This document shows positions 1-64,000 of a stretch of 64,000 nt of DNA, piece after piece. This DNA comes from Onchidella celtica (lineage: Eukaryota; Mollusca; Gastropoda; Systellommatophora; Onchidiidae). The notes below the pieces were generated by a model. It worked only from the letters and a program-made list of their open reading frames with translations. It ran no database searches and was not told where the DNA came from. Made by a program: the position numbers and the translations under genes. The stretch's first letter is position 1; each line of letters starts with the position of its first letter. The stretch covers positions 18,892,482 through 18,956,481 of the forward strand of contig OZ007569.1 of assembly GCA_963931925.1 (NCBI GenBank). The letters run 5' to 3'.

Positions 1-210
1 CTTATTTTCCCATTAACCCCTTTTTGTTTACATTGTGACTCATTTCTTATCTAACACTTCCTCTTCCTTTTTACCACATGTGAGTGAACTTCTGTGAGGA
101 CAGACCTCTTGTCATTATTTTGTGAAATAAATCAACCTCCATCCTGACAAACAAGTGTTATTTTGCTACTACTTGTACAGCCCTTAGAAAGAATGGCCAG
201 TACTGCAACA
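1..210 (+). repeat. Copia 5' LTR, truncated by the window edge
   Basis: These 210 bases match 4822-5031 with two substitutions (at about 95 and 181). The other copy starts at 4731 with TGTTAG and ends at 5031 with GCAACA, giving a 301-bp LTR with TG...CA ends, so the first 91 bases of this copy lie outside the window. About 99% identity over the visible part suggests recent insertion. The last 18 bases already contain the gag start codon at 193. Confidence 0.93.
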
Positions 211-3200
211 GGTTATGGGCCCAGTGCCACCAGATCTCTGAGGATTCTTTTTGATGGAGACGAAAGAAATTTTTCCCTCTGGGAAACCAAGTTCCTAGGT
301 TCCATGAGGATCAGAAATCTCCAAGCTGTATTCAAAGACTTGGACAATGATGACCTCCCAGTGGACGATGACAAGAACGAGGAAGCCTTTGCAGAGCTTG
401 TGCAAGTGCTTGACGACAGGTCTCTGTCTCTCATCATAAGAGACGCCAAAGATGATGGCCGCAAAGCCCTGAAAATTCTGCGGAACCATTACAGGCCAAC
501 CGGGAAACCGAGAGTCATTACCCTCTACACTCAACTAACTTCGCTTGTGAAAAGCAAGCATGAGTCCATGACGGACTACATCATACGGGCTGAGACAACC
601 GCCTCAAGCCTAAGAGACGCCGGTGAACTCATTGCAGACAGCCTGCTCATCGCAATGGTACTAAAAGGTTTGCCGAGCAAGTACTAACCTTTCGTAACAG
701 TCATTACGCAAAAGGACCAGACCCTGACCTTCTCCGAGTTCAAAGTTGCGCTACGGAATCATGAGGATACCGATGAAATTAGCCAACAACACTCACAAAC
801 GAGTTCAGCTTCTTCAAATGTCATGTCAGTCAACAACAAAAGATGGTGTCATCACTGCAGATCAACCACGCACGACACCAGCTACTGCAGGAGGACGCAG
901 CCACCATCGCCTTCAACCAGAGATGCTCACCAAGGCCGAAAAGAGACACACCAGTTCAAACAAAAGTGGTGCGAAATTTGCAGAAATAAATCGCATCTCA
1001 CGAGGGACTGTAGAAAGCTGGCAAAACTCCGAAAAGTGAAAGACGTTTCCAGTCGACAATGTGAAGGATCAGAAGAACATTTCACATTCTGTGTAGACCA
1101 TAAATCCGAAACCGACAGTTATGTGAATGTCGCGAAGTTACTCGTGGACAGTGGTGCCAGTGTGCACATCGTCAACGACAAAAGCAAATTCAAAAGCTTC
1201 AAGAAGAATTTCCAGGCAACGAACCACATCATCGAACTTGCTGATGGTACCCGCAACAGGAGCCTCGCCGTTGCACAGGGAGACGCAGAAATTGATGTGC
1301 GCGATTCGAAAGGAAATTTATGTTCTGTGACCCTGGAAAATGCGCTGTACGTGCCATCCTTTTCCCAGAACATATTTTCTGTGCCAGCTGCAACTGAGAA
1401 AGGAGCAACCATCATCTTTTCTGACAAGTCAGGAAAACTGTACCCCAAGAACAAGTCAACATGTCTCGACATTCATAAGGAGGGACGACTGTATTTCCTG
1501 AACATTGTGCAACACGCCACCAACTCCAAGATTTCAAAGAGGCCGCTGAAGCTTTGGCACGAAGCCCTGGATCATTGTAACATCCAGGACATTTTGAAAC
1601 TAGAGGGAAAAGTAGAAGGTATGATTATTTCACAAAAGAATGAAAACTTTCAATGTGAAGTGTGCCCCCAGGCAAAAATGACTGACTCTAGGAGCAGAGT
1701 TCCTGACGACAGTGCTAGCGCACCTTTTGAGCTAGTACATGTTGATCTTTCGGGACTGATCAACCCTGAGAGTATTGATGGACACAAGTATGCATTAGTT
1801 TGTGTTGACAGTTTCTCCAACCTAACTTGTGTTTATTTTCTAAAGCACAAAAATGATGCATGTGATGCTTTCAAACAATACATTGCTGACATTGCACCCT
1901 ATGGCTTTATTAAGTCAGTTAGAAGTGACCAGGGTGGGGAATTCATTTCCAAAGAATTTACCTCCATGTTGGTCCACAACAAAATTCGCCATGAGAGAAG
2001 TGCACCATATAGTCAGCACCAAAATGGCAAAGCCGAGAGGGCTTGGTGAACTTTGTTCGAGGTGGCCAGATGTTTACTCGTGCAATCTGGGTTGCCCAAA
2101 AATCTCTGGACATACGCTGTTCTGACTGCTGCATATGTCCGCAACAGGTGTTTCAATAAGAAAATTGACAGCACTCCTTTCCAACAGGTCACTGGCAAGA
2201 AACCCAATATTGCCAACATGCAACCATTCGGTTCTCAATGTTTCTGTTTGGTCCAAAACCCAAAGAAACTTGACAGTAGAAGTGTGAAAGGCACGTTCAT
2301 TGGGTATGACATGAGAAGTCCTGCCTACCTGATCTACTTCCCTGAAACACTAGAAGTTAGAAAGATCAGATGTGTGAAATTCCACAATGATGACTATGTC
2401 TCTGAGAAGTCTGATTCTGTTGAAATTCCTTTCGGGGACTCTGTCAATGACAAAAACACACCTGATGATGAAACCCAGAAGAAAAATCCAACTGTAACAG
2501 TTGAAGAAAATCCACAAGAAAATGCAACAATCCAACAACAGACTCAGAATTCTCAAGAGGCAACATAAGGTTTGGGGAAAAGAGCCAGAACCCGACCTAA
2601 GTATCTTGATGATTACGTTGTTGATGACCATGATGATAACAATTGTGATGAAACTGATCTTTTGAACAGCACTTACTTGCAGCATTGCTACAACACTGTA
2701 CATCATATACCTACTTGTTACAACAATGCAATTTCATGTGATGATGCAGGTAAATGGCAAAAGGCCATGGATGATGAGATGTGTGCTTTGGAAGAGAATG
2801 ACACCTTTGAATGTACAAAACTACCTCCTGGCAGGAAAGCGGTGGGGGGGGGGGGAAATGGGTTTTCAATGTGAAGTCCAATCCTAATGGGGAAGAAACC
2901 TACAAAGCCAGATATGTGGCGAAGGGCTTTTCTCAGATCCCAGACATAGATTTTCAAGAAACATTCTCACCTACGGCACGCATTACGTCTGTCCGAACCC
3001 TGATTCAATGTGCAGTCCAGAACAACCAAATGGTCCATCAAATGGACGTTAAAACTGCATATCTCAATGCCCCAATTGATTGTGAGCTGTATGTAGAACA
3101 ACCTGAGGGTTATGCAAAAACCAATGAGAAAGGTGAAAAATGTGTGTGGAAACTAAAGAAATCACTCTATGGTTTGAAACAAAGTGGAAGAAAATGGAAC

Positions 3201-4283
3201 CACCTTCTCCACAAACAGTTGATAGCTGATGGCTTTGTACAATCATTGGTTGACACATGTGTTTATGTCAAAGATTCAGATGATGCCAATGAAATGTGTA
3301 TTGTCCTTGTGTGGGTAGATGACATTCTGCTTGTCACCAAAAGTGAGATAGCCATGACAAACATGAAGAGCAGCCTTAACAAACGCTTCTACATGAAAGA
3401 TCTAGGTCCCATTTCATGGTTCTTAGGCATTGAATTCAAACATGGGAAAGATTCCATTTCAATGAGCCAAGCTCAATATATTGGCAAACTGTTAAAGAAG
3501 TTTAACATGGAAAGCTGCAAACCAAAGCAAACAGCCTGTGACATGAATGTCAACAAGTTGCTTGGTGAAACACAACGTCACGAAAAAACAGAGACTGTGA
3601 AGGCTGAAATGACAAAATCAAGGTCATACAGAGAAATAGTTGGTGGCCTCATTTACATCATGACAGCTACTAGACCAGACCTATGCTTTATTGTGACCAA
3701 GTTGTCCCAATACTTGTCATTACCAAATGAAACACACATGACTCTTGCCAAACATGTACTCAGATACTTGAAGGCCACAAATGATCAAGAATTGACCTTT
3801 AGGAAATCAGTGGACAGCTTAAACTTAAGCAGCTTTTGTGACTCAGACTGGGGAAACTCAGGAGACAGAAAAAGCATTACCGGCTTTGTTTCACACTGTC
3901 AAATGATGGTCCACTTATTTCTTGGGTCAAAGAAACAGCAAAGCGTTGCACTATCCTCTTGTGAAGCTGAATACATGGCAATGTCCTCTGCTACGCAAGA
4001 AAGAAAGTTTCTTTTAGCCTTAGTCAATGACTTACATCTTGATTTGAATGATTTCACACTGAATTGTGATAATCAAGGAACTATTGCTCTGTCCAAAAAC
4101 CCTATCCAGCACCAGAGGCCTAAGCACATAGACATACGTTACCACTTCATCCGAGATGAAATCTCAAAAGGTCTCATGAAGGTGCAGTACGTGCCCTCTG
4201 AAGAAAACCTAGCAGATGTTTTCACAAAGCCTGTACCAAGGGTCAAGATGCAGAAATTCAAGGCCCTACTCATGGGCGAGTGA
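193..4283 (+). pseudogene. Copia (Pseudoviridae) gag-pol polyprotein, inactivated
   Basis: Single polyprotein of a Copia LTR retrotransposon. The ATG at 193 has a good context (A at -3, G at +4). Order: Gag; two CCHC zinc knuckles (847-888 and 970-1011); aspartic protease with DSGAS (about 1147); integrase zinc-binding segment (about 1555-1670); integrase core with D (1744), D (1927) and E (2035); reverse transcriptase with a WVDD catalytic box (about 3310) where copia relatives usually have YVDD; RNase H with SSCEAEY and a TKP-type C-terminal segment. Breaks visible: in-frame TAA at 685-687, TGA at 2047-2049, TAA at 2566-2568, and a frame change at a run of 12 G (2844-2855) just before the reverse transcriptase. 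All lie in otherwise well-conserved coding sequence. The copy cannot make its own polyprotein as read, though the G-run could be a sequencing artefact. Confidence 0.93.
211..225 (+). other. Primer binding site, copia-type half-tRNA
   Basis: The bases directly after the LTR, GGTTATGGGCCCAGT, are complementary to the anticodon-stem region of initiator tRNA-Met, not to its 3' CCA end. Drosophila copia is known to prime from such an internal half-tRNA site. Because the gag start codon lies upstream at 193, this site is also translated. Confidence 0.8.
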
Positions 4284-4718
4284 AAATGACAAATGTTGAG
4301 ACGAGAAACAAAGACTCATGACACATGAAGTGTGTCTTCTTACTCTTAGATTGATCAAAGAATGAAACTAAGATCTATCTACCTTATATGCAATTAGATT
4401 CTATACGTTCTTACCATATCTACAATCATCATATTGTTAGATCCTTTGGAATCTGTATTATGCCCATAGACTAGGTTAGACTTAGGTATATGACATTTAT
4501 TCATTCATTATTGTCACTATTCATGATTGTTATTTTTCTTGGCCGAAGAGCCAATACCTCTCATTTATTTTGTTCATTCGAACTTAGCAAGTTATTAATT
4601 ATTAATTTCTTGCCACTAACGCATTTTTCTTTTGATGTATGTACGTAAGGATTTCAATATAACTACGTGTATGTGTATCTCCACATTATCAATTTTGTTG
4701 GATGCTAACAATTCAGGA

Positions 4719-4730
4719 TTTAAGTGGGGG
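4719..4730 (+). other. Polypurine tract before the 3' LTR
   Basis: TTAAGTGGGGG lies directly upstream of TGTTAG, the LTR start, where the plus-strand primer of an LTR element is expected. The 435 bases between the gag-pol stop and this tract are untranslated and AT-rich. Confidence 0.7.
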
Positions 4731-5031
4731 TGTTAGACTATCAGTAAAAGTACTAAAAGTATCAGTTAAAGGGAAGCAATAAACCCTAAATTGTTTGACT
4801 ATGGTTATCATTGTTATGTCCCTTATTTTCCCATTAACCCCTTTTTGTTTACATTGTGACTCATTTCTTATCTAACACTTCCTCTTCCTTTTTACCACAT
4901 GTGAGTGAACTTCTGCGAGGACAGACCTCTTGTCATTATTTTGTGAAATAAATCAACCTCCATCCTGACAAACAAGTGTTATTTTGCTACTACTTGTACA
5001 GTCCTTAGAAAGAATGGCCAGTACTGCAACA
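4731..5031 (+). repeat. Copia 3' LTR, complete (301 bp)
   Basis: Starts TGTTAGACTATC and ends TACTGCAACA. Its last 210 bases repeat 1-210. Similarity stops abruptly at 5031, where the 5' copy continues into the primer site and this copy into flanking DNA. The target duplication cannot be checked because the 5' flank is missing. Confidence 0.93.
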
Positions 5032-5059
5032 CCCTACATCAGTCGGACATCAGTGCAAT

Positions 5060-6925
5060 GTTGTTGGATTTGTGCATCAGGCTTCTCGGAATTTTTTGGC
5101 TAACTTGCCAAACTTGTCAAGATTTTTCGGCCAACTTGTCGGACTTGTGTGTCAGTCTTCTCAGGATTTTTTGGCCAACTTGTTGGATTTGTGCGTCAGA
5201 CTTATCGGATTTTTTGGCCTACTTGTCTGACTTGTGCGTCAGACTTGTCAGAATTTTTCAGCCAACTTGTTCGATTTGTTTGTCAGACTTGTCCTAATTG
5301 TTTGGGTCAATTTATCGTACTTATAGGTCAGACTTGTCAACATTTTTTGGCTGACTTGTCAGACTTGTTTGTCAGACCTGTCAAATTGTTTTAGCTAATT
5401 TGTGGGATTTGCAACTTGTTAGATTTATGTGTCAGACTAGTCAAATGTTTTTAGCCAATTCCTCGGACTTGCGCGTCAGACTTGTCAAAACCTTTGTGGG
5501 CAACTTGTTGGACTTGTGCTTCAGACTTGTCAAACTTTTTAGACAACTTGTCGGATGCCGGCATTTTTCAACCAACTTATTGGACTTGTACGTTAAACTT
5601 GTCAAGATTTTTTTGGCCAATTTCTCGGACTTCTGTGTCAAACTTGTCATAATTTTTTGGCCAACCTGTCAGACTTGTCAAATTTTCCTGGGCAACTTTT
5701 TGGATGTATGCGTCGGACTTTTTCAGCCAACTTGTGCAGAATTTTTCTGCCAACTTGTTGATTTGTTTGTTAGATTTGTCAAAATTGTTTGGCCAACTTG
5801 TCAGACTTGTGCGTCCTACTTGTCAAACTTTCCTGAGCAATTTGTTGGACGTATGCGTCAGACTTGTCAAACTTTATTAGTCAACTTGTTGGATTCGACG
5901 AAATTTTTTTCACCCAACTTATTGGACTTGTTGCCAACTTGTTGCAAGCTACTTCTGGGTCAGACTTGTCAGACTTCTTCTGCCAACTTCTTCGATTTGT
6001 TTGTCACTTGTCAAAATTGTTTGGCCAACTTATCGGACTTGCGCGTCAGACTTGTCAATTTTTTTGGGCAAATTTGTCGTGCTTCTGGGTCAGACTTGTG
6101 AAATTTTTTTGGCCAACTTGTTAGACTTGTATGTCAGACTTGTCAAAATTTTTTAGCCAACTCGTCGGACTTATATAATTATTACACAAGTCAAAATTTT
6201 TTGGCCAATTTCTCTGACTTGTATGTCAGACTTGTCAAAAATCTTTTGGACAACTTGTTAGAATATTGCATCAGACTTGTCAAACATTTTTGGACAACTT
6301 GTTGACTTGTACCTCAAACTTGTCAAAATTTTTTAGACAATTTTTTGGAAATTTTCAGCCAAACTATTGGACTAGGGCGTCAAACTTGTCAAAATTTTTT
6401 GAGCCAATTTCTTAGATTTGTGTGTCAGACAACTTCGGCCAACTTGTACTATTTGTTCGTCAGACTTGTCAAATTTTTTTAGCCAACTTATTGGACTTAT
6501 TCGTCAGACTTGACAAAATGTTTTGACCAACTTGACAGACTTGTGCGTCAGACTTGTCAAACTTTACCGGGCAACTTGTTGGACGAAGGCGTCAGACTTG
6601 TCAAAATGTTTTTGTCATCTTGTCAGACTTCTCGGAATTTTCAGACAACTTGTGCTTCAGACTTGTCAGAAATTTTTGCTCAACTTGATCGATTGGTTAG
6701 TCATACTTGTCAAAATTTTTCAGCCACCTTGTCGTACTTCTGGGTCAGACTTGTCGGAATTTTCTGCCAACTTATTGGACTTGTGCGTCAGACTTGTCAA
6801 TTTTTTTATATTATTTTTACTTTTAGAATTTTGCAGCCAACTTATTGGACTTGTGGGTTAAACTTGTCAGAATTTTTCGCCTAACTTGTTTGATTTGTTT
6901 GCCAGAGTCAGACTTATCAAAATTG
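5060..6925. repeat. 43-bp satellite array, block 1 (about 43 copies)
   Basis: Tandem copies built around GGCCAACTTGT, GTGCGTCAGACTTGTC and an A/T run. For example GGCCAAC at 5173 recurs as GGCCTAC at 5216, 43 bases later. Copies are diverged and some are lengthened or shortened. Because 43 is not a multiple of 3, the reading frames cycle and the long open frames across the array are artefacts. It begins just downstream of the Copia 3' LTR. Confidence 0.92.
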
Positions 6926-8164
6926 TCACGAGCAGAGTTAGGGTCTTGGGGAGCATTCGACTGCACGAGAGGCAGCTAACTCACGCTCGGACACAACCAC
7001 ACAAGAAAAGTATTAAACAACTAGAGTATATATATATGTCAGGCCGGTCAGGCCATGTTTTACATAAATATTAATAAACAAACAAAAGACAATAGAGGTA
7101 TATTCAAAGCAATAAATTCTAATTACTAACTTAATCTATGATATTTCATGTAATTATGGTTCCTTATTGGATGTACTGCAATCAATAGCAAATAGGTATA
7201 TTATACGAAACTAGGTATCAATTTAAAGTGACAGTTGAGTCGCCACTGGCCAGTCGCCAGGCAAACTCTCCCTAAATCATATGGGCTTCAATGTTAGGAG
7301 AGCCCAGTACGTTCCAAGCCTACAGAAGCACACTTCGGCTTGTAGGTAATTACGCAGTTGCAAAAAAACTATTTATATATATGCACAATCATTATTCAAT
7401 TCATCAACAATGTGCCATATTACTTCAATCATACTATGGAAATAATTCTATAACACAGGCCACTCGTCGTCGAGTGCCAGCTGGGGTTTCCTTAGACTTC
7501 CTATGAGGCTGTGGTTCTCTCTCTATCTCTGATCTTCTATTATGCTTGAACAAATAAGATATATTACCATTGGTCACGCCTACTGGTAGGCGCGAACATC
7601 AAAATAGCGCAGCGTGGGCTTTCAAAGGTCAGCCCACTCAGACCTTTCTTTCTAGAGCTCAGTCAGTCCGTTAGCAAGGACTTCTAGTCTTCAAACCACA
7701 CAGTTCAGGTACTGGCCAACCGGAGATACTTCACGACACGATGCTTCTGCTCGTCTGTATTCACCAAATCTGAACGTTACACGATGTTTTATACTATCTA
7801 ACTACCCAGCGTGCTAGTCCGCTGGCCCAATTAGTTCAGCTATCTCATAGGTCGAAACCTCCCACCATTTTAATTGTAGTAATACGTCTGCACTATTCTA
7901 CCAGCCAGTTAACGTGCAAAAACTTGTCTAGTCATACTTAACAATGTCAACTATCCCCACCTTGTTTCACCCCTACTCCATTACTTATTAATCACGAACA
8001 TTAAAACCGACAAGCGTGCATCTAACAGTTTAACTTTACATTTATTTACTCACCAACTATAATTCGCGAGGGCCGTTCAAGGCCACCAGCCAATTTCTCA
8101 TGGCCCTGGTAAAACAACAACAACTCACTCTCTGCGTGAGTTTTAACAACATCTGAATCATGAC
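6926..8164. other. Unrelated 1.24-kb segment interrupting the 43-bp satellite
   Basis: No satellite copies and no convincing gene. It separates two blocks of the same satellite, so it is probably an insertion or a rearranged junction. A short hairpin near its right end (AACTCAC / GTGAGTT, about 8110-8132) is the only structure seen. I found no clear terminal repeats or target duplication. Confidence 0.5.
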
Positions 8165-8535
8165 AAAAATATTTTGGCAAACTTGTCGTACTTCTGTGTC
8201 AGACTTGTCAAAATGTTTTGGCCAACTGTCGGACTTGTGCATCGGACTTCAAGGAATATTTTTGGCCAACTTGTCGGACTTGTGGGTCAGGCTTGTGAAA
8301 TTTTTTTTTGGCCAACCAGCCGGTCTTGTGCATCAGACTTGTCAGGATTTTCGGCCAACTTGTTGGACTCGTGCGTCAGACTAGTCAGACTCTTTCGGCC
8401 AAATTGTTGGACTTGTACATCAGACTTGTCGGAATTTTTCACCCAACTTGTTGGACTTGTGCGTTGGACTTGTTGGAATTTTTCAGCCAACTTGTTGGAC
8501 TTATGCATCTTACTTGTCAGTCTTGTGTGGCAGAT
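8165..8535. repeat. 43-bp satellite array, block 2 (about 8-9 copies)
   Basis: Same monomer and orientation as block 1 (CAGACTTGTC, TTTTTGGCCAACTTGTTGGACTTG), with the same 43-bp spacing. Confidence 0.9.
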
Positions 8536-8566
8536 TTGTTGGGCTTACGCTAACATTAAAACAAAA

Positions 8567-8850
8567 ACTTGCAATTCTACAGGGTGACAAAGGGGCGCCA
8601 AAAATAGCCGGCTTTATGCGTTAATTGTATGTGTGTGTGTGTTTGTGTCCTGATTTTAGATCTAGTTCATCCAGTGAAAAGGTCATGAACAGAGGGTTTC
8701 CTTTTAGGGATCTTTGACCAGTTGTAGTAGTAATTAATATTTATCCTGAGGCTAACCCCAATAATAAATGCTTGCAATTCTAATGGGTGAAAAGGAGGCG
8801 CTTTAAAATAAATAGTAGGCTGTATGCGTTATTTGTGTGTTGTGTGCTTG
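8567..8850. repeat. Pair of diverged 80-bp direct repeats
   Basis: CTTGCAATTCTA followed by a G-rich stretch, a GGCT.TATGCGTTA motif and a GT run occurs at 8567-8646 and again at 8769-8850, about 202 bases apart. Probably local duplication. Confidence 0.65.
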
Positions 8851-8864
8851 TGTATGTGGCTGTC

Positions 8865-9080
8865 TGTACTCTTTGTGTCTCTCTTTTTCTCCGTCTCACC
8901 CTCTCTCTCTGCCTCTCATCTCTCTTTCCCTGCCTCTTCCTGTTCTCGCTCTGTCTCTCTCTCATTGTGTCTGTGGGTCTCTTTATCCTTCTCTCCCTCC
9001 CCTCCACCGCCCTGCTCCTTCTCTCCCCCCCCCCATGTTTCCTTATCCAGTCCCCGTCTCTCCTCCTTTCTCTGTGTGTG
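8865..9080. repeat. Pyrimidine-rich low-complexity tract
   Basis: CTCT-rich sequence with a run of 10 C near 9032. It creates overlapping open frames on both strands that I do not regard as genes. Confidence 0.85.
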
Positions 9081-9089
9081 TGAGTGAAC

Positions 9090-11000
9090 CTGTGCATGTG
9101 GCATGCTGCACGTGCTGTCTGGTCTTTCAACCGTATGTCCTGTCTTTCTATGTCCATGATTCTGGTACTGGTAGAGTCTCCTCTTGTTCTTTCATTATTC
9201 TATCTATTGTCTTGTTTTTTCTGGCACAATGTGACCGTTGTCGTGGCGACGTGCTTTCGTCAAACTCAAACAGTGTCCAGGTTTATTTACTGGCCATGGA
9301 GTGCGACACACGTGCGTTTCCCATCTGTATCACCATTACAAATCTGTGACTGCATGGGCGTATTCAGAATTTGTGTCATCAGGGACCATTTCTTGAGTAC
9401 GTATGCTCGACTTGTTTTTTAACTCTCCCCTCCGTCCTCTACCCTTTTTCATATGCCCTTGGCTTCAATCCCCCCCCCCCCCTCATGCACCCACGTGCGT
9501 ACGGCCACCTTAACCGTCCATGATAAAAGTAAACCTTTGATATTTTGGAGCTTCAAATGACATTTTAAGGACTATTTGACTGTTCCATCTGAAATAGCCT
9601 GTCGTTGATATTTTTCTTATTTTGCTACGAAAAAAAACAAAAAACTTTTGAATTCGTTACCCATCTGGAAAGCGCAGGTACGCTTCACAGAGACATCCCC
9701 CCCCCCCCGCGTACGTTTTTCATATGCTGAAGTTAAAGCCCCCATCCCCACTGAGTACGTACTTAATAGATGGTCCCTCAACACCCCGGCCCCACTCCCC
9801 CCGGTTCTGTAGTTTGTTGTAATTGCTAATGTACGCCAGCGTATTTCTACGTCTTGCATTTCACTACATACCACGTTCGAATTCGATGCTTGTATCAACT
9901 ATCATGTCCACAGTTGTGTGTCCGTAGTTTTGTGATATGTGCACGTCCGGTCAGCGAGCACTTTTTGTAGTAACTGTATTTCGTTTGCATTAATAATAAA
10001 AGGTCTCAAAAAAAAAATATACAAGCTACAGTTCAAAGTTGTTTTACAAACAACACCAACCATCAATTTCCCGTATCGCACCCCCCCCCCCTCCGACTTG
10101 TCCTGTATCGCCCTGGTTACTTGTATACAATTAACAAACAAAAAAAACAACAGGTCGTTTGGCTAATTAATTGGGTCTGAATGATTGGCCGCCGCTGTTA
10201 ACCGGAAGCTTATACATGTATACATAAAAAGTTTTGCTAATGTTTACTTTTTACCGAATCAAAATACGACGACGCTGAAGCATGCTGTGCTTTTGATGTA
10301 AAGATTGCAATTTTTTTGTGTGCTGTTTTTCTATTTTTTTAAAAAACCTTTTTGGACAAAAATTTAATTCGATACCATCTGAAGTGAAAGGTAAATCACA
10401 ATCATTTATCGTTATGAAAATATTTTTTGGCCTGATTATTGGAGTACATTTTAATGAGTAATATTAATAATGGCAGCTTTTATAACTGTAAGAAAGGTTT
10501 TTGAATTGTTTAGCGTTATTTCCCTTGTCTCCAGGGAGTTGATGGACAGCATGTTTTTCAGAACTTATTTTTTGTTCCATTCTTTGTCAAAATTTGACGC
10601 TGCTGACAAAGCGTTTCATTAGAAAAGTAGATAAACGTTATAAATGCAGTTGTGTAAGATTATTAATTAATAATTGTTTGAAGTTATTTACAGTATTACA
10701 GTTCACTTTCTGCGAAGCAAATATATTTTTTTTTCAGAACTTTTTCCTTTCTTTCTTTGCCATAATTTGACACTGACGACAAAGCGTTTCATTTTTCAAT
10801 TAAAACTTTCCGGACACCCGGAATAATTATGTGCTCTTGCGTCGGATTTTTTTTTTTAACGCATTGTGCATGTTTGAATGTGGTACAAACTAGTAGTACA
10901 CGCCTATTCACAGTTAAACATTTGTGTGCCTGTGATTTTTATATACATGTATTTACTCTTTTTTGCATGCTGTTAATTGTGTAGGTTCTATTGTGCGTAC
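9090..11000. other. No gene seen; poly-C runs and local repeats
   Basis: Contains C runs of 11-13 at 9470-9482, 9697-9708 and 10081-10091. AGGGACCAT...GAGTACGTA near 9378 is repeated in inverted orientation near 9756-9782. A 65-bp direct repeat (TTTTCAGAACTT...GACAAAGCGTTTCATT) occurs at about 10553 and 10733. No splice-supported exon was found. Confidence 0.5.
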
Positions 11001-11004
11001 GCTA

Positions 11005-11200
11005 CGTGCCCAGCCAGCATCCCCGATGTCAATCTGACGTAGATTTTCGCAAGGTTGGTAGAATTACAGTAAGGGCGGGTTCTCTACATCATATCGACGT
11101 TGGGGAGACTTCGTAAGCAGCAGACCTACGTAGGAACGATGTCATTCCTATGTACAAACTTTACGTGTCCTACACGTAGGATTCCCGTTGATTGCTTGCT
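11005..11200. repeat. Dispersed repeat family X, copy 1
   Basis: Shares with about 17955-18175 and 62810-63010 an ordered set of motifs: GACGTAGATTTTCG, AGGTTGGTAGAATTACAGTAA, GCGGGTT, then AGGAACGATGTCATTCCTATG and TACACGTAGGATTCCCG. No open frame is conserved between copies, so this is a non-coding repeat of unknown class. Confidence 0.65.
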
Positions 11201-13189
11201 CAAGTTGCTGGGTGGGCCCGTGTTTCCTAGTTGGAAGTGTATATTTAGGCCGAATACGGCCTATACAACCCGGTGTTGTACTATTTGGGCCAAAGGTATT
11301 TTAGGCAAAGGAGTGTCAATTGCCACCGCGGAATACGGTGTCCGTTGTCGATCCAAGTGTGCATTGGAATGGTCAGATGGACCTGGGGGTGTGAGGGTCT
11401 AGTCAGTTTTGGAAAATTGTATCTATCAAGGGGCGGTAGTCAGATTGACTAATCAGACGAAAATGGGCTGGGGTAGCCATTGGCGATCGACGTACCGTCA
11501 ATGGCCACCGCAAAATGCGGCTACCGGCTACCTGGAAATGCGGTGGTACCGGCAAATGGCGCTTTAAGCACACAGGTACGGACACAAATTCTGTTTTCAA
11601 AAGAAACAAAAAGGCCAGAACAAATAACCCGGAACACAGGGTTTTGTGCTATTTAGGCCGTATTCGGCCCAAATATGCCTAGTTTGTGCGTCCAGTGTGC
11701 CCTTTTGCATTAGTACCGGTACTGTACTGGTGTCGTACGTGTTCTTTGGGTGGACCGTATTTTGAAATGCAAGCATGCGTATGGATTGAATTGTCCCCCT
11801 TATCTGAAATAGCCAAGAGGAACAACTCTGAGGTCAATAACCCAACACCAAGAATTAATTTTATTATCGTTTGTAAACAATTTTGCAGACTGTCTGAAGA
11901 CTACCTTCCACTCCAGTACTACTGCAGATGCGATAATTTTATAGGCATTGTTTGACTGTTTGTAGGAGTCTAAAGTTAATATAAATTTTGTGTGCGTGTG
12001 TGGGGGTGGGTGGGTGTTAAACTTGAATAAAAATAATTGCATCAAGCACACGTGCATTATGAATGTACATGTATTACTATTAGACGCTCTTGTACTGTTG
12101 TGTTCCCGTTTTTGTGAGTTTTTTTTCCAAATTTATTACAGGCCATGTAAAAAAGTATGTATACTCAAGTTTAGCAATATTTTTGCCCCCCCCCCCCCCC
12201 GGGCATAGGTAAATCTCCGTGATAAAAGGCCTCATTTTAAACCGAAGCGTCTTTCTGCAATGGACGGATTCATCAGCTCTAGAAATATCGAATTTAATAT
12301 AATATACATGTATTTAAATGTAATCTTTTGATTTATCTTGGTGAAAAAAAAATCCAAATAAACCGTATTGCCATAATTCAAAGGCACACATGCCACTGCC
12401 GAAAAGCCCCCCCCCCCCCCCAGGAGCAAAAGCCCTCTCCGAGTGCATATGTACTTTATGGATGGCCGTTTGCTTCAAAGTCGTCAATTAAAAAAAAAAA
12501 AATATCGTCCCCTCAGCATGACAAGGTGTTACTGTTAGTATCCACTTCTTGGCTGAACCGTGTCACACACTACTTAGCACTTCGACAAGCCTTCCCCATT
12601 GTGTCAAAGCAGATTCGTCAGTAATTTTCAAGTATTGCTATTGTATTACTGGAAAGAAAAAAAAAGTCGCATCATTCAAAGCTATGAGCACATAAAACTT
12701 CCGCCATTTCTTAAAAGTTGGCGAAAGAGAATGAGAACCTTTAACCTTTGTCATTTTAAGGGTATGATATGGTTGAAAACTGACATTTGGTGATAACCTT
12801 AGCACAATGAACTGATGAACCAAGGCATGATTTTGTTCTTAATTATCTGGAAATAGTGGGGGGAAAAATTGAATGAGCGTCTATGGTGTATGATGTGTCC
12901 CCGTTATGTAATTACATATTAGGCTGAAAACCCATAATGTAGGCGGCACCGAGACGACATCGAGATTCCGAGACTACGAAACCACACCGAGACATCGAAA
13001 CCACACCGAGAAGAATCGCGCCGATACAAATCCCCATATAACACGAAACGATATCGATGGGACCGATACCGACACGTATTTCACGACGGTGCCAGATATG
13101 GATTTTCAACTTTTACACTTTCTCCCTTCCTAAAGATCAAATTTTACATGCAAACACACACAAAAGTAAAAACATTCAGAACTCACTAA
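11201..13189. other. No gene seen; poly-C runs, local duplication
   Basis: C runs of 15 at 12186-12200 and 12407-12421. Short repeats of AATACGGCC/GAATACGG and CACCGCGGAATACGG / CACCGCAAAATGCGG at 11255-11525 suggest internal duplication. A CpG-rich patch at 12940-13090 repeats ACCACACCGAGA. No supported coding sequence. Confidence 0.45.
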
Positions 13190-13369
13190 CAGTGGCGGAC
13201 CTATATTTTTGGGACGCTGAAGCTTGAACTGTTATGGGGCTTCCCTTACAACCAGCAACAATAGGGCAACATCCAAAATTTACTCATTAAAAAGTTTCTT
13301 CGGGGCCCCTCCGGAGTTGGGGGCCCTAAAGCTTAAAGCTTCATTAGTTTCATAGTATATCCGCCACTG
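13190..13369. mobile_element. hAT-like MITE, family A copy 1
   Basis: Ends CAGTGGCGGACC and CCGCCACTG, inverted. Internal GAAGCTTGAACTGTTATGG and CAACCAGCAACAATAGGGCAA are shared with the copy at 18551-18702. The flanking octamers match poorly here, so this copy's target duplication has decayed. Confidence 0.75.
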
Positions 13370-13975
13370 ACCACAAGGACGGAAACATGCACGAAGCACT
13401 AAAAGAAATAACAAACTCATGTTTACATCCAGCATCCAGAAAGATCATTAAACAGGTTCACCGTGTTCCCAGCACTATTTTATGGAATCTCCACATCAGC
13501 GCATTTTGAGAAACTCATTTGTAAAAGTTTTGTAGTTTAAACTTTACAAAGTGTCAGAAAACTTTTCAGCACTATAGTATAAAGTCTGTCCCCAGAGGTG
13601 AGACAACTTCATGATGTTCCCAGGAATGATAAAATACAGTTTGTTATGTCTTCTGGGCATTATGTCATTTTTTAAATATATACATGAGTGGAGACAGAAT
13701 AAAGTTGTACTGGGGTGACGTCATGATGGGCCTACATTCTGCGACCTTCAATCTTGTTTCTTCAATCTCCAGTTTCTGAAAATACTAAAGCCACAGGCGT
13801 TTAGCGTGGTATTTCTCAGCTGTGCAAAAAAAAAAAAATTAAAAAAAAATGAAGTTGAAACAAACAAAAACGAAGGTCGCGATTTTTCTGGATTAGGATT
13901 TGGATAAATGTAACAAAAACTTTAATTCAAGTGAAAATTTTGCAGGAATATGAAACAGACAATCTTATTCTAAGC

Positions 13976-14737
13976 CAGGAGTTCCCAACCTTTTCTGCGT
14001 CATGTTTACCGATGGCAAGTTCTTGGAGTAAATTTACGTCTACCCGGTTTTGTTGTGTAAAGTACAAAATACAGATCGTTAAACAATAAATCCAAAACAG
14101 TAGAAAGAAAAAAAAAAGGATTTTCTTCACAGATTAGTCCTACTTGAAACTTTCTTCTCAACTTCAGATTTTTAAAAGATTATTATTTAAATAATAAGTA
14201 TTCAATCCATAATAATAGTAATAATAATAACAAAGGTAGTAATGATGACTATGATAATAGCAATAATATTAATAATAATAACAGAAATAATATAACAATG
14301 GTAATAATAATAATAACGATAATTATAATAATAATAACGATAATTATAATATAATAACAACATTAAAATAATAATAAGATTGATGAAAATAACAATAAAC
14401 ATAAATGAATAAATAACACCAAGACTTCCTAAAACTTAAGCTCTGAGAGCTTTAAAATCGGTCTACCACTCACATTCAATACAACAAAACAAAACAAAGA
14501 ACACACTACAACAGATTGGTACAACAACGGACAGAAACGGCTGGAGCTGCACTGAGAAAATGTGTTTCAAGATATTTCTTGACAACTAATATTCTGTATA
14601 ACATCTCTTAAGTTTTGAGGTAGCGAATTCCAGATCTTCGGCCAAAAATCGGGATATTATTTTCATTTAGGCCTACTCTGTGCGTGGGCGTAATTTAACA
14701 CCCCCCCCCCCCCCCCAATTCCGGTTGGGAACTCCTG
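13976..14737. mobile_element. Non-autonomous hAT element with AAT-repeat core
   Basis: Inverted ends CAGGAGTTCCCAACC and GGTTGGGAACTCCTG are perfect over 15 bases. The flanking octamers TTCTAAGC (13968-13975) and TTCTAAGT (14738-14745) match at 7 of 8, as expected for hAT. The interior contains an (AAT/AATAAC)n tract at 14205-14400 and a run of 16 C at 14701-14716 but no transposase. Confidence 0.85.
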
Positions 14738-14745
14738 TTCTAAGT

Positions 14746-15703
14746 CTTGCATTCCTTTGGTGGGCGCTTCTGTTAGGGTCTCCTCCCCTGTCCTATCATT
14801 CTGTCATTACTTCCTAGCACAATGTTTGCCTTTATCGTGTCGGTCTACTTTCTCCGACCTCAAACTCAGATTCTTTGCCAAATATAGCAGTTGATGGTGC
14901 CAAGCTGGATGGAGAATTGGGTTCATCGGTCCTCTGTGCTTGGTCATAGGTCTCCATGTGACAGCATTGGGGGCTTCTGGATATGAAAAAAAAAAAGAAG
15001 CATTTTACAAAATTAAGTTTAATTGAGCCCCGAATGTGTGGCATGCAACTGTCAACTACAACTAAAACATATTTTAACTGAATGTGAAGACTCTTGCATT
15101 TCCGAGGAAAGCACTATGCCTGCGGATTCATGAAAGAATTATTATCTGACGTGGACCCGCAACGCATCCTGTAATTTCTGAGAGAGGCTAAGATTTACAA
15201 CTTGTTTTAATAACTTTTATACTCGTTTACAAAACATTTTCCAGATCTATACAAAATAACGTTTTCAGAATTTTACCAATGTATTAGAATTATATGAATG
15301 TATCTAATTCTATGTTAAACTTAAAAGCTCTGAATACGAAACATAAATAAAAAACATGTTCCCAAACAGACCATGAGGGGTGCAAAGTGGCCGTTATTGT
15401 GCCGACGTGTTGTAAACCCAAATTCAAACTCAAACTCAAACTCGTGCCCTTCAATATAAGAGTGGCCTAACTCCTGTTCATAAATTTTCTGTCGTCGATG
15501 CACGCTAGAGAAATACATTTGTTTGGACTGTTTTGCCATAAAGTACTAAACAAGTACAATAATATCACTTTGTGACTTCTCCTGGTGAGGTCTGCAAACT
15601 GAATTCTGTTTGTGTGAAAATATAAATCTTAGTGATCTTTTCATGTGTAGTAAATTCACGACAGATAAAGGTGGATTTGGCGGGTTGGGGTAGGGATTGA
15701 AAA
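14746..15703. other. No gene seen
   Basis: AT-rich sequence with one short AAACTC repeat at 15421-15442. No supported exon or repeat family. Confidence 0.4.
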
Positions 15704-17229
15704 ATGATGACTGTTGCTGGCAATTATCAGTCAAGTTATATTTTATTGAATTGTAACAGGACGGGAACGAGCGGTCTCCCTAGCTATCTCACACAGTCAA
15801 ACATACAAACAAAACTATCAGGTTATGAGAGGACAACAATTTTATTAAAAGGAAAAAAACAAAAAAAAACAACAAATCAAATAATAAACACAATACAATA
15901 AACACAATACAATAAACAGTACAATAAACAAGACACTAAACCACAATAAACCACAATACAATAAACCCAACCGATAGGCGCGCTGAAGAAGAACCAAAAA
16001 AAAAAGGAACTAAAAGCACGCCTCATCAGTTAATCATTACATCATAATAAAATAAGAGAATGCATCAAAAGAGAACATTAAAGTTATTAATAATAATGAT
16101 ATTCACATTGTAAACTAAATATGGGGAAGGTCTAGTATGTCTATCAAACAGTAATGTACCAGTGAAGTTAACTGTGAAAATATGGAGACAAATTTATAGA
16201 AATAATACCCTACTAGTTGAGCACTCCAGGGGAGACAACTCGAGTATAAGATGGCTGGCCTGCAAAGTAACATGTTTACTTCGTTTTGATTAGCTACAGA
16301 CTGACATAGGGCTATCTTATATTATAACAACGGCCATTATTCTAAATCAGGAAGAAAACTTAATTTGATTCCCGATAAGATAACAGTAAGCCTTACATGT
16401 GATAAACGTACCCGGTACGCACCAACTCTATCCTAGTTATGGAATGAGCTAGAGTTGAACTAAATACAATAAAATACAGTCTGCTGAGTCTACACACTCA
16501 TACCACAGAACTGCCCGTGCTAGGTGGCCTAAAAGACAATCCAGTCTACTTACTTAGCCCACCCACGCACAACGTAGGAGCCCTTAATTAACAATTACTA
16601 TCATAATCAGCAGAGGATAGCAACAGCCAACTGGATCTACTCATTAAGTCAAACTTAATTAACTTAGATACCCCATTAGCTAACCCAGCTCAATTCCCCA
16701 CTTGTACAGATTATTACACAAAAGCCCCAGTCTATACTGCCACAGGCTTATCTCAACTCAGAGCCAAACTTATCCTTTCCTATCCTCTGGGTATGCCAAA
16801 CTCCTTACTCATAAAGTCATAGGAGTATCTCTAGGTGGACCAACCCACATGATAAGTCAACACCTAAGTCCCCATCAACAATAGCAAGTTATAGTCTCCC
16901 ACTACAAGTGGTATGATGATCATGGCATAAAGCCAAACCCAACTACATAGTACAACTACTGTACAAGACTGAACAGTCAACCTACTTGTATTACCTCCAA
17001 CAATACTGATATACCTAAAACATTCCCACATATTCAGTGAACATAATTATATAATGTGACAAGATAATATCATAATAATGATGACATACATAAAACAGGC
17101 CTATTGGGCAAGCCACACCCACAACTCTATGATTGAGTTTAAAAGTCAATGAATCTGATCCCTTTATTACAACAGAGTCCAATTACATCTGTCAGTGTGT
17201 CAAAAGAACAGACAATGAGCACCTACAAA
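15704..17229. other. AT-rich segment beginning with a 23-mer shared with a LINE end
   Basis: Positions 15704-15726 are identical to 52405-52427, which lie at the 3' end of a LINE coding fragment. Similarity does not extend further. An (AATAAACAC)n-like tract covers 15877-15965. The remainder shows no coding or repeat signature I recognise. Confidence 0.35.
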
Positions 17230-17600
17230 GGGGACATGTTGGTCAAGCGGCAAGGTGCCCGCCTCTCCTATCGAAGGTACCGGGTTCGGTCCCCGGTCGT
17301 ACAGGTATGTTGGATTTTTTTTTCGGGGAGGTGGGGGGGATTCTTGTCTTTGATCCTATGGTAGGTTGGATCGAGCACCTAGTCTTCTCGGATATGGACG
17401 AAAAACTCGGAGGGCCCATGTGCACGTTGCGCACGATAAAGATACCTTGACAGTTTAAAGTAGAGAAAAGCAGGCTGAATAAGGTCGCTGGCGGGGTCAA
17501 ATTCTAAAAAATACGCAGAAACAAGAACAAGAAAGAAAACAACAACAACAAGAAATGTAAAGTGCAAATGTCAAGGTCAGCGAACCTCCTAAAATAAAGA
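17230..17600 (+). mobile_element. tRNA-derived SINE, copy 1
   Basis: The tRNA-like head has a B-box-like GGTTCGGTCCC near 17284. It is followed by a body with GGATCGAGCACCTAGTCTTC, GGAGGGCCCATGTGCACGTTGCGCAC and a tail with GCGAACCTCCTAAAATA. The same parts in the same order occur on the minus strand at 28195-28963, 56049-56297 and 62410-62725. The body resembles the conserved central domains of metazoan SINEs, which is inference from memory. Not a functional tRNA gene: the head is fused to the SINE body. Confidence 0.88.
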
Positions 17601-17617
17601 CATTTAACACAAAATGT

Positions 17618-17725
17618 GCGTGTGTGTGTGGGTGGTGGTGGGGCGAAAGAGAATTTTGGAGCCCTTGAGTGTGTGTGTGTTTGTGTGTGTGTATGTGTGC
17701 GTGCGCGTGTGTGTGGTGCGCAGTC
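17618..17725. repeat. GT-rich microsatellite
   Basis: Interrupted GTGTGTGTGT tract with GGTGGTGGGG. Confidence 0.85.
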
Positions 17726-17954
17726 GTGTGCATGTGTTTTAAACAGTAAACAAAAATGAGTGCATTGTATGACATACTATTACGTTACATACCGACACTA
17801 AAATACCATACTTATCTATTTGATCCATTGTACTGAGTTAGATCAGAGGGAATAACATGCCACACAACAATTTTATTTCTTCTGTACGTGTATAATCATA
17901 TTGCCCGTTAAAAAGTTGTTTTTTTTTTAACCTGAGGCAGGATTAAAGGTACGA

Positions 17955-18175
17955 AAAACTAACAGTTCCCCACAGCGACCCTGGGTAAATCCGACGTATA
18001 TTTGTATTGGATTTCCGTATGGTTTGTGAGATTACAGTTGGAGTGGGTTCACAACATCAAACCAACGTCGGCCTGATCTTGTAACCAGCGGATTTAAGCA
18101 GGAAAGTTGTCATTCCTATGTGCAAATTTCACGTCAATCCCAGACATCGGATTTCCGTAAGGTTACAAGGAAGAG
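17955..18175. repeat. Dispersed repeat family X, copy 2
   Basis: Contains AATCCGACGTATA, GTGAGATTACAGT, TTGTAACCAGCGGATTTAAG, GTTGTCATTCCTATGTGCAAA and TTTCACGTCAATCCCAGAC in the same order as in the copies near 11.1 kb and 62.9 kb. Confidence 0.65.
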
Positions 18176-18550
18176 AGATACCAATCAAGTTTTCTAAAAA
18201 GAAAAATAGGGTGAGGGGGGGGGGGTGACGGGGAAATAAATTGAGAAAAACTTTTCTGTGTGGGGAGGCTATTGTAAAGATAGGGACGGGGTCTTTCAAA
18301 CTCCAGCTGTAGTTCACGGGTTTCAGGACCAGGTTTAGTATTCAAGACCCAAACTCTGCTAAGCAGTAAAGTATTATATACTTTTTTATCATTTCATTCA
18401 GACGTAAAAGGTGCATCAATTAATATATTTATTGCTAGTTAAAAGTTCTAACATTGGAATTACTTAACCTTAATAATTATGCATATGCACATTAGTACAG
18501 TCAGTAAAGAGCTCGGATTGTTCTTGTATTTCTCCTTTCCTGCCTCAAAG

Positions 18551-18702
18551 CAGTGGTGGACCTGAAGCTTGAACTGTTATGGACCCCCTTCACAACCAGC
18601 AACAATAGGGCAAAATCTAAAATTCATTCATTAAAAAAACAACAGTTTTTTAGGGCCCCCTGAAGCATCAGCTTCGTTAGTTTCATTGCAGATCTGCCAC
18701 TG
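18551..18702. mobile_element. hAT-like MITE, family A copy 2
   Basis: Ends CAGTGGTGGACC and GATCTGCCACTG. Interior shared with 13190-13369. Flanking octamers CCTCAAAG and CCTAAGAG match at 6 of 8. Confidence 0.75.
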
Positions 18703-18710
18703 CCTAAGAG

Positions 18711-20454
18711 TCTGCCTTTCCGATTACACCAAGACAACCTTCACAGTCAATCAATGTACAGTAAAGTTATCCAAGCTCTTTCTGGAACATTATGGAACAT
18801 TAAGTTTTATGACTGGACAATACTAACTTCATCTGTGTTACTGAGCATGGAAGCGGTTGAATTTAGGAATTTTCAGAAAGTTGAGATAAGAAACTCATTG
18901 TTATAAGCAGTAACCCAAAATTTTCTACAGCTGTATAAATGATTTCTGTTCATTTTTAAGGTCCCATTAGTAGAATTTCAAATTTAGTCAACCTGGCAAA
19001 CTATGATTGGAATATAACCCCATTCTCGCCAATATTTGGCCCTATATTTTTTTTCTTCGTTGTCGGCAAATGAACATAGTCTGGCACCAGAAAGAGCTGG
19101 AATTGCCAGATTTTCAGGAAAAATACTCTCTTTATTTGTCAACACACCACCATATACCATTCTGAATCATTAGATAAACAGAAAGTCTCTCTTGACTTGA
19201 TTTTCAAAGACCAGTCACACAAAAAAAACCATTGTCAATGTAGGGGAAACCACTTCACTATTTTCTCCCCCAAATATCTCTTGTACATCCATTTTCGGGC
19301 CTAATCTCCTTCGGGGCAAACACTTTCAGATCTCTTTTTTCCTGTTCTCTATGCTCTATCAACAAAGGAGCAAATCTTACCCCTCTTCTTGTTTTTAGGA
19401 AACTCTTACCAAGTGTTCTTCAACAAAGAGCCCATGAATCATTCTATTCTTCATTGGTTCAACAGCCTCTACAACAATTTCTCTTCTCACATTTTCCCCC
19501 TGCTTCCATCCAGCCATCCAGTGTCAGATTCTCCATCTGTCATTTGTTTTGTGACCAAGTATACCAATTAGTATTTCCCATTGCACTTTCCTTCTCCTGC
19601 TCACTTGTCTCAGTATTTGTGTGAACTATCACCCAATTATGGAGACTTTCTGATCTTTTCTAGATCTCCCCTGGTCGGGAGTGCTTCTCTCTATATCATT
19701 CTTTTTTTTTTTTTCATTGACCCCCTTCCACGAGGGTGTTTCTTTTTTTCTTCCTTTCCTACGTCTACTCCTCTGGAAGGGAGTGCTTCTCTCTATATCA
19801 TATTTTTTGTACTTGTCCATGGAGTGCTTCTTTTTCTCCATCTGAAAGGGCCACAACTCTTGCAAAATTTAATTTACCCAGTGTTGGAAAAGCGCGCTTC
19901 AATTAATATCTCCGACCTATGGGTTTATTTAGGAATATAGCTTGCTGATCCACTTTTATTCTTTTCCTTTAATCATTTTAAATGAAATCGTGAAGTTCTA
20001 TACTGTTAATGCCAGCTCTGTCAAACTTCAACCAAAAAAAAAAAAAAAGCAAAAAAAAATCCCTGATTCACAAGAATTAATTTTGCCTCAGAAATGCAGT
20101 TTTAAGTTTCCACATCTGTTATACTGGGTGACACAATGTCTCCAATGTCCTAAAGTCTGATACCTGCATATGAAATCCCGATACATGTGTCATCACAATA
20201 AGGTGTATTAATTGTATTGTGTCTGTTAATTTAAAACTTCTTACTGCCCTGAAGTCAAATATAAAGTTATCATTCTGAATCCAGATTGTGTTCTGCCTTT
20301 ACATTAGAAAGTTTGGCTCCTCCAACACTAAGGTCAGTTAAGAAGACCTGAAGATATCATTTGAATACAAATAAACAGTTTTACCCCTTACATTTTCTGT
20401 TGTATTTGCAGACCCTGCTGACCACATTCTCCTCCCTCTTGCAAGATTTGCAAA
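18711..20454. other. No gene seen
   Basis: Pyrimidine-rich stretches with a local duplication of GGGAGTGCTTCTCTCTATATCAT (about 19677 and 19779). No exon with good splice borders found. Confidence 0.4.
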
Positions 20455-20931
20455 TGGTCTCTGTCAAGAATGTTTTTTGATTTAGACACCATTCATGAAT
20501 TTGATTACATCTTCCCTATCAAAAGTTTGATGATACTGACATTATTCAACCTATGAATCACTCTATGTAATGAAAATATTAACTTCCTCAGCTGGTTTCG
20601 CCTGTCGAAATTCTTATGGAAACGGTTATATCCCATGATTGTTGCCTTAATAAATTCTTTGTCAATTTTAAAACATGAAAGAAAGTTGCTTGATCTAATG
20701 TATTCAAGTCTTTTACATCTCAAACATTCCGTCTGGGATTGAGAGAATGTCTTTGAAGATGATTTTTCTTATGAATAAAATACACTATAAGTCTTCCCAC
20801 ATTAAAACAATAGCACATTACAACACAGACAAATAACTTGAATAACAGAGATGCTCAGATCCACAGTTCATAACTGCTTCCTCTTCAAACTGCGCTGTGA
20901 AAAAACCATGTTGAATGTGTACTGTACTCAC

Positions 20932-21157
20932 TGGACTAGTATTTGTTTAAATGGCACAGTCTGGAGCCACTATGACCTTCATCTCTGCAGAAACACGAAG
21001 TATTTTTCAAATGACACGTTGCAGATTCTGTGTCTTGTTAAGTTGGGTTGCAGGTCAGGTCAAAGTTGAAGACGCATTGAAGCCAATTGTGGTGCCGGTT
21101 GTGCATGTTTCAACTGTGTGAAAACTTCTAAGTCTAAATCTGATGAAAGCTTGGTAC
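20932..21157 (-). pseudogene. Degenerate duplicate of the 21.7-kb exon
   Basis: Part of a tandem duplication (about 20455-21180 and 21183-21935) read on the minus strand. It keeps an acceptor (TTTGTTGCAG) and a donor (GTGAGTAC) at the same places as the intact copy, but is 226 rather than 222 nt long, and the frame that is open in the other copy meets a TGA within 35 codons. I read it as a decayed exon copy lying downstream of the intact one. Confidence 0.45.
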
Positions 21158-21689
21158 CTGCAACAAACAAAGCAAACAAACTGTATCTCTTTCAAGAATG
21201 CTTTTGATTTAGACGGCATGTATGAATTTGATTACGTCTTCCCCATCAACACTTTCATGATAATGATATTAATCGATCCACGAATCACTCTATGTAAAAA
21301 AAAAAAAAAAACTTCCTCAGCTGGTTTTGCCTGTTGAATTTTTTCAGAGAAACTGCCACCGTCCTAAGATGTTGTTCGAATAAATCCTCTCTCAATTCAC
21401 AACATGAGAGAAAGTTGCTAGATCTTATGTATTCAAGTTTTCTACATTTCGTTTATTCCTTCTGGGATGAAAAGTAAATAACTTCTCAATTGAGAGAAGA
21501 TGTCTGAAGATATTTTGTTTTATCAATTAAATACACTGCAGGTCTCCCCATAACAAAATAAAATCTCGTTACAGTTAAACACAGTCAAATAACTTGAATA
21601 ATAGAGATGTTCAGATCCACAGTTCATGGCTCCTGCGCCTTCAAACTGAGCTGTGATAAAAATCAGTGTTGAAAACGTACTGTACTCAC

Positions 21690-21911
21690 TAGACTGGTAT
21701 TCGTTTGAATGGCACAGTCTGGGGTCACTATGGGCATCTCTGTGGGAACCTGATGTATTTTTCACACAACACATTGCAGAGTCTGTGTCTTGTTGAGTTG
21801 GACTGCAGAATATGTGGAATTGAACACACCTCGAAGCCAATTGTGGTGTCTGTTGTGCGTGGTTCAAGTGTCTAAAAACTTCCATGTCTAGATCTGACGG
21901 AAACTTGGTGC
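21690..21911 (-). CDS. Candidate internal exon, Cys-containing, family unknown
   Basis: 222 nt between a pyrimidine-rich acceptor (TTTGGTAGTTGCAG) and a consensus donor (GTGAGTAC), open in phase 1 to phase 1 and so symmetric (74 codons). The peptide starts TKFPSDLDMEVF and contains five Cys, including a CC pair (MCCVKN). I do not recognise the family. The open frame runs on into the intron, which makes the sequence VVAG just before the exon; that part is probably not coding. A decayed tandem copy lies 0.75 kb downstream. No partner exons could be assigned, so it may belong to a gene extending outside the visible signals, or be a remnant itself. Confidence 0.35.
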
Positions 21912-21935
21912 CTGCAACTACCAAAGCAAACAAAT

Positions 21936-24900
21936 TATATTACCCTGAATAAAATTAAATCAAATGCAAGCCTTTTCATAACATCAAAACTTAAGGTATT
22001 TTAGTGAGGCTCTTCACTGTGGAACAAACACTCAATGTACAGATAATGGTATAAACTTAGGCCATGTCGCCTGAATATGGCACTTTCGCGCTTTTCTCTT
22101 TAAAAAAAAACAAAACAAAACAAAACAACATAAAGAAACAGCACTGGCAAGTAAAATGAGGGAAGCCATAATTTTTATTCACCCATAAAAGTTGCCTGGT
22201 CACCTGCTAGGATACCATACATCAAATGGCAACCCGCATCTGGGACAATCCAAAAGGTATCTTGCGCATGTACATCAGGCGCAATGCATATGTAGAATTT
22301 TTAATTACCTCATAGAGCTTCCCAAAATGAAGTGAGAATTTTACCAAAATTTCTTTAATACTGATATGAAAATAGGTCAACACTGACACCTGTAGAAAAA
22401 TCCAGGCTTTCGCAAAAAGTGAACAAATTTACATGAAATTAAAAATAGATCACGTTCATCATTTTCTTTCTCATTCACAGTGGAATAACCTGGCAAAAAT
22501 TAATTTTAACTACTTATCTGTAGAGGCTTGTGAGAATTCAAAGACATGGTATAAACAAAGTAAACTGCTGTTACTATTCTATGGCAACAGCGACCTACAT
22601 CGTATGGAGAATGCAAATTCTTTCTTTTTCATGGCCTGAGATCTTGTATACAATTGTTGTACAACTTCAATAAAACTTCAAGAAAATCTAACATTTAGCT
22701 GGGCAGTAGGATGGTTTTGTGCTCCCCTATTCCCTTTTTTCTCAATGCAACAATGTCATATAGGAATCGCCTGATATTAAAGTATATGCTGAGAGCGCGT
22801 AATATTCTGCCTGCTGCACTTGGCCTTTTCGATTGATGGGTAGACTTTCAAGGCCAAATTCAGTGAGGAAATGTGCTGGTCTGAAATGTGACACACCTGT
22901 CACAGAGCTGTGTTTCAGATAGGTTGGCTGCTGCCACTGAATCAAGATGCCCTTAGCTCTAACGTGTACTGCCCTTGATTTTCAACACTTTTAAATGGCG
23001 ATTTTATTTCACCATCAGTCTGATCTCTGTGAATCTGAAATGAGAAAAAAAAAATGCACATTAATGTACGAATCCGACGAAGCATATCCATGGTGCCGGG
23101 GAAAAAAATTAAAACTATCCAGTAAGATGAATAATTTTTACTGCTTTATTCACTAATCATGCTAGCTGTGCAAGTTAAACGCCGTTGGCGATACGGATAG
23201 ATATTGTAATATATCTCTGTAACAAAATACGTCAAGGGCTATGCACTACACCTGAGTTATCAGGTTTGAGGTCAGAGTGTTTAGTTTTTGTCTTTGGCAA
23301 TTGGTCCAGTAACATGAGACTATCATTTCCATCACTTTGTAACCAGTTTGACCAGTGAATCAGACAAGTCTGATAGGTTCGCAGCTAATCTACACCTAGA
23401 TCTACTCCAGTGCCACAGATATAGTGATCATGTTTTCAGTTCTGGTCATGATAAAACGTACTTCTTCACAGTTACGCTCTTGAGACTGCCGTCATAAAAT
23501 TTTCTAAATCTCCCGGCTATCCATCACATTCTACTTTATTCAGTGATTCGGAGTTCTCGCACTTCTTTGCATTGGCAGTTTTATTTAAAAAGTAACCTGT
23601 TTCATCATGACGTGCTCAATAGCCATTTTTGCAACCAAATGAGGCAGAGCATCCCTGCACTCAGCATGTATCATACTATACTATAACTCTGCATAAATTT
23701 TTGTACAGATGCAAGACTTGACTATAATATGGCAATAAATCAAAATCAGGCAACACGAATACAGGAAGGAATCAGGAAAACTTCTCATTGATTTACATTC
23801 TACCTGACGGTCGAAAGTCTACGAAATAGGATTTAACTTTTTCATCCTTTGGTGGAGGAGTTGCATTCGAGTCACACTCTCAGGACGTTACACGGATGCG
23901 ACTTAAGAGCGTCGGGGGGGGGGGGGTGGAGAGGGACAAAGCACCCTGGCAATTTAGTCCTCTCGGTAGATGTTTTTATAATAATTAATACGCAGCTCGG
24001 TGATTAACACTCAGAACATGAAATATGCATCCCACTTAAATTGTGTAATCCATATGATACTCCTTCCTAATGTGGTGATCGAAAAAGCTCCCCAGAGTTG
24101 CATTTGAAAATACTTACCAAACTTACCGTCTGAACAGTTTCCCCAGATGTTGTTAAAGACAATTTAGTGTTAATTCTCTATTTGGTTTGGTAATTGAACT
24201 ATCGTCCCCCAACACAACAGTGGGACTATTCAGTTACTTGACATCAAAAAGTTATAATTTTCACTTTGCATATAAAAAAATCACACGTGTGCGCTTGGAA
24301 CAAGATGACTGTTTGTTCTATTCTAGTGACTACACACGTGTAGTTTCTCTGACTCGACAACTAAAAAACCACCCTAGCGCGCCTGGCCTAAACCGGCTAA
24401 GTCATCGGCTTCGAACTGAGAATCAGTGCAGTAATGCTAATTAAATTTACCATTAATCAAACAAAACATTTGTAAACAAAACACAAATCAAATAAAACAC
24501 AATGATTATGGGGGGTTGGGGGGGGGGGTGTGCTGAAGAGGTGGACGGTCTTCTTTAGTAGAATGTTGATAGGGGCGCCTAGACTACAAAGCCCCAAAAA
24601 ATAAGAAAATAAAGTTGTGTTTACTGTCCAGCAAACGGCTTGTAATGTTAAATACCATGTCCGCCCTTAAAGGGTCTTTTTTGTAACTGCATTGTGATCA
24701 GCATAATCTAGATCTAGATCGATATATAGTGGGTTGTTTTTTTTTTTACCATGAACGGAATCAACAGTGATTTTATCAAAAACTGACTTGATAATGTATT
24801 TGAATTTTTGCATAGGGTCATATTTCATACCTAACTTTATGGAACTGTCGTTTTGTTTTAGAGCATAGCCCAGTTTTGAATTTGCTTCTTGTAAAACACA

Positions 24901-25020
24901 ATAAATAAACCAAATTATTCAGAGGAAGAAAAAAAACCAAAACATTTCTGCCACCAAAGTGCGATAATGCTGCTTTAGCAGAGCGAACGACTCACATACT
25001 CTAGTCACACCGATAGGCAA
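21936..25020. other. No confident gene; scattered splice-like motifs
   Basis: AT-rich. Two stretches have strong acceptors but no consistent gene model: minus strand ending at 23037 (TTTCTCATTTCAG followed by an open stretch to a stop near 22950), and plus strand from 22492 (TTTCTCATTCACAG followed by 48 open codons and AATAAA at about 22670). A run of 13 G lies at 23914-23926 and G-rich sequence at 24510-24531. Confidence 0.35.
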
Positions 25021-25029
25021 GAATTCAGA

Positions 25030-25059
25030 AAGAGGGAGGGACAGATAGAGAGAGAGGGC

Positions 25060-25107
<48 letters not shown>

Positions 25108-25133
25108 GAGAGAGAGGGGAGAGGGGAGGGGAG
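25030..25133. repeat. (GA)n microsatellite
   Basis: Nearly uninterrupted GAGAGA from about 25065 to 25101, flanked by purine-rich sequence. Confidence 0.9.
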
Positions 25134-25142
25134 GAAGCATGT

Positions 25143-25176
25143 TTATCCCGGGTAAAGTCAGGTAACCGCAGCTAGT
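25143..25176 (+). mobile_element. Helitron-like 3' end
   Basis: TTATCCCGGGTAA and AGTCAGGTAACCGCAG followed by CTAGT resembles the hairpin plus CTRRT terminus of Helitrons and the better preserved end at 29635. The matching 5' end was not located. Confidence 0.45.
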
Positions 25177-25179
25177 TTA

Positions 25180-26714
25180 AATCAATAATGATGCTGATAA
25201 TATCACCTTGGCCAGATAAAGATTTCATCAAAATTCAGATAACCGTGTTTGCTTGTTTGTTTTCCTGCCTCCCCCTCCCGCACACTACCCCACCCTCCCC
25301 TCTCCCCCGCCCACAGTAGCGGTATCCAAAGAACGTGTGGGATTCTGACGAGAAAAATCTAAATAATAGTGGTCGAAATGACTCAGGTTTCACCACTGGT
25401 AGACATGTCCAATATCGACTCTCTTAGTCTTAGTTGATTTACGAGTTTTGTCAAAGCAAAACGCAAAACGACGAACGACAACAGTAAAAGTGGCACCTAA
25501 GGATGCAATAAACTTTCGTTTAATAGGGTAATAGTGATAGTTATCACAATACAAGTGCACATTAGTGATGTTGTAAACATGTCTTCATAGCAGGAAAGTG
25601 AAATGGGGTGTTAAATTTTATGTTCAACATCTGGAATAGTGCATCATCCCAAAAGCTGCACGTGGTTGCGAAATCTGGTCACCAACAAAGCAGCGGATTT
25701 AAAATTTCGGTGGACAGAAAGATTCTCAAAATAAATCTTAACGATAAAATCCCACACACTGGTTTTCGGAAAGTTAATTAAACTAAGATAAAAATGAAAG
25801 TGGACTGACCATATCGAAAGATTGAAAGATAACAGACGGACAAGACGTTGCACTGAATGGGGGCCTAGAAAAGGAAGGAGGAAAAGAGGACCCCCCCCCC
25901 CCCCGAGAGACGACGAAGACAGAGCTGTCTTAACATCATCATCGGTTCCCTGGACAAAGCTATAGGATTTCTTTCCTGTTTCTAAAACCAATGTACATTT
26001 GCATGTAATTTGCCCCCTAAACCACTGTGACTCCTGAGCCACTGCCCAATGTGCACGTGCGTTAAGACGGCTCTATATTAATAGTGTATACCATGTAAGG
26101 AAACGTTTTTTCTTGTGATAGGAGAAAGGAGATCACGTATTTCACAGTTAAAACAATTAGTTTAGAAATTCCAGCAAAGTTTAAAAAAAAATGTGAGCCA
26201 GGGCGGGCACCAGCCTATTTTGATTGGCCGACTAATATAGTAGTGTTTGTCAAAAGTGGTCATTCTGGTCAGTTATGTAGCCTGTAGTCAGTCTGGCCGC
26301 TAACAACGGATGTGTGAGCACTTACTACCCATTTTCCATTCCAAATCATAATCTCGAATGTGGAAGATTTCAGTGGTTCACAGCTTTGGTGTCGTAATGA
26401 CCACGGGTTAGTTTGAGGGTTACTATGGAAAGTTAAATGGTTACTACAAGAGGACTGTGGAGAATCATTGTACCCACTAGTATTTTAAAAAAATAAAAAA
26501 TTACCCCTTCTTTCAGTTTTTCTAGCCCTGAATTGATGTTATTCAAAATACAAAGAAAATTAATATAGAGGAAATCAGAGGTCAGTTTGAGGTGGTCAAG
26601 GTCATCTGCTGAGGTGGTTCTATATCCAAAACGATTTGTATGGCCATTAGCAATGTCTATGCAAAGTTTGTTGCCTTTCCCACCAAAATGCACAATTTTT
26701 ACCCTAATGACTAC
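25180..26714. other. No gene seen
   Basis: Contains a run of 14 C at 25891-25904. A segment near 25560-25605 resembles the 67-bp minisatellite at 27.9 kb. No supported exon. Confidence 0.4.
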
Positions 26715-26719
26715 TTACA

Positions 26720-27475
26720 GTGGTAATGATAATAATTCGCTTGTATAGCGCACAAATAAAGAAAAAAAAATTTAAAATCCTCCAAGGCCCTGAACTAAAA
26801 TTAGAAACAGGATTAGCAAAAGACGAATTCATCATGCTCTCATTCACACCCATTAACAAAACTTAATCTACTCTCATCCTCAAGTCTCTGTGACCAAAAG
26901 AAACATCATTCAGTTTCAAAGAAAACAGTCCCAAAAAATTCAGTTTTGGGTCAATTTTTAAATGTGATGACCATCTCTTCTTTCCTGGTGTCAAGGCTAA
27001 TAATTATTGTTCCACAATACCAATAGAAAAAAGCCTATTCACTAAGCGATAGTCTGTCTGTGAGTGTCTCAAGAAGTTTCGCTTCCACTGACCTTAAAGT
27101 GCGTGTTGGTTGGTATGGTTCCACTAGCCCTGAAAGATATTCTGGTGCCAGCCCGTTCAAACATAAATAAAAATAAAGCAAAAAATTTTGAAGTCTTTTC
27201 TTTCCTTAACGGGTGGCCACGGGAGTGACTTAAGAATTGGGAGAATGTCTGATGACGGATGCGATCGTGTTATTAATCTGGCTGATCTGTTTTGAATATT
27301 CTGAAAACGCTTTAGAGTACATTTTGCAATTTCAAATAATAATGAGTTGCCACAATCAAGTCTGCCGGTATTGGATGCATATAATACAGGAATTTTTGTT
27401 GTGTTTTGATTGAATAAATTCTTATTTTTAAGATAGTTATGAAACAGAATTGAGTAGCTTGGCAGACTTTAGTAA
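26720..27475 (-). pseudogene. CR1-like LINE, reverse-transcriptase C-terminal remnant
   Basis: The minus strand, read with stops and frame slips, gives the C-terminal part of a CR1/L2-type reverse transcriptase: a LDCGNSLL segment, RLITRSHPSSD, a LPWPPV-like segment, then NGLAPEYLSGLVEPY and TRTLRS. It is followed by a 3' end with GCGCTATACAAGCGAATTATTATC. It is 5'-truncated: finger, palm and endonuclease domains are missing. Confidence 0.8.
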
Positions 27476-27480
27476 CATGA

Positions 27481-27593
27481 TCAAAATTGGCAAAAAGAAA
27501 AAGTTGTATGTATCAAAGCCTCGCGAAAGAAATAATACTCATAATAATGCGAGGCAATGCTACATACAACTTTTTCTTTTTTGCCAATTTTTC
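27481..27593. repeat. Long inverted repeat from a Penelope-like terminus
   Basis: AAAATTGGCAAAAAGAAAAA plus GTTGTATGTA is repeated in inverted form 48 bases later with one extra T. A nested pair GCCTCGC/GCGAGGC lies in the loop. The right arm and the following bases match the terminal region of the Penelope-like element near 38220-38325, so this is probably a junction of inverted terminal segments. Confidence 0.7.
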
Positions 27594-28194
27594 ACTCTGC
27601 TTTAAGGCTTGCTCAACTTGCTGAGACCCGACAGTTTTTCAGTGCTTTTTATAATATAATATTTAGTAACATGAGTTTGCATAGAGATCAGAATTAAAAT
27701 AGACACCTAGATTTCTCACTTTTCTTCGGCTTGACGTCTGTAAATTAAACAGAGTGCAAACAGTTTAAATGAGAGACTAAAGTAAAATCACGACCGGAAG
27801 ACAATACAAAATTAATCCACCGTTCCGCAAGACAACAGTCACACAGATAAACATTGCAAAACGACGCTGATCCCGTTGAAAGTGGACGTTATCGACGATG
27901 TAAATATATTTTCATAGTAGGAAAATGGTGACAACGAGAATGATAAAGATGTGTGTTAATTACGCAATAAACATGTTTTTATAGTAGGATAATGGTGGCA
28001 AGGACAACGATAAAGGTGCATGTTAATGACGCAGTAAGCATGTTTTCATAATAAGATAATCGTGACAACGACAAAGATAATAACGCAATATACATTTTTT
28101 ATATAGATGGATAATGGTGACTGCGACCACATTAAGGGTGGACTTTACTGGAGTGATGAACATGACATTTTCATGCCAGAAAAACGGCGTTTAG

Positions 28195-28963
28195 GTCTTT
28201 CTTTTAGGAGGTTCGCTGCCCTTGGCATTTACACCCTACAAAATTGTTTTGTTTTTGTTTTTTAACTTATTTTTCTTGTTTTTGTTTCTGTGTGTGTTTG
28301 TGGTAGGGATTAGTTTTCTAGAACTTTGCTCGGGCAGCGGCCTTGTTTGGCCTGTTCTTTTGGATTTTTAATTGCCAAGGTACCAGTATCTTTAACCTGC
28401 GCAACGTGCACGTGGGTCCTCCGAGTTTTTTGTCCATATCCCAGAAGACAAGGTGCTCGATCCTATCTGCCATAGGATCAGGGACAGGATTTTTTTTTCA
28501 CGGAAAAAAAAAATTCCAATATGCCTGCACCAACCGGGGGTCGAACCCGCTACTTTCGGCATGAGAGGCGAGCATCTTGCCTCGAGACCAATGGTTCCCA
28601 ACTTTTTCTATACCCCGCAACCCGCACTCCTAAAAAACGTCTGATATTGATATATTCTCGCACCCCTTACAAAAGTAATATCTGGTTTGAAGATAAGGAG
28701 AGCGAATATATAGTCAATTTGAGCAACAGATTTATTTAAACTAATTTTTTGAATGACATGAAATAAACTGATATGACAAATTCATATATGAACAAACAAT
28801 GAATTTGAATTTAATAACTTTTTTGTTCCTGCTCCTTGTTTATGATTTCATCGAAACTTTCCAAATCCAAGTTTTTGCACCACCTAAAACATCGTCTCGC
28901 ATCCCCAAGGGGTGCGAGCACCCTCGGTTGGGAACCCCTGCTCTAGACCAACGTGTCTCCCGC
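28195..28963 (-). mobile_element. tRNA-derived SINE, copy 2, carrying a nested MITE
   Basis: Minus-strand copy of the family described at 17230. Tail at 28195 (TTTTAGGAGGTTCGCTG), body near 28385-28490, B box as GGGTCGAACCC near 28537. The head is split at 28589-28940 by a hAT-type MITE and resumes at 28949. Confidence 0.85.
28589..28940. mobile_element. hAT MITE nested in SINE copy 2
   Basis: Terminal inverted repeats CAATGGTTCCCAAC and GTTGGGAACCCCTG match at 12 of 14. The flanking octamers CTCGAGAC (28581-28588) and CTCTAGAC (28941-28948) match at 7 of 8. 352 bp, no transposase. Removing it restores the SINE head, which fixes the order of events. Confidence 0.85.
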
Positions 28964-29091
28964 CAAGAGAATGATGAGAGCAATAATAACACATAGTAAT
29001 GACGTGGACAATGTTTTCATGGCAGGATTATTGACGAAATTTTAATGTTCCCCAGATGAGATACCCTGCCCCTAGTACACACCCGCGAGGT

Positions 29092-29635
29092 ATATATATA
29101 TCTATATAATAAAGCTACAACAAAACCCCTAATAGTCCTATGGACTCGGAAACTACACAACGCACCGACATGAAATTTGGCACAAAGAATTATGGGGTAG
29201 CGAACATTGTTCCTATCGCTATACACAAACAAAACCGTTTGTTATTTCTGAGTTAATCGGTAAATGCGGTTATAATTAAAGACTAAATTCACGAAAGCGT
29301 TTGATCCGAAATTTACGATCAATAAGATATTGGTGTATGTTTCTAAAAATAGCCCACTTCCGCCTACACATGACGTTATCACTTCCTGCGATGTGTTCAC
29401 TAACAAACAAACTAACCCGTGTGCAAATCATTGCCATTTTTGACGGATGCTGACGGGATGGGCAGGATTTCAACGCGCAAAGGGAGAGCAATAAAACTTA
29501 TCTAAAAACAAACAAACAAACAAAAATAAAATAAAGCTACAGTAACAGGCAAAATGAAGCAGGTCCATAATAATCACCCAGAACTGAAACTAATAAATCG
29601 ATTTATCCCGGGCAGGGCCGGGCATCTCAGCTAGT
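29092..29635 (+). mobile_element. Helitron-like non-autonomous element
   Basis: Begins in TATATATATCTATATAATAA followed by GACTCGGAAACTAC and GACATGAAATTTGGCAC, a 5' arrangement common in Helitron-type elements. Ends with a GC-rich hairpin CCCGGGCAGGGCCGGG, then CATCTCAG and CTAGT, the CTRRT-type terminus. No Rep/helicase coding seen. Confidence 0.65.
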
Positions 29636-29649
29636 TATTATATATATAT

Positions 29650-29961
29650 ATTTTTTTTTTTTGTCTTTGTATTTTGGCGGGTCGTTTTTCTTGGATGTGG
29701 CGGGTTTGTGTTAGTTTTTTCTTCTTTTGTCCTTGTGAATGTGGCGGATTGAAAATAAAACATGTGGCAGGACGGCAAAAGTTTACCTTGCAACACTGAA
29801 ACCGCCATTATGGGTGCGAGATAATCGACATTTACCGGTATCGACTAATTTCGAGTAGATCAGCGGCCAATCTTGTTTCAGGGCTTCGCCAGACTGGTAG
29901 ATCTCCAAAGGCTGGGAAATGTAAAAGTAGATCCTATGTCAATAAAGGTTGAGCACCCCTG
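29650..29961. mobile_element. hAT-like element, right end only
   Basis: Sequence ending AAGTAGATCCTATGTCAATAA AGGTTGAGCACCCCTG has the look of a hAT terminus. The matching CAGGGGTGCTCAACC left end is not present. Confidence 0.4.
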
Positions 29962-32900
29962 ATCTACAATCTTGATTCACATTTCATTCTCGCCCGGACA
30001 CCTCGCAGTCGTTTCTAATGTCCAGGAACTGCACCAAACTGAACGCGGTACTTCGGGCATATTTTGACCTAATCTAGGAAGGTCTAGATGAGGCCTTGCC
30101 AAGGGATAAACCTGATTTAGCCCTTCCTCCCTCTCCTCCCCCGCCCCCCCCCGCCAATTTCTCCCTTTCCATTCCCATCTCTTTCTCCCTCTCCTCTCCC
30201 TTTACCGTTTTTCTCTTCCATCTCCATCCCATTTCTCCTCAACATCCAGCCCTCCTGCCCATCTCCCCTCTCCCCCCTCTCTCTGAGACAGATTCTAAGC
30301 CAGATATGCTCATATTTTCCCCAAGCTTAAAGCTGTTGCAATAATATTTTCAAAAGATACTGCCGCATTCTTGTTAAACAACCTGACCACATTTTACATT
30401 TAATTCATCAACCACATTTTTCGTGCGCTACACAACACACAGGCTGCTCGAGCCAAACTCTAGATCTAGAAGATCTGGAATTTGGATTCGGCGCAAAGAC
30501 CAATATTAATAAAACTTATTTTCACACTATGGATCCTTACAAAATACTTGGATGTGATGTTTAAAGTTGATTTTCGACCAGCAGTGTGTGAAGAAAGTTT
30601 TAAGAAAGGTGAAGAACGAAGTGGGGGCGAAGTAGGCAAAGAACGAACTTTTCTATCACACTTTTTGATTCTACCGGTACCGGTAAGCCTACTTGACGGC
30701 TCAAAAATCGTAATTAAATAATAATGAAGACCGAATTTTGTCCAAAATGGATTGTCCACGCAACTTATCAATATCATAAAAAATTTCGCCAGTATACATT
30801 TTATAATTTTGGATTGCGTAGTTGCGAAGTTTTAGACGATTACAAATTCACCCCCTAGCTCCACTGTAGTACTAGTAGTAAGATATTATTATGCTATAAG
30901 GGCAGTTGCTAAAATTTTTGTTGTATCATTGTATGCTGTTATTATGAATATTCTTCGTGTGTTAATGTTTTGCGGTTTAATATCCTCATTTAAAGGCGAC
31001 AACGTAGGCTTTGCACGCCTGTCAAACTGTGAAAAAATTCGGTTATGATGTCCAGGTCAGGTTGCAGAACAGCGCAAACTCGTCGCAGCCGGCACGGGGC
31101 TCGTCCCCCTCTCCAGGATATCACCACCGCCAGTGGCCAACGGTTTCCCACCACGGTGTAGTCAAAGACACCTCGAAACTCCTGTTCAGGACGATATGTA
31201 CCGGTCCCTTCGGGCGAACTTTTGTGTTTTTGTTTTGTTTTGTTTTTTGGACTTTTTTTTATTGTGGTGTGCCCTCTTTGTGAGATCTGCATAATATGCT
31301 GCACCATTTACGGCCGACACGTGGAACTCCTTTTCAGTCGGTGCTCTAAGTCTAAGCACGTACTTATTTTGCTTGATGCTTAGGCAAAGCAGGGTGTATT
31401 AATCCTAAGATATATATAGCTTGTTGCCACGGAAGCCCTAAATAACATAGACGCATTCCTCCCAGTACCTTTTTTTTCAGGTTCTCTCCAAACAGTCATC
31501 TCTTTCTGGTGGTATAATTTCAACATTTTGGCGAGAAAATGGGAGATGGGGGCAATGGCAATCGATGTGAGAGCGAGAGCTACGTGCTACCATTGTGAGA
31601 GATCACTAACTACTGGATGGTTATATATAAATAATAGCATTGTTATCTGCTCTATTTTATAATGTGCCTAGGTCGTGTTAATCAGTTTACTCGAAAGGTC
31701 AAACACTAATGTGACCTGCCAAAGATAAGATGTAGATTTATTTTCCTCACCTTCTGAGGTGTCAAGATTTCAGAACTGGAAAATCGATATGCAATTGTCA
31801 TTTCACACGTATTCAGTATAGGGTCTAACTTATTAAGCTAAATTAGCCACGGCCTAGGGCTGCAATCTGCGGACGCCTCATACATTTTCGTAATTTTTCT
31901 AGTTTGTTTTTTTTTTGTTTGTTGTTTTTTTGGCTAATTAATCTATTATTTTAAGCCTATCACAGTATCAGTATCAGTTTGAAAACAAACGTACTTTTTC
32001 ACTTTAAATACCTCATAATACATTTTGTGTGAGTGTGTTTATGGTGGCTCCCATGGGTTACAGTTTAGTTAGGTTTAAGGTTAGGATTAGGGTCAAGGTT
32101 AGGGTCAGGCTAACGGCAAGGGCCGTGCTGTCCAGGTTTATGCCTGAAATAACTTTTTTTGAGTAGAATTGCTTCGATAGGGACGGGCTGTCCTCATTGA
32201 AGAACATATGCATCGCAGTTTGACTCTGTCCGGGCATAATAATATGTCAAGACAATACCACTCCAGCCCCCACATAAACTGGATCCCTGATATAGAAGAG
32301 GAACTGTCCCCACCCAGAAGTTCAGAACCAGTAGAGACAATTTACTGTTCCTACTTATCGAGGCACTGTCATATAAGAAAAAGAATCCCCCCCTCCCCTC
32401 CCCATACGCACAACACACACTTCCTATAAAATTATTGTGGGCCTTGTTATACATTACACAACGGCAAATCCGGCACTTTTAAAAGAGAAACCAAAGTCGG
32501 TGGCACCCCGCTTCTCTCTCTCTCCTTTCTCTCTCTCTCTCTCTCTCTCTTAGTCTTTATGTGCCGAGGGCGGCTATCCATGTACTCATGTAGACCTCTT
32601 TTACTACCTCAATCTATCACAGTCAGCCAGCCTCTCTTATCTTTCTTTTACTCGTCAGTTTTGCATTCTGTCTTTCTTAAATATTGCCAGTTAATTATTT
32701 CCTCAGGTATTTGCCATATTGTTATAATGTATGTGTATTTTTGCCTTTTCGAGGAAATGAGGATTGAAGTTCGGTCGGCAAAAGGGCTAAAATGCATAAC
32801 ACATTATGTCGCAAACACACATCTCGAACAGTTTTTAACCGATTGGAATGACACTTACACATAATGGAATTAGGACTGAGAATCACCTTCATTACAAAAC

Positions 32901-33140
32901 CTCAAAATCGGCAAAATGTCGCCTACGCGGGTGGTGCACTCTCAAAGATGTTGTGTTTTTAAGCTGATCTCATGTCGTTTTGTCCTGTGCTTCATTGGTG
33001 ACCCTGACGTAATAACATGTCTTTGGACTCAGTGGCACTGAAACTTAACACATTTTTGTGTAATTGTCCTTCAGCTTGATTCGCATAAACTGAGGCACAG
33101 TTTGCACTGAGTGGCCGGATAACAAGCGACGAGATGAGGT
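29962..33140. other. No gene seen; small repeats
   Basis: C/T-rich tract at 30118-30290, degenerate telomere-like repeats (GGTTAGGATTAGGGTCAAGG) at 32068-32107, CT microsatellite at 32513-32551. A segment at 32755-32875 (ACACATCTCGAACAGTTTTTAACCGATTGG) resembles the internal 5' part of Helitron-like elements. Open frames at 31.0-31.3 kb lack family resemblance or splice support. Confidence 0.4.
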
Positions 33141-33149
33141 ACTATCATG

Positions 33150-33610
33150 TAGTAGTAGCGCTTGACGTGGCTACTGCATCAAGGTCGTCGGCCATCATTT
33201 TCTTCTCCACCGCCAGACGGTAAATATGACACACTTGAAGCATTTCTAAAGCTGGGTTCTCATGTGTACGGAAACGGAAACGGCAAAAAATCCCTCATAC
33301 AGGAAAATGAAAGAGTGTTTCCATGTGTACGGAAACGGCGTGCGGAAACATTCTTTCTATTTCACTACTTGAAGGCTCTTTGACGTTTCCGTTGCCGTTT
33401 CCGTCTCCGTTTCCGTATACATGAGAACCCAGCTTTACGGATGCATTCGGATTATCAGAGGCACAGAAGGCAGCCAATTTCCAAGACATCAAGGAGTTGG
33501 GTGACAATAGGCCTTCCAAAATGATGGACACAATGCTGGCTCTTTTGGGGGACAATAAACCGTGCTTTCTCTCCCGCAGAATCTTCCCACGGTTGCTATC
33601 TAAAACAGGA
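33150..33610 (+). pseudogene. Ty3-like retrotransposon gag fragment, split by a MITE
   Basis: Plus strand reads ALDVATASRSSAII and GKYDTLEAFLK up to 33248, then after a 187-bp insertion AFGLSEAQKAANF, LGDNRPSKMMDTMLALLGD and LSRRIFPRLL up to about 33610. This is the pattern of the gag-like protein of Ty3-type elements in marine invertebrates. No other domain of the element is nearby, so it is a small relic. Confidence 0.65.
33249..33435. mobile_element. Palindromic MITE inserted in the gag fragment
   Basis: 28-bp terminal inverted repeats (AAGCTGGGTTCTCATGT.TACGGAAACG) with one mismatch, flanked by TA on both sides. The ends extend into GGAAACG repeats, so nearly the whole 187 bp can fold back. 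TA duplication is compatible with a Tc1/mariner-like or similar origin; class uncertain. Confidence 0.8.
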
Positions 33611-33619
33611 AGTCGTGAA

Positions 33620-34690
33620 ACATACGTCACGAGAAGGTATTACGTGATATGGAAGATCATACTGGGCATAAAACCTGCGCACCACACACGTAAAATAAGC
33701 TTTAAATTATAAAAACAACAACAACAGCATTAACAAACGCGAACCAACTCTTTGATGAGAGAACTCGCCTAGAAATCTTTATTATCGATTCAAGGTCAAC
33801 TTAACACAGTGGCGCTCAAAGTCTTGAAAACTTGGTGGAACATTTGTTGGATGGTGATCGAGATTCCCCCACTTACATTGTGGTTGTCCTCGTAGTTCTC
33901 AGCTACCGGTCCTGATAACTTTTACTGGAAGGATAAACAAACAGGCAGGCATAGTTGTAATGAAATAGATAGATAAAAATACTATGAAATAATAATAGAA
34001 AGAAAAGTCTCAACGACCAAAAAAGACATCTGATTCTTTTAAGTCATTCTAGAAGTTTTGTGTGCCCCCCCCCTTCCTTTAAAAAAAAATTTAAAATTGA
34101 ATTACCTGTTATGCAAAAACAAGGAAACAAACACAAATCAATAAATAAATAACATATTATTCAAACACTGTCATATTTATTGCTATCATTTGATACCCCC
34201 CTCCAGACTTCTTGCTTTAGCTAATAGCGATACAAGTCGTGGTCCCAAAATGGCACACAGGGTTGGAATTTTAACACTACTCTATAATGGCTTGGTGTGA
34301 GACCTATGGGCAGCCAAGAATGCCTCAATTAACCATTTTGCCACATTTCAATGGAGGATATTATTAATTTCAATTTCAAGTTTTGAAACACATTACCCTT
34401 CTTTACTCTACCCCCGATTCCTATGTCGTGGTCCATTTTTTACCCATACTCTACAAAGAGGAAAAAAAGCTGTCACCCCTGATCTATTTCTGGTACGTCC
34501 GCCCAGGGTCACCCCCTCCCCCACCCCCACAAGGAAGCTAAAAATAACACCCTAAGCAACCCCTGCATGTGACCTAGATCTAAACAATGCAGGGATCGTG
34601 GCTTTGTACTGTTTTTATGTCAGACAACACAATGGCAGAAAGAAACATGTTCGCAACTTTGCAAATGTGACTGCATGGCATATGGAGACT
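33620..34690. other. No gene seen
   Basis: AT-rich, with A-runs and one C run. A CAGTGGCGCTCAAAG motif at 33810 looks like a hAT left end but no partner end was found. Confidence 0.4.
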
Positions 34691-34699
34691 AAACAAAAA

Positions 34700-34795
34700 A
34701 GGGACAACACGGTGTCAATGCTGCAAGGTCGTACTCTGCAAAGATCACACGTTGAGTGTGTGTGGAAACTGCCTTGAAAGACAGGAGTCAGTGAA
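34700..34795 (+). pseudogene. piggyBac transposase C-terminal Cys-rich fragment
   Basis: Plus strand gives RCQCCKVVLCKDH followed by TLSVCGNCL, matching in spacing the C-x2-C...C-x2-H...C-x2-C zinc-binding tail of piggyBac transposases. Only this tail is seen. A GTAAGG follows at 34796, and then the CAT array begins. Confidence 0.5.
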
Positions 34796-34825
34796 GGTAA
34801 GGAAAGCTGTCATGACCACACCACC

Positions 34826-34998
34826 AACAATCATCATCATCATCATCATCATCACCACTCTCAGTCACCATCATCATGACCACACTACCAAAGCCACCAA
34901 TCATCATCATCATGACCACACCACCACCACCATCATCATCATCATCACCATCATTACCACCACCACAAACACCATCATCATCATCATCATCATCATGT
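34826..34998. repeat. (CAT/CAC)n trinucleotide array
   Basis: Tracts of ATC and ACC triplets. It is complementary in sense to the GAT/GGT array at 35357-35590. It lies just past the poly(A) signal of the small minus-strand gene. Confidence 0.92.
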
Positions 34999-35032
34999 AC
35001 ACAGAGATTGAAAATGAAGACAAAAGTCAAGG

Positions 35033-35038
35033 GTTTAT
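35033..35038 (-). other. Poly(A) signal AATAAA of the 62-residue gene
   Basis: TTTATT on the plus strand, about 85-90 bases downstream of the predicted stop codon at 35122 in the direction of transcription. Confidence 0.5.
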
Positions 35039-35121
35039 TTCTTCTGGGTTCTTTCCCTAGCTGGTTGTCGTTGGGCCTTTCCACCGCCCTGGAGCGGACG
35101 TCCCAGTTGATGCCAGCCATT

Positions 35122-35147
35122 TCAGCTATCGTTATGTAGTGGTTTTG
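35122..35147 (-). CDS. Small 62-residue protein gene, exon 3 (C-terminus)
   Basis: Acceptor TCTTCAACTCCCTCAG at 35148 has a strong pyrimidine tract. Continuing the phase of exon 2 gives seven residues, KPLHNDS, after the split codon, then TGA. The 3' untranslated part runs to the AATAAA. Using the same acceptor in another frame gives a longer open stretch (from NHYITIAEMAG), but that needs a phase exon 2 does not supply. Confidence 0.45.
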
Positions 35148-35356
35148 CTGAGGGAGTTGAAGAGAAAAGAAGCTGAGTACAATAAAATGTGTTATGGTTA
35201 CACAGCTCACGCTCACTGCATCTCTCAAAATGTTTTTCTGTTGTTTTGTGTGTGTGTGTGTGGCTTTTGTTTTTCTTATTGAGTCATATGTGACTATAAA
35301 CATTGATCCAAGGTATTCGGTTCTTATGTATCAATAAAAGTAAAAAAAAAAAAAAA

Positions 35357-35590
35357 AGGACGGTGGTAATGATGATGGTGATGGTGAGATGATGATGGTG
35401 ATGGTGGCGGTGGTGATGATGATGGTGGTGGTGGTGGTGGTGGTGGTCATGATGATGGTGGTGGTGATGGTGGTCATGATGATGGTGGTGGTGAAATGGT
35501 GATGATGACGGTGGTGGTGGTGAAATGGTGATGATGAGATGATGTTGGTGGAGGTGATGGTGATGCAGATGATGATGTGGTGATAGTTGT
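35357..35590. repeat. (GAT/GGT)n trinucleotide array
   Basis: GATGATGGTGGTGGT tracts, complementary to the CAT array 360 bases away. It lies within intron 2 of the small minus-strand gene. Confidence 0.92.
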
Positions 35591-35735
35591 TCTTCAATTT
35601 GGCTATACTTATAGCAGCGTTGTCCTCATGCTGGGCGACATAGGCCCCAGCTTGCCGCCCGCTCCCCCTCCCCAGGAACCATCGCCGCCCTGGCGTCCTC
35701 TCTCACAGGGCGAGGCCAACCAACTCTGTTCTTAC

Positions 35736-35857
35736 CGGGCGGAAGGGGGTGGGATGACTTCACGATAGTGTATAACCGCCCGTAAATGCTCCTCCTCCCG
35801 GCAGTCCCTCTCAGATCCTTGTGGAACAATTCCATCAGCCCGGATGGAACCTGATGG
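35736..35857 (-). CDS. Small 62-residue protein gene, exon 2
   Basis: 122 nt between acceptor GTTTCACTTTCAG and donor GTAAGAAC. The first base completes a Gly codon from exon 1. Forty codons follow, starting HQVPSGLMELF and ending SSHPLPP, with a basic middle part (RGTAGRRSIYGRL), and the last base starts the codon finished in exon 3. All three exons agree in phase. No signal peptide or membrane segment in this part. Confidence 0.55.
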
Positions 35858-36147
35858 CTGAAAGTGAAACGACAAAACAGATTCCAAAATTTAGCTCCAC
35901 AAAAATAGAAATATTCTGCCCATTGTACACTAATAATTGCGAAGAAAGAAAGAAAACTCGATACCTACAATTCACATAAATCAACAGAATCGATTATGCC
36001 GTCTCGGTCTAGACAAGTGAATTATCTGACGATCTACAATTAATCCTACATTCCAGCGCAGCCAGTTCTAGATCTAACTCGAAACTAATAGAAAGGTAGC
36101 CTAAACTGGCTTATTCTAGTGCTTGCTGTAATAAGAATTTTACTTAC

Positions 36148-36188
36148 CCCTTTGCCAAGAAGACTTCATGTAGCAGAGCTCCCGCCAT
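36148..36188 (-). CDS. Small 62-residue protein gene, exon 1 (start)
   Basis: ATG at 36188 in a strong context (CAAGATGG), giving MAGALLHEVFLAK and two bases of a Gly codon before the donor GTAAGTAA. Joined in phase with 35736-35857 and 35122-35147 it predicts a 62-residue, rather basic protein that I do not recognise. An upstream ATG at 36309 opens a 47-codon overlapping frame with one hydrophobic segment (FGTVVFGYLVLLVIST) that ends within exon 1; it could be an upstream ORF or a second product. The good splice borders, matching phases and a downstream AATAAA make this the cleanest compact gene in the window, but its family is unknown. Confidence 0.55.
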
Positions 36189-36319
36189 CTTGAATCGTAG
36201 AGATTACGAGTAGCACAAGATACCCGAATACGACTGTGCCAAAAATAGACCATGGCGTGGGGGACGCGTAGCGTACGGTATTTACAATAGAATTGGACAA
36301 CTTTGACATTTGAAAAGGA

Positions 36320-37145
36320 AAAAGGAAAGAAAACTTAATTGTAATTACAGTATACCACTGAAAAATCACCAGACCTGCAGTAGTACTAGTAGCGAGGTGC
36401 CTGTGATCTGAACATTGTAGTACCCAGATGGCACCCACTAGAGGTATACTGGCCTTGGACTCGGGTCCAACTGAGTCAAGGGCAGTGGGTGATTTCAGTT
36501 GACACAAAGAAATTTCTATGCATTTAATGTGACATTTTACAGTTGGTATCATCATGTGTCACATGAACTAATTGCATAATATACAAGATCCCAGCTGGTC
36601 ATATAGTCCCGTTGCAAAATGTAATAGTAATATATAATATAAACAATTAGCCAACTATATGAACAAGTAAGTTGATTATATCATTCAGATTCAGAACCCG
36701 AATACACGTATCTCAGACACACTTTACAGCAGTATCATTTTCTTACAATAATCTGATCGAAAATGCCGTAAAGCAGGCAGGATTTGCTACGCAAATGTTA
36801 ACCTTTTTCACAGAAATAAAACAATTAGACAGCCACAGAACCTCGTCATAGTTCTGAGATTATTTTAGCATCTCACTATAACAATGTTCTTTTTCGAAGT
36901 TGATAGTTTATTTGCATGCTTTATACTACTTCACAGATGTGAACACCTGACAATCCACGAGTGGCTTTCTGAAGCAATACAAAATAGTGCTAGTTTTCAA
37001 ATCACAATTGTAGACTATACAATGGAAAAACGACATTAGTATTTTTATATTAAAATATTATTATTATTATTGATATTATTTTTATTAAAAAAAAACAACG
37101 CAGACAATCTGTGGGGTGACAGCAAGGCTTGAAGCAAAGTCAAAA
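36320..37145. other. No gene seen upstream of the small gene
   Basis: AT-rich sequence between the small minus-strand gene and the Penelope-like element. Probably contains the promoter of the former, but no TATA or initiator motif stands out. Confidence 0.35.
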
Positions 37146-37149
37146 TGTA

Positions 37150-38325
37150 GCTAAGAGAAACAGTTCATTGTTTAATTTTCTTTTACTACCGTTGCAATAT
37201 TTTGCCTGAAGAAGGTCCTTTGATAGAAATCTCGGGGAACGCAGAAGAAGAAGAAGAAGATAGAAATCTCGTTTTGTCTTTTCGTTTCCTGTACATTTTA
37301 CTATATCGCTTCTGTATTATTTCTTACGCAAGACTTTGCAGCATTCAAGACATTTTGGTCCTGAGCAGGCTCATTCACACTGATCGTTGCGGTACTAAAC
37401 CGTGTGGCAATTCTCGTTGCAAGACGTGCACACATGTCCTTCAAGCGACTTCCATCGAGTGCCCTTTGTCGACGTTCAGCATTACGGAAAGCTTCACTTG
37501 CCATAGTCGCAATCTGGTGTATGCTATCCGCTGTGCCAGGTGTCATATGTTGTACATTGGTGAAACGGGACGTCAGCTTCACACTCGGTTTCGGGAGCAC
37601 CTCCGTGACATTGAAAATCGAAATGGAAAGCCTGTTTCTGTCCATTTTAATCGACCAGACCATGAGCCATCCAACGACATTCAAATTCTGGGGCTCAAGT
37701 CTTGTCACGCAGGCGCTGATGTACGCTTTGAGACCGAACAACAATTAATTTTCCAGCTCGGCACTATCACTCCCCATGGCATCAATGTCCAACATTGCCT
37801 TCGATAATTCCACTGTTGCTAATATCAATATATATATATATATATAAATTTCTTTATTATTATTATTTTCTTTCATTTTTTTTTTTTTTTAAATCTCTTT
37901 TTCTTTTTCTTTTCATTTACTGCGACTCCTGACATTGCGCACCATCCCTGTCTTGTGCTCTGAGGCACTATATGGCGTCTTCATCTTGGTTACTAACCAA
38001 TTGCGTCACTTCCTGCTTCCATGCTTTTGGCGGACGGACGTGCTTTGGTGCTGCTAACGAAGCAAGAACTCGCAGCTAAGTAAACTGGTTCACTTCGTTC
38101 CCGTTGAAGTCTTTTATTGTTCGTTTTTTTCACTTGACAAAGGCGAAAGCCGAAAATTTGTGTATTTTCTGTCTTCTCTTTAGTTTGCTTTGTATTGTTT
38201 GGGTTTTATTTCTCACGCGGGGCATTGCAACATACAACCTTTTCTTTTTGCCCAATTTTGACTTTGCTTATAGCCTTGCTGCGACCCCACAGTTTTTCTG
38301 TGGTTTTTATGATATTTTGTAAATA
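37150..38325 (+). mobile_element. Penelope-like element, 5'-truncated
   Basis: Consists of the linker and GIY-YIG endonuclease coding end (see 37325-37807) and a 0.5-kb 3' region with CACTTGACAAAGGCGAAAGCC and a terminal stretch (AACATACAACCTTTTC...TTTTCTGTGGTTTTTATGAT) that recurs near 27545-27660 and 61500-61570. The reverse transcriptase part is missing. Confidence 0.75.
37325..37807 (+). pseudogene. Penelope-like GIY-YIG endonuclease fragment
   Basis: Open frame to TAA at 37805. It contains the Cys linker CGTKPCGNSRCKTC, then CHSRNLVYAIRC and the GIY-YIG core YIGETGRQLHTRFREHL, and ends ITPHGINVQHCLR. This is the C-terminal endonuclease that cuts target DNA for Penelope-like retroelements. 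The catalytic Tyr, Arg and a downstream Glu (FETEQQL) are present, so this domain is well kept, but with no reverse transcriptase upstream the copy cannot act alone. The N-terminal part of the open frame (37202-37320), including an (GAA)n run, does not look like the family. Confidence 0.85.
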
Positions 38326-38329
38326 TTAG

Positions 38330-39145
38330 GCAAATTAAAGAAACATAATACTCACTGGTGCTATTGGGCAATAAAGCATTGCCACTGCGAAGGGATTCTT
38401 TTGTCTTTTGTATTCATTTACCTCCACAGTGTTACACAGAAAAATCTGTACAGATTTTGAAAGAAAAAGAAAAACGAAAAAAGCTATCATTATCAATCTC
38501 GGAACGTCATTATGATATACAAGAACGTCCAGGAGGGCAAGCACTCCCTTTGCAAAATACTTTCACAACACGTAGAAATACAAAAAAAATCTACAATAGA
38601 ATCATGTTCAGGAAACTATATAAGTAATGCATTTTGCCACCACCAGCCAAATCAACGTGGATTTTCTCGGAAACCGCCTTTTAATTTAAATTTGCTTGGA
38701 AGTTTTGCATGGGCTCATATTTTGCTTTAAGTCTTTTATTTTTTTTTAGACGTTAGACTGATTAGACTTTCTCTCTCTCTCTCTCTCCCTCTCTCTCTCT
38801 CCCTCTCTCTCTTCCTCTGTTTGTGTGTGTTTGTGTGTGTCAGACAGACACACACACACACGAATGCGCTATTCTGCTGTAGAAAACGTATACTGCCTTT
38901 GGGAGAAATAATTAGTCAGTGAGTAGAAATTTCCGATGCAGGACTGATTTAGCTCAGAGAAAAAACCTTACGCACACACAATCATAGAAGAGAGACTGAA
39001 CAACTATAATCAACAAAAGCTTCAATTTCCATCGAAATCACCCATGGCCTTTTCCCCAGCTTCATTACTGGTTTGAGACACTGTGTCACAATTTTTTTAA
39101 CATGACTCTTTCAGACATTTTTTCTTTCTTCCCACCCCCCCTCCC
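38330..39145. other. No gene seen; CT and GT/CA microsatellites
   Basis: (CT)n at 38769-38819 followed by GTGTGT and ACACACAC to 38862. Otherwise unassigned AT-rich sequence. Confidence 0.45.
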
Positions 39146-39149
39146 CTTT

Positions 39150-39485
39150 TTCTATCCGTTTGTGCCTTTGACTTTTGACAGTCGGGGGGACTCGTGGCTT
39201 TCGGACGTGGGCCAGATGGACAGCGTCTGCCATGGTTAGGTTGATTCTTTCAGTTGTTTCTTTGATACCTTCTATCTATCTCTTTCTCGGACGCCCCTTT
39301 CCTCTGAATCCATGTCTCTTCATGTTTTGAGCTCTGTTTGCTGGCTGTTCGCTCTGAAGCCTCATGAGGTGACAGAACCAGTCCAGCCTTTGTTTTTCTA
39401 TAATGCTGTAGACATGGGGCAGTCCCCACGTTGTCTCTAATGACTTCGTTTCTTATCTTATCTCGTCGTCCCTTAGACATCACAA
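39150..39485 (-). pseudogene. LINE reverse-transcriptase C-terminal remnant
   Basis: The minus strand begins SKGRRDKIRNEVIRDNVG and, in a second frame after a slip, gives IIEKQRLDWFCHLMRL, FRGKGRPRKR and TMADAVHLAHVRKPRVP, with an in-frame TAG. The -GRPRKR- and FCHLMR- pattern is the usual C-terminal tail of LINE-encoded reverse transcriptases. Confidence 0.7.
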
Positions 39486-39821
39486 GTGGTAAATTATTTT
39501 CATTTCAGTTCTGTTGTACAAAGAAGTGCACACAGCTAGAATATACGCATATTAAATACACTCTGTAAAAAATATAGCTCACAAGTTTGTCGATGGGAGT
39601 CAATATAGTCACTCCCAGTGTGTACGCAGCTTACCTGTTACCGATTGTGTCATAAGGATATGAAGCAATCTCCTTGCATATTTTTGCAATTTAAATGAGA
39701 ATGTGGTGTTTTTCTTTTAAAGACAAAACTGTTCAGAAAGTCATGCCAAATCTGGATAAAAAAATTTGCTAGTGAGAGATGTTATCCGGAATAGACGCAG
39801 TTCATTCATTTCCGCTGGGAC

Positions 39822-40147
39822 CAGGGCCAGATTAAGACATTTAGAGGCCCTGAGCACTTAAAAGATTTTGGCACCCCCTTTTTACTGTATATGTAATTCA
39901 AAATACCAACAAAAATTGCGCAGGGCAAGTTTGTGATACATTATTTTTTAAAAAGCGAGCCTTGTACAAAAGCAAATTCTTTAATTTTTTTTTCATTCAT
40001 TGCAAAAGCCCCTTTTTCTATGGAACCTATCTCAGTTGCACCATTTGCAGTTTTGCACCACAAGTTCCATGGTAAATCCAGCAATGAAAATTTTCTGTGG
40101 TGTCTCCTTTCTCTTGATGCCCTAAGCACGCGATTAATCCATCCCTA
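39822..40147. mobile_element. hAT MITE with perfect 8-bp target duplication
   Basis: Flanked by GCTGGGAC on both sides (39814-39821 and 40148-40155). Ends CAGGGCCAGATTAA and TTAATCCATCCCTA pair at 10 of 14. 326 bp, no transposase. Confidence 0.88.
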
Positions 40148-40445
40148 GCTGGGACTATAATAAGACAAAATATGTGTATGCGCACCTCGTCAAATTAAGA
40201 ATTGAGTCAGGCTTAATCATGTGGAGTTGTCTTTTTTTTAACTTTTGTTTTTTTTTTGCACTCATACTTTACAGAAATGTAAGGCATTTACAATGTAGAT
40301 CTAGGCTTTTTTTGTTTACTTAGAGTGTGATTACGTAGAATAGTATAATGATGAAGTAGCTGATTGAAATCTTCTATGAAATGTCGTAAATGTTGTTTCG
40401 GATGTGCAATTGCATTATGAAGCGACTGGAGAGATTCCTACTCAC

Positions 40446-40568
40446 CGGTTCCGTGTTAGGAATGGCTCTGCAAACCATTGCTGGATTCCTAGAAACCTGT
40501 GCCTTCATGCAATTGCTCTCATAGAATCTCAGGTCGTGAAATCGGTAGACTTTTCCTGTACTCAATAT
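40446..40568 (-). CDS. Cystatin-like gene, second domain, continuation exon
   Basis: 123 nt, phase 0 to phase 0 (41 codons), between acceptor CACTACTTCTCCAG and donor GTGAGTAG. The peptide begins ILSTGKVYRFHDLRFY, then SNCMKAQVSRNPAMVC and ends IPNTEP. Placed after the exon at 42252-42428 it reads Q-ILSTG where cystatins have the Q-V-V-A-G hairpin, followed by the alternating strand and a Cys pair 13 residues apart, as for the first cystatin disulfide. The exact inhibitory motif is not kept, so protease inhibition is doubtful. The next exon is uncertain: 39635-39672 (donor GTAAGC) is a weak candidate. The last part of a cystatin fold (second disulfide, PW loop) was not found. Confidence 0.6.
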
Positions 40569-42251
40569 CTGGAGAAGTAGTGAATTGGTTTGTTCCACAT
40601 GACGTCACACATCTAGTGCTCCTACCAAATTTTGAACTTTTGTCTCTTTTTTTTTTGGTCAGAAATTCCATGGCAATACGTTTCATTTCCCTAAGAGTTT
40701 CAGTTTCTCTTTTTGGATTATAGCCAGTTTTTGCCAGTGTGCATGCTCAGCTGCCGTGCTAAATAAACATACCTCTCCAAGTGCGCATGCTCAGCTGCCT
40801 TGCATGTGGGTTGGAGGAGGAGGGCGTGAGGTCATTATCACAATTTTGGGTGATGACACGAGCGAAACAAAGCAAGAGAGGAGTGAGTGAACAATGGATG
40901 CTGTAACATTCTCTGAGTATGTTCATACATCAAACATAGTATTTTTAGGTTGAACATGTTGACGGAAATAGTATTTGCAGTAAAATATCATTTAAAATCT
41001 GAAATTAACACATTAGGTGAATTGATCTATGTGTAGCTTAATGTGGTAAACTCAATAATTATTACTTTTTTTTTTTTTTTTCCACAGCATACCCAAACTA
41101 CCAAATCAAATTTTCTGACATATTAGGGGGATATCATTCCAAGCCCGGAATGGCACAGTCAACTGCTGGCACGCCATAATTTCCTATATTTTCTGAGTAA
41201 ATCCGGAAAGAATCTTACTAAGCCCGGTCAGACAGTCAGATTCTCTCGCTATTTCTTGCGTGTACATTTTGCTGGCAGAAACTGGCTCTGACGTTCCGTT
41301 CTTACTATGATACCCTCTTTAAGCTACATACTTCATGAAACCAGTACAAAATTAGAAACCAGAGCTTTCAAGGGGAGTACAGTATGGACCATATTCAGCT
41401 GAATTTGACCAAGCCTACAGAGATTCAGTGAACTGTCTTTTTCAAGACAAGCTCTATTTATCTTGAAGTAGAGCGAAGAAATTCGAATCTGATCATGAAT
41501 CAACCCAGAGATACTAGTTACAATAAAATGAGACAGCCAACACATTTAGCGTGAACACATTTCTCATCGCCACCTAGCGGCGAATGTGTGGAAATCATAA
41601 ACAACGCCGCATTTTGCAAAACCTATTTCGGGAAAGTGTTCAATTTTGTTGTTTTATTTTTGGTCTTGTGGCAGCAGCACTCTAACAAATCAGCATCTTT
41701 ACTTTGTCATTATATAAAGCTTTCTTTTCTTATAATGCGCCACGAGCACCGCCGCCGACCAGCGAGCAAGATGTGTGCGCGTGCACCATTATTTTAAATC
41801 TCATATTTTTTTTTATCAAACCACAGAGCTCTATAGAACGGGAAGTAGGTCAAGTCATTGTGCACCCTATTGTGCCTGAGACGAGACGAACGGAGGACAA
41901 GATTTCGACAACAAAGTTTGACTAATGGTGCCCACGTATACTATTACTACTATTAGTGTGGGCTGTAATTGATAGTAGATTGCCCTCCTCTTTCAGTATT
42001 TGTTTTCCTTTTGTCGGCAATGGCTCAGCCTTTGTGGCCATGCGAATTGCCACCATCCTTCAGTGGACGGAAGAGGGGCTGCGCAGCAGAATGCCCTCTT
42101 TTGGTTATTGTATGGCTTTGGGATCAAACGCAGCTGTGTGCAATACAAACGTCAAACGCAGAATTTTGAACTTTTCACATATAATTAATCTTAATTTTCT
42201 TTTGATTAATTAAAAAATTATTCTGTATTTTCTGGCAATTTCTTAACAGAC
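40569..42251 (-). other. Intron of the cystatin-like gene
   Basis: Between two in-phase exons. Contains a duplicated GTGTGCATGCTCAGCTGCC motif (40737 and 40780) and no recognised exon or repeat family. A minus-strand open frame at 41333-41545 has an acceptable acceptor but no good donor or resemblance, so it is left out. Confidence 0.45.
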
Positions 42252-42428
42252 CTGCAGGGTAACCGAGCCACCGCCTCTGTACTTGAAGTAGTTGAGATTT
42301 TCTGGGGAATCATTCACATAGTGGTGTTCTACAAACTTCAAGGCTTTTCGAACTCCCCTATCGTCCATACTAACAGGAAATTCACTGCCAGCCATGTTTT
42401 GATCCACGGTGCCAAAAAGAACGTCATT
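42252..42428 (-). CDS. Cystatin-like gene, second domain, N-terminal half
   Basis: 177 nt, phase 0 to phase 0 (59 codons). Starts NDVLFGTVDQN, then a helix-like DDRGVRKALKFVEHHY, NDSPENLNYFKY and ends GGGSVTLQ. The helix followed by a strand ending in Q at the exon border is the layout of the first half of a cystatin domain and of exon 1 of this gene (NDPLVRAAVKGLNDF...ELVQVIASTFE). The acceptor (CATTGTAG) has a modest pyrimidine tract and the donor (GTCTGTTAAG) is weak but has GT. In transcription order it follows the microexon array. I infer a multi-domain cystatin-fold protein; whether it inhibits proteases is unknown. Confidence 0.65.
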
Positions 42429-42804
42429 CTACAATGTTCGTAATGGATGAATACAATTAGATTAGGTTTCAGTTTCACCAATAGGGCGTGCCAAATATTA
42501 TAAAATAATCATGAAATATTATTTAACTGTGTGCATGTGTTATCTATTTTATTTTTCAGGACAATGGTTTGAGCCCTTTACACGTAATACTACCTTGTGA
42601 AAATCCATTATTCTAGTAGTATGGCAATATTCTTAACTCATAGGAAGTCCGTCTGGGGACAAAGCAGAAGAAATAACCGGGACAAGGAACAGGCTAATAA
42701 GACAGAGGATCAAGTAACAGATGCACAATGTGACTATATAATAAAATTAATCTATAGCAGAGGCCACAGACCAATATTCATGCACAAAAAAAACAAAAAC
42801 TTAC

Positions 42805-42816
42805 CCCTAACGGTTC
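42805..42816 (-). CDS. Microexon 1 (12 nt, EPLG), last of the array
   Basis: TTTTTTCAG, then GAACCGTTAGGG, then GTAAGT. Both splice borders are intact. Confidence 0.6.
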
Positions 42817-43294
42817 CTGAAAAAATATTAGAAAATATGATTACCATGTCTGTCATGAGATGATAAGTTGCAGCTTAGGAGTTATCACACGGTCAAACCT
42901 TTTGAACAATATTTGTTCAAACTATTCTTCCTGATTTGAAATCCCAAAAATGTTCTTCAGATTATTTTAATGCACTGATCAATTTCCGAAGACAAAGGAA
43001 ACAGATTTCGTGGACTCTATCGGGGTTGACATGCAAAAATGCCATGTCTTATTATCATACAATACTCTACGCTATTACTCTATTGTTAATATAGCTATAA
43101 CTCTAACTTTCATATTAAATCTAATAGAGACTTAGAAAGAAGACAAAAAACTGGGACAAGCAATGAACTACTGAGACAAGGGTTGAGGTAACAATTGTAT
43201 AGTGAGACTGAACAATAATATAAATATATAACATAGCATACATGTCAATATATAAATAGGTACATATGTGTATATTTTATACAAAAGAACTTAC

Positions 43295-43306
43295 CCCAGA
43301 GTCGGG
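43295..43306 (-). CDS. Microexon 2 (12 nt, PDSG)
   Basis: Acceptor TTTTAG, exon CCCGACTCTGGG, donor GTAAGTTC. Branch-like CCTATTAACC lies about 35 nt upstream. Confidence 0.6.
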
Positions 43307-43908
43307 CTAAAATTTTTTTTATAAAACTTTATCAATATGGTTAATAGGTCAATGCACGATAGAACCCTTTCAAAATAGTGTTTGATCAAGGTATACTTCC
43401 AGATTTGAAATCCCAAAAGTATTCTTCAGATCATTTCAATGCACTAATCACTTTCTGAAGGTAAAAGACACAGATTTCGATGACTCTATCGGGGTCGACA
43501 AGTCAAAAGGCCCTGTGTTATTGCGATAGAATAATATGTACTCTTAACTATGGTTAATAGGTCAATCAAAATAATATTTGATCAAACTATACGTTTCTGA
43601 AGACAAAGGACAGAGATTTCGTTCACTTTATCGGGGACAACATGCAAAAACGTCCCATGTTATTGTCACACAATAATCTGAACCATTACTCTATTGACAA
43701 CATATTTATAACTCTAATTTTCATATTAAATCTAAGAGAGAATTACAAAGAAGATAAAACCGAGACAACAAACGGACTAATGAGACAAGGGATGGAGTAA
43801 CAAAGGTATAGTATGACTTAATAATAATGCCAATAAGTAATCTAACACTGATTATTGTTCAATGTGTGTATAGGCACATATGTGTAAATAATACGCAAAA
43901 GAACTTAC

Positions 43909-43920
43909 CTCAGAGTCGGG
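43909..43920 (-). pseudogene. Microexon 3 (12 nt, PDSE), acceptor lost
   Basis: Exon CCCGACTCTGAG with donor GTAAGTTC, but the acceptor dinucleotide reads AT. Probably skipped. Confidence 0.5.
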
Positions 43921-44068
43921 ATAATAATTATGTACCCATATCATTATTATTCTATCTTGATCCATTACTCTAATTTTCATATTAAGTCCAACAATGAGTA
44001 GAAAGAAGACATGCTCAAAACAACAAAACAATGTATATGAAGGTATATACATATGCAAATGAACTTGC

Positions 44069-44080
44069 CCAAAAAGTTCC
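44069..44080 (-). CDS. Microexon 4 (12 nt, GTFW), GC donor
   Basis: Acceptor TTTTTCAGAG offers two AG choices; the second gives GGAACTTTTTGG (12 nt), the first would give 14 nt and break the frame. The donor is GCAAGT, a permitted but weaker GC-AG form. Confidence 0.45.
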
Positions 44081-44552
44081 CTCTGAAAAACTAATATTAC
44101 AAAACTGTGTAAAGGAAAATCAATGAACCAGAATGGGATTCAATATTTCGAGAAGTTGGCTTAGATTGTTGTTGGAAAATCGGTGTCCACTCGAGCCGAA
44201 TACTGTAGGGAAGAGAAAATTCGCGAGCCGAATATTCAGTTTAACGTCGCGAATGAAGGCAAAGCACACATATTTCGGTGACTGTAATAGTCGGGAATCA
44301 AAAATACCCTTTGGTACTGGGACACAATAATGTATACCATTTCTCCACAAATAATATATCCACTGCTGTAATTCATATTACATGTAAGTTCAGTATTGGA
44401 CTAGAAAGAAGTACAAACTAGGACAACAAATAGACTAAAAAAAAACAAGGGTAGAGTAACGAATGTACAGAGTGACTAAATAACTCCACTAATGTGTAAT
44501 ATACATTACAATTCAACATATACATATAGGTATATATACGTAAAGAACTTAC

Positions 44553-44564
44553 TTCGAGCACATG
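44553..44564 (-). CDS. Microexon 5 (12 nt, HVLE)
   Basis: Acceptor TTTTTCAG, exon CATGTGCTCGAA, donor GTAAGT. Sequence unlike the common CCCGACTCTGGG type although splice borders are conserved. Confidence 0.58.
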
Positions 44565-45047
44565 CTGAAAAACAAATATTACAAACCTTTATTAATATGA
44601 TCAATAGGCCTATCATGAGATGATGTTGTGACAGCTAATGAGTCACCATACTACTATTAAATCTTTTAAATAATGCTTCATCAAACTATACTTCCTGATT
44701 TGAAACCCCAAAAATGTTTTTCAGATCATTTTAATACACAAGTCAATTTCCGAAGACAAAGGAAACAGATTTCGTTGACATGCAAAAACGCCATGTCTTA
44801 TTATCAATATCACACGATAATCTACGCTATTACTCTATTGATAATATGTACTATAGCTCTAATTCTCATATTAAATCTAATAGACAATTATAAAGAGGAC
44901 AAAACCGGGACATGAAACAAATTATTGAGACGGGATGGAGTACACAAATGTATAGTGTGACTTAATAATAACATTAATATATAACATAGAATACAGGTCA
45001 ATATATGAATAGGTACATAGATGTATATTATATACAAAAGAACTTAC

Positions 45048-45059
45048 CACAGAGCCGGG
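45048..45059 (-). CDS. Microexon 6 (12 nt, PGSV)
   Basis: Acceptor TTTTTTTAG, exon CCCGGCTCTGTG, donor GTAAGTTC. Confidence 0.6.
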
Positions 45060-45687
45060 CTAAAAAAAAAATAATGCAAAACTTTATCAATATGGATAAC
45101 AGGTCAATGCACGATAAAATCATTCAAAAGAATCTTTGATCAAACTATATTTTTAGATTTGAAAACTCAAAAATATTCTTCAGATCACTTTAATGAACTA
45201 ATCAGTTTCTAAAGGCAAAGGACATAGATCTGAATGACTGTCGGAGTCGACATGTCAAAAGGAGTTATAGAATAATATATACCCTTAACTATGGTTAATA
45301 ATAGGTCAATCAAAATAATGTTTGGTCAAACTATACTTTTTCCGAACACAGAGGGCACAAATTTCGTCCACTCTATTGGGGTTGACATGCCAAAAACCCA
45401 TGTGTTATTATCACACAAAAATTCCACCATTGGTAACTGATAATATACATAAATATAACTCTAATTTTCATATTACATCTAATAGAGAATTAGAAAGAAG
45501 ACAAGACTGGGACAAGCAATGAACTACTGAGACATGAGATGACGTAACAAATGTAGAGAATGATTGGATGATAATAATACTAATACATAACACAGATTAT
45601 AGTTCAATGTTTTTATAGGTATATATGTGTATATTATGGGCGCGTTATAGACGCTATATATATATATAGAAATACAAAAGAACTTAA

Positions 45688-45699
45688 GTGGGGTGCGGG
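45688..45699 (-). pseudogene. Microexon 7 (12 nt, PAPH), donor lost
   Basis: Good acceptor (TTTTTTTTTAG) and CCCGCACCCCAC, but the donor reads TTAAGT. Confidence 0.5.
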
Positions 45700-46439
45700 C
45701 TAAAAAAAAAAAATTACAAAACTTACCTTAGCATGGTTAATAGGTCAATGCATGATTAAACCCTCCAGAATAATGTTTTAATAGTTTTATCAAACTATAC
45801 TTCCTGATTTGAAATCCCAAAGATTTCAATGACTCTATCGGAGTCGATATGTCAAAAGGCCCTGTGTTCTTGTAAACAGAAGATATGTACCCTTACGTAT
45901 GGTTAATAGGTCAGTCAAAATCATGTTTGATCAAACTATACTTTTCAGAAGACAAAGGACACAGATTTCGTTCATTCTATCGTGGTTGACATGCAAAAAC
46001 GCCACGTTTGACTATCACTCAATAATCTATACCATTATTCTATTGATAATATACATAAATACAACTCTAATTTTCATGTTAAATCTAATAGAGAATTAGA
46101 AAAAAGACAATACTGGGACAATCAATGAACTATTGAGATAAGGGTTGAGAATACACTGAGTCCAGCGGGGTTGACATGGAAAAACGTCACGTATTGTTAT
46201 CACACAACATTCATACCATTACTCTATTGATAATATACATATAACTCTAATTTTCTTATTTAAATCTAATAGAGAATTAAAAAGAAGACAAAACCGGGAC
46301 AAGAAACAAACTAATAAGAAAAACGATGGGGTAACAAATGTATAGTGTGACTGAATAATATTACTAATATATAACATAACATACAAGTCCATATATAGGC
46401 CTAAATAGGTAGATGTGTATATATTATTATTATATACAA

Positions 46440-46458
46440 AAGATCTTACCCGAAAAAT
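46440..46458 (-). pseudogene. Unit 8, microexon deleted
   Basis: The unit is present on both sides, but the 12-nt block and the acceptor AG between CTTAC and GAAAAATTAC are missing. Confidence 0.5.
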
Positions 46459-46881
46459 TACAAAACTTTATCTGTATGGTTAATAGGACAATGCATGATT
46501 ACCTTCAAAATAATGTTTGATACTGATAGTGATAGAACGATTCTATCTGATTTGAAATCCCCCCCCCCCCCCCCAAATATTCTTCAGATCATTTTAATGC
46601 AGCAGGCAGTTTCTGAAGGTAAAAGACACAGATTTCAATGACTCTATCGGGGTCGACATGTCAAAAGACCCTTACTCTCTTGATAATATATCCATTACTC
46701 TAACTTTCATATTAAGATTATCAGTGAATTAGAAAGAAAACAGAACCGGAACAATAAACCGACTATTGAGACAAGCTATCGGGTAATGAATATACAGAGT
46801 GACTAAATAAATCTACTACTATGTAACATTAAATTACAGGTCAATGTACACCTATTTATATATATATGCAAAAGAACTTAC

Positions 46882-46893
46882 GTCAACGTTAGT
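46882..46893 (-). CDS. Microexon 9 (12 nt, TNVD)
   Basis: Acceptor TTTTTTCAG, exon ACTAACGTTGAC, donor GTAAGTTC. Confidence 0.58.
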
Positions 46894-47386
46894 CTGAAAA
46901 AAGAAATGTTATAAAACTTTATAAACTTTATTAATAGCGCTATCATGAGATGGTATTGTGATAGCTAACGAATCGTCGAACAACTAAATCTTTTAATAAT
47001 GTTTGGTCAAACTATAATTCCTGATTTGAAATCAGTATTCTTTAGATCATTTTGATACACTCATCAGTTTCCGAAGACAAAGAAAACAGATTTCGTTCAC
47101 TCTATCGGGGTGGACATGGAAAAACGACATGTCTTATTATCAGCATTATCACACAATAATCTACACCATTCCTCTATTGATAGCATGTCTATAACTCTAA
47201 TTTTCATATTAAATCTAATAAAGAATTAGAAAGAAGACAAAATCGGGACAAGAAACAAACTAATAAGAAAAGGGATGGAGTAAAAAATATATAGTGTGAC
47301 TCAACAATAATACTAATATATAAATAAGAATACAGGTCAACATATAAATAGGTACAAATGTGTATATAATATACAAAAGAACTTAC

Positions 47387-47398
47387 ATTAGAATCGGG
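47387..47398 (-). CDS. Microexon 10 (12 nt, PDSN)
   Basis: Acceptor CTTTTTTCTTCTTTAG is the best pyrimidine tract of the array; exon CCCGATTCTAAT, donor GTAAGTTC. Phase 1 would meet TAA here, supporting phase 0. Confidence 0.62.
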
Positions 47399-47885
47399 CT
47401 AAAGAAGAAAAAAGTTAAACAGTTTATCAGTATGGTTAATAGGTGAATGCAAGATTAAATCCTTTAAAATAATGTTTGATCAAACTATACGTTATGATTT
47501 GAAATCCCACAATATTCTTCAGATCATTTCAATGCACTAATCAATTTCTGAAGGTAAAAAAGACACAGATTTCAATGACTTTATCGGGGTTGATTTTACA
47601 GATTTTGTTTAGTCTATCCAGGTTGACATGCAAAAACGCCACGTCTTATTATTACACACTCATTTACACAATTGCTCTATTGACAATATATCTGTAACTC
47701 TAATTTTCATATCAAATCTAACAGAGAATTAGAAAGAAGACAAAACCAGGACAAGAAACAAATGATTGAGACAAGGGATGGAGTAACAAATGTATAGTGT
47801 GACTTAACAATAATATATATAACATCAAATACAGGTCAATATATAAATAGGTACATATCTGTATATTATATCCATGAGAACTTAC

Positions 47886-47897
47886 CCCAGAGCCGGG
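47886..47897 (-). pseudogene. Microexon 11 (12 nt, PGSG), acceptor lost
   Basis: Exon CCCGGCTCTGGG with donor GTAAGTTC, but the acceptor reads AA. Confidence 0.5.
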
Positions 47898-48352
47898 TTA
47901 AAGAAAAAAAATTCCAAAACTTTATCAATTTGGCTAATAGGCGATTGCAGGATCAAATCCTTCAAATAATGTTTGATCAAACTATGCGTTATGATTCGAA
48001 ATCCCACAATATTGTTCAGATCATTTTAAGCACTAATCAGTTTCTGAAGGTAAAACTAAAAGACACAGATTTCAATGACGCTATCGGAATCGACATGTCA
48101 AATGGCTTTGTGTTATTGTCATATTTAACAACGCGTACCACTTCTCTCTTGATAATATATCCATTACTCTAATTTTCATATTAAGACTAACAGTGAATCA
48201 GAAAAAAAGATATAACCGAAACAACTAACCTACTATTGGAACAAGGGATGGGGTAACAAATGTACAGTGTGACTAAATAACTCTACTAATAATATGTAAC
48301 ATTAATTACAAGTCAATATATATAGGCATATATTACATGCAAAAGAACTTAC

Positions 48353-48364
48353 CACAGAGAAGCC
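48353..48364 (-). CDS. Microexon 12 (12 nt, GFSV)
   Basis: Acceptor TTTTTTTCAG, exon GGCTTCTCTGTG, donor GTAAGTTC. Confidence 0.6.
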
Positions 48365-48591
48365 CTGAAAAAAAAAAAAATTACAAAACTTTATAAATAT
48401 TATCAATAGGTCTATCATGAGATGGTATTGTGATAGCTAACGAGTCATCACACGATTAAACCTTTTAAATAATGTTTGATCAAACTATTCTTCCTGTTTT
48501 GAAATCAACATTCTTCATATCATTTTAATACACTGATGAATTTCCGAAGACAAAAGAAACAGATTTCAATCACTCTGTCCAATCGACTTAC

Positions 48592-48600
48592 TCTAGCGCC
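48592..48600 (-). CDS. Microexon 13 (9 nt, GAR)
   Basis: Acceptor TATTTCAG, exon GGCGCTAGA, donor GTAAGT. The only one of 9 nt, yet still a multiple of three. Its unit is shortened (239 bp from microexon 12). Confidence 0.5.
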
Positions 48601-49129
48601 CTGAAATAAATATAATGCAAACTTTATCAATATGGTTAATAGGTCTGTGATGAGATGGTAATATAGTAGCTAGCCAGTCAGTGCACGATTTAGTACTTCA
48701 AACAATGTTTGATTAAACTACATCCTGGTTTGAAATCCCACAATAGTTTTCAGATGCTGTTAATGTACTGCCAAAATTTCTGAGACTAAGGACACACTAT
48801 ATGCCAATTTCATTGGCTGTAGGGATCGACATGGAGAAACACTATTTATTGTTGTGATATAATAATATATACCATTGCTCCATTAATAGCATGTCCATTT
48901 CTCTAATTGTCATAATTATTAAGTTCAAGAGAGAACCAAAAAGAAGAAACAACCGGGACAACACATAAAGTAATGACACGAGGGGTTGGGTAACAAATGT
49001 ACTATGTGACCCAATAATAATAATAATAATAATACATATGCATAAATAGATTACAGGTTAGTGTGTGTATATATATAAATTGTGTGTGATATATATATAT
49101 ATATTATATTCATATGCAAAAGATCGTAC

Positions 49130-49141
49130 CCCAGAGTCGTC
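49130..49141 (-). pseudogene. Microexon 14 (12 nt, DDSG), both borders damaged
   Basis: Exon GACGACTCTGGG, acceptor reads AT, donor reads GTACGA. Confidence 0.45.
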
Positions 49142-49418
49142 ATGAAAAAAAATTATTATAAAACTATATCAGAATAATTTATATATTATCTTTCACGAGA
49201 TTTTTACAAGTTAGCCAACGAGTCAGTGCACGATTAAACCCTTCATACAATTGATTGACCAAACTATGAATCCAGGTTTCAAATCCCAGAATTTTTTTTG
49301 TTTTCAGACCATTTTAATGCACTGATCAGTTTCCGAACACGAAAGACACAGATTTCTTTGACCATGTAAGGGTCGAGATGTAAATACGCCCAGTGTTGTT
49401 GTGATATAATAATATATA

Positions 49419-49625
49419 TCGTCGGTCGATGGCCCTAACCTGCTTAGAACTAGCCTTTCAGGTTGTTGTTGTTGTTGTTACGGGACCGTAGTATTTTAAA
49501 TAGAAAGCTATAGCTGAAAAATGGACACAACTCAGTCTCTTTATCTGGACTATAGTTAAACCACGGTCCCCTTACATCCGTGTCAAAGGTTAGTTTTCAG
49601 GAGGTTCCAACAGGCCGACCAACGA
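49419..49625. mobile_element. Short inverted-repeat element inside a microexon unit
   Basis: TCGTCGGTCG at the left pairs with CGACCAACGA at the right, and TATA flanks both ends. Removing about 210 bp returns the spacing between microexons 14 and 15 to about 430 bp. Confidence 0.55.
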
Positions 49626-49771
49626 TATAATATCATTACGTTACAGATTATATCCATTACCCTAATCTTCGTATTAAGTTCAACAGTAAATGAGAAAGAA
49701 GAAATAATCAGGACAACAAATGGACCAACGAACAAGGAGTGGAGAAACATAATGTATGCTAAAGAACTTAC

Positions 49772-49783
49772 CCCAGGGTCTCT
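49772..49783 (-). CDS. Microexon 15 (12 nt, RDPG)
   Basis: Acceptor ATTTATTTCAG, exon AGAGACCCTGGG, donor GTAAGTTC. Confidence 0.6.
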
Positions 49784-50139
49784 CTGAAATAAATTTTTCA
49801 AAAATACAAAACTTTATAAATATGGTTAACAGATCTTCATGAGATGATGATGTTGCCAGGATTGATGGCAAAGCACACACATTTCGTTGACTGTAATGGT
49901 TGAGAATCAAAAATACCCCATGGTATTGTGATATTACATGTATAATATTTTTATACTATTACTCCACTGATAATATATCCACTGCTCTAATTCATATTTA
50001 GTTCAATGGTGAATTAGAAAGAAGAACTAACTGGGACAACAAATAGACTAAAGAAACAAGGGGTGAAGTAACAAATGTATGTTGTAACTAAATAATATAA
50101 TAATAATAATTTAATAATTTAATAATAATAATAAATAAT

Positions 50140-51684
50140 AATGATAACGTGACTACGTGATAAAAAATTATGAAACATGGTGTACTACTTCAATTTTTTA
50201 TGACAAGTTACGTGGACACCCCCGTTTCGGACAAAATTCAGTCTTTAATATTATTTATTCACCATTTCTATAACAGCGAAATAAGAGACGTATTTGCGTC
50301 AGTAGAATCGAAAAATATGACCGGAAATAGCATTCTACGTCTCCTTTACACATTGCCGGCCGAAAGTCAACTTCATCGAATCTGTGTACTCTGCAAGGAA
50401 TTGTGTTATAACCAAACGATCTATTAGCTTTTCGTCGAATGAGAGTGCCGAAGTGTGCCGTTATGAATGCCACCTAGATCTAGATTACAAACAGTTGAGC
50501 TTGGCACAAGGACAATTTGTTGGATTTATCTTGCCCGTCTCGGCTAGTCTTACTATAATGGAGTTTAAGGGTGAGCATGTAAGCAGCTACAACGTCGTGA
50601 CTATGTGATACAAAAAGTTGAAATTTTCTGTACTGACATAATCTTTTATGATAAATTACGTGGACACACCCATTTGGAAACATTCGACCTTAAGTATTAT
50701 TATATTTAAACTACCATCTAATGAGTCGCAAAAAAAGAGACGCATTTCCGTCTATTGCAATCAAAAAGTATGACCGGAAATTTCATTCCTAGCCTCCTTT
50801 TGCAAATTATTGAACAAAAAGCGATTTATCACATCTGTGTATTCTGCAGGGAACTGTGGTATAATAGTAAGTTTTATTATCTTTATATCGAATGCAAATG
50901 CCGTTACTAATATAACGTAGATCTGGATATACAGTTGTGTTTGGCATAAGATGTATCTTACTCGGGTTGGCCATGATCTTATTATTATAAAAGTGAACTT
51001 TGGAGGCTATGTTAGCCTACCCCCTCCGTTAATACTTAGCCCACACTCTTCAAATTTTACACACGTCGACAGTATCTACATAACCAGGTTTTCGACACAT
51101 AAAATATACGAAATCTCCTGTCCCCGAATTGATCAAAATAGATTTTTTCGGTCATTCTATTTTAATTCGCCATTTTGAGTGTACCGGAAGAATGATACCA
51201 TTTTGACGCGCCGACTGAACGAGAAGTTTGGTTCCGCACCAAGAAACGAAATCGTTCGTAAAACGGGTAATCAAATAAAATAATTCTGTGTGAAATTGTG
51301 GTGTAACTGAAAGTTCTATTAGTCACAGCATGGAATCCAAATGCCGTTTTAATGTAGCCTAGATCTAGATATACGGTTGCGCTTCATCATCATCATTGCC
51401 TTTCTCACCCTGGATCAGGGTATAGGCCACCAACAAACACTTTCCATCCCTCTCTATCATGGGCCAGCCTCTTTACATTATTCCAAGTCTTTCCGCTTCG
51501 TGTCCATTGTCCTTCATTGAATCTACAGGTACAGATGCTCCCCCTTCTCCCAAGATAAAAGACTGATTTAAAGTATTTGCTTGTGTTTCTGTAACTGGTT
51601 TATTTTTACAGGGTGGGTAGTTGGCCCACCGCCCGCTTAGTACATGGAAAATTTGCAAGATATATTTTGCGCGGGTCGGCTAGT
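50140..51684 (+). mobile_element. Helitron-like insertion with internal duplication
   Basis: About 1.5 kb unlike the array, ending GCGCGGGTCGGCTAGT (CTRRT-type terminus with a possible stem to CCGCCCGC upstream). It contains about 430-bp repeats: TTACGTGGACAC.CCC, GAGACG.ATTT, ATGACCGGAAAT, TTCTGCA.GGAA and ACCTAGATCTAGAT recur at 50.2-50.5 and 50.65-50.95 kb, and partly near 51.2-51.4 kb. Confidence 0.5.
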
Positions 51685-51789
51685 AATATAATAATAAAAT
51701 GATAATAATAATAATAATAATAATAGCATAGCGTAGATTACAAATCAATGTATGTAGAGGTTTATATAGATATAATGTATAGAACTTAC

Positions 51790-51801
51790 CCCAAACTTGT
51801 C
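51790..51801 (-). CDS. Microexon 16 (12 nt, DKFG)
   Basis: Acceptor TTTTTTTTCAG, exon GACAAGTTTGGG, donor GTAAGTTC. Confidence 0.6.
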
Positions 51802-51916
51802 CTGAAAAAAAAAAAGAAGATTACAAAACTGTATTAGTATGATTAATAGGTCTATCATGAAAATGGTAATGTGGTAGCTAAGCAGCCAGTGCTCGATTAA
51901 ACCTTTTAAATGATGT

Positions 51917-52620
51917 TGGTTATAATATCATCAATACATTAATAAAACCTATACTTTTATACGCTTGTGAAATCTGGGGATTTGCTGAAGCTTGGCCCAT
52001 TGAGCGAGTACATCTCACATTTCTGAAGACTATTCTAGGTGTAAGAAAAACAACCCCAAATGCTTTTATATATTTAGAATTGGCAGTTTATCATCTAAAA
52101 ATTGACCGACAGGTTAGACTAATGAAATTATGGGTTAAAATATTAGACTTTGACGGCAATAGTACAGTTTAAAAAGTTTACAACCCATTATTATCAGCCA
52201 TAGAAAGCAACACAAGTACAATTAATTGGGCTTCACTGTTGCAGAATATGCTGGAGAAATCTGGATTTGATTACAACTGGGAAAGCCAAAAGGTTGATCA
52301 GACTTGGTTTTTTTTGTCTGAATTTGAACAACGTCTACGTGACAATTTTCAACAAACGTGCCACAGTGATACAGAGCATTTAAGTGAGAATCGGCTATAT
52401 AGACATGATGACTGTTGCTGGCAATTACAAGTTGTATCTTTATTGTAAACTATAGTAAGTAAGTAGTGTATAAATTGAAGCGCGCAGCAGGGAGCGGAGA
52501 GACTGAATGACCGTGCATTTTGTCTGTTTGTTTGTTTGTTTGTTTCTAATGTTTTCAGAGATTGTTTGCATGATTCTTCTGTGTATTTTGAACTGAACTT
52601 GAACTTAAACTTGTTAAACT
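51917..52620 (+). pseudogene. LINE insertion, reverse-transcriptase C-terminal part
   Basis: From about 51930 reads INTLIKPILLYACEIWGF, IERVHLTFLKTILGVRK and ELAVYHLKIDRQVRLMKLW, with one in-frame TAA at 52170-52172. It then continues to INWASLLQNMLEKSGF, LRDNFQQTC and a stop at 52446-52448. This is the C-terminal region of a non-LTR reverse transcriptase protein, 5'-truncated. It sits inside a microexon unit on the opposite strand. Confidence 0.8.
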
Positions 52621-52996
52621 GTTTTTTTTTCTGATTGGAAATCCCAGAACATTTTCCAGACCATTTTAATGCATTCATCAATCCCTGAAGACACAGATTT
52701 TGTTGACAGTATAGTGACAGACACATGCAAAAACGCCCCGTGCTGTTGTAACATAATATATATCATTACTGTATTGATAATATATCCATTACTCTAATTT
52801 TCATATTAAGTCTTACAATTAGCAAGAATGAATAACGAGGACAAGAAACGGTCTAATGAGACATGGAGGTGGGTTGGGGGTGGGGAGGCGGGGGGGGGGG
52901 GTGTTAACAAATGAGCAGTGTGGCTATTTAATAATAATTCTAATACATACTATGGGTCAATAAAAATGTATGCAAAAAACAAAACAAAAAACTTAC

Positions 52997-53008
52997 CCAC
53001 TCTTGTTT
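52997..53008 (-). CDS. Microexon 17 (12 nt, KQEW)
   Basis: Acceptor CATTTATTGCAG, exon AAACAAGAGTGG, donor GTAAGTTT. Confidence 0.58.
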
Positions 53009-53075
53009 CTGCAATAAATGTTACAAAACGTCATCAATATAATTAATTAAATAGGTCTGTTGTGAGATGGTAATG

Positions 53076-53957
53076 GCCCATTCCATGAATGTCAACCAGT
53101 ATGAGAAAATATAAAATTTGAAATATCAAATAAAAAATCCTTGGTTAAACTTCTAAAATGGTTAATTGACAAGAAATTATCAACAAAATGCATTTCATAA
53201 TTTTACCGCATATTTTGTAAGAACCATATTTCATACTGCCAATCAAAAATATTCAATATAATTTGCAGTTTTATGTTTCATAACGAGTAACTAATGTGGT
53301 CAATTTTGAAAAATGTCAAAAAATAACAAGCAAATTCTATTACTGATTTCGGTTTTGACTAGAAAGAATCCAATAGACCTTACTAGATCTAGTGCGGTGT
53401 AACATACGTCACACTTTATCATAAAGCTTTTATCTAGCAATAGGTATTTGAGACAGATCATAACCATATTACTGTAAAATTGTTAAAATCTAAGTTTAAA
53501 TCCAAAATATAATCTTATTCGTGAAAAGGGCACTTGAAAAGTGAAGGTGTAACACGCCACAAGAAAATGTAACACATGCCATAGAACTTTTTGCCAATTT
53601 CATCTAAAAATGTAAGACAGACACAGAATTTGCTACAAGTATTATCTAAACGTTTGGGTAAATTTCTCAGACTACTTTCGCAGAAATTCCAGAAAATATT
53701 ACTAAAACTGGTAAACCACTTTTTGTGAATGTAACGCACGTCACGCAAAGTTGAGCATCATGTTTACTTTTTCCAGCCTTTACGTTTTTTAATTAAAAAT
53801 AACAAAATTGTAGAGTGACCATTTTTTTTTTTTAATCACCAAAAAAGTTTAAATGATAAATATCTCATTTAATGATTCATTTTGGAAGCTGGCGAAAGTA
53901 AACAAAAACTGGTCTTCATGTTATTTTTTATGTAACACACGTAATATCGAATGGGTC
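53076..53957. mobile_element. 882-bp inverted-repeat element with TAATG target duplication
   Basis: Interrupts a unit exactly within GAGATGGTAATGTGGTAG. TAATG is present on both sides (53071-53075 and 53958-53962). Ends GCCCATTC and GAATGGGTC are inverted. Inside, GTAACAC.CGTCAC-like motifs recur (53548, 53570, 53731, 53934). Superfamily not identified; a 5-bp duplication occurs for example in Transib-type elements. Confidence 0.65.
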
Positions 53958-54779
53958 TAATGTGGTAGCCAACTACTCAGTATGCGGTTAACCCTTGCAA
54001 ATGATGTTTGATCTAACTATACATCTTGTTTTGAAATCCCAGAAAGTTATTCACATCATTTTAATGCACTGACAAATTTCTGTACACAGAGGTTGTAGAT
54101 GTCATTGTCTGAAGGGATTGAAAATTATGATATAATATCTACCATTACGACATTATACATTAGTCTAATTTGAAAGAAGAAATTACCCGGGACAACAGAT
54201 GGACTAATGAGACAAGGAGTGGGCGGGGTAACAAAATAATGTCATCCTGAAGAAACTGTTTACAACACTTTATCAATATGGTTAATAGACCTGTAATGAG
54301 ATGGTCATGTGGTAGTCTACCAGTCAATGCACGATTAAACCTTTCAAATAATGTTTGAATGTTTGATCCAAGTATACATCCTGATCTGAAGTCCCATCAG
54401 ATTATTTTAACGCACTGACAAATTTCTGAAGGCTAAGGACACAGATGTCTTTGGTTGAAGTGACCGACATGCAAAAGCAATCTTTGTTAATTGTGATATT
54501 ATAATCTATACCATTTATAACTCCATTAACAATATATACATTAGATTATTCAACAGTGAATTAGAAAGAAAAAATAACAGGGACAAGAAATAGATTCATG
54601 AGACAAGGGGTGGAGTAACAAATCTACAGTGTGACTAAATAATATCAATAGTAATAATAATAATAGTAAATTATTATTATTATTATTACTATATTGATAA
54701 TAATGATATATTATAATAGATTACAAATCAATGCATGTACAAGTAGATATATATTTTATGTATATGCAAAAGAACTTAC

Positions 54780-54791
54780 CCTAGAGCCACT
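54780..54791 (-). CDS. Microexon 18 (12 nt, SGSR)
   Basis: Acceptor ATTTTTTACAG, exon AGTGGCTCTAGG, donor GTAAGTTC. Phase 1 would meet TAG here; phase 0 is open. Confidence 0.6.
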
Positions 54792-55210
54792 CTGTAAAAA
54801 ATGTTACAGAATTATCAACATGATTAACAGATCTGTAGTGAGATGGTAATGTGGTAGTCAATCAGTCAGTGTACTTCTGTCAGATTAAATCACTTAAATA
54901 ATGTTGGACCAGGTTACGCATCGTGATTTGAAATCCAGGAGCATTTTTCACATGATTTAATGCCCTAATCAATTTCTGAAGACTAGGGACATAGACTTCT
55001 TTGACTGTGTAAGGGTCGACATGTAAAAAGGCCCCATGCTGTTGTAATGTAATAATATAGACAAATATGGACCAATGAGACGAGGGGTGAAGTAACAAAT
55101 GTACAGCGTGACTAAATAATAGTAATACTAATATATAATGTCCTTTACATTTGAATTATGTGTAGGTACTTATGTATAATATGCACACACACACACACAC
55201 ACAAAATTAC

Positions 55211-55222
55211 CCAGAGTCCTTC
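55211..55222 (-). pseudogene. Microexon 19 (12 nt, EGLW), acceptor lost
   Basis: Exon GAAGGACTCTGG, acceptor reads AA, donor GTAATT. Confidence 0.45.
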
Positions 55223-55678
55223 TTAAAGAAAACAAAATTACCAAACTTAATCACTATGGTTAATAGGTCTGTCTTGAGATGGTAATGTAGTAGCTAAAAG
55301 ACAGTGTACGAGTAAACCCTCATGTAATAATTAACCAAACTGTGCATCTTGATTTAAAATCCCACAATATTTTTCAAATCCTATTATGTACTGAGTAATT
55401 TCTGAAGACAAAGGACACAGATTTCATTCTCTGTATAGAAGTTGACATGCAAAAACGACCTATGTAATAATCTGCATCACTACTCTGTTGATACTAGATC
55501 CATTACGCTAATTTTCATGTTAAGTTTAATAGTGAATTAGAAAACATAAACGGGATAACAAAAGGACTAATGTGACATGGGAGAATGTGACAAAATATAC
55601 AGGTGGCTAGTTAATAATAATAGCAATATGTAACATGGATCAATGAAAATATATGTGGGAAAAAAAAACAAACCTTAC

Positions 55679-55690
55679 CGGTAAATTTCT
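55679..55690 (-). CDS. Microexon 20 (12 nt, RNLP)
   Basis: Acceptor TTATTTCAG, exon AGAAATTTACCG, donor GTAAGG. Confidence 0.52.
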
Positions 55691-56048
55691 CTGAAATAAA
55701 TAATACAAAACTTCATCAATATAATTAATAGGTCTGTCATGAGATGGTAATGTGGCAGCTAGCTAGTCAGTATGAGATTAAACATTCTAAATAGTGTTTG
55801 ATCGAACTAATACACCCTGTTTTGAAATCCCAGAAAGCTATTCACATCATTTTAATGCACTGACAAATTTCTGTACACAAAGAAGACAGATGTAATTGCC
55901 TCAGGCGATCGACGTGGAAAAACACGCTTTGTTATTGTGATATAATAATATCTACCATTGTACCATTATACATTAATATGCGTATTAAGTTCAGCAGTGA
56001 ATAAAAGAAGAAACAATCGGGGAGTGGTAGGGATAAATGTTATTTAAA

Positions 56049-56297
56049 TTGCTCTTCTGGATTTCCAATTGCAAAGTTGTCTTAACGTGCGCAACGTGCA
56101 CACAGGTCCCTCCGAATTTTTCGTCCTTATCCGGGAAGACTAGGTGCTCGATCCTATCTACAATAAGATCAGGGACAGGAACATATCAGCAAAATCCCCA
56201 AATTCCAACATGCCTGCACCGACCGGGATTCGAACCCGGTACCATCGGCATGAGAGGCGAGCACCTTGTCTCTAGACTACCGTGTCCCCCGTGTGAG
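56049..56297 (-). mobile_element. tRNA-derived SINE, copy 3, in the microexon array
   Basis: Flanked by TATTTAAA (56041-56048 and 56298-56305). Head with B box GGGTTCGAATCCC as its complement near 56223-56240 and the same body as copy 1. It accounts for the long distance between microexons 20 and 21. Confidence 0.88.
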
Positions 56298-56364
56298 TAT
56301 TTAAAATTAATACTAATACATAACATGGGCCAATAAAAAATATATGCACAAAAAATTAAATTAC

Positions 56365-56376
56365 CCACGGCTGACA
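56365..56376 (-). CDS. Microexon 21 (12 nt, CQPW), first of the array
   Basis: Acceptor GTTTTTCAG, exon TGTCAGCCGTGG, donor GTAATT (weaker). In transcription order it would directly follow exon 3. Confidence 0.5.
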
Positions 56377-56779
56377 CTGAAAAACAATGTAACAAAAATG
56401 TACCAATACAATAGGTCTGTCATGAGATGGTATTATGGTAGCCAGCCTGTCAGTGCACGAGTATACCTTTCATGTAAAAGTATATACATGCAAGAAAAAC
56501 CTATTCCCTTCTCTACTGGAAAATATATTGCAAAACGCGGCCCATATGATTGATATGCCATAATAATGAGATGATTATGTGGCAGCCAAATGCTAGAATA
56601 TTTTCCAGACCATGTTGATGTACTTATGACTACCTGAACACAAAGGAAATGTTTCATTGTGACTGTGATGTATTATGTTATAATTATGCTTTATTTGACT
56701 TGAAAAGCGGGATAAGTGGGTGGTTAACATGAATCTGTCCTACGGTTGAAATCTCGATGGACATACAAATATAATTAAA

Positions 56780-57097
<318 letters not shown>

Positions 57098-57150
57098 ACT
57101 CTAGTACTTTCATATTTCTGTACACAATACATCTAAGCCTCCACATTTAC

Positions 57151-57246
57151 CTGACCACAGGTAATCCTCCTCCAAGTCTGGAGCTTCTGATTCCTCGGCA
57201 GCCACCGGCGGCTCAACACCCCAACTTCACAAATTTCATTTGCCCT
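57151..57246 (-). CDS. Cystatin-like gene, exon 3
   Basis: 96 nt between a strong acceptor (GATCTTCCCACAG) and donor CAG/GTAAATG. In phase 0, set by exon 2, it reads RANEICEVGVLSRRW...TWRRITCGQ, open throughout with two Cys 24 residues apart. The first Cys falls about where the first cystatin disulfide Cys is expected after the VVRGVKYLFVL strand. A different frame of its second half reads PPVAAEESEAPDLEEDYLW, which looks more like protein but needs a poor internal acceptor (GTTGAG). I prefer phase 0 because it keeps every intron of the gene in the same phase, but the choice is open. Confidence 0.5.
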
Positions 57247-58008
57247 CTGTGGGAAGATCATTACTCAACAACATTATCTAACATTTGCATTGAATTCAAA
57301 CATTGTTATAGTATTCTGCTGAGCTAACATCATGTTTTCATATGGTAAGTTTCAGTATCCTATACTGAAATAAAAAATAAAATTAAAAAGTGTGCCAGGT
57401 TTCTTTCTCTTCAACGGTCCATCATTTTAATATGTTTCTCATTTGGTATTTATTCAATGATTGTGAATGAATGTTTACCTCCATTGGCTTTTGCTGAACA
57501 TCCTTTTAGTTGTACACTACGCCGTTTTATGTACATTACCGCTAGTATTTTATTATATAGTCTATTTGTTTTCTCAATAAACAATATTTGTACATCAAAA
57601 CCGTATTTGAAAAAACAAAGATAAAAAAAAAATAATAATAAAAATGAAAAGGTAATATGGATTTTTGTTGTTGGTTGTTTGTTTTTTTATCCCATAGTGG
57701 AAATATTTTGTATGTTTCAATTTAAGAAATGTTTAATGAGTTATGATGTGAACAATGACCAAGGGGTGCTGCCGTGTGACGAACAATTGCATGATATTAT
57801 GAAACTATCCCAAATCTCTTTCACTCGCAATTTTCAAGGCCTGTATTCTTCTCAAATAATTATTTCTCTGTCCACTGGCATGATTCCTCTTTCCTATCTT
57901 TTTTTTAAAGTATACCATGTTAAACTACGGTGATGAGATGTATGGCTATGGGAATGATGATATTGGTGAGGGAATGGCTGTAAGATGATGATGACAACAA
58001 TAACATAC
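57247..58008 (-). other. Intron 2 of the cystatin-like gene
   Basis: AT-rich sequence between exon 2 and exon 3. Nothing recognised except a short plus-strand open frame without resemblance. Confidence 0.45.
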
Positions 58009-58062
58009 CCTGGCGCCTCCGGTCACTTTCAATACGAATAAGTACTTTACACCCCTCACGAC
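58009..58062 (-). CDS. Cystatin-like gene, exon 2 (VVRG segment)
   Basis: 54 nt, phase 0 to phase 0, between acceptor TTGCTCTTTTACTTTTCTGTTAG, the best in the gene, and donor GTATGTTA. It reads VVRGVKYLFVLKVTGGAR. After exon 1 ending in ...ASTFE this gives E-VVRG-VKYLFVL, in the place of the cystatin Q-V-V-A-G hairpin and following strand. Q to E and A to R changes argue against tight papain-type protease inhibition. An intron just before VV is a plausible cystatin exon border. Confidence 0.7.
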
Positions 58063-58323
58063 CTAACAGAAAAGTAAAAGAGCAAACGGAAATTGAATCA
58101 TACATCGCAATTGTTTGTAATCTTTCGTAATAGTTCCGAAAGTTCCAGGGAACATACGGTATTTTCCCGTAATATGGCAATATTTCGAACTGGTCATTCG
58201 CAATGAACATTTGTTTATCTATGGTTCATCTGTAGTAATATTGTATTAATCTTTTTTATAACATTACTACTTTTATGTTAAAAACCTTGACTCTCTTTAT
58301 CTGAAATATCAAACCCCACCCCT

Positions 58324-58450
58324 TTGTCTGTACGCGGGTCAACCCCTCATCTCTTTCTTTCTCCCTCTTTCTGTTCTCTCTCTCTCTTTCTTTCTCTCTC
58401 TCTCTCTCTCTCTTCCTCTCGCTCTCTCTCTCTCTCTCTCTTTCTCTCTC
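58324..58450. repeat. (CT)n microsatellite in intron 1
   Basis: CTCTCTTTCT tracts. Confidence 0.92.
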
Positions 58451-58757
58451 TGTTATGGCCTGGAAAGCAGACATCGTAGTTGTACTCGAAATGAATTTCT
58501 ACCCGCCAATGTTTGTAAACAACTTAGCTTTACGTCCTCTTTTTTTTTTTTTTTAACCCCTGGGAGAAAAAAACAACAACAAATTTTGCATTTAGCTTAC
58601 ATGGAGAAAAATATGCACCATTGTTTAATTTTTTTTTATTCACTGGATATTTCGGGATATCTTCAGCGATTAGATTGCTTATCTGTGACTTCATCACTTC
58701 TACCATTTTGTTTTTGGTGATTATTACCTTTATAACACAAGATCCAATGGCTTATCA

Positions 58758-58952
58758 AAGACCATCCTACAAGGAACCGTTAGGGGCAGCAGAAAGAGAG
58801 GCAGACAGAAGAAAAAATGGGCGGATAACATCTCAGAGTGGACAGGCAAGCCCTTTGCAGAGACCCAGGCCCTCACCCACGACAGAGAGAAATGGAGGAA
58901 AGAGGTGTACAGTGCATCAAGGCGGCGCCCCGACGACACCGCAAGGGGTTAA
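58758..58952 (+). pseudogene. LINE ORF C-terminal tail in intron 1
   Basis: 64 open codons to TAA: KTILQGTVRGSRKRGRQ, KKWADNISEWTGKPF, HDREKWRKEVY, RRRPDD. This is the usual C-terminal tail of LINE reverse transcriptases, followed by GGGAGACAACAACAACAACA as the 3' tail. Opposite strand to the host gene. Confidence 0.85.
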
Positions 58953-59029
58953 GGGAGACAACAACAACAACAACCTTTATAACAGGGGAGAGATTTTTGG
59001 GGTTTGCCTTTTCTTTTTCCTTATATGAA

Positions 59030-59752
59030 TGGGGCGGCCAAACCGCTGATCGCCGGCCACATGCGGCTCTTTGACCTTCAATATAAGTCTCGTGGACATA
59101 TATTGACTTAGCTTTTTTTTCACGGCAGTTAATATATAAATAGAAACCATTTCTTATGATTCACCAACAATAAACTGAAACCCCCACTGGCTTCAATCGT
59201 AAGTTTAATGGACATGGTTTATAAAAATATTTAAGAATTTAAATACTTTTTCTCTCCTTCCACATCGATCTGTTCACAGTTGAACCTACTGTGAGAGTTT
59301 TACAGGCCTATTTTATCACCGGGTCAAGTGGTTTGGCTCGATCATTTCATGTACAAACCCAAGCATAAACAATATGTTCTGATCTTGACAGATTAACTTA
59401 TTTATGATATTCGCCCGATTTTCTTGGATGTTCCAATAGTTAATTATCGTAATTAAGACGTTCAGTATAGTTAAAGCAGCCATCGGTCGAGATTTTCAAA
59501 ATATTTGGAATATGCTGTGCTATGTGATTACTGAAACTGATACAAATTAACAGGTTTTTAAAAATGCATATACGAGTAAATACTATTGCGTATGTGTATT
59601 TCTTAATATTTACATAAAATGTTTATAACAAAATCCGTATGTAACAACAAAAACCTGGGTGTAAATTTTTTTCATATCTTATGGCTCTCGAACATCTGAA
59701 GCATATATTAGATTAAAATATGTAGCTCTTACATTAAGCAAGTTGGGCCACC
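59030..59752. mobile_element. Probable hAT-like element in intron 1
   Basis: Left end GGGGCGGCCAAACC...GGCCACATGCGGCTCTTTGACC and right part TTATGGCTCTCGAACATCTGAAG...AGTTGGGCCACC resemble termini of hAT elements. Target duplication not clear and no transposase. Confidence 0.4.
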
Positions 59753-59806
59753 TGTGGTAGATGCATATGACATTAGTAGCCACGACAGGACAGTTTCTGC
59801 ACTCAC

Positions 59807-60031
59807 CTCGAAAGTTGAAGCGATGACCTGAACAAGTTCCCAAGGTTGGCGATCCTTTTTGAAGTCGTTGAGGCCTTTAACGGCAGCGCGGACTAATGGG
59901 TCGTTGTCTTTGGCCATGTAAGGACCTTCAGATGACAGAAAGGATCCTCCTATGGGGTATAATATCCTCTGACACGAGATGTAGGGCAGGACCACAGCCA
60001 ATAGTAGGCCTGTCAGTACCTGTGTAGACAT
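59807..60031 (-). CDS. Secreted cystatin-like protein, exon 1
   Basis: 225 nt (75 codons) from the ATG at 60031 to a consensus donor (CGAG/GTGAGTGC), phase 0. A signal peptide is obvious: MSTQVLTGLLLAVVLPYISC, with cleavage likely near SC-QR. Then GGSF, KDNDPLVRAAVKGLNDFKK (helix) and WELVQVIASTFE (strand), which is the order in the first half of a cystatin domain: N-terminal Gly pair, long helix, strand before the Q-V-V-A-G loop. The frame stays open upstream to a TTG at 60040, but the ATG at 60031 puts the signal peptide at the very start. The gene continues through 58009-58062, 57151-57246, the microexons and the exons at 42 and 40 kb, about 19.6 kb on the minus strand. The family is cystatin-like by fold; no precise orthologue recognised. 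Confidence 0.72.
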
Positions 60032-61080
60032 CGACGACAATGATTATGGTGATGGTGTCACTGGGGCAACAAGGTTTGGATTGGTGGCGGCTGAAGCCGT
60101 AATTATCCTTCACAGTACGCCAATAATACAGGATACGAACCATTAATAACATGGGACACCGGACACTCGCTAACAATGCGGCACATGGGACACTATAACA
60201 TGGGGAATGAGAAACTAACAACACGGAACATGGTACCTGTAATATGGGGCATGGGACACTATTACATGGGAATGGGAAAATGTCAGCACGGGATATGGCA
60301 CGCTAACATCATGGGACAAGGGCCACCACTTTGTCGTTAGCCACCAACAGTAAGCTGTGGATCCAAAGCCGTTAAAGAAACCTCTGAATTTTACACTACT
60401 ATTTCGTGGCATGAGTGCCAAAGTTCCATTAGAAATCTGTGCAGCTCTTCCAAAAGCTGTAACTTTGCCGCTATTTCCCTGAAGGGACATTCCACGGTAA
60501 CTGGCGTGGCGCTCAGACAATGCTTTTTAAGAACGAAAAAGGACACTAAATAAATAACTAACCCTTTATTTCAAAATGGATTGATCTATCCTTTAGAAAG
60601 ATGGTACAGAAAAAGCATAATTATATAAAAATAATTAGTTTTACTATTAAGCAGACTGGGGCAATTAGTCTGACTAACTGATGGGACATAATCTTGGTCA
60701 CTGATGGGAGGTTGTAAACATGCGCTCTTTTCCATGACGGTCTCGAGTCACGCAAGGAAGATAATGCTAAGCAAAAGTGTTAATTTAATTACTACCCTTT
60801 ACAACACAACCTTAATTTTTTTTCCCAGGTGTAGTTTGAAGAATGGCTCTTACGTAACATATTACCTGGAATGTCCCTGTATGCATTGAAAGCTGGTATA
60901 TGGATCACTGATCTTTACGGCTGTCATGGAATATTTTTTACCCTTTGAAAACTCATAATATTTGGTAATTTTTTTCCTTGGATTATGTAAAAAAAAAAAT
61001 GTTTCGGTATAGAAAGTCAGGTTTTATAAACGAGTACCTTTGTACTTACATTCGAGATAGAAGATAATAACAGGAATCTA
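60032..61080. other. Upstream of the cystatin-like gene; short tandem motif
   Basis: CATGGGACAC-like words recur about every 20-35 bases at 60150-60310 (ACATGGGACACC, CACATGGGACACTA, GCATGGGACACTA, TCATGGGACAAG). An open frame on the minus strand at 60215-60520 has no resemblance or clear splice borders. Presumably holds the promoter, but no TATA motif could be assigned. Confidence 0.4.
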
Positions 61081-61084
61081 ACAA

Positions 61085-61233
61085 CATGTCAAATTAGTGA
61101 TAGATAGACAGAAAAAATAAGAGATAGACAGACAGACAGACAGACAGGCAGAGACAGGCAGACAGACAGATAGGCAGATAGACAGTTAGATAGATAGATA
61201 GATAGATAGAAAGATAGATAGACAGACAGATAG

Positions 61234-61302
<69 letters not shown>
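61085..61302. repeat. (GATA/GACA)n and (GA)n microsatellite
   Basis: GACAGACAGACA and GATAGATA blocks followed by an uninterrupted GA run at about 61250-61301. Confidence 0.95.
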
Positions 61303-61305
<3 letters not shown>

Positions 61306-62409
61306 CACTTTAATGTACCATACAGGAAATTCATTTTCACAGAGCATTTAAAAGTATGTACATATTATACATAATTTTTATTACATAAGCATGTATGTCA
61401 TAACTTAATGATAAGAAAAAGTTAAGATTTGTCTTTCCTTTTTATTGCATCGTGTTTTGTTGTTGTTGTTGTTGTTTTTTTACGTCATTTTGACATTGTT
61501 TCAAGTCTTTTTGAGATCCCACAGATTTTTCTGTGGTCAGATTTTTCTGTGGTTTTTATGATTTTATGACATGATTTTACATTGGATAGAGTTAGTTACG
61601 CTGTTAAGGTAGTTACAAATGAACGGTTAGTTTTTGTATTCGCTTTTTTCTTGTTTCTGTGTTAACTTACCTTCATGTTTCTTAGTGGTGAGATTAGAAG
61701 AATAAAAGTTGTTCGGATGGTTCGTAATTCTATCACTGATGAATAAAACCACCAAAACAGTGTCCTGTCAGCGTTTTCTACCTGCAGAGCCCCAAAAAAG
61801 AAGCGAATTTTAAAAGAAAACACAACAAGAGACTTAGCATTAACTCCAAGTCCCGAGCTTCTTCCAGAGACTTATGGGCAAATAACGATTGTTACTGCGC
61901 TAGTTAGAACAATGCGTTAGAGCCTGGCCATAAATCTCGTGAACACGCCAGGAGGGGTGGGTGAAGTGGGGGGCAGTTGGGGGTGAACGGGGTTGAGGGC
62001 AGTTGCTCCCTGTGTCTGAAAAGCTTATATGGGGTTGGGCGGGGGAAAGAGGGCCGGAGGGGGGAGGGGGGTCTGGGGAACGTCTGTGCACCTTTCGGTT
62101 AAGATAATTAACTGCAAAGAAAGAGGTGGGAAAAGACAAATAAATTGTTGAAGTTGTGTAAAAAGCAATCAGTTTCTAATAAAACAGTCAGACAGACCAT
62201 GCGAAATGCAACTCAAAGCTTTAGAACAGACATGGTAGCAAAGCTTGGTAGCCAAGCAATTTTGGGCGGCTTCTGAATGTGACTGAAATTATTTTTACAA
62301 GCTAGTCACTGAGCTATATAAAAGATGTATATATATTATTCACACGCACCCACCCTAAATCAAACAAGAATTTTCCTATAAAAATCAACATCCAGATGAA
62401 GTGTTTGGG
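61303..62409. other. No gene seen; Penelope-like terminal fragment
   Basis: 61490-61575 (TTTTTGAGATCCCACAGATT, TTTTCTGTGGTTTTTATGAT, with a small internal duplication) matches the terminus of the Penelope-like element at 38.3 kb. A G-rich stretch covers 61950-62085. Confidence 0.45.
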
Positions 62410-62725
62410 TCCTTATTTTAGGAGGTTCGCTGCCATAGGCATTTACACCTCACTTTTTTAGTTTTTATGTTTTTAATTTTGTGGTAGGGATTCGTCGCTC
62501 GTTTTTTTTTAGAATTTTGCCCAGGCAGCCGACTCTTCGGCTTGCTCCTATCGATATCCAACTGCCAAGGTGTGCAACGTGCACATGGGCCCTCCGAGTT
62601 TTTGGTCCTTATCCGAGAAGACTAGGTGCTCGATCTTACCTACCATAGGATCAAGGACAGGAAAATATGAGAAAAAATGCCAAATTTCCAATATGCCTGC
62701 ACAGACTGGGATTCGCACCCCGTCA
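62410..62725 (-). mobile_element. tRNA-derived SINE, copy 4, head truncated
   Basis: Tail TTTTAGGAGGTTCGCTGCC at 62418, body GTGCAACGTGCACATGGGCC at 62572 and AGACTAGGTGCTCGAT at 62619, then GGGATTCGCACCCCG. The rest of the tRNA-like head is absent. Confidence 0.85.
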
Positions 62726-62809
62726 TTAAGATTTATAGAAGGACTTTAATAATATTAGGTGAACATGTGCGGCCCTCGGCATCCTCACATTTTTCAGGCT
62801 TGGCCTTTA

Positions 62810-63010
62810 CTGTGCCAGTCAATATCCCTACTTCGATCCAACATAGATTTGTGTAGGATTTTCGTAGGATTGGTAGGATTGTAGTAAAGGCGAGTTTCCG
62901 ATATCAACTGACAGTGACGCGATGTCGTTATCAGTGGATCTACTTAGGAATGATCTCATTCCTAGGAACAAATTTGACGTCAATCCTACACCTCGAATTT
63001 CCGGTGGGTG
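62810..63010. repeat. Dispersed repeat family X, copy 3
   Basis: Motifs TTTTCGTAGGATTGGTAGGAT, GTAGTAAAGGCGAGTTT, ATGATCTCATTCCTAGGAAC and TTTGACGTCAATCCTACACC in the same order as in copies 1 and 2. Confidence 0.65.
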
Positions 63011-63870
63011 GCTGAGTGGGTCAAATTTTCCAGATCTGGCCCTTACTGTAAACAAAGATACTAGAAATGATACGATGAAGCAGCTCGGGGTTTTCGTGTG
63101 CACGGGTTTGGCGGCGCCACCTTGTGGCGTAAGTGTGAGAGAAGTAAGCAACAGCATTTTTTACAAAGCCGAAGAGAGAAAATGCCGAGTTTTGTTCAGT
63201 GTTCAGCTCTCACCCTAGACCTTGCTGGAAGTCTCTTACTTTGTAAGTATAAAGTAGTTCGTTGTAGGAAACTTCTGGCTATTTTTTTTTCCTTTTTAAA
63301 TGTGGTAGCAATGTCACAATAGTTTTATTAATTTACCATCAGACGGGAAAATAGATCTAGTATAGTTTTAAAATAACATGGGACCGAGGCTGGATTTTCC
63401 ATTCATGACGTAACTGGCGCGCCCTGTCTCCCAAGAGGAAATGCAAGTAAGAAAGTAAATAATAACGGGAACTGTGAAGGCTTATGAAAACGGTTAACTT
63501 AACAATCACAGATTTTCCTCCTTCTCGTTCTTCCTCCTCTTCTTCGTCTTCTCCAAATTCACAACAAAAAAATACACCACCGTCGAGAGCCACATCAACC
63601 GTTGCATCAGAGACGCATAGCAGTACAATCGCTAGCAGTCGAGTCCCAAGAGCTGTCGGTAGGCTAAAAATAACTCGTCGCCAGAGAGGCCGGGAAGCTG
63701 CACACGCATTGCTAGATCTATGCCTAAGCCAATGCCCAGACACGCCGGGGACTGAATGGGATTGTTAGAAGGCGCTGGCGGCCATCTTGGGGTGGGGCAC
63801 GACTCATTATTTGAGTCATCGTGTTTGTAAACGGAGCAGCGTGAAGGCCTTTGTCTATGAGAAAGTTTAT
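63011..63870. other. No confident gene
   Basis: A Ser-rich plus-strand open frame (63484-63768) and its Glu-rich complement share a TCC/TCG-rich tract. Neither has a good start context, splice borders or family resemblance. A GTAAGTAT at 63242 follows a short open stretch from an ATG near 63182, a possible but unsupported first exon. Confidence 0.35.
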
Positions 63871-63887
63871 CTGTCTATCTGTCTTTA

Positions 63888-63943
<56 letters not shown>

Positions 63944-63990
63944 TCTATTTATTCTATCTATCTATTCTATTTATCTTATCTTTCTAATCT
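63871..63990. repeat. (CTAT)n microsatellite
   Basis: CTATCTATCTAT from about 63889 to 63942, then degenerate TCTATT repeats to the window end. Confidence 0.95.
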
Positions 63991-64000
63991 GATCTGATCT

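What the first reader, a model, noticed from the sequence alone, without database searches (positions are those of the whole stretch)
42805..56376. Tandem array of 12-nt microexons, all multiples of three and open in one phase
Seen: about 21 diverged tandem units on the minus strand. Twenty carry a block of exactly 12 nt (19 cases) or 9 nt (1 case) set between a pyrimidine tract with AG and a GTAAGT-like donor, with a CCTATTAAC-like branch site about 35 nt upstream. About 15 keep usable borders on both sides. None has a stop in phase 0, while phase 1 meets stops in at least two and phase 2 in one. Known: schistosome micro-exon genes use strings of symmetric tiny exons to vary secreted proteins. 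Inference: this is an independent micro-exon array in which each unit adds or omits four residues without changing the frame, able to yield very many isoforms.
Basis: partly seen in the sequence, partly recalled or inferred. Interest (0 to 1): 0.95.

Follow-up and report, generated by a model that had tools for sequence, protein, structure and literature searches.

The report
Micro-exon array in cystatin-like gene
An animal gene for a secreted, protease-inhibitor-like protein, and its neighbouring duplicate, each carry a long row of tiny exons of four codons whose splice sites are kept while their contents change, which looks like a way to vary a protein's linker, although no RNA has yet been examined.

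Summary
On the minus strand, exons at 60.0-57.2 kb and 42.4-38.4 kb encode a secreted-type protein with one cystatin-like domain and a second, probable one; all six exons are multiples of three and all junctions are phase 0. The intron between the domains holds 22 units with a scorable block: 17 blocks are exactly 12 nt, one is 9 nt, and 14 units are usable and stop-free in the host's frame.

A tandem paralogue just upstream (gene B) has 40 units with a full block, 39 of 12 nt and one of 9; 34 are usable. Ten A-B sister pairs in the unit tree show that the array predates the duplication.

With decayed units included, AG/GT sites change at a quarter of the intron rate in both arrays (p about 5e-5). 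In the window array the 12-nt contents change 2.4 to 6 times faster than introns; in gene B overall they do not. Pieces of the unit without a usable micro-exon sit in the matching intron of paralogues, suggesting the origin.

Selection on splicing is strongly supported. Inclusion in mRNA and isoform choice are inferred: no RNA was available.

The parts
59807..60031 (-). Exon e1: ATG, hydrophobic leader, N-terminal half of cystatin-like domain 1; ends in phase 0
   Evidence: 72% identical over 75 aa in gene B
58009..58062 (-). Exon e2 (54 nt): VVRG region of domain 1
   Evidence: 94% identical in gene B
57151..57246 (-). Exon e3 (96 nt): end of domain 1; phase 0 at its 3' end
   Evidence: 81% identical in gene B
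56365..56376 (-). Micro-exon CQPW
55679..55690 (-). Micro-exon RNLP (nearest exon in gene B: RNFQ)
55211..55221 (-). Decayed unit (11 nt; the B counterpart has 12 nt but no GT donor)
54780..54791 (-). Micro-exon SGSR (gene B: SGSW)
54241..54246 (-). Truncated unit (6 nt aligned, no donor; the B counterpart has lost its GT donor)
52997..53008 (-). Micro-exon KQEW (gene B: KHEW)
51790..51801 (-). Micro-exon DKFG (gene B: ENFG)
49772..49783 (-). Micro-exon RDPG (gene B: RDPG)
49130..49141 (-). Decayed unit, 12 nt, acceptor AT (also AT in gene B)
48592..48600 (-). Micro-exon GAR, 9 nt (gene B: GSR, also 9 nt)
48353..48364 (-). Micro-exon GFSV (gene B: GFSV)
47886..47897 (-). Decayed unit, 12 nt, acceptor AA
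47387..47398 (-). Micro-exon PDSN
46882..46893 (-). Micro-exon TNVD
46450..46454 (-). Truncated unit (5 nt aligned, no acceptor)
45688..45699 (-). Decayed unit, 12 nt, donor TT
45048..45059 (-). Micro-exon PGSV
44553..44564 (-). Micro-exon HVLE
44069..44082 (-). Decayed unit (14 nt, GC donor)
43909..43920 (-). Decayed unit, 12 nt, no acceptor
43295..43306 (-). Micro-exon PDSG (gene B: PGSV)
42805..42816 (-). Micro-exon EPLG, last of the array (gene B: VPSG)
42252..42428 (-). Exon d1: start of second, probably cystatin-like domain; phase 0 at both ends
   Evidence: 79% identical in gene B
40446..40568 (-). Exon d2
   Evidence: 85% identical in gene B
38356..38445 (-). Exon d3, end of domain 2
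   Evidence: 69% identical in gene B
33778..33924 (-). Proposed terminal exon, shown from its TAA stop (33924-33922) to an AATAAA signal (33783-33778); same layout in gene B. Proposed by eye from the A-B alignment.

Best explanation
The window holds gene A, a secreted-type protein with a cystatin-like domain, a linker, and a second, probably cystatin-like domain. The linker is written by an array of phase-0 micro-exons, almost all 12 nt, that arose when a segment of the ancestral intron after exon e3 acquired a 12-nt exon and was duplicated in tandem many times. Because each micro-exon is a whole number of codons in the phase of the host introns, any subset can be spliced in without breaking the frame; with all 14 intact ones included the linker is 55 residues long. 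Selection keeps the splice sites while the contents diversify. Shown: anatomy, phase match, paralogue, slow change of splice sites, faster-than-intron change of the contents in array A. Inferred: that the segment in the paralogues is the ancestral state, that the micro-exons are included in mRNA, that their use varies between transcripts, and that linker variation adjusts spacing, flexibility or recognition between the two inhibitor-like domains.
For: Host exon phases and frame: the 310-aa reading with all 14 and the 255-aa reading with none are both stop-free, while the downstream exons in the other two frames hold 8 and 10 stops. Paralogue B has all six host exons and 34 usable units of 40 with a full block. 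AG+GT change at 0.25x the intron rate in A (20 units, p=3.3e-5) and 0.26x in B (40 units, p=6.4e-5), decayed units included. As few AG+GT changes occur in only 0.34% (A) and 0.42% (B) of random 2+2 intron columns. Contents change at 2.41x intron in A, 3.6x and 6.0x with other intron definitions. GC of the 10 non-PG micro-exons is 0.53 against 0.31 in adjacent introns and 0.47 in host exons. A genome search with one unit gives 36 matches, 33 in the two arrays and 3 on C11. Pieces of the unit lie in intron 3 of paralogues. Domain 1 is cystatin-like by profile.
Against: No RNA. Eight of the 22 units with a block are decayed. Amino-acid content is not conserved between A and B (11 of 13 substitutions nonsynonymous, dN 0.15, dS 0.088, nine pairs), as expected also for unused exons. 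In B as a whole the exon rate is not above the intron rate (1.21x, p=0.17). Third codon positions are also fast, so the acceleration is not clean proof of selection on the peptide. Absence of indels in exons of sister units is not significant (0 seen, 2.0 expected, P=0.14). Absence of stops is only suggestive (P=0.013 with intron composition, 0.09 with exon composition). Four decayed 12-nt blocks also have high GC (0.75), so GC alone does not mark use. Units were found with a profile that includes the splice signals, which may favour units that keep them.
Confidence: 0.82

Rival explanations
1. Fossil array: one functional micro-exon was caught in a local tandem duplication and most copies are skipped passengers inside a long intron.
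For: Eight of 22 units in A and 6 of 40 in B have broken sites or lengths. A-B amino-acid changes look unconstrained. Many later B units are near copies.
Against: AG/GT and donor positions 3-6 change at 0.25-0.31 of the intron rate with broken units included. All 40 full blocks in B are multiples of three, and 0 of 34 intact ones has an in-frame stop, against 8 of 34 when shifted by two bases (but 0 of 34 when shifted by one).
Confidence: 0.13
2. Constitutive exons: all intact micro-exons are always spliced in, giving a fixed repetitive linker (in gene B largely a PGxR repeat) with no combinatorial use.
For: Splice signals are strong and similar across units. B's array spells a regular PGxR-like repeat.
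Against: None direct; symmetric exons and divergent contents fit variation at least as well. This rival differs from the best explanation only in how the exons are used.
Confidence: 0.35
3. The fast change of contents in array A comes from replacement or conversion of short tracts, or from raised mutation, and not from selection for diverse peptides.
For: Third codon positions are fast too, in one set clearly faster than first and second. B151208 has a core most like A unit 55690 but flanks that group with A unit 56376.
Against: PG-class exons, embedded in the same kind of unit, change at the intron rate (0.95x and 1.03x).
Confidence: 0.4
4. The units act as an RNA or DNA element (for example recursive-splicing or regulatory sites) and the 12-nt block is a spacer.
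For: A CATCTCAT...CAGACC element upstream of the branch motif is conserved among many units.
Against: No Rfam family reached its threshold. The blocks are multiples of three in the host's phase. Recursive sites would have AG and GT adjacent (recalled, not from a call).
Confidence: 0.04

Closest known systems
Micro-exon genes (MEGs) of schistosomes and tapeworms
   Same: Runs of tiny exons divisible by three, a secreted-type protein, tandem paralogues, fast evolution. A published counting rule (exons under 70 nt and divisible by three, at least 7 exons, at least half of them micro, a run of 4; PMC7653826, passages) is met by the gene model.
   Different: MEGs are described as having about 80% of the coding region in short symmetric exons of 6-36 bp (PMC5825161, passages); here micro-exons are 18% (A) and 35% (B) of the coding sequence, nearly all of one length, copies of one intron segment, and set between domains. 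No flatworm MEG sequence was compared.
SmVAL-6 of Schistosoma mansoni
   Same: A domain protein with a stretch of very small symmetric exons (PMC4350168, passages; PMC4015677, passages).
   Different: A venom-allergen-like gene thought to come from recombination with a MEG; here a cystatin-like gene whose own intron seems to have become the array.
Type 2 cystatins and multidomain cystatins
   Same: Domain 1 matches cystatins by profile; three exons per domain with an intron just before the VVxG-like loop (intron positions of vertebrate cystatins are recalled, not from a call); cysteine pairs in domain 2.
   Different: Domain 1 scores under Pfam's cut-off and shows one cysteine pair; domain 2 is not recognised by Pfam; the papers listed in the searches made show no cystatin with a micro-exon linker.
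Tandem exon arrays such as Dscam
   Same: Many homologous exon copies in one intron, divergent contents, common splice signals (recalled).
   Different: There one large exon is chosen from each cluster (recalled); here exons are 12 nt and could add up. Choice rules are unknown here.

Membership tests
Micro-exon gene (counting rule of PMC7653826) | At least 7 exons, micro-exons (<70 nt, divisible by 3) at least half of them, run of at least 4 | tested here: met
   Gene model: 21 exons including the proposed terminal one, 15 micro (14 in the array plus e2 of 54 nt), run of 14. A model from DNA, without RNA.
Micro-exon gene (schistosome type) | Most of the coding region (about 80%) made of short symmetric exons | tested here: not met
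   18% in A, 35% in B
Micro-exon gene (schistosome type) | Transcript variants by inclusion or skipping | not testable with these tools
   No RNA data available
Micro-exon gene (schistosome type) | Homology to a described MEG family / flatworm host | not tested
   Species unnamed; no MEG sequence was fetched; the marker search PF00115 did not complete
Micro-exon gene (schistosome type) | Signal peptide, secreted product | tested here: inconclusive
   Hydrophobic leader MSTQVLTGLLLAVVLPYISC seen in the translation (and matched); no signal-peptide predictor was run
Cystatin (PF00031), domain 1 | Sequence profile match | tested here: met
   Profile of A, B, C domain 1 against the PDB: 21 matches at E<=10, 17 of them named cystatin or cysteine proteinase inhibitor (CPI). 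Best whole-sequence E=7.6e-7 (2mzv_A, sum of two stretches of E=0.15 each); 8sj5_A has a single stretch of E=0.00038. Single sequences reach PF00031 at E=0.00066-0.0055, the scores shown being below its 22.2-bit cut-off. The six-frame genome search with PF00031 did not list this gene (2 matches elsewhere, 3 candidates scored).
Cystatin (PF00031), domain 2 | Sequence profile match | tested here: inconclusive
   No Pfam match; weak match to cystatin D 1rn7 E=0.38 behind discoidin E=0.2; profile-profile comparison with domain 1 aligns only 16 columns, probability 1.6. Exon layout and cysteines fit, by eye.
Cystatin | Cystatin fold | not tested
   Structure prediction was not run: the spliced protein is not a contiguous translation of the window

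The most novel reading that the evidence does not exclude
An independent, non-flatworm invention of a combinatorial micro-exon system: an intron segment of a cystatin-like gene turned into an array of tetrapeptide exons whose splice sites are preserved while their contents diversify faster than neutral DNA, giving each individual a large set of linker variants of a secreted inhibitor, with two tandem genes at different stages (A diversified, B expanded into PGxR repeats).
Probability: 0.35. Interest if true: 0.93.

Novelty: new variant of a known kind. Interest (0 to 1): 0.82.

Why it matters
A paper seen here says that micro-exon genes appear restricted to flatworms (PMC4350168, passage); how they arise is, in my judgement, open. 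This locus seems to show stages side by side: pieces of the intron segment without a usable exon in paralogues, 22 scorable units in gene A, 40 in gene B, with dead and living units. It can be tested with ordinary RNA sequencing. If used combinatorially it would be a compact way to vary the spacer between two inhibitor-like domains four residues at a time.

Tried and rejected
Rejected: a dispersed transposon as the unit (36 matches in the genome, 33 in the two arrays and 3 on C11; the tool calls such counts lower bounds); an Rfam element; chance AG-N12-GT spacing. No help: protein search of the large collection with the whole model (2536 candidates, none at E<=1) and PDB search with domain 2 alone (nothing at E<=10). 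Domain 1 against domain 2 by profile: no support.

Tests that I do not lean on: indel absence; the unchanged AG/GT in that same call, because only 17 of the 22 sister pairs were used, chosen intact; stop absence; intron identities of poorly aligned pairs, where shuffled sequence also gives 0.71. Rows dropped: 'allA' used 12 of the 14 intact A units (not CQPW, not the 9-nt one), class I four A and two B units, the PG class three A and ten B units; the pair comparisons used 13 A units (49 of 78 pairs passed the length filter); one search used 19 A and 18 B units; searches used 20 of 24 A matches and 40 of 43 B matches (the others lack a border).

Papers: I saw listings (titles and starts of abstracts) (20 of 24; 9 of 10; 3; 2; 15 of 32; 15 of 31,713, not useful; 2; 12 of 57); one search held none. 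None of the listed entries describes a micro-exon array in a cystatin or in a mollusc by title or abstract start. Passages were read; DeMarco 2010 is not held.
Full report
OBSERVATION. On the minus strand between 56.6 and 42.8 kb a profile of 14 intact cores finds 24 matches. Twenty-two have a scorable block: 17 of exactly 12 nt, one of 9, and one each of 11, 14, 6 and 5; two more are fragments. Fourteen have AG, GT, a length divisible by three and no stop. The peptides in order are CQPW RNLP SGSR KQEW DKFG RDPG GAR GFSV PDSN TNVD PGSV HVLE PDSG EPLG. Blocks of 12 nt between a pyrimidine-rich AG and a GTAAGT donor are concentrated in the arrays: 8 in array A and 27 in array B, none in the other 153 kb of that strand, one in 204 kb of the other strand and one in 60 kb of C11 (both strands).

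HOST GENE. Upstream are e1 (60031-59807, with ATG and a hydrophobic leader), e2 (58062-58009) and e3 (57246-57151). Downstream are d1 (42428-42252), d2 (40568-40446) and d3 (38445-38356). All six lengths are multiples of three and the junctions are phase 0. The next exon, which I propose by eye from the A-B alignment, begins with TAA and has AATAAA about 140 nt on, in both gene copies. With all intact micro-exons the reading is 310 aa, without them 255 aa, both stop-free; the downstream exons in the other frames hold 8 and 10 stops.

The first domain is cystatin-like: a profile of three paralogues gives 21 PDB matches at E<=10, of which 17 are named cystatin or cysteine proteinase inhibitor. 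The best whole-sequence E is 7.6e-7 but sums two stretches of 0.15 each; the best single stretch printed has E=0.00038. Single sequences match PF00031 below its cut-off, and the genome-wide PF00031 search listed two other places and not this gene. The second domain is only probably cystatin: no Pfam match, a weak match to cystatin D (E=0.38) behind an unrelated discoidin (E=0.2), and no real profile match to domain 1. Its three-exon layout and cysteines are what suggest it; the vertebrate intron positions that I compare with are recalled.

PARALOGUE. The window is G000:C3:18892482-18956481 of an unnamed 1.14-Gb genome. Upstream on the same strand lies gene B, its six exons 11 to 58 kb from the first exon of gene A and 69-94% identical. 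Its inter-domain intron of 36.6 kb holds 43 profile matches; 40 have a full block, 39 of 12 nt and one of 9, and 34 are usable. The unit tree has ten A-B sister pairs, nine of intact units and one of decayed units; the last shares an AT acceptor. For the first B unit the partner is ambiguous: its core is nearest to A unit 55690 and its flanks to 56376. So the array is older than the gene duplication. The first seven and the last two intact B units are the ones with A partners; most of the rest are PG-type copies such as PGSR, PGTR, PGFR or PGSV. A genome search with the second domain finds only A and B (6 of 6 matches).

ORIGIN. A genome search with one 241-nt unit gives 36 matches: 33 in the two arrays on C3 and 3 on C11. 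Gene C (C3, plus strand), in which I see one domain and a short terminal exon, carries upstream, core and downstream pieces of the unit once, in the intron after e3, without a usable 12-nt exon. A family member on C11 (D, only e1 recognised) has an upstream piece and a core piece, also without a block. A C17 member has outer parts of the unit and no core match. Two further C11 places have upstream pieces and no core match. In C and C17, as in gene A, a TATC-type repeat follows e3. Another member (L031) has the repeat but no unit match in the 10 kb held. I infer that the unit comes from the gene's own intron. Genome-wide, 12 further places resemble e1 (E from 1.2e-10 to 0.76, six of them below 0.001).

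SELECTION ON SPLICING. With decayed units included, AG and GT change at 0.25x the intron rate in A (20 units, p=3.3e-5) and 0.26x in B (40 units, p=6.4e-5); donor positions 3-6 at 0.25x and 0.31x. By parsimony, as few AG+GT changes occur in 0.34% (A) and 0.42% (B) of random 2+2 intron columns, and as few AG+GTAAGT changes in none of 20,000 random 2+6 draws in either array. Caveat: units were found with a profile that includes these sites.

CONTENTS. In A the 12 columns change 2.41x as fast as introns (p=3e-8); with introns away from the splice signals and 12 intact units 3.6x and 6.0x. The 12 exon columns need 75 changes, more than any of 50 gap-poor intron windows (maximum 67). Example: units GFSV and TNVD share 80% of 362 intron positions but 3 of 12 exon bases. 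Controls and contrary results: PG-class exons change at the intron rate (0.95x and 1.03x); B overall 1.21x, not significant, with 6 of 34 intron windows at least as variable; exons of 17 sister pairs (8 A-B, 9 B-B) are close to neutral (15 of 201 sites against 6.2% in introns); third codon positions are also fast. So faster-than-intron change in A is supported, but its cause (selection for diverse peptides or tract replacement) is open. GC of the ten non-PG exons is 0.53 against 0.31 in the introns beside them and 0.47 in host exons; four decayed blocks have 0.75. Host exons are themselves fast (dN 0.11, dS 0.157).

MECHANISM. Best reading: tetrapeptide modules spliced into the linker of a two-domain secreted inhibitor-like protein, with frame-neutral optional use possible because every exon is phase 0. 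Inclusion in mRNA is inferred from selection; optional use is inferred from symmetry only. If all 14 were optional, A would allow 2^14 linkers; no data bear on this.

KNOWN KINDS. It works like a micro-exon gene and meets a published counting rule (PMC7653826, passages), but not the trait that most of the coding region is micro-exonic (PMC5825161, passages; here 18% and 35%). I therefore do not file it as a schistosome-type MEG. Among the entries listed by the paper searches named in Tried and rejected I saw no earlier description.

Noticed in passing
window 148-4283, +: Copia-type retrotransposon split over several open frames: integrase core and Pol_BBD in 688-2046 (gag-pre-integrase just under its cut-off), RVT_2 in 2811-4280.
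   Followed up: partly
window 5105-6807 and 8180-8518: Long diverged tandem repeats with 22/44-bp units (ACTTGTCAGGATTTTTTGGCCA-like).
   Followed up: no
window 37151-37807, +: Open frame with a GIY-YIG match (E=9.3e-5), possibly part of a Penelope-like element (recalled association).
   Followed up: partly
window 56862-57096; L025 about 2640-2860; L031 about 4920-5180; L044 about 3260-3320: A TATC-type microsatellite lies just downstream of exon e3 in gene A and in three paralogues: a microsatellite kept at one intron position across a gene family.
   Followed up: partly
window about 56170-56300, -: tRNA-like SINE (GGTTCGAATCCCGG motif seen by eye) between the first two micro-exon units; no tRNA tool was run.
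   Followed up: no
gene B array, C3:18972872-18989367 (L010 to L012): Groups of near-identical PG-type units that look like block duplications, and an 8.4-kb stretch between two successive intact micro-exons.
   Followed up: partly
gene B first unit, C3:19003689 (exon start): Its core (branch to exon) resembles A unit 55690 while its flanks group with A unit 56376, as if short tracts were exchanged between units.
   Followed up: partly
C17, C18, C13, C11, C4, C7: A dispersed family of first exons resembling e1 (leader like M.TQVL..LLLAVVLPYISC in those that I read: L031, L044, C11); of the members away from C3 only D on C11 and one on C17 were looked at for micro-exons, over limited stretches.
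   Followed up: partly
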